DNA from: Kocuria rosea
GTDB lineage: Bacteria > Actinomycetota > Actinomycetes > Actinomycetales > Micrococcaceae
Reading direction: 5' to 3'
Assembly: GCF_006094695.1 (NCBI RefSeq)
Contig: NZ_CP035103.1
Coordinates: forward strand, 2,604,001-2,668,000
Length of the DNA: 64,000 bases
The position numbers and the translations under genes were made by a program. Under the pieces are notes generated by a model that did not search any database, had not been told where the DNA came from, and worked only from the letters and a program-made list of their open reading frames with translations. Of the stretch, positions 1 through 64,000 are shown one piece after another. How positions within the stretch are numbered: the stretch's first letter is position 1; every line of letters starts with the position of its first letter.

Positions 1-117
1 GCGGCGAATGCGCTGGAGAAACCATAGGGCTGTCTCAGCATCACCACAGGGCCAGTCCGTACAAATGGATCATGACCCGGGGCTACCGTATCCGGGTCAG
101 ACCCCGAGGAGACCCCC

Positions 118-837
118 GTGGAGCACGAGCCCCCTGTCGAGCACGACGCGGACGCAGAGGTCGCCGCCGCCCTGGAATCCCGCCATCCGGGACTGCAGTT
201 CCGCCGTGACGAGGACGGGGCGCTGCACCGCTTCAGTGACATCCCGCTCACGGCCACCGGCGTGCTGTCCGGTCGCCCCTTCGTCTTCACCTACCGGGGC
301 GACCTCGCCCGTTTCCGAGTGTGGCCCACCGGCACCCAGACCCCGAGCGTCCATGACCACCGGCCCTCCGGGTTCCCGAAGCTGGAGTCCTCCCGCGGCA
401 AGATCGTCGGCGACCCGCTGTCCAGCTCCCTGACGGCCGACCAGCTCATCGAGGTGCTCGGCGAGATGATCAAGATGGCTCTCACCCATCTGAAGCCGGG
501 CCCCGACTCCCTCCTCCCGGTCACGATCACCATGCCGGGTAGGCTGCTGGAGCCCGAGCAGGTCACCGCGCTGCTGGCGCCGTTCACCGGCCGGGACCTG
601 CCGCCGCAGGAGGCGTTGCTGGACTGCGCAGATCTGAGCAGCTTCTCCCTGGAGGCCCTGGGCCTGCTGGCGGAGCGCACTGCCGACCTGTTCAACATCA
701 TCACCCTGGTCGGGGCCAGTACCGAGCTCGCCGAAGCGTTCACCGACGATGCGCAAGCAGAGGCGATACGCCACATGAAGCACGCCCTGATGGCTCGGCG
801 CCGGGCCGAGCGCGAAAGGCGCGAGGGGCGCGGCTGA
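118..837 (+). CDS. Hypothetical protein, unrecognised family
   Basis: I do not recognise this 239-residue protein. The chosen GTG has a GAGGAG ribosome binding site about 6 bases upstream, and a TACCGT hexamer at 84-89 could be its -10. There is no signal peptide or membrane segment. The N-terminal third is charged, the middle (about residues 95-165) mixes hydrophobic helices with a TITMPG stretch, and the C-terminus ends in an Arg/Glu-rich helix (ARRRAERERREGRG). Codon use keeps a high third-position GC, so it is probably a real gene. It lies between the window edge and a transposase scrap next to tRNA-Asn, which suggests accessory DNA. The function is unknown. Confidence 0.6.
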   Translation: MEHEPPVEHDADAEVAAALESRHPGLQFRRDEDGALHRFSDIPLTATGVLSGRPFVFTYRGDLARFRVWPTGTQTPSVHDHRPSGFPKLESSRGKIVGDPLSSSLTADQLIEVLGEMIKMALTHLKPGPDSLLPVTITMPGRLLEPEQVTALLAPFTGRDLPPQEALLDCADLSSFSLEALGLLAERTADLFNIITLVGASTELAEAFTDDAQAEAIRHMKHALMARRRAERERREGRG

Positions 838-1137
838 GACGGGCTGTCAGCACACATGGTCTCCTGACCCGCGCGCGGCCGCCCGACACCAGAGGACTCC
901 CTGATGACCCTCACTCGCCCCCAAGGAGGCGGCCACCGCCCTGGAGGACCGATTCCTTCGCCCTGCTCCTGAAGCACCGGGGCGATCAGTTCCCACAGGC
1001 GGTCATCGACCATCCACGACTGCGTCCTCGTCGTCGTGCAGGCACTGTGAACCACTCACACACGAGTGAGCAACGACGGACCGGGTCCTGAGACCAGGTC
1101 CCGGTGTCCCCAGGATGCAGCCGTCGTCGGGGACGAC
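838..1137. other. Intergenic stretch with IS scrap, no intact gene
   Basis: Apart from the transposase-like fragment listed separately, I see no gene here. The stretch has short imperfect dyads such as ACTCacacacGAGT near 1056-1071 but no clear promoter. It sits downstream of the 3' end of tRNA-Asn (minus strand) and could be a decayed insertion region. Confidence 0.4.
957..1013 (-). pseudogene. Remnant of IS5-family-like transposase N-terminus
   Basis: Read on the minus strand, this piece encodes MVDDRLWELIAPVLQ, which resembles the opening helix of IS5-type (DUF4096) transposases, where a D-x-x-W-x-x-I-x-P-L-L pattern is typical. The similarity stops after about 15-19 residues and the frame then reads into unrelated sequence, so no functional transposase exists. 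The motif is seen directly; the family assignment is an inference from a short match and could be chance. Its position next to a tRNA gene and an orphan gene fits a degraded mobile element. Confidence 0.4.
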
Positions 1138-1175
1138 GGAGGCCCTCACCGGCGTTTCCGCCGGTGAGGGCCTCC
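1138..1175 (-). terminator. Hairpin downstream of tRNA-Asn
   Basis: A perfect 17-bp inverted repeat (arms 1138-1154 and 1159-1175, loop TTTC) begins just after the tRNA 3' end in the direction of transcription. There is no T-tract, which is common for actinobacterial terminators. It would end the tRNA transcript before the accessory stretch. Confidence 0.75.
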
Positions 1176-1182
1176 TGTGTTG

Positions 1183-1255
1183 CTCCCCCGACTGGACTCG
1201 AACCAGTAACCCTTCGATTAACAGTCGAATGCTCTGCCAATTGAGCTACGGGGGA
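1183..1255 (-). tRNA. tRNA-Asn (GTT)
   Basis: On the minus strand the cloverleaf has a seven-base acceptor stem (TCCCCCG paired with CGGGGGA), a D-arm with AGCTCAATTGGCAGAGC, an anticodon stem-loop reading CTGTTAA (anticodon GTT) and a T-arm with GGTTCGAGTCC. The discriminator base is G and the CCA end is not encoded. It lies downstream of dnaG on the same strand and is followed by a strong hairpin. Confidence 0.95.
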
Positions 1256-1334
1256 CCGTGCACGCGGACGTGCAACGAGCCATCACTTTACCGTTCCCGC
1301 CGGGCTTCGACAAATCCGGTTCCGCCCGGTGGCG

Positions 1335-3215
1335 TCAGTCCTGGCGGAGGCCGCGCCGCTGCATCTCCAGCTCCAGCAGCTCCCGCTGGAGCTCCTGGTA
1401 GCGCTCGCGCTGCCCGGTGGGATCCGTGCGCTGGAGCTCCGCCAGCCGGTCCGACTTCCGCCGGTTGATCTGCAGCTCGAAGAGGCGGTTGAGGATGTCC
1501 GCGGTGTAGCGCTCCAGCTGCTGCTGCGTGGTGGCCGGCAGCGGGGTCACGGCGAGCTCGGCGAGGTAGCCGTGCAGCGGCTCGGGCAGGTGTCCGCGCA
1601 CCCCGTCCACCCAGGCCTGCCCGCTCGGCACGGCGGAGCCGTCGCCGAGCAGCTCGGCGCGCGCGGCGAGCACGGCGTCGTGCACGGCCCCGTGCACGGG
1701 GTAGCGGAAGTCGCTGAGCCCGAACTCCTCCCAGTGCCGCGCGAGCATCAGGTCCGGGCACTGGATGACGGTCTCGAGGGCCTCGCGCTCCATCCGGGCC
1801 ACGGGCTCGCGCGGGTCGGGCAGCTCGACCGGGGCCGGCCCGGACGCCTCCGGCTCCGCCGGCCGGTGCGGCGCGGGGGCCTCCTCCCGCTGGGCGCGGC
1901 CCGCGGCGTCGACGGCCCGCTGGACCTCCGCCGGCTCGAGCCCGAGCCAGCCCGCGAGCTGCCGCGCGTAGGCGGGGCGCAGGGAGCGGTCGCGGATCCG
2001 CGCCACGATGGGCGCACAGGCGCGCATCGCCCGGATGCGGCCCTCGATGGTGTCCAGGTCAAAGTTCTTCAGCGTCGCCCGGATCGCGAACTCGAACAGG
2101 GGGCGGCGGTTCTCCACGAGCTCGGCCACGGCGGCGTCCCCGCGGGCGAGCCGGAGGTCGCAGGGGTCCATGCCGTGGGGCTCGACCGCCACGTAGGTCT
2201 GCGCCACGAACTTCTGGTCCTCCTCGAACGCGCGCAGGGCGGCCTTCTGCCCGGCGGCGTCGCCGTCGAAGGTGAAGACGACCTCTCCCCCGCCGCCGTC
2301 GTCGGAGAGGAACCGCCGGACGATCTTGATGTGCTCGGCCCCGAAGGCGGTGCCGCACGTGGCCACCGCCGTGGTCACGCCCGCGAGGTGGCAGGCCATG
2401 ACGTCGGTGTAGCCCTCGACGACGACGAGGCGCCGCTGCCTGGCGATCTCCCGCTTCGCGAGGTCGATGCCGTAGAGCACCTGGGACTTCTTGTACAGGG
2501 CGGTCTCGGGGGTGTTGAGGTACTTCGGGCCCTGGTCGTCGTCGTGGAGCTTGCGGGCGCCGAAGCCGATGACCTCGCCGGCGACCGCGCGGATGGGCCA
2601 GACGAGCCGGCCGCGGAACCGGTCGTAGAGCCCGCGGTTGCCCTCGGAGAACATCCCGGTGAGCTTGAGCTCCTGGTCCGTGAAGCCGCGCTCCCGCAGG
2701 TGCTTGAGGAGGTGGTCCCAGCCGCGGGGCGCGTAGCCCACGCCGTAGCGCCGGGCCGCCTCGCCGTCGAAGCCCCGCTCGCCCAGGAACTGCTGGGCGG
2801 GGGCGGCCTGGCGGGTGTAGAGGTTGCGCTGGAAGAACTCCGCGGCGACCTTGTGCGCGTCCAGCAGGCGCTGGCGGCGGCCGACCTCCTCCTTGTTCGG
2901 CCCGGAGCCCTGCTCGTAGTGCAGCTCGTAGCCCACCCGGGCCGCGAGCTTCTCCACGGTCTCGGAGAAGGTGGTGTGGTCCATCGTCATGAGGAAGGAG
3001 ATGACGTCCCCGGACTCGTCGCAGCCGAAGCAGTGGTAGGTGCCCATCTGCGGCCGCACGTGGAAGGACGGGGTGCGCTCGTCGTGGAACGGGCAGAGCC
3101 CCTTCCAGGAGCCGATGCCGGCGCTCTTGAGGGTGACGTAGCCGTCGACGATCTCCTTGATGTCGGTGCGCGCCCGCACCTCGTCGATGTCCTCGCGTCT
3201 GATCAGTCCTGCCAC
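1335..3215 (-). CDS. dnaG: DNA primase DnaG
   Basis: DnaG makes RNA primers for the replication fork. The 626-residue protein has the N-terminal CHC2 zinc finger (C41, H44, C62, C65 in CPFHDERTPSF and YHCFGCDESGD), the catalytic core with GFGARKL, and the TOPRIM domain with E267 in VVEGYTD and the metal-binding DGD at about 317-319. The C-terminus is the less conserved helicase-interacting part. The GTG start at 3215 is supported by a TAGACT hexamer (3222-3227) ending 6 bases upstream, so the message is probably leaderless. In relatives dnaG follows dgt directly; here an MFS gene lies between them. Confidence 0.97.
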   Translation of the reverse strand: MAGLIRREDIDEVRARTDIKEIVDGYVTLKSAGIGSWKGLCPFHDERTPSFHVRPQMGTYHCFGCDESGDVISFLMTMDHTTFSETVEKLAARVGYELHYEQGSGPNKEEVGRRQRLLDAHKVAAEFFQRNLYTRQAAPAQQFLGERGFDGEAARRYGVGYAPRGWDHLLKHLRERGFTDQELKLTGMFSEGNRGLYDRFRGRLVWPIRAVAGEVIGFGARKLHDDDQGPKYLNTPETALYKKSQVLYGIDLAKREIARQRRLVVVEGYTDVMACHLAGVTTAVATCGTAFGAEHIKIVRRFLSDDGGGGEVVFTFDGDAAGQKAALRAFEEDQKFVAQTYVAVEPHGMDPCDLRLARGDAAVAELVENRRPLFEFAIRATLKNFDLDTIEGRIRAMRACAPIVARIRDRSLRPAYARQLAGWLGLEPAEVQRAVDAAGRAQREEAPAPHRPAEPEASGPAPVELPDPREPVARMEREALETVIQCPDLMLARHWEEFGLSDFRYPVHGAVHDAVLAARAELLGDGSAVPSGQAWVDGVRGHLPEPLHGYLAELAVTPLPATTQQQLERYTADILNRLFELQINRRKSDRLAELQRTDPTGQRERYQELQRELLELEMQRRGLRQD

Positions 3216-3320
3216 ACCGCCAGTCTAGGCGCGCGGCCGGACGGCGGAGGGCCGCCCCGGGCCGCGCGGTGGATCGCCGTGCGGCCCGGGGCGGCCCGTG
3301 GAGCGGGATCCGTCAGCGGC

Positions 3321-4649
3321 TCAGCGGGAGCTTTCCCGCAAGTCCTGCCGGGTCCGGGTACCGGTCAGGGCGAGGCCGCCCAGGGCGCCCACCGCGGCGA
3401 AGGCGAAGAAGCCCCACGGGTAGGCCAGGCCCGCGGTCAGCAGGGTGCCCCCGATGATCGGGCCCGAGATCGCCCCGAGCCGGCCGACCCCGGCGGACAT
3501 GCCCAGCGCCGTGGCGCGCACGCGCGGCGGGTGGTTGGCGGCGGTGAACGCGTAGACGAGCACCTGGGAGGAGAACACGAAGCAGCCGGTGACGAAGACC
3601 ATGGCGTAGATCCCGAGCAGCGGCAGCTTGATCGCCAGGGCCGCGAGCAGCGCGGCCGAGCCGAGGAACCAGATGATGCCGGCTGCGCGCGGGGTGATCC
3701 GGTCGGCCACCCGGCCGGCGACCGCCAGCCCCGCGATGGCGCCCACGTTGAGGATCAGCAGGAAGCCGAGGGAGTTGCCGAGGTCGTAGTCGGCCGCCCG
3801 CATGATCTGCGGCAGCCAGGTGTTGAGCCCGTAGACGAGCAGCAGGCCCATGAAGGAGGCGACCCAGATGGCGATCGAGTTCCGGCGCCAGCCGGTGGAG
3901 AGCAGCATGGTGGCGCCGACCTTCTCGGCCTGCTCCTCGGCGGTGTGGTGCTCGAGGTGCACGCCGTAGTGCTCGGCCACGGCGCGGGCCTCGGCCATCC
4001 GCCCCTTGGACGCGAGGAACGAGGGGGACTCGGGGAGGAACACGAGCATGAGAGGCACGAGGACGAGCGCCGGCAGGGAGCCCAGGACGAACATCTCCTG
4101 CCAGCCGAACTGGACGACGACGACGATGGCGAGCGCCGCGGTGAGCACCGCGCCCACGTGGTAGCCGGTCATCACCAGGGTCGTGGCGTCGGAGCCCCGG
4201 CCGAGGCGGGCGAACTCGGTGACCATCGCGATGGCGGTGGGCAGGCAGCCGCCGAGGCCCAGGCCGGCGAGGAAGCGCAGGAGGCCGAAGACGAACACGC
4301 TCGGGGAGAACGCCGCGGCGAAGGTCAGCAGGGAGAACATGACCACGGCGCCGATGAGCATCTTGCGGCGGCCGAGCCGGTCGGTGAGGTAGCCCATGGT
4401 CAGCGCGCCGATCATCATGCCCACGAGGCCGACGGTGGCCACGGCGGTGCCCTGCGCGGTGGTCATCCCGAGCTCGTTGTTCTCGAGCATGGACGGCAGC
4501 ACCGCGCCCAGGACCACGGCGTCGAAGCCGTCCAGCAGCACCGCGATCCAGCACAGCGGCGCCACCCACGCCCGGGAGCGGAGGACGGGCCGGGCGCCCG
4601 GGGAGGAGGGGGACGCGGCCTGCGGGGCGGGTCCGGTGGAGTTTTCCAT
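3321..4649 (-). CDS. MFS transporter, aromatic acid:H+ symporter (AAHS) type
   Basis: This is a 442-residue major facilitator protein with about twelve membrane segments. The first helix has LLDGFDAVVLG, the DGFD signature of the AAHS family (PcaK/BenK-like), and loop 2-3 has GYLTDRLGRRK, the general MFS motif A. RFLAGLGLGG in helix 4 and LVFLPESPSFL before the central loop also fit. It likely imports an aromatic or other organic acid with protons; the substrate cannot be read from sequence. A TAGACT hexamer (4689-4694) and an AAAGG site support its own promoter. It stands alone between dgt and dnaG and is only moderately similar to the second AAHS transporter at 11300, so it looks like an insertion into a housekeeping cluster. 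Confidence 0.88.
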   Translation of the reverse strand: MENSTGPAPQAASPSSPGARPVLRSRAWVAPLCWIAVLLDGFDAVVLGAVLPSMLENNELGMTTAQGTAVATVGLVGMMIGALTMGYLTDRLGRRKMLIGAVVMFSLLTFAAAFSPSVFVFGLLRFLAGLGLGGCLPTAIAMVTEFARLGRGSDATTLVMTGYHVGAVLTAALAIVVVVQFGWQEMFVLGSLPALVLVPLMLVFLPESPSFLASKGRMAEARAVAEHYGVHLEHHTAEEQAEKVGATMLLSTGWRRNSIAIWVASFMGLLLVYGLNTWLPQIMRAADYDLGNSLGFLLILNVGAIAGLAVAGRVADRITPRAAGIIWFLGSAALLAALAIKLPLLGIYAMVFVTGCFVFSSQVLVYAFTAANHPPRVRATALGMSAGVGRLGAISGPIIGGTLLTAGLAYPWGFFAFAAVGALGGLALTGTRTRQDLRESSR

Positions 4650-4764
4650 GACGATCAGACCTTTGTGAGGAGGAGCACAAACGCGCCGAGTCTAGGGAGC
4701 GGCGCCGCGTGCGACCCAGCGCACAGTCATTGAACGGGATCGGCCGCCGCTCCGGTGGGACGGC

Positions 4765-6096
4765 TCACCAGAGCGGCTTGTCCCCCACCCGCCAGTGGGT
4801 GCCGCGGATCCGGTCGTGCAGGGACACGGCGGACAGGTCGGTGAGGGACGCGATCTGGTCCACCACGAGGCGCAGGCGGGCGGCCTCCGTGCCCGGCCCG
4901 TCGCCGAGGTCGTGCCAGTCGGCGGTGAAGGCGGGCGAGAGGAAACGGCCGTCGGAGTCCATCAGCGCCCCCACCAGGATCGAGAGCACCTCCTGCTGGT
5001 TGTCGTAGATCGGCTGGGCGTCGCGCACCGTGATGACGTAGGTCGTGGCGATGCCCTTGAGCACGCCGATCTCCTCCGTGGTCCCCTCCGGCACCACGAG
5101 CTGGGCGTCGTAGCGGGTCAGCGGGTCCTCGCCGTAGATGTCCCGGGTGGCGCCGACCGCGGACATCGCGAAGCGGCCGATGAGCTGGCTCGTCATGTTC
5201 TTCAGCCGGGCGAGGTCCTTGCGGGACCCGTCCATCTCCCGGACCCACAGGGACGAGTCCTCGAGGCGGGTCAGGGCGGCGTCGAGGGACTCCGGCGCGG
5301 CCTCGGGCAGGTACCAGCGCCGGGTGAGCTCGAGCACCCGGTCCCGCTGGGTGGTGTCGGCGAGCCAGCCCAGCTGCACGAGCCCGGAGGCGATCGCGTC
5401 CTCGACGTCGTGCACGGAGTAGGAGATGTCGTCCGAGAGATCCATGACCTGGGCCTCGAGGCACTTGGTGCGCGCCGGGGCGCCGTCGCGCAACCACGCG
5501 AACACCGGCAGATCGTCCGTGTAGACCCCGAACTTCGGGGACCTGGTCCCGTCCGGGCGCAGCGGCGCCTCGTGGGCCTCCCAGGGGTACTTGCACACGG
5601 CGTCCAGCACGGCGCGGGTGAGGTTCAGGCCCGCGGGCCGCCCGTCGTCGTCGAGCACCTTGGGCTCGAGCCGGGTCAGCAGGCGCAGGGTCTGCGCGTT
5701 GCCCTCGAAGCCGCCGATGTGCTGGGTCAGCCGGTGCAGGGCCGCTTCCCCGTTGTGCCCGAACGGCGGGTGCCCGAGGTCGTGGGAGAGGCAGGCGGCG
5801 TCGACGACGTCGGGGTCGCAGCCGAGCATCCGGCCCAGCTCCCGGCCGATCTGGGCGACCTCGAGAGAGTGGGTCAGGCGGTTGCGCACGAAGTCGTCGG
5901 TGTCCGGGGAGACGACCTGGGTCTTGGCCGCCAGCCGCCGCAGCCCCGAGGAGTGCAGGATCCGGGCGCGGTCCCGCTCGAAGTCGGAGCGGTACTTGTT
6001 GTGGTGGTCCTCCGCCACCCAGCGCGCGACGTCGCGGGCCTCGTAGCCCGGGGCGGGCGCGCCGGTGCGGTCGATCTCGATGGACGTGTGGGGCAT
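4765..6096 (-). CDS. dgt: Deoxyguanosinetriphosphate triphosphohydrolase-like HD protein
   Basis: Dgt-type enzymes cleave dNTPs to nucleoside and triphosphate and influence dNTP pools. The HD-domain metal site is visible: RLTHSLEVAQ (first His), CLSHDLGHPPFGHNGE (the HD pair and following His) and LSDDISYSVHDVED further on. The N-terminus has RARILHSSGLRRL, which is typical of bacterial Dgt. At 443 residues it matches actinobacterial members. It is 30 bases from dusB upstream and almost certainly cotranscribed with it, with a GGAAAGGA ribosome site before the ATG. The substrate range of actinobacterial members may be broader than dGTP. Confidence 0.95.
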   Translation of the reverse strand: MPHTSIEIDRTGAPAPGYEARDVARWVAEDHHNKYRSDFERDRARILHSSGLRRLAAKTQVVSPDTDDFVRNRLTHSLEVAQIGRELGRMLGCDPDVVDAACLSHDLGHPPFGHNGEAALHRLTQHIGGFEGNAQTLRLLTRLEPKVLDDDGRPAGLNLTRAVLDAVCKYPWEAHEAPLRPDGTRSPKFGVYTDDLPVFAWLRDGAPARTKCLEAQVMDLSDDISYSVHDVEDAIASGLVQLGWLADTTQRDRVLELTRRWYLPEAAPESLDAALTRLEDSSLWVREMDGSRKDLARLKNMTSQLIGRFAMSAVGATRDIYGEDPLTRYDAQLVVPEGTTEEIGVLKGIATTYVITVRDAQPIYDNQQEVLSILVGALMDSDGRFLSPAFTADWHDLGDGPGTEAARLRLVVDQIASLTDLSAVSLHDRIRGTHWRVGDKPLW

Positions 6097-6126
6097 GCCC
6101 GGTCCTTTCCGTGTGGTGGGGACGGC

Positions 6127-7308
6127 TCAGCCGCCGGAGACGTCGAGCTCCGCCGCGACCAGCCCCAGCCGCTCGGCGTCCCCCAGCTCGCGGGAGCCCA
6201 GCCAGCCGTCCGGCAGGTGCGGCTTCTTCGGGGAGCCGGCGCGGCCGCGCGGGCCCTCGACCGCCTCGCCCGGGTAGCCGAGGGACAGGTCGAGCTCGTC
6301 CAGCAGCTCGCGCAGGGTCGCGAGATCCGGCACCTGGGCCATCCTGGCGCGCAGCTCACCGCCCACCGGGTAGCCCTTGAAGTACCAGGCGACGTGCTTG
6401 CGGATGTCGCGCAGCCCCTTGGCCTCGTCGCCGAACATCTCCACGAGCAGCTCGGCGTGGCGGTAGATCGTGCGGGCGACCTGGTCCACCCCGGGGCGGA
6501 AGCGGTCGGGGCGGCCCTCGAAGGCGGCCTGCAGGTCCCCGAAGAGCCAGGGCCGGCCCTGGCAGCCGCGGCCGACGACCACGCCGTCCACGCCGGTCTG
6601 CTCGACCATGCGCACGGCGTCCTCGGCGCTCCAGATGTCCCCGTTGCCGAGCACGGGCACGTCCGGCAGGGCCTCGCGCAGCTGCGCGATGGCGTCCCAG
6701 TCCGCGGTCCCCGAGTAGTGCTGCTCGAGGGTGCGCCCGTGCAGGGCCACGGCCGCGACGCCGCTGTCGCGGGCGATCCGGCCGGCCTCGAGAAAGGTGA
6801 GGTGGCCGTCGTCGATGCCCTTGCGCATCTTGACCGTCACGGGGACGTTCCCGCGGGAGGCCTCCTGGACGGCGGTGCGCACGATCGCGGTGAACAGGTC
6901 GGTCTTCCAGGGCAGGGCGGAGCCGCCGCCGCGCTTGGTGACCTTGGGGACGGGGCAGCCGAAGTTCAGGTCGATGTGGTCGGCCCGGTCCTCCTCGACG
7001 ACCATCCGCACGGCCTGCCCGACGTGGACGGCGTCCACGCCGTAGATCTGGATGGAGCGGGGCGTCTCGTCCGGGTCGTGGTCGATGATCCGCATCGACT
7101 CGGGCCGGCGTTCCACGAGGGCGCGGGCCGTGACCATCTCGGTGACGTACAGGCCGCCGCCGTACTCGCGGCACAGCCGGCGGAACGCCTTGTTGGTGAC
7201 CCCGGCCATCGGCGCCAGCACCACAGGGACGTCGATCGTGAGCGCGCCCAGGTGCAGCGGCGGCAGGTCGAGCCGGGCGGGGTGGTTCTCGGTACGGGTG
7301 TCCATCAC
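6127..7308 (-). CDS. dusB: tRNA-dihydrouridine synthase DusB
   Basis: This FMN enzyme reduces uridines in the D-loop of tRNAs. The 393-residue protein has the TIM-barrel features LAPMAGVTNKAFRRLCR near the N-terminus, the catalytic cysteine in NFGCPVPKVTKRGGGSAL, VKMRKG, ALHGRT (substrate and flavin phosphate contacts) and GNGDIWSAEDA plus VGRGCQGRPWLF. The C-terminal helical domain (HVAWYFKG) binds tRNA. Translation starts at GTG 7308 or ATG 7305. It follows a strong terminator that separates it from the gentisate operon and is read together with dgt. Confidence 0.96.
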   Translation of the reverse strand: MMDTRTENHPARLDLPPLHLGALTIDVPVVLAPMAGVTNKAFRRLCREYGGGLYVTEMVTARALVERRPESMRIIDHDPDETPRSIQIYGVDAVHVGQAVRMVVEEDRADHIDLNFGCPVPKVTKRGGGSALPWKTDLFTAIVRTAVQEASRGNVPVTVKMRKGIDDGHLTFLEAGRIARDSGVAAVALHGRTLEQHYSGTADWDAIAQLREALPDVPVLGNGDIWSAEDAVRMVEQTGVDGVVVGRGCQGRPWLFGDLQAAFEGRPDRFRPGVDQVARTIYRHAELLVEMFGDEAKGLRDIRKHVAWYFKGYPVGGELRARMAQVPDLATLRELLDELDLSLGYPGEAVEGPRGRAGSPKKPHLPDGWLGSRELGDAERLGLVAAELDVSGG

Positions 7309-7334
7309 CGGGGAATTCTCTCACGGACGGCAGC

Positions 7335-7372
7335 GGCGCAGGGCCCCGGGGTGCTCCCCGGGGCCCTGCGCC
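7335..7372 (-). terminator. Terminator of the gentisate operon
   Basis: A perfect 17-bp stem (arms 7335-7351 and 7356-7372) with a TGCT loop lies directly downstream of the maleylpyruvate isomerase stop codon on the minus strand. It has no T-run. It insulates dusB-dgt from the catabolic operon. Confidence 0.8.
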
Positions 7373-7384
7373 GGCCGGCGCGGG

Positions 7385-8125
7385 TCAGATCCAGCGCGGG
7401 TTCGCCACGTCGGCGCCGACCTCGAGGCGGGCCCCGCCGCGCCCGGAGGCCCACTGCGCGACCGCGGCCAGGTCCCCGCGCACCAGGATCCCCGCGTCCT
7501 GGCCGGCGCCGGCCCCGAGCTCACCGAGCTCCGGGGCGTCACAGACCTGGATCCGCAGCCCGGGGTCCTTGTCCTGTCCCGCCCAGTTGCCGGTCACGTC
7601 CTTCAGCAGCCGGGTCAGGACCTCGGCCGGGACGTCCGAGAAGCGGGGCCCGTTGTCGAGGTCGACCGCGTGGATCCAGACCTCGCGGTTGCGCATCCAG
7701 ACGGTCTCCGTGGCCGGCACGGTCCTGCCCTGGGCGGTCCGCACCTCGTGGCTCCACGCCGCCTCCGGGGTGTCCCGCCACTCGACGTTCAGGGACACCG
7801 AGGCGTGGTCGTTGAGGTGGCGCAGCGCCCGGGCCGGCAGGGTCGCCCCGTAGGCGATCTCCTGGTTGCGGGCCTGAGGGGAGGAGTACATCGGGGTCTC
7901 CACCCCGGTGTTGGCCCACTGCACGAGCCGGGTCAGGGCGCGGGCGTTGTAGCCGACGTGGGCGATGACGTGCCGGCGGGACCAGCCGGGCAGCAGTGAG
8001 GGTCCGTCGAGCTCGTCGTCCGTGAGCTCGTTGACCTTGCGGGACCAGAACGCCGTGCCGCGGCGCACCAGCAGCAGCTGGGCCTTGAGGTCCTCGTCGG
8101 TGGTGAGGTCCTGACGGGCGACCAT
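7385..8125 (-). CDS. Mycothiol-dependent maleylpyruvate isomerase
   Basis: The enzyme isomerises maleylpyruvate to fumarylpyruvate using mycothiol, the second step after gentisate ring opening. The 246-residue protein has the DinB-like four-helix fold of this family; H52 in GWSRRHVIAHVGYN and E148/H152 in RNREVWIHAVDLD align with the zinc triad known for the Corynebacterium glutamicum enzyme (family knowledge). The C-terminal part with VRGDLAAVAQWASGR is the SCP2-like region. It is the last gene of the operon after gentisate dioxygenase and fumarylpyruvate hydrolase, with an AGAGGAG site before the ATG, and is followed by a strong hairpin. Confidence 0.93.
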   Translation of the reverse strand: MVARQDLTTDEDLKAQLLLVRRGTAFWSRKVNELTDDELDGPSLLPGWSRRHVIAHVGYNARALTRLVQWANTGVETPMYSSPQARNQEIAYGATLPARALRHLNDHASVSLNVEWRDTPEAAWSHEVRTAQGRTVPATETVWMRNREVWIHAVDLDNGPRFSDVPAEVLTRLLKDVTGNWAGQDKDPGLRIQVCDAPELGELGAGAGQDAGILVRGDLAAVAQWASGRGGARLEVGADVANPRWI

Positions 8126-8149
8126 GGCTGACTCCTCTCGTGCCCGCGC

Positions 8150-8977
8150 TCAGGCGGGGTCGACGATCTTGTTGGTGAGCACGCCCAGACCGTCGATCTC
8201 GACCTCCACCACGTCGCCGGACTTCAGGAAGACCTGCGGGTTGCGGGCCCGGCCCACCCCGCCGGGGGTGCCGGTGAGGATGATGTCCCCGGGGTTCAGC
8301 GGCAGCATCGTGGAGAAGTAGGCCACGAGGTGCTCCGGGGTGAACAGCAGGTCCCCGATCGAGTGCTCCTGCATGGTCTCGCCGTTGACCCGGGTGTGCA
8401 GGACGGCCTGCTTCGGGTCGAACTCGTCGGCGGTGACCATGACGGGGCCCACCGGGGTGGACTTCGCCCAGATCTTGCCCTGCAACCACTCCTTGGTGCG
8501 GAACTGCCACTCGCGCATGGAGATGTCGTTGGCGGCGGCGTACCCGGCGATGTACTGACCGGCGTCGGCCTCGTCCACCTTGTACGCGCGCTTGCCGACG
8601 ACGACGACGAGCTCGCCCTCCCAGTCCAGCTGGGGGTCCTCGGCGACGGCCTCGATGTCGTCGTTCGGGCCGGTGAGGGTCTCGGTGAACTTGGCGAAGA
8701 TCGTGGGGTAGGACGGCAGGTCGCGGCCCATCTCCTGGATGTGGCTCTTGTAGTTGAGCCCCACGCACAGGACCTTGCCGGGGTCGGCGACGATCGTCTC
8801 GAGCTCGGCGCCGGCGGCCGGGTGCGTCGGCCCGGAGGCGTCGGCGGCGATCTGCTGCCAGTTCTCCTCCGCGAGCAGGGCGCCGAGGTCGGGGCAGCCC
8901 TCGATCTCGGTGAACACCTCGCCGTCGAGGCGGGCGGCCGTGGTGGTCCCGTTGGTGCGCAGGGTTGCAAGCTTCAT
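8150..8977 (-). CDS. Fumarylpyruvate hydrolase (FAH family)
   Basis: This FAA-hydrolase-fold protein of 275 residues most likely cleaves fumarylpyruvate to fumarate and pyruvate, the last step of the gentisate route. CVGLNYKSHIQEMG, the metal ligands around DWEGELVVVVGKRAY, DISMREWQFRTKEW and ILTGTPGGVG are all typical. The catalytic part begins near residue 70, after a small N-terminal domain. It has an AGGAGA ribosome site and a 24-base gap to the isomerase gene. FAH proteins can act on other 3-acylpyruvates, but the operon context decides the assignment. Confidence 0.93.
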   Translation of the reverse strand: MKLATLRTNGTTTAARLDGEVFTEIEGCPDLGALLAEENWQQIAADASGPTHPAAGAELETIVADPGKVLCVGLNYKSHIQEMGRDLPSYPTIFAKFTETLTGPNDDIEAVAEDPQLDWEGELVVVVGKRAYKVDEADAGQYIAGYAAANDISMREWQFRTKEWLQGKIWAKSTPVGPVMVTADEFDPKQAVLHTRVNGETMQEHSIGDLLFTPEHLVAYFSTMLPLNPGDIILTGTPGGVGRARNPQVFLKSGDVVEVEIDGLGVLTNKIVDPA

Positions 8978-9049
8978 CGGTCAGTGTCTCCTGGGTCGGG
9001 ATGTGGGGGTCGGTGTGCGGCGGCGCCCGGCGGGGCGCCACGGACGTGG

Positions 9050-9084
9050 TCCGGCGCGCGGGGCGGTCCGCTCCGCGCGCCGGA
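9050..9084 (-). other. Intra-operon hairpin after gentisate dioxygenase
   Basis: A perfect 12-bp inverted repeat (9050-9061 and 9073-9084, 11-base loop) begins 10 bases beyond the stop codon of gentisate dioxygenase, inside a 116-base gap before fumarylpyruvate hydrolase. It could partly terminate transcription or protect the 3' end of the dioxygenase message, giving more dioxygenase than later enzymes. The hairpin is seen; the role is inferred. Confidence 0.5.
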
Positions 9085-9093
9085 GGTGCGGTG

Positions 9094-10194
9094 CTACTTC
9101 TCCTCGCCCTCCACGAAGGTGCGGTTGAAGTTCAGCTTCTCGACGATCGGCTGGTCGCCGAACTTGAACAGGTCGAACCCGGTCTCGGCCTGGATCTGCC
9201 AGGCCGTCCAGGACGGGACGACCACCAGGTCGCCCTTCTCCACGACCCGGACCTCGCCGTCGAGCACGAACCGGCCGCGGCCCTCGAAGACCTGGTAGAC
9301 GCTGGAGCCGACCTCCCGCGTCGTGCGGGTCTCGGTGCCGGGGCGGAAGCGGTGGAACTCGGCCCGGATGGTGGGCATGACGTCCCCGCCGGTGGTGGGG
9401 TTCACGAAGCGCACGGCGGCGTGGCCCTGCTCCACGGTGGCGGGGTAGCCCTCGTCCTCGATCGCCAGCTGCTCGGTGAGCGCCCGGTCGGTGTGCTCCC
9501 ACCGGTAGGCCCCGATCGGGGAGGACACGGTGTTGCCCAGACCCGACAGGGGCCGCAGGCCCGGGTGGCACCACAGCCGCTCGCCGCGGGAGAACTCCGG
9601 GGTGGACTCGTCGGTCACCCGGTCGATGCCGAACTCGAAGAACGCGGTGTCGGTGTAGTGCACGAACGGGATGTCGAGGCCGTCGATCCACGCCATGGGC
9701 GCATCGAGCTCGTTGTGGTGGCCGTGGAAGTTCCAGCCCGGGGTGAGCAGGAAGTCCCCGCGGGACATCCGCACCGGGTCGCCGTTGACCACGGTCCACA
9801 CGCCCTCGCCCTCGACCACGAAGCGGAAGGCGTTCTGGGAGTGCCGGTGCTCGGGCGCCACCTCGTGGCCGCCGAGGTACTGGATGGCGCACCACAGGGT
9901 GGGGGTGGCGTACGGGCGCCCGCCCAGACCGGGGTTCGCCAGCGCGATGGCCCTGCGCTCCCCGCCGCGGCCCACGGGCACCAGGTCCCCGGCCCGCTCG
10001 GCCAGCGGCAGCAGGTTCTTCCACTCCCACACGAACGGGACGGCCGCCGAGGCCGGGGCCTCCGGCATGAGGTTGCCGATCTCCGTCCACAGCGGGACCA
10101 TGTGGCCCGACTCGAAGTCCTGGTAGAGGGCGTCGAGCTGGGCCTGCTCCTGAGGCGTGGGGGCCGGGACCGTCATCTGGTTGTCGTGACTCAT
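9094..10194 (-). CDS. Gentisate 1,2-dioxygenase
   Basis: This Fe(II) enzyme opens the ring of gentisate to maleylpyruvate. The 366-residue bicupin has the first metal site in PEHRHSQNAFRFVVEGEG (the H-x-H pair and later acid) followed by LTPGWNFHGHHN, and a degenerate second cupin near YQVFEGRGRFVLDGE and VVPSWTAWQIQ. The ATG at 10194 (MSHDNQ) has a GGAGCTC site upstream; a longer in-frame extension exists but runs through the operator and promoter region, so I rejected it. It is the first gene of the operon, behind an operator at 10296 and a possible -10 (TAGCGT, 10262-10267). Confidence 0.95.
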   Translation of the reverse strand: MSHDNQMTVPAPTPQEQAQLDALYQDFESGHMVPLWTEIGNLMPEAPASAAVPFVWEWKNLLPLAERAGDLVPVGRGGERRAIALANPGLGGRPYATPTLWCAIQYLGGHEVAPEHRHSQNAFRFVVEGEGVWTVVNGDPVRMSRGDFLLTPGWNFHGHHNELDAPMAWIDGLDIPFVHYTDTAFFEFGIDRVTDESTPEFSRGERLWCHPGLRPLSGLGNTVSSPIGAYRWEHTDRALTEQLAIEDEGYPATVEQGHAAVRFVNPTTGGDVMPTIRAEFHRFRPGTETRTTREVGSSVYQVFEGRGRFVLDGEVRVVEKGDLVVVPSWTAWQIQAETGFDLFKFGDQPIVEKLNFNRTFVEGEEK

Positions 10195-10295
10195 GGTGAG
10201 CTCCTCGGTGCTCGCGGGTCGCGGGGCGGACCACCCTGCGCTGTGATGTGAGTTACTGGCCACGCTAGAGCAGGCACCGGCGGGACCGGCAATGA

Positions 10296-10311
10296 ATTCT
10301 GCTGGATGGAA
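10296..10311 (-). promoter_or_regulatory. Operator of the gentisate operon, copy 1
   Basis: Read toward gentisate dioxygenase the site is TTCCATCCAGCAGAAT, identical over 16 bases to the site before the divergent transporter gene. With one flanking base it reads TTTCC-N7-AGAAT, a slightly degenerate inverted repeat close to the ATTCC-N7-GGAAT pattern that I recall for GenR of Corynebacterium. It lies about 29 bases upstream of the probable -10, just above the -35 position, which suits an activator. Confidence 0.75.
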
Positions 10312-10337
10312 ACTTCCTCCGGTGCTCCACGGCCGCT

Positions 10338-11141
10338 TCACCGGGGCCGGCCGGACTCGATCTCCGCGGCGATCTCGCCCTCGATCTCCCGGCACACCTC
10401 CCGCAGCGCCCGGATCACCGCCCGGTCCTCGATCACGCCGGCCCGCTGCACGGGCACGGACACCGACAGGGCGGCCAGGGGGCGCCCCTCGGGATCGCGC
10501 ACGGCGCAGGCCACGGCGGAGACGCCGCGCTCGGCCTCCTCGCGGTTGAAGGCCAGTCCCACGGAGCGGATCATCGCCAGGGACCGGACGAAGGAGCCGA
10601 AGGCGGCCTCGTCCAGGTACTCCCCCACGGTCCGGGCCGAGCCCGTGCGGAACAGCCGCGCGAGGTCCTCCTCGGAGAGGTAGGACAGGAGGAGCTTGCC
10701 CGCGGAGGTGGCGGCCGCCGGGAGGACGGCGCCGCGCCGGTCGCCGACCTTGAGCAGCCCCGCCCCCTCCACGGAGCTGAGGAAGCGGACCGTGGTGCCG
10801 ACCCTGACCATGAGGTTCGTGGTCTCGTGGGTCCGTTCGCTGAGCAGCTCCAGGTAGGGCTGCACGAGAGCGCGCAGCCGGCTGTGCGAGCCGGACTCGG
10901 GGACCGAGACGCCGAGCCCCGGCCCCGCGAGGTAGCGGCGGGAGTCGTCCTGGACGGCGAAGCCGCGGTAGACGAGCATCGACAGGAGGCGGTGCGCGGT
11001 GGAGGGGGCGACGCCCAGCTCCTGCGCCACGTCCTTGAGCCGCACCCCGCCGGAGTCGCGCAGCATCTGGAGCAGGCGCAGGACGTTGTCCACGGACTGC
11101 AGGGAGTAGGCCGGCTTCCGCTCCAGGTCCTGGTTCTGCAC
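10338..11141 (-). CDS. IclR-family regulator of gentisate catabolism (GenR-like)
   Basis: The 267-residue protein has an N-terminal winged helix (LQSVDNVLRLLQML, VRLKDVAQELGVAPSTAHRL) and a C-terminal IclR effector domain of GAF-like fold (LLKVGDRRGAVLPAAATSAGK, AVACAVRDPEGRPLAALSVS). The GTG start at 11141 is 6 bases after a TAGACT hexamer (11148-11153), so it is probably translated without a leader. It sits between the two catabolic transcription units, whose promoters carry the same 16-bp site, and is the obvious regulator. By analogy to corynebacterial GenR it may respond to 3-hydroxybenzoate and gentisate; this is inferred. Confidence 0.9.
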   Translation of the reverse strand: MQNQDLERKPAYSLQSVDNVLRLLQMLRDSGGVRLKDVAQELGVAPSTAHRLLSMLVYRGFAVQDDSRRYLAGPGLGVSVPESGSHSRLRALVQPYLELLSERTHETTNLMVRVGTTVRFLSSVEGAGLLKVGDRRGAVLPAAATSAGKLLLSYLSEEDLARLFRTGSARTVGEYLDEAAFGSFVRSLAMIRSVGLAFNREEAERGVSAVACAVRDPEGRPLAALSVSVPVQRAGVIEDRAVIRALREVCREIEGEIAAEIESGRPR

Positions 11142-11196
11142 GGGCCCAGTCTAGGCGCCCGCCGCACCCCGATGGAGATCCACGACACACCGTTTG

Positions 11197-11212
11197 TTCC
11201 ATCCAGCAGAAT
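11197..11212 (+). promoter_or_regulatory. Operator of the transporter/monooxygenase unit, copy 2
   Basis: TTCCATCCAGCAGAAT, identical to the site at 10296-10311 and in the same orientation relative to its target gene. It is in the 158-base divergent region between the IclR gene and the MFS gene at 11300, about 90 bases before the latter's start. Confidence 0.75.
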
Positions 11213-11299
11213 AAGTTTCGGGGCGTGCCGGTCACGGGCACATCCTGGTGTGACGCGCCGCACGCCGGTGGCGCCCCTCACCTGTGAAACGGAGTCCCG

Positions 11300-12607
11300 A
11301 TGTCCGCAACGGCTCTTGCCGCCGCCGCCCCGCCCGCCCCGGTGGGCCGGCGCGCCCGATGGATCGCCGTGCTGGTCTGCTGGCTGCTCATCGTCTTCGA
11401 CGGCTACGACCTCATCGTCTTCGGCACGGTCAAGCCCTCCCTCATGGAGGAGTGGGGGATGTCCCAGGCGACCGCCGGCACGGTGGGCTCCTCGGCGTTC
11501 CTCGGCATGATGATCGGGGCGGTCTTCGCCGGGCGGCTCTCCGACGGGCTGGGCCGGAAGAAGACGGTCGTCTGGTGCACGGTGGTGTTCTCCCTGGCGA
11601 CCGTGGCGTGCGCCGTGGCCCCCGACGAGTGGGTCTTCGCGCTGCTGCGCCTCGTGGCGGGGCTCGGCCTGGGCGGTCTCGTGCCCTCGGCCAACGCCCT
11701 CGCCGCGGACTTCATCCCGCCCCGGTGGCGCTCGGCCATGGCCACGCTCATGATGTCCGGCGTGCCGATCGGCGGCTCGCTCGCCGCCCTGACCGGCATC
11801 CCCGTGATCCCGGCGGACTGGCTCGGCTGGGAGGGCTGGCGGTGGATGTTCGTCTTCCCCGTCCTGGCCCTCGTCGTGCTCGTGCCCGTGGCCCTGAAGG
11901 TGATCCCCGCCGACCCCGGCCCGGAGCAGCGGGCCGCCGCGGCCGCCGCGCAGATGCACGGGCCCGGCTTCGGGTCCCTGCTCCGCCCGCCCCACCTGAC
12001 CATGAGCATCCTGTTCGCCGCCGCCACCCTCGCGACCCTCTTCGCCTGGTACGGGCTGGGCACCGAGCTGCCGAACCTCATGCGGCTGCAGGGCGCGCAG
12101 ATCGGCGGGGCCCTGACGTTCGCGCTCGTCCTCAATCTCGGCGCGGTGCTGGGCTCCGTGCTCACGGCCTGGGCCGGGGACCGGTTCGGTCCGGTGCTCA
12201 CCGGCGCCGTCGCCTCGGGCGCCGCCGCGGCCGGGCTGCTCGTGATCATGGTCGTCGGCGACGAGCCGGTCTGGCTGATCTACCTGATGCTCGTGCTCGC
12301 CGGTGTCGGCACGCACGGCACGCAGTCCCTGATCATCGGCGCCATCACCCTGTACTACCCGGACAGCCTCCGCGGCACCGCGCTCGGCTGGGCCCTGGGC
12401 GTGGGGCGCATCGGCGCCGTCCTCGCCCCGCAGACGGCGGGGCTCGTGCTCGGCGCCTACGCCGACCCCGCCGACGGCGTCCACCCCGTGTTCCTCCTCT
12501 TCGCGGGTGCGGCGGCCGTCGCCACGGTCCTGCAGTTCGCCCTCCTGCCCGTCATCACCAAGGCCCGCCAGGCGCCCCGGGTCGTACGGACCCAGCCGGT
12601 CGCCTGA
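11300..12607 (+). CDS. MFS transporter for 3-hydroxybenzoate/gentisate (GenK-like, AAHS)
   Basis: This is a 435-residue twelve-helix MFS protein. Helix 1 carries LIVFDGYDLIVFG and the 2-3 loop GRLSDGLGRKKT, with LRLVAGLGLGGLVPSANAL in helix 4, matching the aromatic acid:H+ symporter family. A GGAG site lies 7 bases before the ATG. It precedes the 3-hydroxybenzoate 6-monooxygenase gene by 34 bases, and both follow the shared operator. It probably imports 3-hydroxybenzoate and/or gentisate; the substrate is inferred from context. Confidence 0.9.
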   Translation: MSATALAAAAPPAPVGRRARWIAVLVCWLLIVFDGYDLIVFGTVKPSLMEEWGMSQATAGTVGSSAFLGMMIGAVFAGRLSDGLGRKKTVVWCTVVFSLATVACAVAPDEWVFALLRLVAGLGLGGLVPSANALAADFIPPRWRSAMATLMMSGVPIGGSLAALTGIPVIPADWLGWEGWRWMFVFPVLALVVLVPVALKVIPADPGPEQRAAAAAAQMHGPGFGSLLRPPHLTMSILFAAATLATLFAWYGLGTELPNLMRLQGAQIGGALTFALVLNLGAVLGSVLTAWAGDRFGPVLTGAVASGAAAAGLLVIMVVGDEPVWLIYLMLVLAGVGTHGTQSLIIGAITLYYPDSLRGTALGWALGVGRIGAVLAPQTAGLVLGAYADPADGVHPVFLLFAGAAAVATVLQFALLPVITKARQAPRVVRTQPVA

Positions 12608-12641
12608 CACCGTCCAGCACAGCTCGAAAGGAATCACCACC

Positions 12642-13916
12642 ATGGCACAGCACACCAAGGTCCTCGTCATCGGAGGCGGCATCGGCGGCTTCGGCAACGC
12701 CCTCGCCCTGCGCCGGCTCGGCGCGGAGGTCGAGCTCGTGGAGCAGGCCCCCGAGTTCGGGGAGGTCGGCGCCGGCCTGCAGATGTCACCCAACGCCACC
12801 CGCCTGCTGCGCGAGTGGGGGGTGCTCGACCGGGCCGTCGAGACCGGCGTGGCCCCCCGGTACATCGTCTTCCGCGACGCCCTCACGGGCGAGGAGCTGC
12901 TGCGGGAGGACGTCACCGGCGAGTACTACGAGCGCTACGGCGCCCCCTACATCGTGGCCCACCGCTCGGACCTGCACCGCCTGCTCATGGAGGAGTGCGC
13001 CGAGCTCGGCGTGAACCTGCACAACAACGTCCGGGTGGCGAAGACCGAGAACGTGGAGGTCGACGGGCGCGCCGTGGCCCGGGCGACCGCGGACGACGGC
13101 CGGGTCTTCGAGGCGGACGCGATCGTCGCCGCGGACGGGATCAGGTCCGTGGTCCGCGCGCAGCTCTCCGACGACCAGCCCGTCGGCTCCGAGTACGTGG
13201 CCTACCGCGGCGCGCTGCCGATCTCGCAGATCACCCACGCCGGGGACATGGAGGCCGTGGTCGTGTGGATGGGCCCCGAGTGCCACCTCGTGCAGTACCC
13301 GCTGCGCCAGGGAGAGCTGTTCAACACCGTGGCCGTCTACCGCTCGCCGTCCTTCGCCGCCGGTCAGCTCGTCTACGAGGGCGACGCCGAGCTGCGCGAG
13401 GCCTACCGGGACTGCGTGCCGGAGGTCCGGGCGGCGCTCGACAACCTCAGCCACGTGCAGCGCTGGCCCATGTTCGACCGCGTGCCGATCGAGAACTGGG
13501 TGGACGGCAACATCGCCCTGGCCGGCGACGCCGCGCACCCGATGCTGCAGTACCTCGCCCAGGGCGCCTGCCAGGCCCTCGAGGACGCCGCCGCCCTGGA
13601 GGCCATCGCCGCGCGGTCCGTGTTCGCGGACCCGGAGCACCACGACGCCTCCCGGTGGAACGCCGTGTTCCGGGAGTACAACGCCGTCCGCCAGCCGCGC
13701 ACCGCGCGGATCCAGACGACGGCGCGGGTGTGGGGCGAGTCCTGGCACCTCACCGGCCCGGTCGAGCGGACCGTGCGCAACATGCTGTGGAAGTCCGCGG
13801 ACCGGCACGGCATCTGGGACTACACCGACTGGCTCTACGGGGAGCAGGACTACACCGGCGCCGAGGCCGGCGACCGGGCCGAGGTCCGGCGCGTCGACGC
13901 GAGCACGGCCGGCTGA
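12642..13916 (+). CDS. 3-hydroxybenzoate 6-monooxygenase (FAD)
   Basis: This flavoprotein hydroxylates 3-hydroxybenzoate to gentisate using NAD(P)H and oxygen, feeding the dioxygenase encoded on the other strand. The 424-residue protein begins with the dinucleotide-binding GGGIGGFGNALALRRLG (residues 9-25), has the DG motif in VAADGIRSVVR and the second FAD motif LAGDAAHPMLQYLAQGACQA, where the ribityl-binding Asp is seen. The ATG at 12642 has GAAAGGA upstream; an upstream extension overlaps the transporter gene and is rejected. Salicylate hydroxylases share this fold, but the gentisate genes beside it favour the 3-hydroxybenzoate assignment. Confidence 0.9.
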   Translation: MAQHTKVLVIGGGIGGFGNALALRRLGAEVELVEQAPEFGEVGAGLQMSPNATRLLREWGVLDRAVETGVAPRYIVFRDALTGEELLREDVTGEYYERYGAPYIVAHRSDLHRLLMEECAELGVNLHNNVRVAKTENVEVDGRAVARATADDGRVFEADAIVAADGIRSVVRAQLSDDQPVGSEYVAYRGALPISQITHAGDMEAVVVWMGPECHLVQYPLRQGELFNTVAVYRSPSFAAGQLVYEGDAELREAYRDCVPEVRAALDNLSHVQRWPMFDRVPIENWVDGNIALAGDAAHPMLQYLAQGACQALEDAAALEAIAARSVFADPEHHDASRWNAVFREYNAVRQPRTARIQTTARVWGESWHLTGPVERTVRNMLWKSADRHGIWDYTDWLYGEQDYTGAEAGDRAEVRRVDASTAG

Positions 13917-13952
13917 GCCCGTCCCCGCGCCGGCCGGACCCGGCGCCGGCAC

Positions 13953-13992
13953 GCGGGAGGCCCCGGCACCTCGAGGTGCCGGGGCCTCCCGC
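13953..13992. terminator. Bidirectional terminator, 40-bp perfect palindrome
   Basis: Two perfect 20-base arms meet at CTC/GAG with no separate loop. It lies between the convergent monooxygenase and GNAT genes and can end transcription in both directions. No T-run is present. Confidence 0.8.
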
Positions 13993-14015
13993 GGGCCGGT
14001 GCTCGGCCCGTGCGC

Positions 14016-14996
14016 TCAGTCCCCGGCCTCCGCGAGGACGACGGAGGTCTCCACGACCGTGGCGGCGCCGGCCGCCAGGAGGTTGTCGACGACGGCGGTC
14101 AGCGGCTCCATCGACCCGTCCACCTGGAACTGCACGGGGTGGTGGTGGGCCAGCAGCGCGAGCAGCTGCTCGAGCGCGGGACCTGCCGCGGCGTCCCCCG
14201 GCGTCCAGCCGAGCACGACGTGGGCGGGCTCGTCCGGCCCGTCCTCAGGGGCGGGGGCGCCGGGGGCGGCGTCGAGCTCGACGGGCCGGTAGCTCACGGC
14301 GAACGCGGAGATCCTGCCCCGCTCCCCCGGGCCCACGCCGTTGCGCAGCACGAGCGCCCCGAAGGCGTGCGCGGCGTCGGAGAGGAACAGCTGGTTGACC
14401 CGTCCCACGGACAGGTCCGCCGGCTCGTCCCAGGCGTGCACGGCCCGGTAGAACGCCCACAGCGCCCGGGTCAGCTCGACCGAGCCGGTGGCCAGGTCCT
14501 CGACGGCCTGCGCCGGTGTCCCGTCGGGGTGCTCCCGCAGCGGCTGGAGGGGCAGGGCCCCGGCCGCCACCCGGACCACGCGCGAGTCCTGGACGGGGTC
14601 CAGGCCGGCGGCCCGGGCAAAGCGCTCGCCGGCCGAGCCGGGCGCCGCCTTCGTGCGCAGGGCCTGCACGCCCGAGGGCGAGCCCGCCGCCTCGGTGCGC
14701 AGCCGCTCCAGCAGGGCCCGCCCGAGCCCTTCGCCGCGGCGGTCGGGGGCGACCTCCACGTAGGCCCACAGCCTCGAGGGGTGCAGCGCCGACTCGTAGA
14801 CCGTGCCGGCGGCGACCGGCACGCCGGAGTCCTCCGCCACGACCGTGCGGGACCACGGGGCGTCGTCGTCGGGGCGCAGGGTCGCCCGGAAGGCGGCGGC
14901 CGGGGGCGTCTCCGGGTCGGGCCACACCTCGAGCAGCCGCAGGTCGTCCCCGTCCCGCCAGGGCCGCAGCCCGGAGCCGGTCAGCGCGCCGCTCAT
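14016..14996 (-). CDS. GNAT-family N-acetyltransferase
   Basis: The 326-residue protein has a GNAT core: VEVAPDRRGEGLGRALLERL carries the acetyl-CoA-binding R/Q-x-x-G-x-G/A pattern (about residues 77-96). The remaining 200 residues look like a second, degenerate acetyltransferase lobe (LSVGRVNQLFL, AHVVLGWTPGD), a double-GNAT layout seen in mycothiol synthase-like and other actinobacterial proteins. Its ATG overlaps the glyS stop by one base (TGATG), so it is translationally coupled to glyS. The substrate is unknown. Confidence 0.8.
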   Translation of the reverse strand: MSGALTGSGLRPWRDGDDLRLLEVWPDPETPPAAAFRATLRPDDDAPWSRTVVAEDSGVPVAAGTVYESALHPSRLWAYVEVAPDRRGEGLGRALLERLRTEAAGSPSGVQALRTKAAPGSAGERFARAAGLDPVQDSRVVRVAAGALPLQPLREHPDGTPAQAVEDLATGSVELTRALWAFYRAVHAWDEPADLSVGRVNQLFLSDAAHAFGALVLRNGVGPGERGRISAFAVSYRPVELDAAPGAPAPEDGPDEPAHVVLGWTPGDAAAGPALEQLLALLAHHHPVQFQVDGSMEPLTAVVDNLLAAGAATVVETSVVLAEAGD

Positions 14997-16378
14997 CAGC
15001 GGACGAGCTTCCCGGCGAGGTAGGACTTCACCTGGTCGAGGGCCACGCGCTCCTGGGTCATCGCGTCCCGCTCGCGGATGGTCACGGCCTGGTCCTCGAG
15101 GGTGTCGAAGTCCACCGTGATGCAGAACGGGGTGCCGATCTCGTCCTGGCGGCGGTAGCGGCGCCCGATCGCCCCCGAGTCGTCGAAGTCGATGTTCCAG
15201 TTCCGGCGCAGCTCGGCGGCCAGGTCCTTGGCCTTCGGCGAGAGGTCCTCGTTGCGGGACAGCGGCAGCACCGCGGCCTTGACCGGGGCCAGGCGCGGGT
15301 CCAGCTTGAGGACCGTGCGCTTGTCCACCCCGCCCTTCGAGTTGGGCGCCTCGTCCTCGGTGTACGCGTCCACGAGGAAGGCCATCATCGACCGGGTCAG
15401 GCCGAAGGACGGCTCGATCACGTACGGGACGTAGCGCTCGTTGGTCTGCTGGTCGAAGTAGCTGAGGTCCGTGTTGGAGTGCTCGTTGTGCACGCCGAGG
15501 TCGTAGTCGGTCCGGTTGGCCACGCCCATGAGCTCGCCCCACGGGTTGCCCTGGAAGCCGAACCGGTACTCGATGTCGATGGTGCCGGCGGAGTAGTGCG
15601 CCCGGTCGTCCTCGGGGACGTCGTAGCGGCGCATGTGGTCCGGGTCGATGCCCAGGTCCGTGAACCAGTTCCAGCACGCCTCGACCCACTCGTCGAAGAA
15701 GTGTCCGGCCTCGGACGGGTGGGTGAAGTACTCGATCTCCATCTGCTCGAACTCGCGCGTGCGGAAGATGAAGTTGCCCGGGGTGATCTCGTTGCGGAAC
15801 GCCTTGCCGATCTGCCCGATGCCGAACGGCGGCTTCTTCCGGGCGGCGGTGACCACGTTGTTGAAGTTCACGAAGATGCCCTGGGCGGTCTCGGGCCGCA
15901 GGTAGTGCAGGCCCTCCTGGTTGTCGACCGGGCCGAGGAACGTCTTGAGCAGCCCGGAGAACTGCTGCGGATCGGTCCACTGGCCCTTGGTCCCGCAGTT
16001 GGGGCAGGGGATCTCGGCCATGCCGTTCTCGGGGGCGCGGCCCTTCTTCTCCTCGAAGGCCTCGACCAGGTGGTCCTGGCGGGCGCGCTTGTGGCAGGAG
16101 GTGCACTCCACGAGCGGGTCCGTGAAGGTCGCCACGTGACCCGAGGCCTCCCACACGGCCTTCGGGAGGATGATCGAGGAGTCGAGGCCCACCATGTCCT
16201 CGCGCCCGCGCACGAAGGTCTGCCACCACTCGTGCTTGATGTTCTCCTTGAGCTCCGCGCCGAGGGGCCCGTAGTCCCAGGCGGAGCGGGAACCGCCGTA
16301 GATCTCACCCGCCTGGAACACGAAACCGCGGCGCTTGGCCAGCGAGATGACGTTGTCCAGCGTGGACTTGGGGGCCAT
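14996..16378 (-). CDS. glyS: Glycyl-tRNA synthetase (homodimeric type)
   Basis: GlyRS charges tRNA-Gly. This is the single-chain alpha2 type, 460 residues, with class II motif 1 around [19 protein letters not shown], motif 2 at [21 protein letters not shown] and motif 3 at [29 protein letters not shown] is characteristic. Its C-terminal anticodon-binding domain ends in [16 protein letters not shown]. The leader of about 130 bases contains a weak GAGGACG/CGTCCTC dyad but no T-box features. A TACCCT -10 is possible near 16515-16520. It is followed by the coupled GNAT gene. Confidence 0.97.
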
Positions 16379-16574
16379 GTGGGATTCCTCCAGGGTCTCG
16401 CCCGACCGCCGGCTGCGGACGCGCGTGGTGGGTGGTGTGGCCCGGCGGTGCGCCGGGCGGGGACCGGCCGTCGTCGGCCGTCACGAACGAGGACGCCGCG
16501 GGCGACGTCCTCGTCCCAGGGTAGCCAATTCCCGCCGTGCCCGCCGACCGGACGGGACCTGGGACAATGGGGGC

Positions 16575-16817
16575 ATGACGACTCCCCAGCAGCCCGGCGG
16601 CCCCGACGAACTGCCCATCCGCGACGACATGATCCGGCTGGGCCAGGCGCTCAAGCTGGCGAACCTCGCCGAGGACGGGGCGCACGCCCGGGGCCTGGTG
16701 GAGGACGGTCAGGTCTCGGTCAACGGCGAGGTCGAGACGCGGCGCGGCCGGCAGCTGCACCCGGGGGACGTCGTCTCCGCCGGGGGCGCCTCGGTGCGGA
16801 TCACCGCGGGCGGCTGA
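16575..16817 (+). CDS. S4-domain RNA-binding protein (YbcJ/RlbA-like)
   Basis: This 80-residue protein consists essentially of one S4 fold: RDDMIRLGQALKLANLAEDG, ARGLVEDGQVSVNGEVETRR and GRQLHPGDVVSAGG contain the conserved helix-turn and beta elements. Small free-standing S4 proteins bind structured RNA, often ribosomal, but the target is not known. The start is leaderless-like (GACAAT at 16563-16568, then 6 bases to ATG). Its 3' end overlaps the convergent esterase gene by 17 bases. Confidence 0.88.
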   Translation: MTTPQQPGGPDELPIRDDMIRLGQALKLANLAEDGAHARGLVEDGQVSVNGEVETRRGRQLHPGDVVSAGGASVRITAGG

Positions 16818-17487
16818 CCGGGCGGTCCGGGTCCCCCAGCACCACCTGGGTGAGGTACTCGCGCACGTGCCCCACCTCCTGCGGGCTGATCCCGTGGCCG
16901 ACCCCGGTGTAGTGCACCTTCATGACGTCGGCGTGCTCCAGCGCCCACTCGGCGGTGGAGTCGACGAGCTCCTGCGGGATGACCGGGTCCTGCGGGTCAC
17001 GGCCCCAGAACATCCGCAGCGGCCGCTCCCGCAGCTGCTCGTCGGCGAACAGGGGGTGCTCGCCGGGGACCACGAAGCCGGAGAGCCCCACCACGGCGGC
17101 GATCTCGCCCGGCATGTGCCGGGCGAGGGACGTGGCCATGGCCATGCCCTGCGAGAACCCCAGCAGCGTGGTGCTGGGGTGGTCCGCGGCCAGCTCCCGC
17201 AGCCACGCCGCGACGGGCTCCACGGCCTCGGCCACCCGGTCGAGGGAGAAGCTGAGGTCCGCGGCGAGCGGGAACCACTGGTAGCCGAACCCGGCGGGCT
17301 GGGGAGCGCGCACGGACGCCACGCTGAACTCGCCTGGCAGGGCCGGGACGAGACCCATGAGGTCCTGCTCGTGCGAGCCGTAGCCGTGCAGGAGCACGAG
17401 CAGCGGGGTGCCGGGGCGGGCGTCGGCGTCCCTGCTCCACACGGCGAAGGGGGTGGCGGTCCCGGTCGGGACGGTGGCGTCGGTCAT
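16801..17487 (-). CDS. Carboxylesterase/phospholipase family alpha/beta hydrolase
   Basis: The 228-residue protein matches the small serine carboxylesterase family (YpfH/acyl-protein thioesterase-like). The oxyanion region is LLVLLHGYGSHEQDL, the nucleophile is in LLGFSQGMAMA, the acid in WGRDPQDPVIP and the histidine in YTGVGHGISPQE. There is no signal peptide, so it acts in the cytoplasm on short-chain esters; the natural substrate is unknown. The ATG at 17487 follows a CACACT hexamer by 6 bases (leaderless type). The longer upstream frame overlaps the opposite gene and is rejected. Confidence 0.9.
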   Translation of the reverse strand: MTDATVPTGTATPFAVWSRDADARPGTPLLVLLHGYGSHEQDLMGLVPALPGEFSVASVRAPQPAGFGYQWFPLAADLSFSLDRVAEAVEPVAAWLRELAADHPSTTLLGFSQGMAMATSLARHMPGEIAAVVGLSGFVVPGEHPLFADEQLRERPLRMFWGRDPQDPVIPQELVDSTAEWALEHADVMKVHYTGVGHGISPQEVGHVREYLTQVVLGDPDRPVSRPR

Positions 17488-17568
17488 GGCACCAGTGTGC
17501 CACCCGGTCCCGGGGCCCGCGGCGCGGGCGCGTGGACGCCCGCCGGGCCCGGTGGTAGACCGGGAGGC

Positions 17569-18450
17569 ATGACCGAGACGACGCCGGGGCCCCCGGACAC
17601 CGCACCTCCCGTCCACCCGTGGCGCCGCATGGTGGCGATCGGCGACTCGTTCACGGAGGGCATCGGGGACCCGGACCCCGGCTCCCCCGGCGGGCACCGC
17701 GGCTGGGCGGACCGGGTCGCCGAGGAGCTGAACCGCCTCGCCCCCGGCCTGTCCTACGCCAATCTCGCGATCCGCGGCCGGCTCTTCCGCCAGATCGTCG
17801 ACGAGCAGGTGGCACCGGCCCTGGAGCTGACCCCGGACCTCGTGACGGTCTGCGCGGGCGGCAACGACATGCTGCGCCCCGGCGGGGACCCGGACGCGAT
17901 CGCCGAGGAGATGGACGACGTCGTGGGCCGGCTCGCGGCGAACGGGGCGACGGTCGTGCTGGTCGGCGGCCCGGACATCGGCGCCACGCCCGTGCTGCGC
18001 GGGATCCGGGGCCGGATCGCGGTCTACAACGAGAACGTGCGCGTGGTCGCGTCCCGGCACGACGCCGTGCTGGTGGACCTGTGGGGGCTGCGGGAGCTCG
18101 CGGACCCGGCGATGTGGGACCCCGACCGGCTGCACTTCTCGCCCCTGGGCCACCACCGGATCGCGGTCGAGGCCCTGGACACCCTGGGCCTCGCGCACGG
18201 CCTCGTGCCCGAGGTGGTGCCCGACCGCCCGCCCTCGTCCTGGCGGCAGGCCCGCGGCGAGGACCTCGTCTGGGCCCACCGCTATCTGCGCCCGTGGGTG
18301 GCCCGCCGGATCCGGCGCACCAGCTCCGGGGCGCAGGTCCGGCCGAAGCGGCCGCACTTCGGCACCCCCACCGTGCCCGGGGGCGGCGTCGCGCCCGGCG
18401 AGGGACCCGGGGCGGGCCCCGGCGACGACCGGGGTGCCGCGGACGGCTGA
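17569..18450 (+). CDS. SGNH/GDSL-family hydrolase
   Basis: The 293-residue protein has the SGNH blocks in order: IGDSFTEGIGD (Ser, about residue 26), NLAIRGRLFRQI (Gly block), VCAGGNDMLRP (Asn) and DPDRLHFSPLGHHRIA (Asp-x-x-His). It lacks a signal peptide, so an intracellular lipase/esterase role is likely. The C-terminal 50 residues are Pro/Gly-rich and may be disordered. TAGACC at 17556-17561 and GGGAGG just before the ATG mark the start. It converges on metX. Confidence 0.9.
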   Translation: MTETTPGPPDTAPPVHPWRRMVAIGDSFTEGIGDPDPGSPGGHRGWADRVAEELNRLAPGLSYANLAIRGRLFRQIVDEQVAPALELTPDLVTVCAGGNDMLRPGGDPDAIAEEMDDVVGRLAANGATVVLVGGPDIGATPVLRGIRGRIAVYNENVRVVASRHDAVLVDLWGLRELADPAMWDPDRLHFSPLGHHRIAVEALDTLGLAHGLVPEVVPDRPPSSWRQARGEDLVWAHRYLRPWVARRIRRTSSGAQVRPKRPHFGTPTVPGGGVAPGEGPGAGPGDDRGAADG

Positions 18451-18484
18451 GCGAGCGGGAACGGCTGAGGACCCCCGTCCCGGC

Positions 18485-19669
18485 TCAGCGCTCGGGCAGC
18501 ACGGTCTCCACGAGCAGCTTGCCGAGCTGGGGAGCCTCGATGAGGAAGCCGTCGTGGCCCGAGGGCGAGGTCAGGGTGTGCCGCCGGACGTCCCCGGGCA
18601 GCGCGGCGGCCAGGACGTCGGACTCGCGGGGCAGGTAGAGCCGGTCGGAGTCCACCGCCGCCACGAGCCACTCGCACGAGGTCACGGACAGCGCCTCCTC
18701 GAGCGTGCCGCGGCCCCGGGCGACGTCGTGGGACATGAGCGTCTCGTTGACGGCGAGGTAGCTGTTGGCGTCGAAGCGGCCCGCCAGCTTGGACGCCTGG
18801 TGGTCGAGGTAGCTCTCCACCTGGTAGCGCCCCCGCCCGCCGGCGTGCGTGTCGATGACCTGCTCCTCGGCCTGCGGCGAGCGCCCGAACCGGTGGTGCA
18901 GCTCGTCGGCCGAGCGGTAGGTGATGTGGGCGATCCGCCGGGCCAGTCCCAGGCCCGTGACGGGCAGCGGGCCGTCGTAGTAGTCCCCGCCGCGGAAGTG
19001 CGGGTCCTGGCGGATCGCGAGGTTCTGCGCCTGGCCCCACGCGAGCTGCTCGGCGCTGGACTGGGCGCACGCGGCGACCACCGCGCACGCCCGGACGCGG
19101 TCCGGGTAGGTCACGGCCCACTCCAAGGCGCGGGCCCCGCCCATGGAGCCGCCGATGACCAGGCGCCAGGCGTCGATGCCGAGGGCGTCGGCCAGCGCCG
19201 CCTCGGCGTGCACGGAGTCCCGGACGGTGATGAGCGGGAAGCGGGAGCCCCAGGGGCGGCCCTCGGGGTCCACGCTCGGCGGCGTGGGAGTCGCCGGGCC
19301 CGTGGACCCGTAGCAGCCGCCCACGATGTTGGTGCAGACCACGAACCACCGGTCCGTGTCGATGGCGGCGCCGGGGCCGATCAGGCCCTCCCACCAGCCG
19401 CCGCTCTCGGCGGCGCGCCGCTCGGCCTCGGGGGCGCCGGGGCGGGCCCGGCCGGCCGCCACGTGGGTGTCCCCGGTGAGGGCGTGCTCGACGAGCACCG
19501 CGTTGGAGGCGTCCGGGGCGAGCGTCCCCCACGTCTCGTAGGCGATCCGGACGTCGGGCAGCCGGAAGCCCGACTCGAGCTCGAGCTCGCCGATCCCGGC
19601 GACCCGCGGCACGCCGTCCTCGCGGACGGCGGTCCCGGCGCCGGAGCCCCTCACGACCGTCACGGTCAC
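18485..19669 (-). CDS. metX: Homoserine O-acetyltransferase
   Basis: MetX acetylates homoserine in methionine synthesis. The alpha/beta hydrolase of 394 residues shows LVEHALTGDTHVAAG, the nucleophile in VIGGSMGGARALEWA, and the acid/base pair late in the chain (VAAVDSDRLY and LTSPSGHDGFL). The GTG start overlaps the metY stop (GTGA), so the two are translationally coupled. The whole unit lies behind a SAM-IV riboswitch, which means repression when S-adenosylmethionine is high. MetX and succinyl-transferring homologues are hard to separate, but metY next door supports acetylation. Confidence 0.96.
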   Translation of the reverse strand: MTVTVVRGSGAGTAVREDGVPRVAGIGELELESGFRLPDVRIAYETWGTLAPDASNAVLVEHALTGDTHVAAGRARPGAPEAERRAAESGGWWEGLIGPGAAIDTDRWFVVCTNIVGGCYGSTGPATPTPPSVDPEGRPWGSRFPLITVRDSVHAEAALADALGIDAWRLVIGGSMGGARALEWAVTYPDRVRACAVVAACAQSSAEQLAWGQAQNLAIRQDPHFRGGDYYDGPLPVTGLGLARRIAHITYRSADELHHRFGRSPQAEEQVIDTHAGGRGRYQVESYLDHQASKLAGRFDANSYLAVNETLMSHDVARGRGTLEEALSVTSCEWLVAAVDSDRLYLPRESDVLAAALPGDVRRHTLTSPSGHDGFLIEAPQLGKLLVETVLPER

Positions 19670-21078
19670 TCCTGTCCTCCCTGCGCGGCCGCGGCCGCGG
19701 CGAAGCCCTGCTCCAGGTCCGCCAGGATGTCGTCGATGTGCTCCAGGCCCACGGACAGGCGCACGAAGCCGGGCTCCACGCCGGCGGCCAGCTGCTCCTC
19801 GGGCAGGAGCTGGCTGTGCGTGGTGGACGCGGGGTGGATCACGAGGGAGCGCACGTCGCCGATGTTGGCGACGTTCGAGTGCAGGGTCAGGGCGTCCACG
19901 AAGGCGGCCCCGGCCTCCCGGCCGCCGTCGAGGACGAAGCCCAGGATCGACCCGGCGCCCCGGGGCGCGTACTTCTGCGCCCGCTCGTGCCACGGGGAGG
20001 ACTCCAGCCCGGCCCAGGACACCGAGCGCACGTCCTCGCGGGCCTCGAGCCAGCGGGCCACCGTCCCGGCGTTGGCCACGTGCCGCTCCATCCGCAGGGA
20101 CAGCGTCTCGATGCCCTGCTCGATGAGGAACGCGTTGAACGGGGAGATCGCCGAGCCGAGGTCGCGCAGCAGCTGCACCCTGGCCTTGAGGATGTAGGAC
20201 AGGTTGACGCCGAAGGGCCCCTCCGCGCCCAGGGCCTCGGCGTAGACGAGGCCGCCGTAGGACTCGTCCGGCTGGTTGAAGCCGGGGAAGCGGTCCGGGT
20301 AGCGGCCGTAGTCGAAGGCCCCGGAGTCCACGATCACGCCGCCGATGGCCGTGCCGTGCCCGCCGAGGAACTTGGTGGCCGAGTGCACCACGACGTCCGC
20401 GCCCCAGCGCAGGGGCTGGACGAGGTAGGGGGTCGCCACGGTGTTGTCCACGATGAGCGGGACCTCGTGGTCGTGGGCGATCCCGGAGACCGTCTCGATG
20501 TCGAGGACGTCGTTGCGCGGGTTCGGGATCGTCTCGGCGAAGAAGGCCTTCGTGTTCGGCCGGACCGCCCGCCGCCACGCCTCGGGATCGTCGGGGTCGG
20601 AGACGAAGGTGGTCTCGATGCCGAGCTTGGGCAGCGTGAACTTGAAGAGGTTGTAGGTCCCGCCGTACAGGCTGGGGCTGGCCACGAGGTGGTCTCCCGC
20701 GCCGGCGACGTTGAGCACGGCGAACGTCGTCGCCGACTGCCCCGCGCTGAGCATGAGGGCGCCCACGCCGCCCTCCAGGGCGGCGATCCGGTTCTCCACG
20801 ACCTCCGTGGTCGGGTTGCCGATCCGCGTGTAGATCGGGCCGAGCTCGGCGAGCGCGAAGCGGTCGGCGGCGGTCTGGGCGTCGGGGAAGACGAAGGACG
20901 TGGTCTGGTGGATCGGCAGGGCGCGCGAGCCGGTGACCGGGTCGGGGCTCTGCCCCGCGTGGATCTGCCGGGTCTCGAAGGCCCAGCCCCCGGGGTTCTC
21001 GGGGGTGGGGCGCTCGGCCGCGGCCACGTCGGTGCGGGCGGCGGAGGCGTCGGTGCTGGAGGCGGGGAGATCGGACAT
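19666..21078 (-). CDS. metY: O-acetylhomoserine sulfhydrylase (aminocarboxypropyltransferase)
   Basis: This PLP enzyme makes homocysteine from O-acetylhomoserine and sulfide. The 470-residue Cys/Met-metabolism family protein has LPIHQTTSFVFPDAQ, YTRIGNPTTEVVENRIAALE, the aromatic stacking region in SPSLYGGTYNLFKFTL, VDNTVATPYLVQPL and the PLP lysine in VVHSATKFLGGHGTAIGG. It is the first gene after the riboswitch, with AAGGAG before the ATG, and overlaps metX by four bases. The 40 residues before RQIHAGQSPD are a variable extension. Confidence 0.96.
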   Translation of the reverse strand: MSDLPASSTDASAARTDVAAAERPTPENPGGWAFETRQIHAGQSPDPVTGSRALPIHQTTSFVFPDAQTAADRFALAELGPIYTRIGNPTTEVVENRIAALEGGVGALMLSAGQSATTFAVLNVAGAGDHLVASPSLYGGTYNLFKFTLPKLGIETTFVSDPDDPEAWRRAVRPNTKAFFAETIPNPRNDVLDIETVSGIAHDHEVPLIVDNTVATPYLVQPLRWGADVVVHSATKFLGGHGTAIGGVIVDSGAFDYGRYPDRFPGFNQPDESYGGLVYAEALGAEGPFGVNLSYILKARVQLLRDLGSAISPFNAFLIEQGIETLSLRMERHVANAGTVARWLEAREDVRSVSWAGLESSPWHERAQKYAPRGAGSILGFVLDGGREAGAAFVDALTLHSNVANIGDVRSLVIHPASTTHSQLLPEEQLAAGVEPGFVRLSVGLEHIDDILADLEQGFAAAAAAQGGQE

Positions 21079-21149
21079 GCCGTGGGACTCCTTGTGGATC
21101 TCAGGGGTCCCGTCCCGGCCGAGGCGGTGCGGCCGGGAACGGCCGGGCG

Positions 21150-21271
21150 CCGGGGACCCGCGCTTGCTCGCTCGCCGGACGCGAGGAGCCTGGTCTTCAC
21201 CCAGGGCACCCCACCGCGGTGGAGGGTTGCCGGCCAGCTAGCTGGGGCTTGGACGCTGGCGCTCATGACCT
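21150..21271 (-). ncRNA. SAM-IV riboswitch (metY-metX leader)
   Basis: On the minus strand the RNA begins GGTCATGAGCGCCAGCG and continues with CAAGCCCC, GCTGGCCGGCAACCCTCC, CCGCGGTGGGGTGCC and GGTGAAGACC; the GGTC/GACC ends pair as P1 (21192-21270), and the downstream CTCCTCGCGTCCGGCGAG can supply the pseudoknot and expression arm. This matches the SAM-IV class known upstream of actinobacterial methionine genes. A GAGAAT hexamer 7 bases upstream could set the transcript start. High SAM would switch metY-metX off. The 3' limit is approximate. Confidence 0.9.
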
Positions 21272-21412
21272 GGACAGCATTCTCCGGATCAGGCCCGCAC
21301 GGCGTCAAGCCGGGGTCGGGCGTGACGCCCCGGCCGGGGTGCCGCCCGCACGGTGCCCGGCGCGTCGCGGACCGATTTGGAGACGAAACTCACAGGGTGC
21401 CACGATGTGCCC

Positions 21413-22051
21413 ATGAGAGTCGACCACGTGTCCTACGCCTGCCGCCCGGAGGGCCTGGAGGCCACCACCGAGCGCATCGCCGACCAGCTCGGGATCGAAC
21501 CGGTCAAGGGCGGGGTGCACCCCCGTTTCGGCACCCGCAACATGATCCTGCCGCTCACGAACCACCAGTACGTGGAGGTCGTCGAGGTCCTCCAGCACCC
21601 GGCGGCGGAGAAGGCCCCCTTCGGGCAGGCCGTGCGGGCCCGGTCCGCGGCCGGCGGCGGCTGGCTGGGCTGGGTCGTGGAGGTCGAGGACCTCGCCCCC
21701 TTCGAGCAGCGCCTGGGGCGCCGCTCCGTGCCCGGCCACCGGGTGTTCCCGGACGGCCGGTGCCTGGAGTGGCACCAGATCGGCGTCAAGGGCCTGATCG
21801 CCGATCCGCAGCTGCCGTTCATGATCCACTTCGACTCCGCCCCGGAGATGCACCCGTCCCAGGCGCGGATCACGGACGTGGGGCTCGCGGGGATGACCAT
21901 CGCCGGTGCCCCGGAGCGGGTCGCCGAGTGGCTGGGCGCCCCCGTCGAGACCGCGCTCGAGGACCTCGAGGTCGACTGGCGCTATCCGGACGGCACCCCC
22001 GGGGTGCTCTCCGTCTCGTTCAGCACCCCGGACGGCGCCGTCACCATCTGA
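21413..22051 (+). CDS. VOC/glyoxalase-like domain protein
   Basis: The 212-residue protein opens with MRVDHVSYACRPEGLEA and contains GGVHPRFGTRNMILPL, YVEVVEVL and WLGWVVEVEDL, a pattern of the glyoxalase-like domain group (PF13468 type) common in actinobacteria. Two beta-alpha-beta modules can be traced, the second from ITDVGLAGMTIAG on. The enzymatic activity is unknown. The start is leaderless-like (CACGAT at 21401-21406, 6 bases before ATG). It faces the CPBP gene. Confidence 0.8.
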   Translation: MRVDHVSYACRPEGLEATTERIADQLGIEPVKGGVHPRFGTRNMILPLTNHQYVEVVEVLQHPAAEKAPFGQAVRARSAAGGGWLGWVVEVEDLAPFEQRLGRRSVPGHRVFPDGRCLEWHQIGVKGLIADPQLPFMIHFDSAPEMHPSQARITDVGLAGMTIAGAPERVAEWLGAPVETALEDLEVDWRYPDGTPGVLSVSFSTPDGAVTI

Positions 22052-22122
22052 GGCCGGCCCGGTCCGGTCCGCGGCCGGACCCGCGGTGCCCGGCGGCTGG
22101 GCCGCGCCCCGCGGGGCGGGGC

Positions 22123-22902
22123 TCAGCCCAGCAGCCGGGCGGCCCCGAGGAAGCCGACGGCGTCCAGCAGGAAGTGCGCGACGACGAGGGGCATCACCCG
22201 GCCGGTGCGCCGGTAGAGCTCCGCGAAGACGAGGCCCATCACCACGTTGCCGAGGAAGGGCCCGATCCCCTGGTAGAGGTGGTAGCTGCCGCGGAACAGG
22301 GCCGTGACCACCAGCACCACGGGCCAGCTCCACCCGATGCGGGTCAGCCGGTCGGTCAGGAACGCGACCACCACGACCTCCTCGACCAGGGCGTGGCGCA
22401 CGGCCGAGAGCAGCAGCACGGGCACCGTCCACCAGTGCGCGGCGAGCCCGGACGTGGTCACCTCCGCGGTGACGCCCAGGGCCCGGCCGGCGCCGTAGAG
22501 CGCCAGCGTGCCCAGGCCCATGAGCAGGAAGAGCACGGTGCCGAGGCCCAGGTCCGGGAGGGGCATCCGGGCGTCGAGGCCGATCCGCCGGCGGACCGTG
22601 CCCAGCGCCCCGGCGGAGCCGGCGAGCAGGTAGAGCGCGAGCAGCACCGGCACCAGGTCCAGGGCGATCCCGGTGAGCTGGCGCAGCAGGTCGATGAGGG
22701 GCTGCGGGCTCAGCGGCGGGTTCATCGTGGCCTGCGCCTCGGAGAGCGGTCCGCGCGCCAGGTGCTCGGCGAGGGACAGCACCGCCCAGAGGGCCGAGGC
22801 GCCCAGGGACACCCCGAGCACCAGGAGCACCTGCACCCACAGGTCGGCGCGGGTGGAGCCGAAGGCGGGCGGTCGCGGGGCGAGGTGGGCATGGGTGCTC
22901 AT
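22123..22902 (-). CDS. CPBP-family intramembrane metalloprotease
   Basis: The 259-residue membrane protein has about seven or eight hydrophobic segments. The ABI/CPBP motifs are visible: HALVEEVVVVAFLTDRL (the EE...R motif), LFRGSYHLYQG (F-x-x-x-H type) and VVAHFLLDAVGF (H-x-x-x-D). It may process membrane-linked substrates or modify host peptides, but no partner is encoded nearby. The ATG follows CAGAAT by 6 bases, so a leaderless start is likely. A palindrome (22105-22118) lies just beyond its 3' end. Confidence 0.85.
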   Translation of the reverse strand: MSTHAHLAPRPPAFGSTRADLWVQVLLVLGVSLGASALWAVLSLAEHLARGPLSEAQATMNPPLSPQPLIDLLRQLTGIALDLVPVLLALYLLAGSAGALGTVRRRIGLDARMPLPDLGLGTVLFLLMGLGTLALYGAGRALGVTAEVTTSGLAAHWWTVPVLLLSAVRHALVEEVVVVAFLTDRLTRIGWSWPVVLVVTALFRGSYHLYQGIGPFLGNVVMGLVFAELYRRTGRVMPLVVAHFLLDAVGFLGAARLLG

Positions 22903-23015
22903 GCGGCCATTCTGGCACCGGCCCGCCGGCCGCCCCGTGCAGCCCGCGCCGGGCGCCCCCGGGCCCGCCCGGACCGCCCCTCCCCACCCGGGACGTCTTC
23001 CCTAGGATGGGGACC

Positions 23016-25187
23016 ATGACTGTCCTTCCCCCGCAGATCCGCCAGCAGCCCGTCGAGCGCGCCTTCCACGGCCACGTGTTCTCCGACCCGTACGAGTGGA
23101 TGCGGGACAAGGACTCCCCCGAGGTGCTGGCCCACCTCACCGCGGAGAACGAGTACGCGGAGTCCGCCACCGTCCACCTCACGGGCCTGCGGGAGACGAT
23201 CTTCGGGGAGATCAAGGACCGCACCCAGGAGACCGACCTGTCCGTGCCCAGCCGGCGCGGCGCCTGGTGGTACTTCGCCCGCACCGTGGAGGGCGGCGCG
23301 CACCAGGTGTTCTGCCGGGTCCCGGCCGTGACCACCGGCGACGTGCTGGCGGACTGGACCCCGCCTGTCGTCGAGCCCGGCACCCCCATGGCCGGGGAGC
23401 AGGTGCTCCTCGACGCCAACGCGGAGGCCGCGAAGCACGAGTTCTACTCCCTGGGCAGCTTCGACGTCTCCGAGGACGGGGAGCTGCTGGCCTGGGCCGA
23501 GGACGTCACCGGCGACGAGCGCTTCACCCTGCGGGTCCGGGACCTCACCACGGGGGCGCTGCTCGCCGACGAGATCCCCGGGACGTTCTACGGGTCCTTC
23601 CTCACCCCGGACGCGCGCGCCGTGTACTACACGGTGGTGGACGAGTCCTGGCGCCCCCACCAGCTGCGCCGGCACGAGCTGGGCACCCCGGTGGCCGAGG
23701 ACGTCGTCGTCCACGAGGAGGCCGACCCCGGCCTGTGGCTCGGGGCGGGCCTGTCCGCGGACCGGCGCTGGATCGTGGTGGAGGCCATGTGCTCCGAGTT
23801 CTCGGAGCAGCTCATCCAGCCGGTCGCGGACCCGGCCGCGCCGCTGCGGGTGGTGCTGCCCCGCACCGACCGGGTGCTCTACGAGGCGGAGCCCCTGCTG
23901 CTGGACGGGCGGGAGCAGATCCTGCTGACCCACGACCACGAGGCCCCGAACTCCCGGATCTCCCTCATGGACCCGGCCGACCTCGGCCGCCCGGTCGCGG
24001 AGGTGGCCCTGCGCGACGTCGTGCCGGCCTCGGACACCGTCCGCGTCAACGGCTGCGCCGTGACGGCCACCCACCTGGTGGTCTCCGTCCGGGCGGACAC
24101 CACGCTGCGGGTCCGGCTGCTCCCGCTCGCCGGGCTGGGCACGGACGCCCAGGCCGCCCCCGTGGAACCGGCCTTCGCCGAGGAGCTCTACACCGCGAGC
24201 GTCTCCGCCGCGGAGCACGACGCCCCCGTGGTGCGCCTGTCCTACACGTCCTTCACGACGCCCCCGCGCGTCTACGACCTCTTCGTGGCGGGCGCCACCG
24301 GGGACGACGGCGCACTGCCCGCCGAGCCGCTGCTGCGGCGCGAGGCCACGGTGCTCGGCGGCTACGACCCCGCCGACTACGCGGTGGAGCGGGACTGGGC
24401 CACCGCGGCGGACGGGACCCGCATCCCCGTCTCCCTGGTCCGCCGCGCCGACCTCGACCCCTCCGTGCCGGCACCGGTGCTGCAGTACGCCTACGGCTCC
24501 TACGAGCACAGCACCGACCCCGCGTTCTCGGTCTCCCGGCTGTCCCTGCTGGACCGCGGCGTGGTCTGGGCCGTGGCCCACGTGCGCGGCGGCGGGGAGC
24601 TGGGGCGGACCTGGTACGAGCACGGCAAGAAGCTGCACAAGACGAACACGTTCACCGACTACGTGGCGGTCACCGAGCACCTCGCCGCCCGGCCGGACGT
24701 CGACGAGCGGCGGATCCTGGTGATGGGGGGCTCCGCCGGCGGCCTGCTGGTGGGCGCGGTGCTCAACCTCGCCCCGGAGCGGTACTGCGGCGCGCTGGCG
24801 GCGGTGCCGTTCGTGGACCCGCTGACCTCCATCCTCGACCCGTCCCTGCCGCTCACAGCCCTCGAGTGGGAGGAGTGGGGCAACCCCATCGAGGACGCGC
24901 ACGTCTACGGGTACATGCGCGACTACTCCCCCTACGAGAACGTCCGGCCGCTGCCCTACCCCCCGGTCCTCGCGGTCACGAGCCTCAACGACACCCGGGT
25001 GCTCTACGTGGAGCCCGCCAAGTGGGTCGCCGCGCTGCGGGAGGCCTCGACCTCCGGCGAGCCGGTGCTGCTGCGCTGCGAGATGGCCGGGGGCCACGGC
25101 GGCGCCTCGGGGCGGTACTCGCAGTGGAAGGACACGGCCTGGGAGTACGCCTGGGTGCTGGACCGGATGGGCCTCGCCGGCGCCTGA
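23016..25187 (+). CDS. S9 prolyl oligopeptidase family protein (oligopeptidase B-like)
   Basis: The 723-residue serine peptidase has an N-terminal beta-propeller (about residues 1-430, starting HGHVFSDPYEWMRDKDS) and a C-terminal hydrolase domain with the nucleophile in VMGGSAGGLLVGAVLN, the acid in SLNDTRVLY and the base in EMAGGHGGASGRYSQW. YGSYEHSTDPAFS and HVRGGGELG(R)TWYEHGK match oligopeptidase B, which cuts after basic residues in short peptides. There is no signal peptide. ATG 23016 is 7 bases after TAGGAT (23003-23008); ATG 23007 lies inside that element and is less likely. Confidence 0.93.
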   Translation: MTVLPPQIRQQPVERAFHGHVFSDPYEWMRDKDSPEVLAHLTAENEYAESATVHLTGLRETIFGEIKDRTQETDLSVPSRRGAWWYFARTVEGGAHQVFCRVPAVTTGDVLADWTPPVVEPGTPMAGEQVLLDANAEAAKHEFYSLGSFDVSEDGELLAWAEDVTGDERFTLRVRDLTTGALLADEIPGTFYGSFLTPDARAVYYTVVDESWRPHQLRRHELGTPVAEDVVVHEEADPGLWLGAGLSADRRWIVVEAMCSEFSEQLIQPVADPAAPLRVVLPRTDRVLYEAEPLLLDGREQILLTHDHEAPNSRISLMDPADLGRPVAEVALRDVVPASDTVRVNGCAVTATHLVVSVRADTTLRVRLLPLAGLGTDAQAAPVEPAFAEELYTASVSAAEHDAPVVRLSYTSFTTPPRVYDLFVAGATGDDGALPAEPLLRREATVLGGYDPADYAVERDWATAADGTRIPVSLVRRADLDPSVPAPVLQYAYGSYEHSTDPAFSVSRLSLLDRGVVWAVAHVRGGGELGRTWYEHGKKLHKTNTFTDYVAVTEHLAARPDVDERRILVMGGSAGGLLVGAVLNLAPERYCGALAAVPFVDPLTSILDPSLPLTALEWEEWGNPIEDAHVYGYMRDYSPYENVRPLPYPPVLAVTSLNDTRVLYVEPAKWVAALREASTSGEPVLLRCEMAGGHGGASGRYSQWKDTAWEYAWVLDRMGLAGA

Positions 25188-25241
25188 CCCGGGCCGGCGG
25201 GTCCCGCGCGCGGTCTGCCCCGCCGGCCCCCGCGGCCGAGC

Positions 25242-25286
25242 GGCACGGCGCCCGACGGCACGGCGGTCGACGGCACGGCGCCCGCC
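25242..25286. repeat. Three tandem 15-bp repeats
   Basis: Units at 25242-25256, 25257-25271 and 25272-25286 have the pattern GGCACGGCGSYCGMC. They lie between two convergent genes and may affect termination; a GCCCCCGGGGGC palindrome follows at 25293-25304. Confidence 0.7.
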
Positions 25287-25304
25287 GCGCCGGCCCCCGG
25301 GGGC

Positions 25305-26417
25305 TCAGCGCCGGAAGCGGCCCGGGTCCAGGGCGGCGGCCGTCTCCCGGGAGCACCACGGACCCACGGCCCCGTCGAGCAGCAGGTCCGCGGCGGCGCG
25401 GGCCATGGCCGTGCTCGTCTGGAACCCGTAGCCGCCCTGGCCGGCCAGCCACAGGAGCCCCGGGACGTCAGCGTCGGCGCCGCACACGGGCACGCCGTCC
25501 GGGGCCTCGGTGCGCAGACCGGTCCAGGCCCGCTCGATCCCCGTGGCGCCGAGGGAGGTCACGGTGTTGAGCCGCCCCAGGAGGTCCTCGACGTCCTCGA
25601 GCACCGGCTGCGCGTCGCAGGGCTCGCACGGCACGGCCTCGGACGGGGAGACGAGCGCGCCGTCCCCGGCCCGCCGGTAGTACCAGCCGGAGTCCGCGGC
25701 GACGACCATGGGGTGGTCCGGGGCCAGCGGCTTCGCGAGCCGCACGAGGGCCGCGGTGCGCCGCAGCGGGCGCAGGCCCAGCGGGGCCGCGCCGAACAGG
25801 CCCGCCACCTCGTCCGCCCAGGCGCCCGCGGCGACGACGACCTGCCGGGCCCGGATCCGGTCCCCGCCGGCCGTGACCCGCCAGCCGGCGCCGTCGGGGT
25901 CCGCCGCGGTCACCGGGGCGCCGGTGAGCAGCCGGGCGCCCGCCGCCGCGGCCCGGTCGCGGTGCCAGGCCACGAGCGCGGCGGCGTCGGTGCGCACGGA
26001 GGTGCTGTCGAGGCGCCCGGCCTCGACCGCGTCCGCCGGGGAGCAGGCCAGCTCGGGGCACAGCTCCACGAGCTCCGCGCGGGACAGCGGTTGCGTCCCC
26101 GGGGCGGCCTCGGCGTGCAGCCGGGCCTCGGTCCCGACGAGGACCATGCGGCTGGGCCAGGCCAGGGGCCGCGGCGGGGCCGGGTGCGGGTCGAGCAGCC
26201 GGGCCACGGTCGCCCCGGTCAGCTCCCGGACGGGGGCCGGGCCGTAGCTGGGGATCAGCTGCTCGGCCGAGCGCCCGGAGGTGTGGTGGGCCAGGACGGG
26301 CTCGGTCTCCGCGAGCACGATCCCGGCGCCGCTCCCCCGCCGCTCGGCCAGTTCCGAGGCCAGGGACAGTCCGGCGATGCCGCCGCCGATGATGAGCACG
26401 TCGCACGCAGGGTCCAT
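25305..26417 (-). CDS. FAD-dependent oxidoreductase, DAO family
   Basis: The 370-residue protein has the N-terminal FAD motif VLIIGGGIAGLSLASELA and the D-amino-acid oxidase/glycine oxidase-type fold, with VVVAAGAWADEVAGLFG in the middle and LLWLAGQGGYGFQTSTAMA near the end. Members oxidise amino or hydroxy acids (glycine oxidase, sarcosine oxidase, L-2-hydroxyglutarate dehydrogenase). The EQLIPSYGP segment is typical of a subgroup with no assigned substrate. It stands alone, with GAGCAT 6 bases before the ATG as a possible leaderless promoter, and has a hairpin repeat element upstream. Confidence 0.85.
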   Translation of the reverse strand: MDPACDVLIIGGGIAGLSLASELAERRGSGAGIVLAETEPVLAHHTSGRSAEQLIPSYGPAPVRELTGATVARLLDPHPAPPRPLAWPSRMVLVGTEARLHAEAAPGTQPLSRAELVELCPELACSPADAVEAGRLDSTSVRTDAAALVAWHRDRAAAAGARLLTGAPVTAADPDGAGWRVTAGGDRIRARQVVVAAGAWADEVAGLFGAAPLGLRPLRRTAALVRLAKPLAPDHPMVVAADSGWYYRRAGDGALVSPSEAVPCEPCDAQPVLEDVEDLLGRLNTVTSLGATGIERAWTGLRTEAPDGVPVCGADADVPGLLWLAGQGGYGFQTSTAMARAAADLLLDGAVGPWCSRETAAALDPGRFRR

Positions 26418-26473
26418 GCGCCCATGCTCGCACGCCGCGCGGCGACGGGTCGCGTCCAGGCCCAGCCGCTCAG

Positions 26474-26530
26474 CGAGGGGTCGCGTCCTGCCGGAATCCT
26501 TTGCGGATTCCCACAGGAGGCGACCCCTCG
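26474..26530. repeat. GCGAGGGG compound hairpin repeat, copy 1
   Basis: Outer arms of 17 bases (26474-26490 and 26514-26530) pair with one mismatch and enclose a second perfect stem, GGAATCC/GGATTCC (26493-26499 and 26505-26511) with a TTTGC loop. A degenerate partial copy (GACGGGTCGCGTCCAGG) precedes it at about 26445-26460. It is downstream of gatB and upstream of the oxidoreductase gene. Copies with the same architecture are at 55230 and 59427. Confidence 0.75.
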
Positions 26531-26570
26531 GTGTTCCGCGCGCGCAGTCCTGCGCGGGCGCGGGCGGCGG

Positions 26571-28085
26571 TCAGCCCTGCACGCCGAGCTTCTCCAGGAT
26601 CAGCTCCCGCACCCGGCCCGCGTCGGCCTGGCCGCGGGTGGCCTTCATGACGGGGCCGATGAGGGCGCCGACGGCCTGGACCTTGCCGGCCTGCACCTTC
26701 GCCACGACGTCGGGCATCTGCGCCATGGCGTCGTCGATCGCCGCGGTCAGCACGGAGTCGTCGGAGACCACGGCCAGGCCGCGCCGCTCCACGACCTCCG
26801 CGGGCGAGCCCTCGCCCTCCAGGACGTGGGCGAGGACCTTCTTGGCGAGCTTGTCGTTGATCTTCCCGGCGTCGATGAGCCCGTTGAGCTCGACGACGTG
26901 CTGCGGGGTGACGCCGAGCTCGGCGATCTCCACCTCCCGCTGGTTGGCCAGGCGGGCGATCTCGCCCATCCACCACTTGCGGGCCGCGGCCGGGGCGGCG
27001 CCGGCGGACACGGTCTGCTCGATCTCGTCGAGGACCCCCGCGTTGACGACGTCCCGGAACTCCTCGTCGGAGAAGCCCCAGTCGGTCTTGAGCCGCTTCC
27101 GGCGCTCGGCCGGGGGCTCGGGCAGCTCGGCCCGCAGCCGCTCGATCCACTCGTGGTCGGTGACGACCGGCACGAGGTCGGGCTCCGGGAAGTAGCGGTA
27201 GTCGTCGGCGTCCGACTTGGGGCGCCCGCTCGTGGTGGAGCGGGTGTCCTCGTGCCAGTGCCGGGTCTCCTGCACGATCGTGCCGCCGGAGTCGAGGACC
27301 GCCGCGTGGCGCTGGATCTCGAAGCGCACGGCACGCTCCACGGCGCGCAGCGAGTTCACGTTCTTCGTCTCGGAGCGGGTGCCGAACGTGGCGCTGCCCT
27401 TGGGCATGAGGGACACGTTGGCGTCGCAGCGGACGTTGCCGCGCTCCATCTTCGCGTCCGAGATCCCGAGGTTCTTCACGATCTCCCGGATCAGGGCCAC
27501 GTACACGCGGGCCAGCTCGGGCGCGCGGGTGCCGGCGCCCACGATGGGCTTCGTCACGATCTCGATGAGCGGGACGCCGGCGCGGTTGTAGTCGACCAGG
27601 GAGAAGTCCGCGCCCTGGATGCGCCCGGCGGCGCCGCCCATGTGCGTGAGCTTCCCGGCGTCCTCCTCCATGTGGGCGCGCTCGATCTCGACCGTGAACA
27701 CGGTCCCGTCCTCCAGCTCCACGTCGACGGAGCCGTTCTCGGCGATCGGCTCGTCGTACTGGGAGGTCTGGAAGTTCTTGGGGGTGTCCGGGTAGAAGTA
27801 GTTCTTCCGGGCGAAGTGGGAGACCGGGCGGATCTCGCAGCCCAGGGCGAGCCCGAGCTTGATCGCGGACTCCACGGCCACCCGGTTCACCACGGGGAGC
27901 ACCCCGGGCAGGCCGAGCGAGACGGGGGTGACGTTGGTGTTCGGCTCGTCCCCGAAGACGTTGGGGGCGGCGTCGAACATCTTGGTCCGGGTGTTGAGCT
28001 CCACGTGGACCTCGAAGCCCAGCACGGGGTCGTACTTCTCCATGGCCTCGTCGAAGGACAGGACCTCTTCGGTGCTCCGGTTCAT
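26571..28085 (-). CDS. gatB: Asp-tRNA(Asn)/Glu-tRNA(Gln) amidotransferase subunit B
   Basis: GatB phosphorylates the misacylated tRNA and accepts ammonia from GatA. The 504-residue protein has [16 protein letters not shown] near its start, [30 protein letters not shown] and the [15 protein letters not shown] strand, then the helical and YqeY-like tail (about residues 300-504). The ATG overlaps the gatA stop by one base. The N-terminal frame extends further but belongs to gatA in another frame. It ends the gatCAB operon. Confidence 0.97.
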
Positions 28086-29731
28086 CAGCGGGCTCCTCCC
28101 CGGACGGGTGCGGACAGATCGGACGCGGCGGGGCCGCCGGCCAGGTCCCGGACCAGGGCGGCGGTGTCCGGCAGCCGCTGCCAGAGCGGTCCGCCCCAGC
28201 GCTGCTCGAGCAGGGCCTCCAGGCCGGCGCCGGCGCGGTAGAGCCGGGCGTCCTGGCGTGCGGGGGCCATGAACTGGATGCCCACGGGCAGCCCGTCCTC
28301 GGGGGCGAGGCCGCCGGGGACGGAGATCGCGGGGACCCCGGCCAGGTTGGTGGGGATGGTGGCGATGTCGTTGAGGTACATCTGCATGGGGTCGGCGGAC
28401 TCGTCCACGGCGCCCCGCTCGAACGCGGTGGTCGGGGACGTCGGGGAGACCAGCACGTCCACCTGCTCGAACGCGGCCGCGAAGTCGCGCTGCACGAGGG
28501 TGCGGACCTTCTGCGCCGAGCCGTAGTAGGCGTCGTAGTAGCCCGCGGACAGCGCGTAGGTGCCCAGGATGATGCGGCGCTTGACCTCGGCCCCGAAGCC
28601 GGCGGCGCGGGTGGAGCCCATCACGCGCTCGATGGTCAGGGGCCCGTCCTCGGGCAGCACGCGGTGGCCGAAGCGCACGCCGTCGTACTTGGCGAGGTTC
28701 GAGGAGACCTCGGAGGACATGATGAGGTAGTAGGCCCCCAGGGCGTACTTGAAGTTCGGGGTGGAGACCTCCACGACCTCGGCGCCCGCGGAGCGCAGCA
28801 GCTCCACGGCCTCCTCGAAGCGCTGCTGGACGCCGGGCTGGAAGCCCTCGCCCGTGAGCTCCTTGACCACGCCCACGCGCAGGCCCGCCAGCCCGCCCTC
28901 GGCGGCGCCGGCCCGGGCCTGGGCGGCGAGGTCGCCGACCGGGTCGGGCAGGGACGTGGAGTCCTGCGGGTCGTGCCCGCCGATCACCTCGTGCAGCAGC
29001 GCGGCGTCGAGCACCGTGCGCGCCACGGGGCCCACCTGGTCCAGCGAGGAGGCCATGGCGATCACGCCGTAGCGCGAGACCCCGCCGTAGGTCGGCTTGA
29101 CGCCCACCGAACCGGTCAGGGCCGCGGGCTGGCGGATGGACCCGCCGGTGTCCGTGCCCAGGGCCAGCGGCGCCTGGAACGCGGTCACGGCGGCGGCGGA
29201 CCCGCCGCCGGACCCGCCGGGGATGCGGGACAGGTCCCACGGGTTGGCGGTGTCGCCGAAGGCGGAGTGCTCGTTGGAGGAGCCCATCGCGAACTCGTCG
29301 AGGTTCGTCTTGCCCAGCAGCGGCATCCGGGCGGCGCGCAGCCGCCGGGTCACGGTGGCGTCGTAGGGGCTCATCCAGCCCTCGAGCATGCGGGACGCCG
29401 CGGTGGTGGGCTGCCCCTTGGTGACGATGAGGTCCTTGACCGCGATCGGCACGCCGGCGAGCTCGGGCAGCTCCTCACCGCGGGCGCGGGCGGCGTCCAC
29501 CTCGGCGGCCACGGACAGGGCTTCCTCGGTGTTGACGTGCAGGAAGGCGTTGAGCCCGGTCCGGCCGCGGCTGCGGTCGGCGGGGTCGACGGGCTCGCCG
29601 TCGGTCTCCCGGATGCGGTCCAGGTGGGCCTGGACGGCGTCGACGGAGGTGATCTCGCCGGCGGCGAGCCGGCGGGCGAGCTCGGCGGCGGAGAGACCGA
29701 CGGGTCCCTGGGGCGTTCCGGTGCTGCTCAT
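28085..29731 (-). CDS. gatA: Asp-tRNA(Asn)/Glu-tRNA(Gln) amidotransferase subunit A
   Basis: GatA is the glutaminase of the complex. The 548-residue amidase-signature protein carries the catalytic lysine in [13 protein letters not shown] and the Gly/Ser-rich loop [15 protein letters not shown] with the cis-Ser and nucleophilic Ser in [15 protein letters not shown]. An insertion of about 25 residues near the N-terminus ([15 protein letters not shown]) and a longer C-terminal tail make it larger than the usual 485-500. It is 4 bases after gatC and overlaps gatB by one base. Confidence 0.97.
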
Positions 29732-29735
29732 GCGG

Positions 29736-30032
29736 CTACTCCTCGTCCAGGATCGCGGGCACCTTGAACTTGCCCTCGGCGGCGTCCGGTGCGTTGAGCA
29801 GCGACTCCTCGGCGGTGAGGGTCTCGCCCACGACGTCCTCGCGGAAGACGTTCTGCAGCGGGATGGGGTGGCTCGTGGCCGGGACGTCCGGGCCGGCGGC
29901 CTCGCTGACGGACGCGACGGAGTCGACGACGAGGTCGAGCTCCTTCGCCATGGACCGCAGCTCCTCCTCGGTCATCTCGATGTGCGCGAGCTTCGCCAGG
30001 TGGGCGACCTGCTCGCGGGTGATCGCAGACAT
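29736..30032 (-). CDS. gatC: Asp-tRNA(Asn)/Glu-tRNA(Gln) amidotransferase subunit C
   Basis: GatC is a small scaffold joining GatA and GatB. The 98-residue protein starts [20 protein letters not shown] and ends with [10 protein letters not shown], as in the family (usually 95-100 residues). It has an AGGAG site and a TAGACT hexamer at 30072-30077 that would give a leader of about 38 bases. It is the first gene of gatCAB; tRNA-Asn elsewhere in the window could be a target if asparaginyl-tRNA is made by transamidation, which I cannot decide here. Confidence 0.95.
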
Positions 30033-30170
30033 GCGCACTCCTGCTCGTGATCGGGGGTGGTTTCCGGTCCAGTCTAGCCGCGCGGCACTCCCCTCCTTCC
30101 CGGCCGGAGGGGGCCCCGCAGGGGCATACCCTGGAGGGACGCACCGACCACCGCACAGGAGCACCCGGAC

Positions 30171-30737
30171 ATGGCCAAGAGCACCCCCGCCCGCACGAAG
30201 AAGGACCGAGGCGCCAAGAGCGGGCGCCCCGGCGCCCGCTCCGGGAAGGCCGCGCGCGCGACCTCCGCGACGGACGCCGCCAACGCGTGGCGCCAGCGGG
30301 TCAGCAAGGACGCCGCCGCGACGATCGACACGGTCATGGCCCACGTCCAGGCCGTGGCCGAGCAGCAGCTGGGGCAGCACGGGGCGTTTCCCCCCTTCCT
30401 CGTCACCGCGCGCAAGGACGGCGAGTACGAGCTCGACAGCCTGCCGGCCGAGGACGCGGAGGAGCTGAGCCCCGAGGCCGCCCTGGACGCCCTGCGGGCG
30501 CGGGCGGTGGAGCTGCGGGACGACCTCCTCTGCGCCGCGGTCGCCTTCCCCGTAACCCTGCCGGACCGCTCCGGGCAGACGGCCGTGGCCGTGGAGACCC
30601 AGCACCGGGAGGGCGAGTCCCTGACGGTGATCCAGCCGTACCGGGTCAAGGGCGCGGAGCGCTCCGTGAGCTTCGGCGACGCCGGGGCCGAGCCCGCCGA
30701 GCCGTGGCTGTGGAGCCGGCCCGAGCGCACGCCGTGA
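30171..30737 (+). CDS. Conserved hypothetical protein
   Basis: I do not recognise this 188-residue protein. The first 50 residues are Lys/Arg/Ala-rich and probably disordered (MAKSTPARTKKDRGAKSGRP). The rest is a compact alpha/beta region with WRQRVSKDAAATIDTVMAHV, FPPFLVTARKDGEYE and GQTAVAVETQHREGES, and no membrane segment. CAGGAG lies upstream of the ATG, with TACCCT at 30127-30132 as a possible -10. It is divergent from gatC and ends at a strong shared terminator. Confidence 0.75.
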   Translation: MAKSTPARTKKDRGAKSGRPGARSGKAARATSATDAANAWRQRVSKDAAATIDTVMAHVQAVAEQQLGQHGAFPPFLVTARKDGEYELDSLPAEDAEELSPEAALDALRARAVELRDDLLCAAVAFPVTLPDRSGQTAVAVETQHREGESLTVIQPYRVKGAERSVSFGDAGAEPAEPWLWSRPERTP

Positions 30738-30773
30738 GCTGAGCGCACGGTCGGCGCCGTGCCGGTGCCCGCC

Positions 30774-30821
30774 GAGCATGCGAGAGGGCCCCTCCGATCA
30801 GAGGGGCCCTCTCGCATGCTC
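30774..30821. terminator. Bidirectional terminator with 21-bp perfect stem
   Basis: Arms 30774-30794 and 30801-30821 are fully complementary around a CGATCA loop. It lies between the convergent hypothetical gene and rpf and should stop transcription from both sides. Confidence 0.9.
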
Positions 30822-30859
30822 TCGCGCGGCGCGGCCGCGCGGTGCCTGTCCGGTGGGGA

Positions 30860-32040
<1,181 letters not shown>

Positions 32041-32880
32041 TCAGCCCGGAATGCCGCGCTCGCGTGCGGTGATCCAGGCCGCGAGGCGGTCGGCGGCCGG
32101 CACTTCGCCCGCCGCCGGGGAGGGCAGCTCCGGCCGGGTCACGAGGGCGCCGGCCTCCTCGGCGATGAGCGCGCCGGCGGCCCAGTCGTGCTCGTGCAGA
32201 CCCTGCTCGCCGTACCCGTCGAGCGCGCCGTCCGCGACCATGCACAGGTCCAGGGCCGCCGAGCCCAGGCGCCGCATGTCCGTGTACTGCCGCATGGTGG
32301 CGGCGAAGGCGGGGAACTGGCGCTCGCGCCGGTCGGCGTCGAAGGAGAAGCCGGTGCCGTAGAGCCGGCCCGCCCTGTCCGGCACGGGACCCTCGAGCCG
32401 GCGGGACGCGCCGTCCTCCTCCACCCACGCGCCGGCCCCGCGCACGGCGAAGTAGGTGCGGCGCAGGGCGGGGGCGTTGACGGCGCCCACGAGCCAGTTG
32501 CCCTGGGCGTCGGCGGCGGCCACGGACGTGCAGTAGTAGACGATGCCGCGGATGAAGTTGGTGGTGCCGTCGAGCGGGTCCACCGACCAGCGGATCCCGG
32601 AGGGGTGCTCCGGGCGGTGCGTGCCCGACTCCTCGCCGGTGACGGTGTCGTGCGGGCGGCGGTCCAGGATGGTGCGCAGCACGGCCTGCTCGGCGGCGAC
32701 GTCGAAGCGGGTGACCCAGTCCCCCTCCCCCGACTTGCCGGTGACGCCCAGCCGGCCGGCGTCGCGGCCCCGCAGGACCTCCGCCCCGGACTCGGCGGCC
32801 GCCAGGGCCAGCTCCAGCAGCTCCTCCAGGTGGGCGCCGGTCGGGCCGAGGCCCTCCAGCGCGTCGTCGTGGCGTCCCAT
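32041..32880 (-). CDS. Inositol monophosphatase family protein
   Basis: The 279-residue phosphatase has the Mg-binding motifs of the family: GEESG, DPLDGTTNFIRG and, near the C-terminus, HEHDWAAGALIAEEAGA. LGSAALDLCMVADGALDGY is also typical. Substrates in the family include inositol phosphates, histidinol phosphate and PAP; none can be chosen from sequence. It starts 2 bases after the ligA stop and is cotranscribed with it. A much longer frame upstream is antisense reading of ligA and is rejected. Confidence 0.92.
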   Translation of the reverse strand: MGRHDDALEGLGPTGAHLEELLELALAAAESGAEVLRGRDAGRLGVTGKSGEGDWVTRFDVAAEQAVLRTILDRRPHDTVTGEESGTHRPEHPSGIRWSVDPLDGTTNFIRGIVYYCTSVAAADAQGNWLVGAVNAPALRRTYFAVRGAGAWVEEDGASRRLEGPVPDRAGRLYGTGFSFDADRRERQFPAFAATMRQYTDMRRLGSAALDLCMVADGALDGYGEQGLHEHDWAAGALIAEEAGALVTRPELPSPAAGEVPAADRLAAWITARERGIPG

Positions 32881-32882
32881 GC

Positions 32883-35234
<2,352 letters not shown>

Positions 35235-36221
35235 TCAGCCGTCCAGCCGCGCCACCGTCCCCGTGAAGTGCGGGCGCCTGCGCCGCGGGTCCCACCCGGC
35301 GAAGCGCGAGCCCCGCCAGCCGGGCCCCCGGCCGTCGTCGGTGATCGCGACCGCGACCGTGCCCGGGAGCAGGACCGGGGCCGCGAACTCCACCGTCCAG
35401 CGGAAGGGCGTCCCGGGCGGCACGCCCACCTCGGCGAGGGCGCGCGAGGCGGAGTACATGCCGTGGGCGATGGCGCCCTTCATGCCGAGCGCCCGGGCGG
35501 TCGGGCCGGAGAGGTGGATGGGGTTCCAGTCCCCGCTCACCGCGGCGTAGTCCCGCCCCGTGCCGGCCGCCAGGCGCCAGTGCCCGGTCGGCGCCGGCGG
35601 CACGAACTCCGCGCGCGGGGCGTCGTCGGCCGCCCCGGGCACGCGCACGTCCCGGGCGAGGTAGGTGGAGCGGCCCGTCCAGACGGTCTCGCCGTCCCGG
35701 CGCGCGAGGCGGGCGACGACGTCCACCTGCGCGCCGGAGCGGTGCGGGCGCAGCCGCTCGGCGGTGGCGGTGACCGTGAGGTGCTCCCCCACCGCCGCGG
35801 CCCGGAGGTGCTCGACCTCGTTGGCCAGGTGCACCATGCCGAGGACCGGCAGCGGGAAGTCCGGGCGGGTGAGCACGCTCATGGCCACGGGGAACGCCAG
35901 GGCGTGCAGGTGCCCGGAGAAGGCCTCGGTGCCGCCGGGGCCCTCGCGCAGCGGCGCCCCGACCGCGCGGCAGAACGCCTCGTGCCCGGCGGGGTCGACG
36001 ACCACGTCCTCGACGACGTGCGCCACCGCCGGCAGCTCGAGCGGGGCGTCGCCGGTGCCGCGGCGCGCCCCGGCCGGCCGGCCGGGCAGCCGGCCCGGCA
36101 CCCGGTCGGCGAGGGCGCGCGGCAGCAGGTCCCCGGCCGCCCCCGCCGCCGCACGGGCGTAGAGCCCGCCCAGCGAGGGGACGCCGGGCAGGACCACGGT
36201 CTCGTGCCGGTCGGCGGCCAT
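35235..36221 (-). CDS. MaoC-like dehydratase (HtdX-like)
   Basis: The 328-residue protein is of the double-hotdog MaoC type that hydrates or dehydrates (R)-3-hydroxyacyl thioesters. The catalytic Asp/His motif is in YAAVSGDWNPIHLSGPTA, followed by GMKGAIAHGMYSASRAL. The N-terminal half is a degenerate hotdog (HALAFPVAMSVL, ANEVEHLRAAAVGE). A GTG at 36227 would overlap the fabG stop, but ATG 36221 is equally good. Together with the FabG4-like reductase and thiolase upstream it matches mycobacterial htdX-fabG4-fadA2. Confidence 0.88.
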   Translation of the reverse strand: MAADRHETVVLPGVPSLGGLYARAAAGAAGDLLPRALADRVPGRLPGRPAGARRGTGDAPLELPAVAHVVEDVVVDPAGHEAFCRAVGAPLREGPGGTEAFSGHLHALAFPVAMSVLTRPDFPLPVLGMVHLANEVEHLRAAAVGEHLTVTATAERLRPHRSGAQVDVVARLARRDGETVWTGRSTYLARDVRVPGAADDAPRAEFVPPAPTGHWRLAAGTGRDYAAVSGDWNPIHLSGPTARALGMKGAIAHGMYSASRALAEVGVPPGTPFRWTVEFAAPVLLPGTVAVAITDDGRGPGWRGSRFAGWDPRRRRPHFTGTVARLDG

Positions 36222-36223
36222 GC

Positions 36224-37606
36224 TCACGCCCCCACCAGGTTCTGGCCGCACACGCGCAGCGTCTGCCCGTTGACGCCGCCGGCGGCGTCCGAGGCGAGGA
36301 ACAGCACGGCTTGGGCCACGTCCTCCGGCAGCCCACCCTGCTGCAGGGAGTTCAGCCGGCGCGCGACCTGGCGGCGGGCCGCCGGGATCCGGGCGGTCAT
36401 CTCCGTCTCGATGAACCCGGGGGCCACGGCGTTGATGCTGCCGCCGCGCCGGGCCAGCAGGGGCGCGGTGGCGGCGACCATCCCGATCACCCCGGCCTTC
36501 GAGGCGGCGTAGTTGGTCTGGCCGCGGTTGCCCGCCACACCGCTCGTGGAGGCCAGGCAGACGATCCGCGGCGCCTCGCCGAGGCCCTCCCCCGCCAGGA
36601 GCTGGTCGTTCATCCGCAGCTGCGACTCGAGGTTCACGGCCAGCACCGAGGCCCAGCGGGACTCGTCCATGTTGGCCAGCAGCTTGTCCCGGGTGATCCC
36701 GGCGTTGTGCACCACCACGTCCAGGTGCCCGAAGCGCTCCCGGGCGAGCCCGAGGATCCGCTCGCCGGCGTGCTCGTCCGTGACGTCGAGCTGGAGGGCC
36801 ACGGCGTGGATCTCGTTGGCGAGGGCGGCCAGGGGCTCGCCCGCGGCGGGGACGTCCACGACGACGACGCGCGCGCCGGCGCCGGTGAGCGTGCGGGCGA
36901 TCTGTGCGCCGATGCCGCGGGCGGCGCCGGTGACAGCGGCGACCCTGCCCCGCAGGGGGGCCTCCCAGTCCGCGGGCAGGGCCCCGGCGTCGTCGCCGAC
37001 CGTCACGAACTGCCCGGAGACGAAGGCGCTGCGCCCGGAGAGCAGGAACCGCAGGGCGCCCAGCACGCTGGGGGCCTCGGGGGCGACGCCCTCGGCGAGC
37101 AGGACGCCGTTGGCGGTGGCCCCGCCGCGCATCTCCTGGGCGGTGGAGCGCAGCAGGCCGACGACGGCCTGGCGGGCCGCGGCGACGGCCGGGTCGAGCG
37201 GCTCCGCCGCCGCGGGCGTGGCCGAGGCCGCGCCCGTGCCGATGCCCGGGGCGGGCCGGGACACGGTGACCACCCGGCCGCCGGGGGCGAGCGAGCGGAG
37301 CGCCCCGCCCAGGCCGAGCGCGGGCTCGGCCAGCTCGGCGGGCCGGGCGAGCTCGGTCAGGGCCAGCACGACCGCGCCGAAGCGGTGGACGTCGTCGGGG
37401 TGGCGGCGCACGTCGAGGTCCCAGCCGAGCAGGGCCGCGGCGATCCGGTCGGCCTCCTCCCCCCGCCCCAGCACGAGGACGGGTCCGGGCACGAGCGGGT
37501 CCCCGGCGCGGTGGCGGCGCAGCCGGGCGGGGGCGGGCAGGCCGAGCTGCCGGGCGAGCCGGCCGCCGGGGCCGGAGCTGACGAGGTCGAGATAGGTGTC
37601 TGCCAT
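36224..37606 (-). CDS. 3-oxoacyl-ACP/CoA reductase, FabG4-like
   Basis: This is a 460-residue short-chain reductase of the long FabG4 class. Residues 1-210 form a Rossmann-like domain without a complete cofactor site; the C-terminal half has VAAVTGAARGIGAQIAR, VHNAGITRDKLLANM, the catalytic Ser in CLASTSGVAGNRGQ and Tyr/Lys in NYAASKAG, and ends with the typical GQTLRVCGQNLVGA. Known FabG4 uses NADH and acts on long 3-oxoacyl-CoA. It lies between thiolase and MaoC genes in one minus-strand unit. Confidence 0.9.
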   Translation of the reverse strand: MADTYLDLVSSGPGGRLARQLGLPAPARLRRHRAGDPLVPGPVLVLGRGEEADRIAAALLGWDLDVRRHPDDVHRFGAVVLALTELARPAELAEPALGLGGALRSLAPGGRVVTVSRPAPGIGTGAASATPAAAEPLDPAVAAARQAVVGLLRSTAQEMRGGATANGVLLAEGVAPEAPSVLGALRFLLSGRSAFVSGQFVTVGDDAGALPADWEAPLRGRVAAVTGAARGIGAQIARTLTGAGARVVVVDVPAAGEPLAALANEIHAVALQLDVTDEHAGERILGLARERFGHLDVVVHNAGITRDKLLANMDESRWASVLAVNLESQLRMNDQLLAGEGLGEAPRIVCLASTSGVAGNRGQTNYAASKAGVIGMVAATAPLLARRGGSINAVAPGFIETEMTARIPAARRQVARRLNSLQQGGLPEDVAQAVLFLASDAAGGVNGQTLRVCGQNLVGA

Positions 37607-37656
37607 GGGGTCGGGGTCCTTGCTGTGGGGGTCGGCGGGGTGTCGGGGGCGCGGGC

Positions 37657-39030
37657 TCAGCGGGCCTCGAGGACCGCGGTGACGCCCAGGCCGCCGGCGG
37701 CGCACACCGAGATGAGCCCGCGGGCGGGGCGGCCGGTCTCGTCGGCGCGCTCGCGCAGGAGCTTGGCGAGGGTGCCGACGATGCGCCCGCCGGTCGCGGC
37801 GAACGGGTGCCCGGCCGCGAGCGAGGAGCCCGTGACGTTGAGCCGGCTGCGGTCCACGGTGCCGAAGGCGCCGTCCAGGCCCAGCCGCTCGCGGCCGAAC
37901 TGCTCGTCCTCCCACGCGGCGAGGGTCGCGAGCACGGTCGCGGCGAACGCCTCGTGGATCTCGACGAAGTCGAAGTCCTCGAGCGCCAGGCCCTGGCGGG
38001 CCAGCAGGCGGGGCACGGCGTAGGCGCCGGCCATCAGCAGGCCCTCGTCGCCGTGCACGAAGTCGACGGCGGCCGCCTCGACGTCCACGACGTCGGCGAG
38101 CACGGGCAGGGAGCGCTCCGCGGCCCAGTCCTCGGAGGCGAGCAGCACGGTGGAGGCGCCGTCGGTGAGGGGCGTGGAGTTGCCCGCCGTCATGGTGGCC
38201 CCGGCGTCGAGGGACTTCCCGAAGACCGGCTTGAGCCCGGCGAGCTTCTCGACCGTGCTGTCCGGGCGGAGGTTGTTGTCCCGGGACAGGCCGCGGAAGG
38301 AGGTGACGAGGTCGTCGAAGAACCCGCGCTCGTAGGCGGCCGCCAGGTTGCGGTGGCTCGCGGCGGCGAGCTCGTCCTGGGCCTCGCGGGAGATCCCCCA
38401 GCGGGCGGTGGTGAGGGCCTGGTGCTCGCCCATGGACAGCCCCGTGCGCGGCTCCCCCGTGCCGGGGGCCACCGGTTTGAGGTCGGCCGGGCGCAGGCCC
38501 GCGAGGGCCTTGAGCTTCTGCGGGGTGCTCTTGGCCCGGTTGAGCTCGAGCAGGCTCCGGCGCAGCCGCTCGCTCACCACGACGGGCGCGTCCGAGGCGG
38601 AGTCGACGCCGCCGGCGACGGCCGAGTCGATCTGGCCGAGCCGGATCTTGTTGACCAGCGTGGAGACGGCCTCCATGCCGGTGGCGCAGGCCTGCTGCAC
38701 GTCGAAGGCCGGGGTGCGGGGGTCCAGGACCGAGCCGAGCACGGACTCGCGCGTGAGGTTGAAGTCCTTGGGGTGCTTGAGCACGGCGCCGGCGGCGACC
38801 TCGCCGATCCGCTCCCCGGCGAGGCCGTAGCGGGCGGCCAGCCCGTCCAGGGCGGCGGTGAGCATGTCCTGGTTGCCGGCGTTGGCGTAGGCGCCGTGCG
38901 CCCGGGCGAAGGGGATGCGGTTGGCGCCGATCACGACCGCACGGCGGGCCACGCCGGTGCGTCCGGCGCCGCTGGGGGTCGTGTGCTCGGCGGTGGGCTC
39001 GACGGTCTGCTCGGGGGTGGACTCGCTCAC
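37657..39030 (-). CDS. Acetyl-CoA acyltransferase (thiolase, FadA2-like)
   Basis: The 457-residue thiolase condenses or cleaves acyl-CoA in fatty acid metabolism. The acylated cysteine is C115 in DVQQACATGMEAV, followed by GGVDSASDAPV, the HEAFAATVLATL histidine motif and a C-terminal ISVCAAGGLGVTAVLEA with the second active-site Cys. GSSLAAGHPFAATGGRI also fits. The first 28 residues (rich in Glu, Pro and Thr) are a variable extension. It is the first gene of the fadA2-fabG4-maoC unit, divergent from the TetR gene; its promoter shares the TetR operator region. Confidence 0.93.
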   Translation of the reverse strand: MSESTPEQTVEPTAEHTTPSGAGRTGVARRAVVIGANRIPFARAHGAYANAGNQDMLTAALDGLAARYGLAGERIGEVAAGAVLKHPKDFNLTRESVLGSVLDPRTPAFDVQQACATGMEAVSTLVNKIRLGQIDSAVAGGVDSASDAPVVVSERLRRSLLELNRAKSTPQKLKALAGLRPADLKPVAPGTGEPRTGLSMGEHQALTTARWGISREAQDELAAASHRNLAAAYERGFFDDLVTSFRGLSRDNNLRPDSTVEKLAGLKPVFGKSLDAGATMTAGNSTPLTDGASTVLLASEDWAAERSLPVLADVVDVEAAAVDFVHGDEGLLMAGAYAVPRLLARQGLALEDFDFVEIHEAFAATVLATLAAWEDEQFGRERLGLDGAFGTVDRSRLNVTGSSLAAGHPFAATGGRIVGTLAKLLRERADETGRPARGLISVCAAGGLGVTAVLEAR

Positions 39031-39078
39031 AGGTAACTCCTCGGTGGTGTTGTGATGATGATCACGTCACGAAAGACA

Positions 39079-39099
39079 ATACCTGATACTCTGGGTATC
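39079..39099. promoter_or_regulatory. Probable TetR operator overlapping the divergent promoter
   Basis: Two overlapping dyads are seen, ATACC-N10-GGTAT (39079-39098) and GATAC-N5-GTATC (39085-39099). They end at the GTG start of the TetR gene and cover its likely -10 (GATACT, 39085-39090). Such a site allows autoregulation and control of the fadA2 unit, which starts only 50 bases away. Confidence 0.6.
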
Positions 39100-39873
39100 G
39101 TGAAACAGGTCGACGCCACTGACTCCGCCGCCCCGGGCGGCACGCCCGCCACGGACGGACGCTCCTCCCGCTGGGCCCGGCACCGCGCGCAGCGCCGGAT
39201 CGAGCTCATCCGCACGGCGCGCAGCGCCGTGGACGAGCTCGGCGCGCAGGCGTCCATGGAGGAGATCGCCACCGCGTGCCAGACCTCCAAGTCCGTCTAC
39301 TACCGGTACTTCGGGGACAAGGCGGGACTGCAGCGGGCGGTCGGCGAGTACACCGTGACGCGGATGCGCGACCGGCTCGAGGAGGCGGCCCGCGCGGCCG
39401 GCTCCTTCGAGGACTCGGTCGAGGCGATGGTCGCGGAGTACCTGCTCAGCATCGAGCGCTCGGCGTCGGTGTACCGCTTCGTCGTGGCCCTCTCCCCCGA
39501 CCCCGGGCGCTCGCGGCACGACCGGCACCGGGCCGAGCGGGCCCGCGGCGAGCGCTCCGGCAAGGAGGACGCCCCGGCCGGGGACGGCGGCGAGCGCTGG
39601 CTGATCCAGGAGTTCGCCGAGTCCGTCAGCGGGCTGCTCGCGGAGGCCCACGTGCACCACACCCCCGCCGAGCGCCGGCTCGAGGAGCCGGTGCTCAGCT
39701 ACTGGGCCGCGTCCACGATCGGCATGGTCCGCGGCGCCGGCGAGGCCTGGATGAACACCCCCGAGGGCACGCGGCGACCGTCCCGCGAGCGGATGACGGA
39801 GCTGATCGTGGGCTGGGCCGTCGACGGCCTGCGCCCGCCCGGCGCACCCGTGCCGGAGCCCCCCTCGACCTGA
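39100..39873 (+). CDS. TetR-family regulator of the fatty-acid module
   Basis: The 257-residue protein has an N-terminal TetR helix-turn-helix (RIELIRTARSAVDELGAQA, MEEIATACQTSKSVYYRYFGDKAGLQRAV) and an unrelated C-terminal ligand domain. I chose GTG 39100 because upstream ATGs at 39052-39058 precede the predicted -10 and operator. It is divergent from the thiolase gene and followed by the acyl-CoA oxidase-like gene, so it most likely represses both in the absence of an acyl-CoA ligand. The ligand is inferred only from neighbours. Confidence 0.87.
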   Translation: MKQVDATDSAAPGGTPATDGRSSRWARHRAQRRIELIRTARSAVDELGAQASMEEIATACQTSKSVYYRYFGDKAGLQRAVGEYTVTRMRDRLEEAARAAGSFEDSVEAMVAEYLLSIERSASVYRFVVALSPDPGRSRHDRHRAERARGERSGKEDAPAGDGGERWLIQEFAESVSGLLAEAHVHHTPAERRLEEPVLSYWAASTIGMVRGAGEAWMNTPEGTRRPSRERMTELIVGWAVDGLRPPGAPVPEPPST

Positions 39874-39961
39874 CCACCGCCCGGGCCGGCACGGACCCCG
39901 GCCGGCCCCACCACCCCGTGACCGCACCGGCCACCGCCGGTCACCCACGACAGGAGCGAAC

Positions 39962-42343
39962 ATGACCACCACCATCGACCGACCGACCACCGCCGCAGCC
40001 GGCTCCGCCGCCGGGCCCGCCACCGCGGACGGCGCCGGGCTCCCGGGGCCCGCCGTGGACGTCGCCGCCCTCGGCGAGGTGCTGCTCGGGCGCTGGGCCG
40101 AGGTCCGGCGCGAGACCCGCCGGATGCTGCTCGACGAGCGGCTGCACCAGCAGCCGGGCCTCACCCACCACGAGCACCGCGAGCGGGTCCTGGGCCAGCT
40201 GCACCTGCTGGTGGAGCACGGGGCGATGAGCCGCGGGCTGCCGGAGGAGTACGGCGGGCACAACGACCCGGGCGGCAACGTCTCGGGCTTCGAGGAGCTG
40301 CTGCTCGGGGACCCCTCGATGCAGATCAAGGCCGGGGTGCAGTGGGGCCTGTTCGGCTCCGCGGTGCTCAACCTCGGCACCGAGGAGCACCACCGGCGCT
40401 GGCTCGCGGACATCCGGGACCTGAAGATCCCGGGCGTGTTCGCGATGACCGAGATCGGCCACGGCTCCGACGTCGCCTCGATCGGCACCACCGCCACGTA
40501 CGACCCCGCCACGGAGGAGTTCGAGATCCACACCCCCTTCACGGCGGCGTGGAAGGACTACCTCGGCAACGCCGCCGTGCACGGGCGCGCCGCCGTGGTC
40601 TTCGCCCAGCTGGTGACGCTCGGCGTGAACCACGGCGTGCACGCGTTCTGGGTGGACCTGCGGGACGCGGACGGGAACTTCCTGCCCGGCGTGGGCGGCG
40701 AGGACGACGGCCACAAGGGCGGGCTCAACGGGATCGACAACGGGCGGCTGCACTTCACCCGGGTGCGGGTCCCGCGCACGCACCTGCTGGACAAGTACGG
40801 GGCTGTGGCTCCGGACGGCACCTACAGCTCGCCCATTGCGAGCCCGGGCCGCCGGTTCTTCACGATGATCGGCACCCTGGTGCAGGGCCGGGTCTCCCTC
40901 GACGGCGCGGCCGTCCTGGCGAACAAGGCCGCGCTGAGCATCGCGATCCGCTACGGCAGCGAGCGCCGGCAGTTCAACGCGTCCTCCGACGTCCAGGAGG
41001 AGGTGCTGCTGGACTACCAGCAGCACCAGCGGCGGCTGCTGCCGCGGCTGGCGGAGACCTACGCCATGCACTTCGCCCACCAGGAGCTGCTGCACAAGTA
41101 CGACGACGTCTTCTCCGGCCGCGAGGACACCGACGAGAACCGGCAGGACCTCGAGACGCTCGCCGCGGCCCTGAAGGCGCTGTCCACCTGGAGCGCCCTC
41201 GACACCCTCCAGGAGTGCCGCGAGGCCTGCGGCGGGGCGGGGTTCCTGACCAAGAACCGGCTCACCTCCCTGCGCCACGACCTGGACGTCTACGCGACGT
41301 TCGAGGGCGACAACACGGTGCTGCTGCAGCTCGTGGCCAAGCGGCTGCTCTCCGACTGGGCGGACGAGTTCAAGCACGTCGACGTGGGCGTGATGGCCCG
41401 CTATGTGGCCGGCCGGGCCACCGAGGCCACCTACCACCGGTCGGGGCTGCGCAAGCTCGGCCAGGCCTTCCGGGATACCGGGGACGTGCGCCGCTCGGTC
41501 AACGCCCTGCGCGAGGAGTCGGCGCAGCGCGCGCTGCTCACGGACCGGGTGCAGACCATGGTGGCCGAGATCGCGGAGAACCTGCGGCCCAGCGCCAAGC
41601 TCCCCCGCGCGGAGGCCGCGGCGCTGTTCAACGAGAACCAGCACAAGATCATCGCCGCGGCGCGCGCCCACGCGGAGCTGCTGCAGTGGGAGGCCTTCAC
41701 CCGCGGCCTGGAGCAGGTCGCGGACCCGGGCACCCGCACCGTGCTCACCTGGCTGCGCGACGTCTTCGGGCTGCGGCTCATCGAGAAGAACCTCGCGTGG
41801 TACCTCTCCTACGGCCGGCTGTCCATGCGGCGCGGGCGCAGCCTCGACGAGTACATCGACCGGCTGCTCGCCCGCCTGCGCCCGCACGCCCTCGACCTCG
41901 TGGCCGCGTTCGAGCTCGAGCCGGAGCACCTGCGGGCCGAGATCGCCACGGGGATCGAGGCCCGGCGCCAGGAGGAGGCGGCCGAGCACTACCGGCGGCT
42001 GCGCGCCTCGGGCAGCGCGCCGGTCAAGGAGCGCGCCCCGCGCCGGGAGACCGCCACGCCCGCCGCCGGGGCACCGGGCGAGAAGGCCCCGGAGGAGGCG
42101 AAGCGGGAGCGCCGCGCCGAGAAGCAGGCCGAGCGGCGCACGGAGCGCCGGGCGGAGCGCAAGCACGAGCGCCGGCTCGAGCTGAAGCCGTTGAAGAAGG
42201 CAGCGCAGCGGGCCGCGGCGTCCGCGCAGCGGGCGGCCGAGCCGGGCCGCAGGTCCGCGGAGGGCCGGGAGCCGGCGGAGGGCCGTGAGCCCGCCTCCGG
42301 CACCGCGCCGGCCGAGGGCGCTGCCGTGACCCAGGACGCCTGA
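39962..42343 (+). CDS. Acyl-CoA oxidase/dehydrogenase with long charged C-terminal tail
   Basis: This FAD enzyme introduces the 2,3-double bond into acyl-CoA. Of its 793 residues the first 680 follow the acyl-CoA oxidase-like plan: GVFAMTEIGHGSDVASIGT (flavin-binding middle domain), GVNHGVHAFWVDLRD, SERRQFNASSDVQEE, CREACGGAGFLTKNRLT and the catalytic E448 in ATFEGDNTVLLQLVAKR. The last 111 residues (about 683-793) are almost entirely Ala, Arg, Glu, Lys and Pro and are probably helical or disordered. Whether electrons go to oxygen or an ETF cannot be told. The neighbouring thiolase, reductase and dehydratase complete a beta-oxidation-type set. CAGGAG precedes the ATG. Confidence 0.9.
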   Translation: MTTTIDRPTTAAAGSAAGPATADGAGLPGPAVDVAALGEVLLGRWAEVRRETRRMLLDERLHQQPGLTHHEHRERVLGQLHLLVEHGAMSRGLPEEYGGHNDPGGNVSGFEELLLGDPSMQIKAGVQWGLFGSAVLNLGTEEHHRRWLADIRDLKIPGVFAMTEIGHGSDVASIGTTATYDPATEEFEIHTPFTAAWKDYLGNAAVHGRAAVVFAQLVTLGVNHGVHAFWVDLRDADGNFLPGVGGEDDGHKGGLNGIDNGRLHFTRVRVPRTHLLDKYGAVAPDGTYSSPIASPGRRFFTMIGTLVQGRVSLDGAAVLANKAALSIAIRYGSERRQFNASSDVQEEVLLDYQQHQRRLLPRLAETYAMHFAHQELLHKYDDVFSGREDTDENRQDLETLAAALKALSTWSALDTLQECREACGGAGFLTKNRLTSLRHDLDVYATFEGDNTVLLQLVAKRLLSDWADEFKHVDVGVMARYVAGRATEATYHRSGLRKLGQAFRDTGDVRRSVNALREESAQRALLTDRVQTMVAEIAENLRPSAKLPRAEAAALFNENQHKIIAAARAHAELLQWEAFTRGLEQVADPGTRTVLTWLRDVFGLRLIEKNLAWYLSYGRLSMRRGRSLDEYIDRLLARLRPHALDLVAAFELEPEHLRAEIATGIEARRQEEAAEHYRRLRASGSAPVKERAPRRETATPAAGAPGEKAPEEAKRERRAEKQAERRTERRAERKHERRLELKPLKKAAQRAAASAQRAAEPGRRSAEGREPAEGREPASGTAPAEGAAVTQDA

Positions 42344-42392
42344 CCGGTCGGGCCCGCCGTCGCACGCCGTCACCGCAGGCGGGCCCGGCGGT

Positions 42393-42429
42393 GACGACGC
42401 CGCCCCGGAGGCCCCGGGGCGGCGTCGTC
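42393..42429. terminator. Bidirectional terminator
   Basis: A perfect 14-bp stem (42393-42406 and 42416-42429) with a 9-base loop lies between the convergent acyl-CoA oxidase-like and SRPBCC genes. A second 9-bp dyad with GGGCCCGCC arms precedes it. Confidence 0.8.
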
Positions 42430-42496
42430 GTCCGGTCCCGCGGCGCGGGCGAGGACCGGGGAGGGCTGCGCCGTCGGCGGCCGGGACCCCGGCGGC

Positions 42497-42994
42497 TCAG
42501 CGGGGGACGGCGCCGGCGAGGAGGCCGTCGATCTGGCCCATGGCCTCCCGCATGCCCTCCTCCATGCCCATCGCGGACATCTGCTCCAGCTGGTCCGCGC
42601 TCTCGAAGGTCGAGACCGTGGTCATCCGCGTCCCGCCGTCGACGGCCTCGAACGTCACGACGCCGTGGGTGGCCCCCAGCGCGGGGTCGGGCTCGCCGTC
42701 CTCGCTCGCGAAGCCGTCGTCGAACTCCAGCCGGTGCGGGGCGTCCACGGCGGTGACCGTCCACCAGCCCCGGGCCTTCTCCCCGTCGGGGCCGGTCATG
42801 TAGTAGCGGCACCGCCCTCCCTCGGCGAGCTCGTGCTCCTCGAAGGTGGCGGGCCACTCGGGAGGGCCCCACCAGCGCTCGAGCTGGCGCGGGTCGGCCC
42901 AGACCTCCCAGACCCGCTCGACGTCCGCGGCGAACTCCGCGACGAACGTCAGGGTCAGTGCCTCGGTGTCCTTGTGCACGTCGATGACCGGCAT
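42497..42994 (-). CDS. SRPBCC/AHSA1-domain protein
   Basis: The 165-residue protein is an activator-of-Hsp90-ATPase-like START-fold domain: FVAEFAADVERVWEVWADPRQLERWWGPPEWPA-type N-terminus, GRCRYYMTGPDGEKARGWW in the middle and a C-terminal helix MEEGMREAMGQIDGLL. Such proteins bind hydrophobic ligands; many are encoded next to ArsR regulators. It starts one base after the stop of the ArsR gene, so the pair forms one operon. The ligand is unknown. Confidence 0.88.
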   Translation of the reverse strand: MPVIDVHKDTEALTLTFVAEFAADVERVWEVWADPRQLERWWGPPEWPATFEEHELAEGGRCRYYMTGPDGEKARGWWTVTAVDAPHRLEFDDGFASEDGEPDPALGATHGVVTFEAVDGGTRMTTVSTFESADQLEQMSAMGMEEGMREAMGQIDGLLAGAVPR

Positions 42995-42995
42995 G

Positions 42996-43370
42996 TCATG
43001 CTCCCTTCCTCCTGGGCCCCGGGTCCCCCGGGGGCGTCTCCTCGGCGAGGAGGTCCTCGATGGCGCGGGCCCGCCCGCGCCAGATCTGCTCGTAGTCCGC
43101 CAGCAGCGCCGCCGCCCGGCGCAGCGTGGCCACCCCGGCGTGCACCACCTGCTCCCGGCCGCGCCGCTCCTTGGTGACCAGCGAGGCCCGCTCGAGCACC
43201 GCCACGTGCTTCTGCACGGCGGCGAAGCTCATCCGGTAGTGCGCGGCCAGCGCGGAGACCGACTGCTCCTGCCGCAGCACCCGCACCACGATGTCCCGTC
43301 GCGTCGAGTCCGCGAGGGCCTGGAAGATGCGGTCGACCTCGTCGTCCGTCAGCTCATTTCGTACAACCAT
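42996..43370 (-). CDS. ArsR-family winged-helix regulator
   Basis: The 124-residue protein has the ArsR winged helix: DRIFQALADSTRRDIVVRVL, VSALAAHYRMSFAAVQKHVAVLERASLV and a wing TKERRGREQVVHA. It has no Cys metal site, so it belongs to the subgroup paired with SRPBCC proteins. A perfect palindrome covers its start codon (43362-43379), pointing to autorepression and a very short or absent leader. The longer frame upstream runs into the next gene and is rejected. Confidence 0.9.
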   Translation of the reverse strand: MVVRNELTDDEVDRIFQALADSTRRDIVVRVLRQEQSVSALAAHYRMSFAAVQKHVAVLERASLVTKERRGREQVVHAGVATLRRAAALLADYEQIWRGRARAIEDLLAEETPPGDPGPRRKGA

Positions 43371-43379
43371 TTGGTTGTA
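43362..43379. promoter_or_regulatory. Palindromic operator over the ArsR start codon
   Basis: TACAACCA-TT-TGGTTGTA is a perfect 8-bp inverted repeat that includes the ATG (43368-43370). Its place at the 5' end of the ArsR/SRPBCC operon suggests it is the binding site of the ArsR protein. Confidence 0.75.
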
Positions 43380-43456
43380 TGTTAGGGCGCCCGGTGCTCC
43401 GGCGCAAGAGGTCCGGGCCCCGGGACCCGGGTGTGACCTCCGGGGCCGCGCAGCGC

Positions 43457-44431
43457 TCAGTAGAGACCCGCCGCGCCGGTCAGGTGGCGGTGCAGACCAT
43501 GGGCCACGATCGTGTTGCCCAGCGCGTTCAGGTGCCGGCGGTCCGCGGCGACCACCGAGCGCGGGGGCAGCCCCAGGCCCAGCCACCGGCGGTCCGCGGG
43601 CGAGGCCCCGATCCGGTGGGCCCGCAGCGCCGCCAGGGACCAGAGACCGGGATCGCGCAGATCGGCCATGGTGTCGTAGAACCGGTCGCCGTACTCGGCC
43701 CGGAGGGCCGCGTTCACCGCGCGCACCTCCTCCCACCCCGCGGTGCCGGGACGGTCGGCCGCGGTGTGCCAGTGGCCCATCACCACGGACGTGCCCGGCT
43801 CGACCCCCCACGCGGCACGGGTGTCGGAGAGCACCTGGTCCGGGTCCTCGATGTTGTTCTTGCCCGTCCACAGCAGGTGGACGTGGCCCCGGTGCTCCCC
43901 CTCCAGCGCCGTGCGCCAGCGGGCCTCCGACGCGGGCGCCACCTCGAGCTCGGCCCCCGGGACCGCCCGGCGCAGCACCACGTCCCCCTCGTCCCGCCCC
44001 ACGGCCTGGATCGTGCACGGCAGACCGGAGACGGTGCCCGGGATCGCGAGGTGGACGCTGGGCACCCGGCCGTCCACGGTGGGCACGACCAGCGGCCCGT
44101 GGGCCGGGATCCGCCCCACCCCGTAGCCGGAGCCCAGCCGGGGCAGGTAGGGGTGGGCGCTGCTGCGCATCGCCAGGGTCTGCCACGACCGGTCGCCGCT
44201 GACCGCGCGCGAGGTCCCGGGCACCTCCAGCAGCTGCGAGAGCAGGTCGTCGATGCGCACCGCGGGGAAGCCCCGCGGGCGGTCCCGGTGGAGGGCGCTC
44301 GCCGCCGAGGAGGAGCCCCACAGCACGAACGGCCGCCGGCCGGCGGAGGGCTCCGCCAGGGCGCCCCCGAAGGCCCCGGAGGCGGCGAGCACCAGGCCGG
44401 AGAGAACGAACGAGCGGCGCGAGAGAACCAT
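43457..44431 (-). CDS. Secreted SGNH-hydrolase-like protein
   Basis: The 324-residue protein has a signal peptide, MVLSRRSFVLSGLVLAASG, with twin arginine-like SRRSF, and then features of an SGNH fold: VLWGSSSAASAL (Ser block), LLWTGKNNIEDPDQ (Asn block) and ADRRHLNALGNTIVA (late Asp/His block). The canonical GDS is changed to GSS. This suggests an exported esterase acting on cell-surface or external substrates, but activity is not proven by the motifs. It is a single gene upstream of the PP2C terminator region and downstream of nothing cotranscribed. Confidence 0.7.
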   Translation of the reverse strand: MVLSRRSFVLSGLVLAASGAFGGALAEPSAGRRPFVLWGSSSAASALHRDRPRGFPAVRIDDLLSQLLEVPGTSRAVSGDRSWQTLAMRSSAHPYLPRLGSGYGVGRIPAHGPLVVPTVDGRVPSVHLAIPGTVSGLPCTIQAVGRDEGDVVLRRAVPGAELEVAPASEARWRTALEGEHRGHVHLLWTGKNNIEDPDQVLSDTRAAWGVEPGTSVVMGHWHTAADRPGTAGWEEVRAVNAALRAEYGDRFYDTMADLRDPGLWSLAALRAHRIGASPADRRWLGLGLPPRSVVAADRRHLNALGNTIVAHGLHRHLTGAAGLY

Positions 44432-44521
44432 GTTCTCAAAGGTAAACAGGCCTGGTGGGAGCGGTGCCGTTGTGACGGATCATGATGCCCCCCACTTCGG
44501 GGGACGCGGCGTGCATGCGGC

Positions 44522-45418
44522 TCAGAAGCCGGGGGCGTACTCCCCCGGCCGCACGGCGTCGGCCACGATCACGGTGACGTTGTCCCGCCCCCCGGTGCGC
44601 AGCGCGGCCTGCAGCAGGACGTCGGCCGCCTCCTTCGGGTGGGGCACCGAGGCGAGCACCCGGGCCATGTGGGCGGGGCTCAGCTCGTTGGTCAGCCCGT
44701 CCGAGCACAGCATCAGCCGGTCCCCGTGCCGGGCCGGGAGCACCCACACGTCCGGCTCCCACACCTGGCCGGTGCCCAGGGCGCGGGTGATCACGTTGCG
44801 GCGCGGGTGCACGAGCGCCTGGGAGGCGGTGAGCTGCCCGATCGACACGAGGTACTGCACCTCGGAGTGGTCCACGGTCAGCTGCTCGATCCGCGGCCCG
44901 CCCTCGCCCTCGCCGGCCCGCCCCCCGGGCTGGGGCGAGACCAGCCGGTAGGTCCGGGAGTCGCCCGTGTTGAACACGACCCACAGCATGCGCCCGTCGA
45001 TGCGCAGCAGCCACACGCCGGTGACGGTGGTGCCCGCCCGGCCCTCGACCGCGTGCTGGATGTGCTGGTCCGCCTGCCACAGCACGGAGCGGACCCGGCG
45101 GACAGCCTCGATCGCGTCCTCGGGGATCTCCGGGTCCAGCCGCAGCTCGCGCTCCACGACGGCGCGGAACCGGGCGATGTCCCGGGGCGGCTCCGGCTCG
45201 AGGACCTCGAAGGAGCGGAAGTCCTCCAGCTGGAACAGGGGGGATGCCCCGAGGGTGCGCACGCACAGGGCGCTGGCCACCTCACCGGCCTCGTGCCCGC
45301 CCATCCCGTCCGCCACGGCGCACATCGCGGCCGTGACCACCAGGGCGTCCTCGTTGGACTCCCGGCGCAGGCCCCGGTCCGTGGACGCGCCCGCGCGGAT
45401 GACGAGGGGTGCGCTCAT
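44522..45418 (-). CDS. PP2C-type Ser/Thr protein phosphatase
   Basis: The 298-residue phosphatase has the metal-binding motifs of the PPM family: RRESNEDALV, CAVADGMGGHEAGEVAS, FNTGDSRTYRL, LCSDGLTNELS and GGRDNVTVIVADA. It has no membrane segment and would act on phosphorylated Ser/Thr proteins in the cytoplasm. Its ATG overlaps the cyclase stop (ATGA), and it is the last gene of the birA-PH-cyclase-phosphatase operon. A weak CCCCC/GGGGG hairpin (44489-44503) follows. Confidence 0.92.
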   Translation of the reverse strand: MSAPLVIRAGASTDRGLRRESNEDALVVTAAMCAVADGMGGHEAGEVASALCVRTLGASPLFQLEDFRSFEVLEPEPPRDIARFRAVVERELRLDPEIPEDAIEAVRRVRSVLWQADQHIQHAVEGRAGTTVTGVWLLRIDGRMLWVVFNTGDSRTYRLVSPQPGGRAGEGEGGPRIEQLTVDHSEVQYLVSIGQLTASQALVHPRRNVITRALGTGQVWEPDVWVLPARHGDRLMLCSDGLTNELSPAHMARVLASVPHPKEAADVLLQAALRTGGRDNVTVIVADAVRPGEYAPGF

Positions 45419-46572
45419 TCGAAGTCGACCTCCAGCCCGGGACCGGCGCCCTGGGAGAGCGCGACGGGCTGGACGTCGCCGAAGCCCCGCACGTTGCGGG
45501 TGGGCTGCGGCAGGAGGATGAAGCGGTCGTCGCCGGAGAGCACCGCGGCGGTCGAGGCGTCCACGAGCACGGAGCCCGGCTCGGTCAGCGACACGAGCCG
45601 GGAGGCGAGGTTCACCGTGGGCCCGTAGATGTCCCCGAGCCGCGGCAGCACGCGCCCCCAGACGAAGGCCACGCGCGCCTGCGGCAGCTCGGGGTCGTCG
45701 CGGATGGCGCGGGCCAGGGCCAGGGAGATCTGGGCCCCGCCCTCGGGGGTCTCGGCGAGGAACATGACCTCGTCCCCGATGGTCTTGATGAGCCGGCCGC
45801 CGCCCACGGCGATCACCTCCGCGCAGCGGTTCTCGAAGCGCTGCACGAGGTTCGCCAGGGTCCGTTCGTTCATCTGCCGGGACAGCGAGGTGTAGGAGAC
45901 CAGGTCCGCGAAGCCCACCCCGCGCGCGAGCGGGAGGACGGCGGACGCCCCGTCGTCGGACGTGGGGCCGGTGGCGGTCGAGCCGTCCGGGCGCTCCACG
46001 CGCATCGCGAGCCGCTGCACGGCGGCGTTCATCTGCCGCCGCCACGAGTAGACGAGGAGGTTCTCGATCGCGTCGATGAGGTCGGGCAGCAGGTGCAGCA
46101 GCTGCCGCCGGGCGGCGGCGTCGGTCATGCCCCGGTGGACGACCATGTCCTCGACGAGCGCCTCGACCTGCCACACGACCATGCGGTCGGTCATCTGCCC
46201 GATCGAGCGCACCAGGGACAGCGCCGCCTCCTCGGTGACCTTCTCCTCGAGGACCATGGTGGACAGCACCCGGAGGGCCTCGGAGTCCTGCTCGGTGAAC
46301 CAGAGGTCGTCGTCGGTGAGGTTCGGGAAGCCCAGGGCCCGCCACACCTTCCGTGCGGACAGCAGGGACAGCCCGCCCCGGCGCGCGGCCTCCCGGCGGC
46401 GCAGGTCGCGCTCGGAGCCCAGGAGGGTCTGCTCGAGGGCCTGCACGGCGGCCTTGGACTCGTCCGAGCGGTACAGGTTGGCCTGGACGGGGTTGTGCAG
46501 GTTCAGGTTCAGCTGTGCCGTCTGGGGGCCGAGCTCCGGCTCGCCCTGGTTCTCCGGGTCCTCACTCGCCAC
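45415..46572 (-). CDS. Class III adenylate/guanylate cyclase
   Basis: The 385-residue protein has a C-terminal class III catalytic domain (about 215-370): the first metal Asp in VGFADLVSYTSLS, the lysine and second Asp in GGGRLIKTIGDEVMF, and the transition-state residues in TVNLASRLVSL. KTIGDE favours ATP as substrate. Residues 50-210 form a helical domain (AARRGGLSLLSARKVWRALGF, VTEEAALSLVRSIGQMTDRM) resembling the regulatory domain of mycobacterial Rv1264-type cyclases, which senses pH. The GTG start has AGGAG upstream. It is coupled to a PP2C phosphatase, so second messenger and phosphorylation may be linked. Confidence 0.92.
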   Translation of the reverse strand: MASEDPENQGEPELGPQTAQLNLNLHNPVQANLYRSDESKAAVQALEQTLLGSERDLRRREAARRGGLSLLSARKVWRALGFPNLTDDDLWFTEQDSEALRVLSTMVLEEKVTEEAALSLVRSIGQMTDRMVVWQVEALVEDMVVHRGMTDAAARRQLLHLLPDLIDAIENLLVYSWRRQMNAAVQRLAMRVERPDGSTATGPTSDDGASAVLPLARGVGFADLVSYTSLSRQMNERTLANLVQRFENRCAEVIAVGGGRLIKTIGDEVMFLAETPEGGAQISLALARAIRDDPELPQARVAFVWGRVLPRLGDIYGPTVNLASRLVSLTEPGSVLVDASTAAVLSGDDRFILLPQPTRNVRGFGDVQPVALSQGAGPGLEVDFE

Positions 46573-46575
46573 ACG

Positions 46576-47256
46576 TCACTCCTGTTCCTGGTGGACGGCC
46601 CGCCGGCTCCACGGTCGGCGCGGGGCGCCGGACGGACCTGGGCGTGGTGCCACGACCGCGTCGCGGTCCACTCTAGTGGGACGGAGCCACGGCGCACCCC
46701 CACCGGGACCGGGATCCCCCGCCCGGCCGGCGCCGCCGCCCGCCGCCCACTCGTCCTCGGCGGCCCGGCGGATCAGCCCGGCCAGGCGCTGCGCCTCCGG
46801 GGCGTGCTCCAGGCGCAGGCCGCCGAAGGGCCCGAAGTCCGCCACGACGCGCCCGTCGTGCCGGCCCAGGGCCGGACCGCGCCGGCGCTCCACCGAGACC
46901 CGTCGCAGCTGCTGCAGGGGCAGCGACACGGTCCTGCGGGCACCGCCGGGGCGCAGCAGCACGAGGTGGCGGGTGGTGAGCACGTAGCGGGTGCGCCACC
47001 ACCGCACCAGCGGGCGCAGGCAGCTGCGGAGCACCACCCAGCCGGCCGCGACGAGCAGGGTGAGCTCCACCCCGGCGTGCACCGTGGTCCACGGCTCCGC
47101 CACGGGGCGCCAGCGCAGCTCGAGGGCCCGCTGGGCGAAGGAGAGCGTGAACACCGTGAGCAGCAGCACCAGGAAGGGCCGGGTCAGCCGGGCGCCGTGG
47201 GCCCGTGTGGACACGAGCACGCGCTCCCCGGGCTGCAGGGCGGGACGGGCGGGCAC
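46576..47256 (-). CDS. PH-domain membrane protein
   Basis: The 226-residue protein begins with a cytoplasmic stretch, has two membrane helices (FLVLLLTVFTLSFAQ and LTLLVAAGWVVLRSC) and then a bacterial PH domain (RYVLTTRHLVLLRPGGARRT, VSLPLQQLRRVSVER). The C-terminal 50 residues are Pro/Arg-rich. Its GTG starts 2 bases after birA. In mycobacteria a PH-like membrane protein also follows birA. The role is unknown. Confidence 0.8.
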   Translation of the reverse strand: MPARPALQPGERVLVSTRAHGARLTRPFLVLLLTVFTLSFAQRALELRWRPVAEPWTTVHAGVELTLLVAAGWVVLRSCLRPLVRWWRTRYVLTTRHLVLLRPGGARRTVSLPLQQLRRVSVERRRGPALGRHDGRVVADFGPFGGLRLEHAPEAQRLAGLIRRAAEDEWAAGGGAGRAGDPGPGGGAPWLRPTRVDRDAVVAPRPGPSGAPRRPWSRRAVHQEQE

Positions 47257-47258
47257 GC

Positions 47259-48254
47259 TCAGGCCGTCCCGGGGGGGTCCGGGGCCGGGCGCAGGTGCAC
47301 CACGTCGCCCGCCGTCACCTCGCGCTCGGCGCCGCCGTCCTCGCGCACCAGGAGGCCCCCGTGCTCGCCGAGGCCCGTCGCGGTGCCCGTGACGGGGGCG
47401 GCCCCGCCGGGCAGCTCGGCGCGCACCGGGCGGCCGATGGTCTCCATCCGCTCGGTGATCCGGGCGCGCAGCGGCCCGCCCGGGCCCACGGCGGCCTCCG
47501 GGTCCGCGCAGAACTGCAGGTAGACGGGGACGAACGCGCCCAGCACGGCCCGCAGGACGGCGGCGCGCTCGACCTCGCGGCCGGTGGCGCGCCGGACGGA
47601 CGTGGCCGTGTCCACGGGCAGCTCCTGCTGGGCGACGTTGATGCCCGTGCCCAGGACCACCGCCGGCGGGTGCTGCCCGTCCAGCACGAGACCTGCGAGC
47701 AGGCCGGCCGCCTTGCGCCCGTCCACCAGGACGTCGTTGGGCCACTTGATCCGTGCGCCGGCCGCCGCGAGCCCGTCCAGGGCGTCGACGACGGCCGCGG
47801 CCATCAGCAGGGTCAGCCACGGGAAGTGCTGGGTGGGCAGCGGGCGGCCGCGCGCGTCGGCCGGGCGCAGCAGGAGGCTGAAGGTCAGCGCGGTGCCGGG
47901 CTCGGTGGTCCACACCCGGTCCAGCCGGCCGCGCCCGGCGCTCTGGTGGCCGGTGAGCACGAGGGACAGGTCGGTCCACGGCCGGTCCGGGCGGGGCCCG
48001 CGCGCCTGCCGGGTGACGGCGGCCGTCAGGTGCTCGTTCGTGGAGCCGACCTCGTCGAGGACGTCGATCCGCCCCAGGCCGAGGCCCGCCAGGGCCGCGA
48101 GCAGGGCGGGCTCGCGCAGGTCGGCGGCGCAGGGGTCGGGCACGGTGCTCCTCGGGTCGGTCGTCACGGGTCGGTCGTCACGGGCGGGTCCGCACGGGCC
48201 GGGGCGGTCGGTGCTGTCCGGCCGGGCGCCGTCCGCGTAGTGTTCGGACCACAT
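47259..48254 (-). CDS. birA: Biotin--[acetyl-CoA-carboxylase] ligase
   Basis: BirA attaches biotin to the carboxylase alpha subunit encoded at 60323. The catalytic core is clear: VGSTNEHL, LTGHQSAGRGRLDRVW (biotinyl-AMP loop), IKWPNDVLVDGRKAAGLL and VVLGTGINVAQQELP. It has no N-terminal repressor helix-turn-helix. The start is uncertain: ATG 48254 sits by a CTACTACTGT promoter-like element, while GTG 48167 would give 302 residues and avoids a 14-bp tandem duplication (48153-48180). It heads a minus-strand operon and is divergent from the YciI gene. Confidence 0.9.
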   Translation of the reverse strand: MWSEHYADGARPDSTDRPGPCGPARDDRPVTTDPRSTVPDPCAADLREPALLAALAGLGLGRIDVLDEVGSTNEHLTAAVTRQARGPRPDRPWTDLSLVLTGHQSAGRGRLDRVWTTEPGTALTFSLLLRPADARGRPLPTQHFPWLTLLMAAAVVDALDGLAAAGARIKWPNDVLVDGRKAAGLLAGLVLDGQHPPAVVLGTGINVAQQELPVDTATSVRRATGREVERAAVLRAVLGAFVPVYLQFCADPEAAVGPGGPLRARITERMETIGRPVRAELPGGAAPVTGTATGLGEHGGLLVREDGGAEREVTAGDVVHLRPAPDPPGTA

Positions 48255-48342
48255 CCACAGTAGTAGCCCCGTTCCCCGGGAACCGGCTGGACGGTCCCGT
48301 CCGGCCGGGCGGGGCCGCGGCACGACCCCCGGGAGAGCCACC

Positions 48343-48645
48343 GTGAGCGCAGCCGAGAACCGCACGACCTTCGCCGTCACCTACGTCTACGGCGGGCCCG
48401 CCGACGTCCTGGCCGCGCGCCGGCCGGAGCACCGCCAGTACCTCGGCGGGCTCGTGGAGCAGGGGCACCTGCTCGCGTCCGGTCCCTTCGACGACGACGG
48501 CGCGCCCGGCGCGCTGCTGGTCTTGGCCGCCGAGGACGCCGGGGCGGTGGAGCGGCTCACCGACGAGGACCCGCTGGTGCGCCACGGGGTGGTCACCGAG
48601 CGGACCGTCCGCCCCTGGAAGGTGGTCCTCGGCAGCGTCGGCTGA
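48343..48645 (+). CDS. YciI-family protein
   Basis: The 100-residue protein is a YciI/dimeric alpha-beta barrel: [23 protein letters not shown] with the conserved His and Asp region, [23 protein letters not shown] and a C-terminal beta strand TVRPWKVV. Members are small enzymes or accessory factors of unknown function. The GTG has GGGAGAG upstream. It precedes the accD promoter and is the only gene between birA and accD. Confidence 0.88.
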
Positions 48646-48681
48646 GCACCGTCCCGTGTCCCCCGGACCCGGGCACGGATT

Positions 48682-48698
48682 TTGTAGGAGTTCTACAA
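48682..48698. promoter_or_regulatory. Shared carboxylase operator, accD copy
   Basis: TTGTAG-GAGTT-CTACAA is a perfect 6-bp inverted repeat just upstream of the accD promoter (TAGAGT -10 at 48722-48727, so the site borders the -35 position). A near-identical site lies before accA at 60211. The binding protein is not encoded nearby as far as I can tell. Confidence 0.8.
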
Positions 48699-48803
48699 CG
48701 GAGGCCCCCGCGGCCGCGGACTAGAGTGAGCAGGTCCCCTGACCACCCCGGACCGGACCGATCGGCCCGCCGGGCCGGCCGCGTACCAGACCACGAGGTG
48801 CCT

Positions 48804-50387
48804 GTGACCCACGACCTGACGACCACCGCCGGCAAGATCGCCGACTTCCACGACCGCAGGGCCCGCTCCGAGGTGCCCGCGGGGCAGGCGGCGGTCGAGA
48901 AGCAGCACGCCCGCGGGAAGAACACCGCCCGCGAGCGCGTGGAGATGCTCCTGGACGAGGACTCGTTCGTGGAGTTCGACGCCCTCGCGACCCACCGCTC
49001 GACCGCCTTCGGGATGGCGTCGAAGAAGCTGCCCGGCGACGGCGTGGTCAGCGGCTACGGCACGGTGGACGGGCGCCTGGTGGCGGTCTACTCCCAGGAC
49101 TTCGCGGTCTTCGGCGGGTCGCTGTCCCAGGTCAACGGGGAGAAGATCGTCAAGGTCCAGAAGTTCGCCCTGCGCAACGGCTGCCCGGTCATCGGGATCA
49201 ACGACGGCGGCGGGGCGCGGATCCAGGAGGGCGTGGCCTCCCTGGCCATGTTCGCGGACATCTTCAACATGAACGTCCGCTCCTCCGGGGTGGTCCCGCA
49301 GATCTCGCTGATCATGGGCCCGTGCGCGGGCGGGGCGGCCTACTCCCCCGCCCTGACCGACTACATCGTGATGGTCGACAAGACCTCGCACATGTTCATC
49401 ACCGGCCCGGACGTCATCAAGACGGTCACGGGCGAGACGGTGGACATGGAGACGCTGGGCGGGGCGCGCCAGCACAACGCGACGACCGGCACGGCCACGT
49501 ACCTCGCCGAGGACGAGCAGGACGCGCTGGACTTCGTGCACGAGCTGCTCGAGTTCCTGCCGGCGAACAACCTGCAGGAGGCACCCCTGGTGGACCACGA
49601 CCAGGAGGACGAGGTCACCGACCAGGACCTCGCCCTGGACGTGCTGGTCCCCGACTCCGCGAACCAGCCCTACGACATGCGCGCGGTGGTCGAGGCGATC
49701 GTCGACGACGGGCACTTCCTGGAGATGCAGGCCCTCTACGCCCCCAACGTGATGATCGGCTACGCCCGGGTCGAGGGGCACACCGTGGGCGTCGTGGCGA
49801 ACCAGCCCATGCAGTTCGCCGGCACCCTGGACATCGCGGCCTCCGAGAAGGCGGCCCGGTTCGTGCGCCACTGCGACGCGTTCAACGTCCCGATCCTCAC
49901 CCTCGTGGACGTGCCCGGGTTCCTGCCCGGCACCGATCAGGAGTTCAACGGCATCATCCGGCGCGGCGCCAAGCTGCTCTACGCCTACGCCGAGGCGACC
50001 GTCCCGCTGGTCACCCTGATCACCCGCAAGGCCTATGGCGGGGCCTACATCGTGATGGGCTCCAAGAAGCTCGGCGCGGACGTCAACCTGGCCTGGCCCA
50101 CCGCGCAGATCGGTGTGATGGGCGCCCAGGGCGCCGTGGAGATCCTCTACCGCCGGGACCTCAAGGCCGCCGCGGACAACGACGAGGACGTCGAGGCGCT
50201 GCGCGCCGAGCTGGTGCGCAAGTACGAGGAGAGCCTGCTCAACCCCTACCAGGCCGCCGAGCTGGGCTACGTGGACGCGGTGATCTCCCCGTCCGAGACC
50301 CGGGTGCAGGTGCTCAAGGCCCTGCGGGCCCTGCGCGACAAGCGGGCGTCGATGCCCACCAAGAAGCACGGGAACATCCCGCTGTGA
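48804..50387 (+). CDS. accD: Acyl-CoA carboxylase beta subunit (carboxyltransferase)
   Basis: The 527-residue subunit transfers CO2 from biotin to acetyl-/propionyl-CoA. Features are the N- and C-lobe carboxyltransferase folds with [45 protein letters not shown] and [12 protein letters not shown], ending [14 protein letters not shown] and [14 protein letters not shown]. The GTG start follows GAGG. The stop overlaps accE (GTGA). It is the AccD5/PccB-type found with a biotin ligase and epsilon subunit. The biotinylated partner is AccA at 60323, now far away because of an insertion. Confidence 0.96.
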
Positions 50388-50614
50388 CCCTCCGTGAGCC
50401 CGCCGAGGGCACCCCGTCCCTGCGCTTCACGGCCGGCAGCCCCACGCCGGAGGAGGTCGCCGCCGTCACGGCCGTCCTGCTCGCGCGCCGGCACGCGGGC
50501 GAGGAGGACGCGAAGGGCTCCCCGGGGCGCCGGGACCAGTTCCGCCGGATGCGGCTGGGCCTGAAGCTGCGCCCGGGCCGCGGCGCGTGGCGGCGGACCC
50601 GGCCGGAGGAGTGA
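50384..50614 (+). CDS. accE: Acyl-CoA carboxylase epsilon subunit
   Basis: This 76-residue basic protein starts with a GTG overlapping accD and has the epsilon pattern [24 protein letters not shown], a strand-helix unit that binds the carboxyltransferase. The Gly/Arg-rich C-terminus ([19 protein letters not shown]) is repeated downstream by a 42-bp tandem duplication. Members of this family are small and often missed. It links alpha and beta subunits in mycobacterial and streptomycete carboxylases. Confidence 0.88.
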
Positions 50615-50675
50615 CCGGGCCGCGGCGCGTGGCGGCGGACCCGGCCGGAGGAGTGACCGGGCCGGAGGAGTGACC
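50575..50675 (+). repeat. 42-bp tandem duplication of the accE 3' end
   Basis: Copies 50575-50616 and 50617-50658 are identical; a partial third copy of 17 bases is at 50659-50675. The unit covers the last 13 codons and stop of accE, so the stop codon is repeated. It lies at the left edge of the block that separates accE from maf. Confidence 0.85.
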
Positions 50676-50703
50676 CGCACGCCGTGCCCCGGGTGGCGCC
50701 CGG

Positions 50704-51957
50704 TCACGGCTCCCGGGGGATCCGCCGGGAGACGACGAGCGCCACCGCGATGCCCGCCAGGGCGAGCACCGCCGTCACCGCCCACGTCAGGTCCCAGGAG
50801 CCGGTCGCCTGCGCGACCGAGGCGACCGCGGGCGGGCCGGCGAACTGGCCCAGGGCGTTGAACTGCTGGCCCAGGCCCAGCGTGGTGGCCACCGTGGTGG
50901 GGGTGGGCGCGACGCGCATGAGGCTGGCGATCGCCGTGGTCGGCACCACTCCCCCCACCGCGGAGAACACCAGGACCGCGCCGTACCGGGCGCCGAAGCG
51001 CACGCCCTCGTCCAGCAGCGGGGCGATCCCGAACGCGACCACGGCGGCCAGGCCCAGCACGGCGAAGCCCGTGCACCACAGCACCACGGGGCGCACCCCG
51101 CGATGCAGGGCCCGGCCCGCGCCGAGGTTGCCCACCACGTTGACCCCCGCGGCGAGCGCGCTGAGCCCCGCGGCGGCGCCCGCCGCGATCCCGGCCTCGG
51201 CGTACATGGAGGGCAGGAACTGCACCACCCCGTTCCACTGGGCGGTGTAGAGCCCGAAGACCGCGGCCACGAGCCACGGCCCCGGTGCGCGCAGGGTCAG
51301 CCCGAGGCGCTGCCGCACCCCGTGCACCACCGTGTGGGCCGGGTCCGGCGGGAGCACGGCGAGCACCAGCACGCCCAGGAGCGCGGAGCCGGCCGCGGCG
51401 GCCGCCCACCAGGTGCGCCAGCCGAGGGCCTCGCTGAGCAGCCCGCCGAGGAGCAGGGAGAGGGCCGCGGCGACCGGGATGTGGCAGCCCCACAGCCCCA
51501 CCAGCAAGGACACCCGGGCCGGGGCCACGGTGCGCCGGATCAGGGCCGGGGCGCAGATCGACACGAGCATGAACCCCACGCCCTCCAGCACCCGGGAGCC
51601 CAGCAGCGGGCCGTACCCCGTGGAGAGCAGTCCCGTCACGGAGCCCGCGGTGAGCAGGCCCAGGCCGAGCACCAGGCCCCGGCGCAGGCCGATCCGGTCC
51701 CCGGACAGACCCACCACCACGCCCAGCAGCATGCCGGCCACCTGGACGGTGGAGAGCAGGAACCCGCCCTGCACCAGGCTCAGGCCGAGCTCGGCGGAGA
51801 GCACGGGCAGCGCCGGGGCCAGCTTCCACACGTGCAGGGCGCCCACCACCCCCGCGACCACCACGAGCAGGGCGGGCCCGGTCCCGGCGGTCCCCGAGGG
51901 CCCGGCCGGGACGGTCGCGGGGGGCGCGGAGTTCGCGCGCGGCGCAGGAGCGGACAT
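50704..51957 (-). CDS. MFS transporter, CynX/NimT-like
   Basis: The 417-residue protein has about twelve membrane segments with VVGLSGDRIGLRRGL as motif A, VLEGVGFMLVSICAPALIRR and WTWWAAA-type bends. It fits the cyanate/nitroimidazole group (CynX/NimT/YeaN) of MFS exporters or importers, but the substrate is open. The ATG is 7 bases from TAGACT (51965-51970), leaderless type. It is divergent from the DUF885 peptidase and converges on accE. Confidence 0.85.
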   Translation of the reverse strand: MSAPAPRANSAPPATVPAGPSGTAGTGPALLVVVAGVVGALHVWKLAPALPVLSAELGLSLVQGGFLLSTVQVAGMLLGVVVGLSGDRIGLRRGLVLGLGLLTAGSVTGLLSTGYGPLLGSRVLEGVGFMLVSICAPALIRRTVAPARVSLLVGLWGCHIPVAAALSLLLGGLLSEALGWRTWWAAAAAGSALLGVLVLAVLPPDPAHTVVHGVRQRLGLTLRAPGPWLVAAVFGLYTAQWNGVVQFLPSMYAEAGIAAGAAAGLSALAAGVNVVGNLGAGRALHRGVRPVVLWCTGFAVLGLAAVVAFGIAPLLDEGVRFGARYGAVLVFSAVGGVVPTTAIASLMRVAPTPTTVATTLGLGQQFNALGQFAGPPAVASVAQATGSWDLTWAVTAVLALAGIAVALVVSRRIPREP

Positions 51958-51998
51958 GCTCCGCAGTCTAGGGAGCGCCCGGCGCTACTGTGACGTGC

Positions 51999-53735
51999 AT
52001 GACCGATCAACGGCCCGACCCCCTGACCGGCGCCGGCCCCGCACCCCTCGGCGCGGGGCGGCGCGAGCCCACGGACGTGGACGCCGTGGCCGAGCGCTGG
52101 TTCGCGTGCGCCATGGAGCTGGACCCGGCCCAGGCCACCGTGCACGGCTTCCCCGGGCACGAGGCCGAGTACCGCGACTTCGGGCCCGAGGGCCTGGAGG
52201 CCCACGCCGACGCCGCCCGCCGGACGCTGGCGGAGCTCGAGCGCGCGGCCCCGGTCGACGACGTCGACCGGATCACCGGCCACGCCCTGCGCGAGCGCCT
52301 GGGCCTGGACCTGCTCCTGCACGAGGAGGGGCTGCGGGGCTGGGAGGTCAACAACATCTCCTCCCCGGTGCAGGAGATCCGGGAGGTCTTCGACGACCTG
52401 CCCCGGAGCACCGCCGAGGACTGGGCGCACCTCGCCGGCCGGCTGCGCGCCGTGCCCGCCGCCGTGGACTCCTACGTCCTGGGCCTGCGGCACGCCCGCT
52501 CCCTCGGCCGCTCGGCCTCCGCGGCGCAGCTGCGCAACGCGGCCCGGCAGTGCACCGGCTACGCGGCGCGCCACGGCTTCTTCGACCGGCTGGCGCGCAG
52601 CCCCCGCGTCCCCGAGGCGCTGCGGCAGCAGGTCGGGGAGGCGGCCGAGGCGGCGCGGCACGCCTACCGGGGCCTCGCCGCCGTGCTGGGCAGGGAGCTC
52701 GCCGCGGACGCGCCCCGCACGGACGCGGTGGGACCGGACGTGTACACGCTGCGCCTGCAGGAGTTCCTGGGCGCCGTCCTGGACCCGGCCACGGTCTACG
52801 CGTGGGGCGTGGAGCAGCTGCGCACGATCGTGGCGGAGCAGGAGCAGCTCGCCCGCCGGATCGCCCCCGGCGCCACGGTCGCCGAGGCCATGGCGGCCCT
52901 GGACGCGGACCCGGCGCGGCAGCTGCACGGCACCGACGCGCTGCAGGCGTGGATGCAGGACCTCTCCGACGCCGCCGTGGACGCCCTCGCGGACACGCAC
53001 TTCGAGCTCACCGGCCCCATGCGCCGGCTCGAGTGCCGCATCGCCCCGACCCACGACGGCGGGATCTGGTACTCGATGCCCAGCGCCGACTTCTCCCGCC
53101 CCGGGCGCATGTGGTGGTCCGTGCCCGAGGGCACCCGGACCTTCACCACGTGGGAGGAGACCACGACCGTCTACCACGAGGGCGTCCCCGGCCACCACCT
53201 GCAGTTCTCCACCGCGCTCGCCAACTCGGGCGAGCTCAACCGGTGGCGGCGGATGGGCGTGTGGGTCTCGGGCCACGGGGAGGGCTGGGCGCTGTACGCC
53301 GAGCGGCTCATGGACGAGCTGGGCCACCTGCAGGACCCCGGGGACCGGATGGGGATGCTGGACGCCCAGCGGCTGCGGGCGGCGCGGGTGGTGTTCGACG
53401 TCGGCTTCCACTGTGGCTACCGGATCCCCGCGGAGCTCGGGGACGCCCTCGGCGGGGCCCGCCCCGGCGAGGTCTGGACGCCCGAGGACGGCTGGCAGTT
53501 CCTGCGCTCGAACATCGTGATGGCGGACCCGATGCTGCGCTTCGAGTGGATGCGCTACATGGGCTGGCCCGGGCAGGCGCCGTCCTACAAGGTGGGCCAG
53601 CAGCTGTGGGAGCAGGCGCGGGAGGCGGCCCGCGCCGTGGCGGGCCCGGAGTTCCTGCTCAAGGACTTCCACACCCGCGCGCTGCGGGTCGGCTCGGTGG
53701 GCCTGGACACCCTGCGGTACGCGCTCGCCCTGTGA
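51999..53735 (+). CDS. DUF885-family metallopeptidase-like protein
   Basis: The 578-residue protein has the M32-like zinc motif VYHEGVPGHHLQFSTAL, in which HEGVPGHH resembles HExxH-type peptidase sites and is the hallmark of DUF885. WEVNNISSPVQEIREVF and GWALYAERLMDELGHL (downstream Glu) also match. No signal peptide is present. Function in bacteria is little known; peptidase activity is likely. ATG 51999 is 7 bases after TACTGT (51986-51991); GTG 51990 lies within that element and was rejected. Confidence 0.88.
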   Translation: MTDQRPDPLTGAGPAPLGAGRREPTDVDAVAERWFACAMELDPAQATVHGFPGHEAEYRDFGPEGLEAHADAARRTLAELERAAPVDDVDRITGHALRERLGLDLLLHEEGLRGWEVNNISSPVQEIREVFDDLPRSTAEDWAHLAGRLRAVPAAVDSYVLGLRHARSLGRSASAAQLRNAARQCTGYAARHGFFDRLARSPRVPEALRQQVGEAAEAARHAYRGLAAVLGRELAADAPRTDAVGPDVYTLRLQEFLGAVLDPATVYAWGVEQLRTIVAEQEQLARRIAPGATVAEAMAALDADPARQLHGTDALQAWMQDLSDAAVDALADTHFELTGPMRRLECRIAPTHDGGIWYSMPSADFSRPGRMWWSVPEGTRTFTTWEETTTVYHEGVPGHHLQFSTALANSGELNRWRRMGVWVSGHGEGWALYAERLMDELGHLQDPGDRMGMLDAQRLRAARVVFDVGFHCGYRIPAELGDALGGARPGEVWTPEDGWQFLRSNIVMADPMLRFEWMRYMGWPGQAPSYKVGQQLWEQAREAARAVAGPEFLLKDFHTRALRVGSVGLDTLRYALAL

Positions 53736-53808
53736 CCTCCGTCATTCCGGCGTCACATTTCGTCACCGTCATTCGGTGTTGTATATTCCCGCGCCCTATC
53801 GTGGCCAC

Positions 53809-55206
53809 ATGATTTCCGCAGAAAGCACTCGACGGCTGCCCCGGTGGATGACCTCCTTCGGCCCGCAGATCGTGCTCGCCCTCCTCCTGGGCGTGGTCCT
53901 GGGCACCGTGGCCGACGCCCTGGGCGGCGACCCCGACACGGACCCCAACTGGCTGATGACCGCCCTGGACACCATCGGCACCAGCTACGTCAGCCTGCTC
54001 AAGGCCGCCGTGGTCCCCCTCATCGTGACCGCGGTGATCTCCTCGATCGCCAACCTGCGGGAGGTCTCCAACGCCGCCCGGCTCGCGTGGAAGACGCTGC
54101 TGTGGTTCGGGATCACGGCCCTGATCGCCGTGACGGTCGGCCTGGTGCTCGGCCTGGTCGTCCAGCCCGGCGCCGGCAGCGGCGCGGCCGCGCCCGCCGA
54201 GGCCTACACCGGGACGCAGGGCTCGTGGCTGGGCTTCCTCACCGGCCTGGTGCCCGCCAACTTCCTGGGCCTGCAGGTCTCCTCCTCCGTGGTGGACCCG
54301 GAGACCGTCCAGACCTCCCTCGGCTTCAACGTGCTGCAGGTGCTCGTGGTCTCGGCCGCCGTCGGCATCGCGGCACTGAAGGTGGGCGCCCCCGCCGAGC
54401 CCTTCCTGGCCGTGGTCCGGGCCGCGCTCGCCGTGGTGCAGAAGGTGGTCTGGTGGATCATCCGCCTCGCCCCGCTGGGCACCCTCGGGCTCATCGGCCG
54501 GGCCGTGTTCGAGTACGGCTGGACCTCGATGGGCGGGCTCCTGGCGTTCGTCGCGACCGTCTACGCCGGCCTGCTGGTCGTGGCGTTCGTGGTCTACCCG
54601 GCCCTGGTCAAGGCGCACGGGCTCTCCGTCCGGCAGTACTTCTCCGGCGTGTGGCCGGCCGTGCAGCTGGGCTTCGTCTCCCGCTCCTCGGTGGGCACCA
54701 TGCCCTTGACGCAGCGCGTCACCGAGCGCAGCCTCGGCGTGCCCCGCGCCTACGCGTCCTTCGCCGTGCCGCTCGGGGCCACCACCAAGATGGACGGCTG
54801 CGCCGCGGTCTACCCCGCGATCGCCGCCCTGTTCGTCGCGCAGTTCTACGGGATCGAGCTGGACGTCACGCACTACGTGCTCATCGCGCTCGTGTCCGTG
54901 CTGGGCTCCGCGGCGACCGCCGGCACCACGGGCGCCACCGTGATGCTCACCCTGACGCTGTCCACGCTGGGCCTGCCGCTCGACGGCGTGGGCCTCCTGC
55001 TGGCCGTGGACCCGATCATCGACATGGGCCGCACCGCGCTCAACGTGGCGGGCCAGGCCCTGGTGCCCACGATCGTCGCCCACCGCGAGGGGCTGCTGGA
55101 CCGGGAGCTCTACGACGCCCCGCGCTCCGGCGACCCCTTCGTCCCCGAGGACGCCGCCCCCGAGGGCGCCACCCCCGAGGAGGCCGCGGCGACCGGGGTC
55201 CGCTGA
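53809..55206 (+). CDS. Dicarboxylate/amino acid:cation symporter (DAACS family)
   Basis: The 465-residue membrane protein resembles GltP/DctA: LLKAAVVPLIVTAVISSIANL (helix 3 region), the HP1 serine-rich SRSSVGTMPLTQR, and TTKMDGCAAVYPAIAALFVAQ with the helix 7 substrate region, then GTTGATVMLTLTLST (HP2). It probably imports C4-dicarboxylates, glutamate or aspartate with Na+ or H+. ATG 53809 is 6 bases after TATCGT (53797-53802); the longer start at 53776 precedes this element and is rejected. Confidence 0.92.
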   Translation: MISAESTRRLPRWMTSFGPQIVLALLLGVVLGTVADALGGDPDTDPNWLMTALDTIGTSYVSLLKAAVVPLIVTAVISSIANLREVSNAARLAWKTLLWFGITALIAVTVGLVLGLVVQPGAGSGAAAPAEAYTGTQGSWLGFLTGLVPANFLGLQVSSSVVDPETVQTSLGFNVLQVLVVSAAVGIAALKVGAPAEPFLAVVRAALAVVQKVVWWIIRLAPLGTLGLIGRAVFEYGWTSMGGLLAFVATVYAGLLVVAFVVYPALVKAHGLSVRQYFSGVWPAVQLGFVSRSSVGTMPLTQRVTERSLGVPRAYASFAVPLGATTKMDGCAAVYPAIAALFVAQFYGIELDVTHYVLIALVSVLGSAATAGTTGATVMLTLTLSTLGLPLDGVGLLLAVDPIIDMGRTALNVAGQALVPTIVAHREGLLDRELYDAPRSGDPFVPEDAAPEGATPEEAAATGVR

Positions 55207-55229
55207 GCCCCGGCGCCGCCGTCCCCACC

Positions 55230-55288
55230 GCGAGGGGCGGGGAACTGCGAGAATGCTCGACGCATTCCGGCAGTTCCCCGCCCCTCGC
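55230..55288. repeat. GCGAGGGG compound hairpin repeat, copy 2
   Basis: Outer arms of 19 bases (55230-55248 and 55270-55288) are perfectly complementary and enclose an inner stem GAATGC/GCATTC (55251-55256 and 55262-55267) with loop TCGAC. It lies between the symporter and the GAF regulator, both on the plus strand, and may also act as a terminator. Confidence 0.8.
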
Positions 55289-55363
55289 TGTTCCTGGACG
55301 CGTCACGGGTTACCCTGGGACGGGCATGAGAGCTGGGTCACAGCACGGGACAGGAGGCGGCGC

Positions 55364-56569
55364 GTGGGCGCACCGGCGGACGGACCGACGACGACGGACC
55401 CGCTGCTGCGACTGTCCTGGGCCCGGTCGCTGGACCACCTCTCGGCGCCCGAGCGCTGCACCCCGCGGGTCGTGCTGGACGGCCCCGACGTCCGGGAGGC
55501 CCGCTCCCCGCTGCGCCTGCTGATGCCCGTGCTCGACGAGCTGCTCACCCCGCTGGCCGAGGACACCGGCCTGGTCGTGGCCGTCACGGACCCCGGCGGC
55601 GTGATCCTGCAGGTCCGGGGCAGCGCCGCGACCCGGCGGCGGGCCGAGTCCATGGGCTTCGTCGAGGGCGCCGACTGGTCCGAGCCGGCCGTGGGCACCA
55701 ACGCCCCGGGCACCGCCCTGGTCCTGCGCCGGCCCGTGACCGTGCACCGCGAGCAGCACTTCTACCCCGAGGCCCGGCCCTGGACCTGCACGGCCGCCCC
55801 GCTGCTGCACCCCGTCACGGGGGCGCTGCTGGGGGCGGTGGACCTGACGGGCGGGGACGCCGCCGCGGCCCCCGCCACCCGGGCGCTGGTCGGCGCGGCG
55901 GTGCGCGCCGCCCGGGCCGAGCTGGCCCTCGCCCTGCGCTCCGCCCGCCACTCCGAGACCGCCGCGGCGCCGGCCGCCGCCCCTGCCCACGGCGCGTTCC
56001 TGCGCGTACTCGGCGACGCCCCGCCGGCGCTGGTGCTGGACGGTCAGGCGCTGGAGCTCACCGAGCGCCACGCCGAGATCCTCCTGGCCCTGTCCCGCGC
56101 CGGCAACGGCCTGTGCACCGCGGAGCTGTCGGAGCAGCTGTGGGCCGGCCGGGCGCAGGAGACCACGGTGCGCGCCGAGGTGCTGCGGCTGCGCCGGCTG
56201 CTCGAGTCCCGGGGCGGGCCGGCGATCGCCTCCCGCCCCTACCGGCTCGAGACCCCGCTGCCCTCGGACGCGGGCCGGGTGCTCGAGCTGCTCGCCCGGG
56301 GCTCGCACCGCCGGGCGCTGCGCGAGTACACCGGGGCGCTGCTGCCCCACTCCGAGGCGCCGTCCCTCGTGGCCCTGCGCCACCGCCTCACCGGGCTCCT
56401 GCGCGAGGCCGTCCTGACCGACGGCTCGGCCGAAGCCGTGCGCGAGTACCTCACCCTGCCGGAGGCCGCCGACGACGCCGAGGCGTGGGCGCTGCTGCTG
56501 CGCCTCCTGCCGGCCCGCTCCCCCGCCCGCGCCGAGGCCGTGCTCGAGCTGGAGCGGCTGCGCCGCTGA
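55364..56569 (+). CDS. GAF-domain transcriptional regulator of aldehyde dehydrogenase
   Basis: The 401-residue protein has an N-terminal GAF sensory region typical of AcoR-like activators (VAVTDPGGVILQVRG, GADWSEPAVGTNAPGTAL) and a C-terminal winged-helix-like part (LELTERHAEILLALSRAG, TTVRAEVLRLRRLLES). It lacks the AAA+ sigma-54 domain. The GTG has CAGGAGG 7 bases upstream. Upstream in-frame codons run through the hairpin repeat and are rejected. The aldehyde and alcohol dehydrogenases directly follow, and it probably activates them. Confidence 0.85.
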   Translation: MGAPADGPTTTDPLLRLSWARSLDHLSAPERCTPRVVLDGPDVREARSPLRLLMPVLDELLTPLAEDTGLVVAVTDPGGVILQVRGSAATRRRAESMGFVEGADWSEPAVGTNAPGTALVLRRPVTVHREQHFYPEARPWTCTAAPLLHPVTGALLGAVDLTGGDAAAAPATRALVGAAVRAARAELALALRSARHSETAAAPAAAPAHGAFLRVLGDAPPALVLDGQALELTERHAEILLALSRAGNGLCTAELSEQLWAGRAQETTVRAEVLRLRRLLESRGGPAIASRPYRLETPLPSDAGRVLELLARGSHRRALREYTGALLPHSEAPSLVALRHRLTGLLREAVLTDGSAEAVREYLTLPEAADDAEAWALLLRLLPARSPARAEAVLELERLRR

Positions 56570-56591
56570 CCGGCCACGGAGCCCGCCGCAC

Positions 56592-56613
56592 CGTGCGTGC
56601 AACGTGCGTGCAA
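56592..56613. promoter_or_regulatory. Two 11-bp direct repeats before the aldehyde dehydrogenase
   Basis: CGTGCGTGCAA occurs at 56592-56602 and 56603-56613, followed by a third CGTG. A TAGCGT hexamer (56626-56631) could be the -10, so the repeats lie just upstream. They may be activator sites for the GAF regulator. Confidence 0.5.
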
Positions 56614-56711
56614 CGTGACCCCCCGTAGCGTGATCCGCATCACACGATGGTGCGGACGAGGCGGTCCGCACCCGTGCCACTCGCACCGTCACGCACCAGG
56701 AGCAGGTCACC

Positions 56712-58259
56712 ATGAGCGTTGAAACCCAGTCCCTCACCACCGTCTACGCGCAGCCGGGCACCGAGGGCTCGAAGGTCACCTTCAAGCCCCGCTACGAGCA
56801 CTGGATCGGCGGACAGTGGGTGGCCCCGGTCAAGGGCCAGTACTTCGAGAACATCTCCCCGGTCAACGGCAAGCCCTTCACGGAGGTGGCCCGCGGCACC
56901 GCCGAGGACATCGACGCCGCGCTCGACGCCGCGTGGGCCGCCGCCCCGGCCTGGGGCAAGACCCCGGTCGCCGAGCGGGCCCTCGTGCTGCACCGGGTCG
57001 CCGACCGGATGGAGCAGAACCTCGAGATGCTCGCCGTGGCCGAGACCTGGGACAACGGCAAGCCCGTGCGCGAGACCATCAACGCGGACATCGCCCTGGC
57101 CATCGACCACTTCCGCTACTTCGCCGGGGCCATCCGCGCCCAGGAGGGCACCCTCTCCCAGCTCGACGACAACACCACGTCCTACCACTTCCACGAGCCC
57201 CTCGGGGTGGTCGGCCAGATCATCCCCTGGAACTTCCCGATCCTCATGGGCGTGTGGAAGCTCGCCCCGGCCCTGGCCGCGGGCAACGCCGTGGTGCTCA
57301 AGCCGGCCGAGCAGACCCCGGCCTCGATCATGGTGCTCATGGAGCTGCTCGCGGACATCCTGCCCCCGGGCGTGGTCAACGTGGTCAACGGCTTCGGCGT
57401 GGAGGCCGGCAAGCCGCTGGCCTCCAGCCCCCGGATCCGCAAGATCGCCTTCACCGGCGAGACCACCACCGGCCGGCTCATCATGCAGTACGCGTCCCAG
57501 AACATCATCCCGGTGACCCTCGAGCTGGGCGGGAAGTCCCCGAACATCTTCTTCGAGGACGTCGCCGCGGCCCAGGACTCCTTCTACGACAAGGCGCTGG
57601 AGGGCTTCGCGTTCTTCGCCCTCAACCAGGGCGAGGTCTGCACCTGCCCCTCGCGGGCCCTGATCCAGGGCTCGATCTACGACCGGCTGCTCGCCGACGG
57701 CGTGGAGCGGGTCAAGGGCATGGTCCAGGGCAACCCGCTGGACCTCGACACCCAGGTCGGGGCGCAGGCCTCCAACGACCAGCTGCAGAAGATCCTCTCC
57801 TACATCGACATCGGCAAGCAGGAGGGCGCGAAGGTCCTCGTGGGCGGCGAGCGCAACGTGCTGGACGGGGACCTCGCCGAGGGCTTCTACGTCTCCCCCA
57901 CGGTGTTCGAGGGCGAGAACTCGATGCGCATCTTCCAGGAGGAGATCTTCGGGCCCGTCCTGTCGGTCACCCGCTTCACCGACTACGCCGACGCCATGGC
58001 CACCGCCAACGACACCCTCTACGGCCTGGGTGCCGGGGTCTGGGCCCGCAACGGCAACCTGGCCTACCGCGCCGGCCGCGACATCCAGGCCGGGCGCGTG
58101 TGGGTGAACCAGTACCACAACTACCCCGCCCACTCCGCGTTCGGCGGCTACAAGTCCTCCGGCATCGGCCGCGAGAACCACCTCATGATGCTGGACCACT
58201 ACCAGCAGACCAAGAACCTGCTGGTCTCCTACTCCGAGGACGCCCAGGGATTCTTCTAA
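56712..58259 (+). CDS. NAD(P)-dependent aldehyde dehydrogenase (AldB/ExaC-like)
   Basis: This 515-residue enzyme oxidises aldehydes to acids. It has [43 protein letters not shown], the general base E271 in [12 protein letters not shown] and the nucleophile C310 in [12 protein letters not shown], plus EIFGPVLSV and [21 protein letters not shown]. The GEVCTCPSR sequence marks the acetaldehyde-type AldB/ExaC group. CAGGAG precedes the ATG, and adhP follows 52 bases later. Confidence 0.95.
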
Positions 58260-58311
58260 ACCGCCCTCACCCGTCCCGTCCCGATCGTCCGCCCGTTCCA
58301 GGAGGAGCACC

Positions 58312-59385
58312 ATGAACGCCCATCAAGCCCCGACCGTCCAGGAGTCCGCGGCCACCGCGGTCCCCGGCACCATGACCGCCGCCGTCGTCACCGCCTTCGG
58401 GCAGCCCCTGGAGGTCAAGGACCTCCCGGTCCCCGAACCCGGCCCCGGCCAGGTCCTCGTCAAGCTGATCTCGACCGGTGTGTGCCACACCGACCTGCAC
58501 GCCGCCCACGGCGACTGGCCGGTCCAGCCCACCCCGCCCTTCGTCCCGGGCCACGAGGGCGTGGGCACGGTCGTGGCCCTCGGCCCGGGCGTCACGGAGG
58601 TGCAGGAGGGCGACCTCGTGGGCAACGCCTGGCTGGCCTCGGCGTGCGGGCACTGCCGCAACTGCCGCACCGGCTGGGAGACGCTGTGCGAGGAGCAGGT
58701 CAACGGCGGCTACAGCATCGACGGGTCCTTCGGCCAGTACATGCTGGTCGACGCCCGCTTCGCCGCGCAGATCCCCGCGGGCGCCGACCCGTACGAGGTG
58801 GCGCCGGTGCTGTGCGCCGGGGTCACCGTCTACAAGGGCCTGAAGATGACCGAGGCGCGGCCTGGGGAGTGGGTGGTGATCTCCGGCATCGGCGGCCTGG
58901 GGCACCTGGCCGTGCAGTACGCGGTGGCCATGGGCCTGCGGGTCGCGGCGGTCGACGTCGCCGACGACAAGCTGGCCCTCGCCCGCAAGCACGGGGCGGA
59001 GATCACCGTCAACGCGTTCGCGGAGGACCCGGCCGAGGCCGTGCTCGCGCAGATCCCGGGCGGCGCGGACGCCGTGCTGGTGACCGCCGTGCACCCGGCC
59101 GCGTTCGGCCAGGCGATCGGCATGGTCCGCCGCGGCGGGACGATCGTGTTCAACGGCCTGCCGCCCGGGGACTTCCCGGCGCCGATCTTCGACATCGTGC
59201 TCAAGGGCCTGACCATCCGCGGGTCCATCGTGGGCACGCGCCAGGACATGGTCGAGGCCCTCGACTTCTACGCGCGCGGTCTGATCCACCCGACCTACAG
59301 CACCCGTCCGCTCGAGGACGTCAACGCCGTCCTCGACGAGATGGAGAAGGGCAAGATCGAGGGCCGCGTGGTCGTCGAGTACTGA
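58312..59385 (+). CDS. adhP: Zinc-dependent alcohol dehydrogenase, AdhP type
   Basis: The 357-residue enzyme interconverts primary alcohols and aldehydes. Catalytic zinc ligands are seen in GVCHTDLH and GHEGVGTV, with the structural zinc cysteines in ACGHCRNCRTGWETLC and the NAD fold in GIGGLGHLAVQYA. With the preceding aldehyde dehydrogenase it can take ethanol to acetate. AGGAGGAG precedes the ATG. Downstream is the large repeat cluster. Confidence 0.94.
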   Translation: MNAHQAPTVQESAATAVPGTMTAAVVTAFGQPLEVKDLPVPEPGPGQVLVKLISTGVCHTDLHAAHGDWPVQPTPPFVPGHEGVGTVVALGPGVTEVQEGDLVGNAWLASACGHCRNCRTGWETLCEEQVNGGYSIDGSFGQYMLVDARFAAQIPAGADPYEVAPVLCAGVTVYKGLKMTEARPGEWVVISGIGGLGHLAVQYAVAMGLRVAAVDVADDKLALARKHGAEITVNAFAEDPAEAVLAQIPGGADAVLVTAVHPAAFGQAIGMVRRGGTIVFNGLPPGDFPAPIFDIVLKGLTIRGSIVGTRQDMVEALDFYARGLIHPTYSTRPLEDVNAVLDEMEKGKIEGRVVVEY

Positions 59386-59396
59386 GCCGGGCGGAC

Positions 59397-59517
59397 GCGA
59401 GGGGTCGCGTCCTGTCCCGGGCGATCGTGAGGGGTCGCGTCCTGTCGGTGGGAGAACGTCTCATCAGCAGGACGCGGCCCCTCGCGCGTGGGCGAGGGGC
59501 GCAGCGCGGCCCCTCGC
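59397..59517. repeat. GCGAGGGG compound hairpin cluster, copy 3
   Basis: Two direct copies of GAGGGGTCGCGTCCTGTC (59399-59416 and 59429-59446) are 30 bases apart. The second pairs with CAGGACGCGGCCCCTC (59468-59483, one mismatch) around an inner GAGA-ACG-TCTC hairpin (59452-59462). A further 9-bp stem (GCGAGGGGC, 59492-59500, with 59509-59517) follows. It fills the gap between adhP and maf, at the right edge of the block inserted in the carboxylase cluster. Confidence 0.75.
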
Positions 59518-59543
59518 GCGCACGGCCTGCGTATCCTGGGACG

Positions 59544-60179
59544 GTGACTCCCCGCCTCGTCCTCGCCTCCCGCTCCCCCGCCCGCACCAAGCTGCTGGCC
59601 GACGCCGGGATCGGCCACGACCGGCTCGTCTCCGACGTGGACGAGGACGCCGTGGTCCGGGAGCGCGGGGTGACCGGCGCCGAGGAGACCGCGATGGTCC
59701 TGGCCCGGGCCAAGGCGGAGGCCGTGGCGGCGCTGCCCGAGGCCGCCGGCGCCCTCGTGGTGGGCTGCGACTCGGTCTTCGAGCTCGACGGCGAGGTGCA
59801 CGGCAAGCCCTTGGACGCCGCGACGGCGACCGCCCGGATCCGGGCCATGCGCGGGCGCTCGGGGGTGCTCCACACGGGCCACTGGCTCGTGGACACGCGG
59901 AGCCCGGCGGACGGCGGGAGCGGCTGGAGCGGCGGCGCGCCCGCCAGCGCCGAGGTGTTCTTCGCGCAGATGTCCGACGACGAGGTCGCGGCCTACGTGG
60001 CCACCGGCGAGCCCCTGGAGGTGGCCGGGTCCTTCACCATCGACTCGCTCGGCGCGGCATTCGTGGAGCGGGTGGAGGGCGACGTGCACGCCGTCGTCGG
60101 CCTGAGCCTCAGTACCCTGCGCACGCTGCTCGGCCGGGCGGGCGTCGGCGTGCCCGAGCTGTGGACCGCCGGCCGCTGA
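59544..60179 (+). CDS. maf: Maf-family nucleotide pyrophosphatase
   Basis: Maf proteins hydrolyse dTTP/UTP or modified nucleotides and have been linked to septum control. The 211-residue protein starts LVLASRSPARTKLLADAGI and has DEDAVVRE, VVGCDSVFELDGEVHGKPL, MRGRSGVLHTGHWLV and GSFTIDSLGAAFVERVEGD. The GTG is 6 bases after TATCCT (59532-59537), a clear leaderless layout. In mycobacteria maf lies between accE and accA; here it follows the inserted block and precedes accA by 143 bases. Confidence 0.94.
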   Translation: MTPRLVLASRSPARTKLLADAGIGHDRLVSDVDEDAVVRERGVTGAEETAMVLARAKAEAVAALPEAAGALVVGCDSVFELDGEVHGKPLDAATATARIRAMRGRSGVLHTGHWLVDTRSPADGGSGWSGGAPASAEVFFAQMSDDEVAAYVATGEPLEVAGSFTIDSLGAAFVERVEGDVHAVVGLSLSTLRTLLGRAGVGVPELWTAGR

Positions 60180-60210
60180 GAACCGCTCCCCGCCGGAACC
60201 GGTCTGCGCT

Positions 60211-60227
60211 TTGTAGGACTCCTACAG
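60211..60227. promoter_or_regulatory. Shared carboxylase operator, accA copy
   Basis: TTGTAG-GACTC-CTACAG matches the accD site (TTGTAGGAnTYCTACAR as consensus). It lies about 60 bases above a possible -10 (TACAGT, 60288-60293) of accA. Confidence 0.78.
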
Positions 60228-60322
60228 AAACGGCGTCGCATTTCCGGTCCGCCGCCGGGTGGTTGGGCGATTGCTCACGACGGGGAATACAGTGCATCGG
60301 AGGATTCGACAAGGAGTGAGAC

Positions 60323-62116
60323 GTGACCGGTAAGAACCCCGCGGACGGCGCCATCCGCCCCATCACCAAGGTGCTCGTCGCCAACCGCGGCGAGATCGCG
60401 GTGCGCGTGATCCGCGCCGCCCGCGACGAGGGCATCGCCTCCGTGGCCGTGTACGCCGACCCGGACCGGGACGCCCTGCACGCCCGCACGGCGGACGAGG
60501 CGTACGGGCTCGGCGGGTCCACCGCCGCGGACTCGTACCTGGTGATCGACAAGATCCTCGACGTCGCCGCCCGCTCGGGAGCCGACGCCGTGCACCCCGG
60601 CTACGGCTTCCTGTCCGAGAACGCCGAGTTCGCCCTCGCCGTGCTCGAGGCCGGACTGACCTGGATCGGGCCCCCGCCCGCGGCCATCGCCAAGCTCGGC
60701 GACAAGGTGGCCGCCCGCCACATCGCGGAGAAGGTCGGCGCCCCGCAGGTCCCCGGCACCACCGACCCGGTCGGCTCCGCCGAGGAGGTCCTCGCGTTCG
60801 CCGACGAGCACGGGCTGCCCCTGGCCATCAAGGCCGCCTTCGGCGGCGGCGGCCGCGGCATCAAGGTGGTCCGCAACCGCGACGACATCCCGGAGCTCTA
60901 CGAGTCCGCCGTGCGCGAGGCCACCGCGGCGTTCGGCCGCGGCGACTGCTTCGTGGAGCGCTTCCTGGACGCCCCGCGGCACGTCGAGACCCAGTGCCTG
61001 GCCGACGCCCACGGCAACGTGGTGGTCGTCTCCACCCGCGACTGCTCCCTGCAGCGGCGCAACCAGAAGCTCGTGGAGGAGGCGCCGGCGCCGTTCCTGT
61101 CCGAGGAGCAGAACCGCCTGCTCTACGCCTCCTCGAAGGCGATCCTGCGCGAGGCCGGCTATCAGGGCGCGGGCACGTGCGAGTTCCTGGTGGGCCAGGA
61201 CGGCACGATCACGTTCCTGGAGGTCAACACCCGCCTGCAGGTGGAGCACCCCGTGTCCGAGGAGGTCACGGGCATCGACCTGGTGCGGGAGCAGTTCCGG
61301 CTGGCCCGCGGCGAGGCCCTCGGCTACGACGACCCGGAGGTCCGCGGCCACTCGATCGAGTTCCGCATCAACGGCGAGGACCCGGGACGGCACTTCATGC
61401 CCTCCCCCGGCACCATCGCCGCCCTCGACCTGCCCGGCGGTCCCGGCGTGCGCGTGGACTCCGGTGTGCAGGCCGGCGAGACCGTGGGCGGGAACTTCGA
61501 CTCCATGCTCGCCAAGCTGATCGTCACCGGGGCCACCCGGCAGCAGGCGCTCGAGCGCTCCCGCCGGGCGCTGGCGGAGCTGCGCATCGAGGGCATGCCC
61601 ACCGTGGTCCCCTTCCACCGCGCCGTCGTCGCCGATCCCGCGTTCGCCCCCGCGGACGGCGCCCCCTTCTCCGTGCACACGCGGTGGATCGAGACGGAGT
61701 TCGACAACACCATCCCGCCCTTCGAGGGCGTCCCGCAGGCCGGGCCCGAGGCCGAGGAGCGCCAGGCGATCGTCGTCGAGGTCTCCGGCAAGCGCCTCGA
61801 GGTGGTCCTGCCCGCCCTGCCCGGCACGGCCAAGCCCAACGGGGCCGCGGCCAAGCCCCGCAAGTCCCGCTCCGCCCGCGGCGGCGGCACCGCCGCGGCG
61901 AGCGGCGACAGCCTGAGCTCCCCGATGCAGGGGACCATCGTGAAGATCGCGGTGGACAACGGGGACGAGGTGGCCGAGGGCGATCTCGTGCTGGTGCTCG
62001 AGGCCATGAAGATGGAGCAGCCGCTGACCGCCCACAAGTCGGGCACGGTCTCGGGGCTGTCCGTCAGCCCCGGGGACACCGTCTCCGCCGGCGCCGTTCT
62101 GGCGACCATCTCCTGA
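60323..62116 (+). CDS. accA: Acyl-CoA carboxylase alpha subunit (biotin carboxylase-BCCP)
   Basis: The 597-residue chain carboxylates its own biotin. It has the biotin carboxylase start [30 protein letters not shown], the ATP-grasp [27 protein letters not shown] and a C-terminal carrier domain with the biotinylated lysine in EAMKMEQ (about K563). A Lys/Ala/Gly-rich linker (about 490-530) joins them. The GTG start has AAGGAG upstream. BirA at 47259 biotinylates it; AccD and AccE are partners. It belongs to the AccA3 type that serves several carboxylases. Confidence 0.96.
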
Positions 62117-62135
62117 GGCGGGCGGCCCGGCCCCG

Positions 62136-62966
62136 ATGAGCACCCGACCGACCGGCGCCCCCGGGCGCTGCCTCGTGGACCTCTCCGCGCAGGACCGGCT
62201 GCGCAGCGGCGCCCCCGCCCGGACGCCGCGGCTGCGGGTGCTCTGCTGCCCGCCCTCGGGCGCGGCCGCCGGGTACTGGCGGTTCCTCGTCCGCGAGGAC
62301 GTGCACGTCCTCGGCGTCCAGTACCCCGGCCGGGAGAGCCGCTTCCGGGAGCCGCCGGCGCCCTCGGTCGCCGCCCTCGCCGCGGAGGCGGCCGAGGCCG
62401 TCGCCGGCGCGCCGTGGGCGGCCTCGGACGTCCCGCTCGTGGTCCTGGGCCACAGCATGGGCGCCTCCGTCGCGGCCGAGCTCGCCTCGCTCCTCGAGCA
62501 CCGGGAGGGGATCCGGGTGTCGCTGCTCGCGCTCTCCGCGAAGACCGCCCCGGGCGCCGTGGACGCGGCGGACGACGGGGACGACGATTTGCGGGCCGGG
62601 CTCGACCCGCAGGACCCGGGCGCGGACGAGGCGCTCGCCCGGTGGCTGCGGCGGCTCGGCGGCACCCCCGAGGCGGTGCTGGCGAACCCCGAGCTGATGG
62701 CCCTGCAACTGCCAGCCCTGCGCGCGGACCTGCTGGTCTCGATGGCCCACGACCGGCTCCCCGCCCCGGTCGGGGCGCCCCTGCTGCTGCTGCGCGGCAG
62801 CGAGGACCACACGGTGGACGCCGCCGGCATGGACGCCTGGCGTCCCGTCAGCACGGGGGCCGTGCAGCGGCGCGAGTACCCCGGCGGCCACCACCCGCTC
62901 GCGGAGAACCGGCACCGCCTGCTCGAGGACCTCGAGGCGTGCGCCGATCCCGGCCGCTCCCGGTGA
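62136..62966 (+). CDS. Type II thioesterase (GrsT-like)
   Basis: The 276-residue alpha/beta hydrolase is of the editing thioesterase class: RVLCCPPSGAAAGYWR at the start, QYPGRESRF, nucleophile in VLGHSMGASVAAELA, acid in LRGSEDHTVDA and base in PGGHHPLAE. These enzymes remove wrong acyl groups from nonribosomal peptide or polyketide carrier proteins. It starts 19 bases after accA and is followed by a phosphopantetheinyl transferase, so a biosynthetic locus probably lies to the right. Confidence 0.9.
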   Translation: MSTRPTGAPGRCLVDLSAQDRLRSGAPARTPRLRVLCCPPSGAAAGYWRFLVREDVHVLGVQYPGRESRFREPPAPSVAALAAEAAEAVAGAPWAASDVPLVVLGHSMGASVAAELASLLEHREGIRVSLLALSAKTAPGAVDAADDGDDDLRAGLDPQDPGADEALARWLRRLGGTPEAVLANPELMALQLPALRADLLVSMAHDRLPAPVGAPLLLLRGSEDHTVDAAGMDAWRPVSTGAVQRREYPGGHHPLAENRHRLLEDLEACADPGRSR

Positions 62967-62976
62967 GCCCGTCGTC

Positions 62977-63684
62977 GTGACGACGCTCCCGCCGGGCGTG
63001 CCCGGCACGGTCGAGCTGCCGGTGCCGGGCGCCCCCGCGGACGTGCGGGTCGTGCTCGCCCGCGTGGCCCCGCTGATCGGCTGGGCGGAGTCTGTCCGGG
63101 ACTGCCTGGACGAGGACGAGCGGAAACGGGCCGCGGCGTTCCGCCACGAGAGCGACCGGCGGCGGTTCGTGGTCGCCCACTGCGTGCTGCGCCACGAGCT
63201 CGCCGCCCGCACCGGCGCGGACCCGGCCTCGCTGCGCCTGGGACCGCCCGTTCCCGCTGTGGGGCCCCGGCCCAAGCCGCGGCTCGAGGACCACGCCCTG
63301 CACTTCTCCCTCTCGCACAGCGGCGACCAGGTGCTCGTGGCCACCGCCGAGCGCGAGGTGGGGGTGGACGTCGAACGCCTCCAGGACTCGGCCGCCGCCG
63401 AGCAGGTGGTCCCCCTGCTCCACCCCGCCGAGATCATCGCCCTGCGGACCCTGCCCGCCGCGGACCGGCCGGCCGCCGTGACCACGGTGTGGGCGCGCAA
63501 GGAGTCCCTGCTCAAGGCCATGGGCTCCGGACTGTTCCGCGAGCCCTCCGTCGACGAGGTCGGGGCGGGCCCCGTCCCGGGGCGGCCCGTGGCCGGGTGG
63601 CGGATCCTGGACCTGGCTCTTCCGCCGGCCACCGGTCCGGACCGTGCGGAGTCTCGGGCGGCGCTGACCGTCCGCGTCCCGTGA
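62977..63684 (+). CDS. 4'-phosphopantetheinyl transferase, Sfp type
   Basis: The 235-residue enzyme moves phosphopantetheine from CoA to carrier proteins. It has the pseudo-dimer motifs HFSLSHSGDQVLVATA, GVDVERLQD (Mg ligands) and WARKESLLKAMGSGL (catalytic Glu and Lys). The GTG is 10 bases beyond the thioesterase stop, so they form one unit. Sfp-type enzymes act on nonribosomal peptide and siderophore synthases, which may be encoded outside the window. Confidence 0.92.
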   Translation: MTTLPPGVPGTVELPVPGAPADVRVVLARVAPLIGWAESVRDCLDEDERKRAAAFRHESDRRRFVVAHCVLRHELAARTGADPASLRLGPPVPAVGPRPKPRLEDHALHFSLSHSGDQVLVATAEREVGVDVERLQDSAAAEQVVPLLHPAEIIALRTLPAADRPAAVTTVWARKESLLKAMGSGLFREPSVDEVGAGPVPGRPVAGWRILDLALPPATGPDRAESRAALTVRVP

Positions 63685-64000
63685 TCGTCACCGCGTACAA
63701 CCACGGGTGGACAGGATTTCTCCATCCGGAGGCCGACTACAGCGTCCGACCCGTCGGTCATCCTTGAAGCATGTCGGGCCCCCTTCGGGGAACAGGGTCC
63801 GGCGGGAGCGGCGAACAACTCACTCGCCCTGTGCCGTGCTTGCTCGAGATCCCGGAGCGGAGCACCTTCCGGACCCAGCACTCCATCACGTCAGGATCAT
63901 CCGTCACGTGCCGTTGTCGGCACCCGGATACCCGCGCTGACGAGGAGAGCCGGTTCCGCGATCATCCGGACCCCGAGCGGGGCCGTGTCCGAATCGTGTC
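63685..64000. other. Gene-free right end
   Basis: I see no convincing gene in the last 316 bases. A GC-rich dyad with GGGCCC and GGGTCC arms around TTCGGGGAACA lies near 63777-63802 and could be a terminator of the PPTase unit. Coding for the next locus presumably starts beyond the window. Confidence 0.4.

What the first reader, a model, noticed from the sequence alone, without database searches (positions are those of the whole stretch)
48682..60227. One operator motif upstream of both accD and accA
TTGTAGGAGTTCTACAA (48682-48698) and TTGTAGGACTCCTACAG (60211-60227) give the consensus TTGTAGGAnTYCTACAR. The genes are 11.5 kb apart but encode subunits of one enzyme, so a shared regulator would keep them balanced. 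No regulator gene lies beside either site. It could define a fatty-acid or malonyl-CoA regulon.
Basis: partly seen in the sequence, partly recalled or inferred. Interest (0 to 1): 0.75.

Follow-up and report, generated by a model that had tools for sequence, protein, structure and literature searches.

The report
FasR/MabR operators at acetyl-CoA-carboxylase genes
In Kocuria and most of its bacterial family, the switch protein known to turn on the fatty-acid factory appears also to control both halves of the enzyme that makes its raw material, and in some relatives biotin genes as well.

Summary
Both palindromes are at the stated coordinates, and the Kocuria genome has no other full match. The regulator can be named: a further copy in the same genome lies between fabD and a PucR-family gene homologous to Mycobacterium MabR (Rv2242) and so to Streptomyces FasR. 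The published MabR operator, TTTTGT-N9-ACAAAA, has the same architecture.

In sampled FasR-positive Micrococcaceae (score at least 11 of 16) the site precedes fabD in 36 of 36, accD in 35 of 35 and accA in 34 of 34 (accA decoy 3 of 34). Rothia, the genus without FasR, has no site at score 12 or more at accD (0 of 16) or accA (0 of 9). In other orders the fabD site is common (33 of 37) while acc sites are rare. The acc sites look like a lineage-specific regulon extension.

In 35 of 35 Micrococcaceae accD promoters a -10-like hexamer lies 22 or 23 bp beyond the site, an activator-like geometry. A scan of 24 further genomes gave 51 strict sites: fabD 21, accA 17, accD 3, fasR 3, bioY 2, a dehydrogenase 1, other or unclear 4.

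Everything is computational. Binding, direction of regulation and ligand are inferred from orthologues.

The parts
48682..48698 (.). FasR/MabR-type operator upstream of accD (TTGT-N9-ACAA)
   Evidence: centre about -44 from the inferred start of transcription
48722..48727 (+). inferred -10 element TAGAGT of accD, 23 bp after the operator
   Evidence: a -10-like hexamer lies 22 or 23 bp after the site in 35 of 35 Micrococcaceae accD promoters; one search found no sigma-70 consensus promoter here
48804..50387 (+). accD, acyl-CoA carboxylase carboxyltransferase (beta) subunit
   Evidence: Pfam Carboxyl_trans E 3.5e-196
50384..50614 (+). accE-like epsilon subunit, probably one transcript with accD
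   Evidence: Pfam ACC_epsilon E 7.2e-13
60211..60227 (.). FasR/MabR-type operator upstream of accA (TTGT-N9-ACAG)
   Evidence: centre about -81 from the inferred start of transcription
60288..60293 (+). inferred -10 element TACAGT of accA, 60 bp after the operator
   Evidence: such a hexamer at 60-62 bp in 19 of 34 Micrococcaceae accA promoters; one search found no sigma-70 consensus promoter here
60323..62116 (+). accA, biotin carboxylase / biotin carrier (alpha) subunit
   Evidence: Biotin_carb_N, CPSase_L_D2, Biotin_carb_C, Biotin_lipoyl
47259..48380 (-). birA, biotin protein ligase without a Pfam-detected HTH domain (neighbour; considered as a rival regulator; start codon uncertain)
   Evidence: only BPL_LplA_LipB and BPL_C, also in the longest frame

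Best explanation
Both palindromes are operators of the PucR-family regulator FasR (homologue, by position and sequence the orthologue, of M. tuberculosis MabR, Rv2242, and S. coelicolor FasR, SCO2386), encoded about 1 Mb away in the same genome, directly upstream of fabD, with its own copy of the site in between. The core circuit FasR-site-fabD is ancient in the class. In the Micrococcaceae and some sister families the regulon has been extended to accD (with accE) and accA, and in some genera to biotin supply (bioY, bioB), a short-chain dehydrogenase next to fabG, and fasR itself. Inferred mechanism: a FasR dimer reads two half-sites 13 bp apart. At accD it sits against the place of a missing -35 element (centre about -44), as in class II activation. 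At accA it sits about 81 bp upstream of the start. In both it recruits RNA polymerase when acyl-CoA signals call for more malonyl-CoA, so both carboxylase subunits rise together with FAS II. Shown here: sites, conservation, spacing, co-loss with the regulator. Inferred: binding, activation, ligand.
For: Operator architecture: MabR sequence 5'-TTTTGT(N)9ACAAAA-3' in PMC5541348 (passages); the site at accD is TTTTGT-N9-ACAACG and at accA CTTTGT-N9-ACAGAA. Regulator: HTH_30 + GGDEF_2; Rv2242 structures 9f80 and 9fb1 are the best and third of 3 PDB matches (2.8e-56, 2.9e-22), with near-identical HTH stretches LFVHANTVRYRLRRI and LFVHPNTVRYRLKRI. A further site overlaps the end of fasR, in front of fabD. 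Family (at least 11 of 16): fabD 36 of 36, accD 35 of 35, accA 34 of 34 (decoys 0, 0, 3). At 12 or more: 35 of 36, 35 of 35, 28 of 34 (decoys 0). Co-loss: FasR in 271 of 295 Micrococcaceae and 30 of 31 genera; the 20 FasR-less genomes listed (4 more were not) are all genus g3, which contains G028 = Rothia sp. RSM386. Named loci at 12 or more: accD 0 of 16 Rothia against 55 of 63 others (decoy 1 of 63); accA 0 of 9 against 28 of 37 (decoy 0). Genome-wide strict scan: 47 of 51 places in 24 genomes precede fabD, accA, accD, fasR, bioY or the dehydrogenase. Spacing: -10-like hexamer at 22 bp (25) or 23 bp (10) in 35 of 35 accD promoters, and at 22 bp after the three bioY sites and the one bioB site. 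Paralogous accA in the same genome has no site (best score 9).
Against: No binding or expression data for any Micrococcaceae FasR in what I read. The Rothia loss is in effect one event. Some lineages lack acc sites although FasR is found in nearly the whole family: at 12 or more, accD fails in 8 of 63 named non-Rothia loci (5 Nesterenkonia and Psychromicrobium at 11, one Micrococcus, Auritidibacter) and accA in 9 of 37 (7 Nesterenkonia, one Micrococcus, one Kocuria marina at 11) (FasR itself was not checked in each of these records). No such -10 hexamer was found for accA in 15 of 34, none after the two dehydrogenase sites, none identified for fabD. Outside the family the spacing differs: accD 54-56 bp in G043, G047, G048, 48 in G057, 24 in G056, 16 in G041. 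The raw number of strict sites is hardly higher than for the reversed control (51 against 43; 39 against 33): the evidence is where they lie, not how many. At 11 or more, decoys reached 3 of 34 for accA and 7 of 16 for Rothia accD, so single scores of 11 are weak; 6 of the 34 accA sites are at 11. The accA copy in the window breaks the strict core by one base. 27 of the 36 FasR-positive family genomes are the window's own genus and not independent.
Confidence: 0.88

Rival explanations
1. Another regulator, with an overlapping or identical motif, binds the acc promoters (for example a TetR-type FasR/AccR as in Corynebacterium or S. avermitilis, or the probable regulator encoded between accD and accA).
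For: TetR regulators are named as confirmed at some acc promoters (PMC11602165 passage); accBC and accD1 of C. glutamicum carry TetR-FasR sites (PMC6460773 passages). A probable regulator ORF lies at 55253-56569 (weak, sub-threshold match).
Against: The same motif is kept between fasR and fabD across the class (33 of 37 FasR-positive genomes of other orders) and fits the published MabR operator. The neighbouring regulator ORF was found in only 4 of 63 non-Rothia loci, while 57 of the 59 without it have the accD site at score 11 or more (some flanks are short). TetR FasR/AccR orthologues in this genome were not searched.
Confidence: 0.07
2. The sites are FasR operators but repress: FasR bound next to the accD promoter shuts carboxylase synthesis when end products are high.
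For: At accD the operator abuts the -35 position, where repressors can also act; MabR overexpression was first read as repression (PMC5541348 passage).
Against: No -35-like hexamer was found there, and the 22-23 bp gap is fixed, as expected if the regulator replaces -35 recognition; at accA the site lies far upstream; MabR depletion lowers fasII transcription and S. coelicolor FasR is described as an activator.
Confidence: 0.2
3. BirA-type biotin operator: birA is divergent next to accD and bioY/bioB carry sites in some genera, so biotin ligase would be the regulator.
For: birA neighbours accD; sites at bioY and bioB. E. coli BirA half-sites also begin TTGT (recalled).
Against: This BirA has no Pfam HTH domain, also in its longest frame; most strict sites are at fabD and acc genes, few at biotin genes; E. 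coli BirA half-sites lie much further apart (recalled).
Confidence: 0.02
4. Chance or an unrelated structural palindrome (terminator, recombination site).
For: Palindromes can be terminators.
Against: 0.06 expected in the window; no terminator-like site found; conserved position and spacing in dozens of species.
Confidence: 0.01

Closest known systems
MabR (Rv2242) and its fasII operator, Mycobacterium
   Same: Homologous PucR-type regulator encoded upstream of fabD; operator half-sites TTGT and ACAA with a 9-base spacer; activator of FAS II (PMC5541348 abstract and passages; PMC11617747 passages).
   Different: The described target is the fasII operon fabD-acpM-kasA-kasB-accD6; accD6 sits inside that operon. 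Here separate operators serve stand-alone accD-accE and accA promoters. No mycolic-acid FAS II is implied here.
FasR (SCO2386), Streptomyces coelicolor
   Same: Activator encoded directly upstream of the fabD-fabH-acpP-fabF operon; inverted repeats highly similar to those of MabR, at about -67.
   Different: Known target is fabDHPF; acc genes are not named as its targets in the passages read. The original paper (Arabolaza 2010) is not held. In 36 FasR-positive genomes of other orders, accD sites at 11 or more were 2 (decoy 1) and accA 4 (decoy 0).
TetR-type FasR of Corynebacterium glutamicum and AccR (SAV5279) of Streptomyces avermitilis
   Same: One regulator acting on acyl-CoA carboxylase subunit genes, in C. 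glutamicum on two separate ones.
   Different: Unrelated protein family, repressors; the C. glutamicum accD1 site overlaps its reading frame.

Membership tests
MabR/FasR (PucR-type) regulon | Operator with TTGT-N9-ACAA core | tested here: met
   accD exact; accA TTGT-N9-ACAG, one base off; fabD exact
MabR/FasR (PucR-type) regulon | Regulator with PucR HTH, homologous to Rv2242 | tested here: met
   HTH_30 E 2e-21, GGDEF_2 E 2.7e-15; Rv2242 chains 2.8e-56 and 2.9e-22
MabR/FasR (PucR-type) regulon | Regulator gene directly upstream of fabD with the operator between | tested here: met
   L003; 36 of 36 Micrococcaceae fabD regions at 11 or more
MabR/FasR (PucR-type) regulon | Regulator binds the operator | not testable with these tools
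   needs EMSA or ChIP
MabR/FasR (PucR-type) regulon | Activation, with long-chain acyl-CoA as effector | not testable with these tools
   only promoter geometry is consistent; effector reported for MabR
TetR-type FasR / AccR regulon | fasO or AccR operator sequence at the acc promoters | not tested
   operator letters were not obtained; the AccR paper is not held
BirA (bifunctional ligase/repressor) operator | BirA with N-terminal HTH | tested here: not met
   only ligase domains, in the frame from 48200 and in the longest frame from 48380

The most novel reading that the evidence does not exclude
In the Micrococcaceae a single PucR-type activator has become the master switch of malonyl-CoA supply. 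It drives FAS II, both acyl-CoA carboxylase subunits and, in some Arthrobacter-like genera, the biotin cofactor (bioY import, bioB synthesis), with one transplantable promoter module (17-bp operator, 22 bp, -10) found at accD, bioY and bioB. The regulon was rebuilt by gaining operators, and it was lost with the regulator in Rothia.
Probability: 0.6. Interest if true: 0.65.

Novelty: new variant of a known kind. Interest (0 to 1): 0.55.

Why it matters
Acetyl-CoA carboxylase makes the first committed precursor of fatty acids and polyketides. PMC11602165 (passage) states that, before its own LysR-type AccR, the only confirmed regulators of acc promoters, and of some only, were TetR proteins; a PucR-type regulator of both subunits would be a different solution. 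It ties the FAS II activator (essential in M. smegmatis) to precursor and cofactor supply, gives a clear case of regulon growth by operator gain, and offers a short promoter module for tuning malonyl-CoA in Kocuria and Arthrobacter. I saw no paper linking a PucR-type FasR/MabR to separate acc or biotin genes in the listings of searches; these list only the top-ranked papers of an open-licence library.

Tried and rejected
A first site table was wrong for minus-strand loci because loci from the genome search are not turned; it was redone (the first script, timed out). The sigma-70 scan found no promoter at either site, so the -10 elements rest on conserved spacing. Other 2-3-mismatch hits were read: 23 loci of the own genome (11 inside a predicted gene, 4 only beside one, 8 unassigned) and a selection from relatives (many inside a reading frame, several unassigned); none added a clear regulon member. 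TTCAAGGACTTCTACAA, which recurs, would read FKDFYN in frame and was taken as coding without a check. A BirA operator and the neighbouring regulator ORF were considered and rejected. In one search the maf query was out of frame and gave nothing; one search repeats it in frame (Maf E 1e-45) and scans the longest birA frame. Possible weak accA sites in two genomes of genus g66 were not pursued. A fabD -10 was not found; the conserved CTTGGT/CTTCGT after the fabD site is unexplained. Rows not counted: accD and accA of G019 (no match / truncated), accA of G002 (split in two; a site-like palindrome lies about 110 bp upstream), accD and accA of G051, accAb of G041, accD of G038, G039, G054 and G055 (not taken; their accA regions were), fabD of FasR-less genomes and of G055, and any region under 200 bases. 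'FasR-positive' there includes G054 and G055 with split or partial matches and G039 with a weak one. In one search the accD of L238 was dropped (flank under 300 bases), and accA was seen only where it fell in the flank (9 of 16 Rothia, 37 of 64 others).
Full report
Observation. In the window 0.06 hits of up to 3 mismatches are expected, and the two sites account for four of the five rows found (each is near-palindromic and so appears on both strands). In the whole 3.95-Mb genome they are the only full matches. The genome is a Kocuria: its accD is 97% identical to that of K. polaris.

Naming the regulator. Of three 2-mismatch places in the genome, one, TTGTAGGGATGCTACAA, overlaps the stop codon of a 424-residue PucR-family regulator and precedes fabD. 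The regulator has HTH_30 and GGDEF_2 domains. Its best PDB match is M. tuberculosis Rv2242 = MabR (9f80, 2.8e-56), with a nearly identical HTH stretch. PMC5541348 (abstract and passages) gives the MabR recognition sequence as TTTTGT(N)9ACAAAA, says that S. coelicolor FasR is 42% identical and recognises highly similar repeats, and shows MabR to be an activator of the fasII operon whose DNA affinity responds to long-chain acyl-CoA. The window sites have the same TTGT-N9-ACAA plan (accA with a final G). In this genome the exact core occurs at fabD, at accD and once inside a predicted reading frame; the reversed control gave 20 forward matches.

Conservation. I took the regions upstream of fabD (after fasR), accD and accA from the window's genome, 58 relatives and 42 genomes of other orders of the class. 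The best 17-mer was scored against TTGTAGGANTCCTACAA (16 scored positions), with the reversed sequence as decoy. FasR-positive Micrococcaceae at 11 or more: fabD 36 of 36 (decoy 0), accD 35 of 35 (decoy 0), accA 34 of 34 (decoy 3). At 12 or more: 35 of 36, 35 of 35 and 28 of 34 (decoys 0). Of these, 27, 26 and 25 regions are from the window's own genus, so they are not independent. Other families of the order at 11 or more: fabD 14 of 18 (decoy 1), accD 6 of 15 (decoy 0), accA 5 of 18 (decoy 2). Other orders of the class: fabD 33 of 37 (decoy 0), accD 2 of 36 (decoy 1), accA 4 of 36 (decoy 0). So the fabD circuit is old and the acc sites are a later extension. FasR-less genomes in that call: accD 0 of 8 and accA 1 of 9 at 11 or more.

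Loss with the regulator. FasR was found in 271 of 295 sampled Micrococcaceae and in 30 of 31 genera. The 20 FasR-less genomes that were listed (4 more were not) all belong to genus g3. In named records, accD has a site at 12 or more in 0 of 16 Rothia and 55 of 63 other loci (decoy 1 of 63); accA in 0 of 9 and 28 of 37 (decoy 0). The non-Rothia exceptions are mostly Nesterenkonia, plus Psychromicrobium (score 11), Auritidibacter and Micrococcus, and for accA one Kocuria marina (score 11). FasR was not checked in each named record. The Rothia loss is in effect one event.

Promoter anatomy. After the accD site, 35 of 35 Micrococcaceae promoters have a TANNNT-type hexamer at 22 bp (25) or 23 bp (10). 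Among the 61 named non-Rothia accD loci scoring 11 or more, 56 have one at 22-24 bp; the other five are Nesterenkonia whose score-11 hits are probably spurious. In the window this is TAGAGT at 48722-48727, placing the operator centre near -44, against the place of a -35 element that is not there. At accA a similar hexamer lies at 60-62 bp in 19 of 34, in the window TACAGT at 60288-60293, centre near -81. In Micrococcaceae and seven chosen order relatives the fabD start codon lies 66-68 bp after the site in 37 of 43 regions, undetected in 6; in other orders 66-69 bp in 16 of 33, 82 bp in 2, undetected in 15. In other families with an accD site the hexamer lies elsewhere (54-56 bp in G043, G047 and G048; 48, 24 and 16 bp in G057, G056 and G041), which may mean separate gains. 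The spacings within the family fit an activator. Transcription starts were not measured.

Regulon content. Strict sites (TTGTRG-N5-CYACAA) were listed in 18 genomes (39 places, reversed control 33) and 24 further Micrococcaceae genomes (51 places, reversed control 43; 23 of 24 genomes have one). Their number is thus near the control's; their location is the evidence. For the 51, 44 were assigned by tblastn and 7 by coordinates next to fasR: fabD 21, accA 17, accD 3, upstream of fasR 3, bioY 2, a short-chain dehydrogenase behind fabG 1, other or unclear 4. Of the 39, 32 are at fabD or acc genes by coordinates and 2 upstream of, or at the start of, fasR (its start codon is uncertain). The remaining 5 are bioY, bioB, the dehydrogenase, one inside a gene and one unclear. 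The three bioY sites and the bioB site have a TANNNT hexamer exactly 22 bp downstream; the two dehydrogenase sites do not. The bioY sites come from two genera (g5, g51) and the bioB site from one (g6). The second, paralogous accA of the window genome has no site.

Interpretation. The best reading is a FasR/MabR regulon extended from FAS II to its substrate-making enzyme, and in some genera to that enzyme's cofactor. By analogy with its orthologues the effect is probably activation tuned by acyl-CoA. PMC11602165 (passage) names only TetR regulators as confirmed at acc promoters before its own LysR-type AccR. Two key papers (Arabolaza 2010; the AccR paper on S. avermitilis) were not held, so prior mention of acc targets cannot be excluded.

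Limits. No binding or expression data exist for these species in what I read. A score of 11 alone is weak, most of all in A+T-rich regions: Rothia accD decoys reached 11 in 7 of 16.

Gene names that had rested on recall (maf, the dehydrogenases, the phosphopantetheinyl transferase) are now backed; the neighbouring regulator is now called probable only.

Noticed in passing
window 55253-59385: A probable regulator ORF (sub-threshold Trans_reg_C) with aldehyde and alcohol dehydrogenase genes lies between accD and accA; the regulator was found in only 4 of 63 non-Rothia Micrococcaceae loci.
   Followed up: partly
L003 and relatives, about 12-19 bp after the fabD site: Conserved CTTGGT/CTTCGT element with no clear -10 in the fabD promoter.
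   Followed up: no
G029, G048, G067, G074, G077 at or upstream of the fasR start: A strict site just before fasR, suggesting autoregulation in some lineages; start codons uncertain.
   Followed up: partly
L238: Record labelled Sporosarcina beigongshangi carries an accD 83% identical to that of Kocuria, with the operator; the label or assembly looks wrong.
   Followed up: no
G054, G055: fasR matches are split or partial, with stop codons or near a contig edge.
   Followed up: no
window 62136-63684: Type II thioesterase directly after accA, followed by a phosphopantetheinyl transferase gene (ACPS E 1.1e-12).
   Followed up: no
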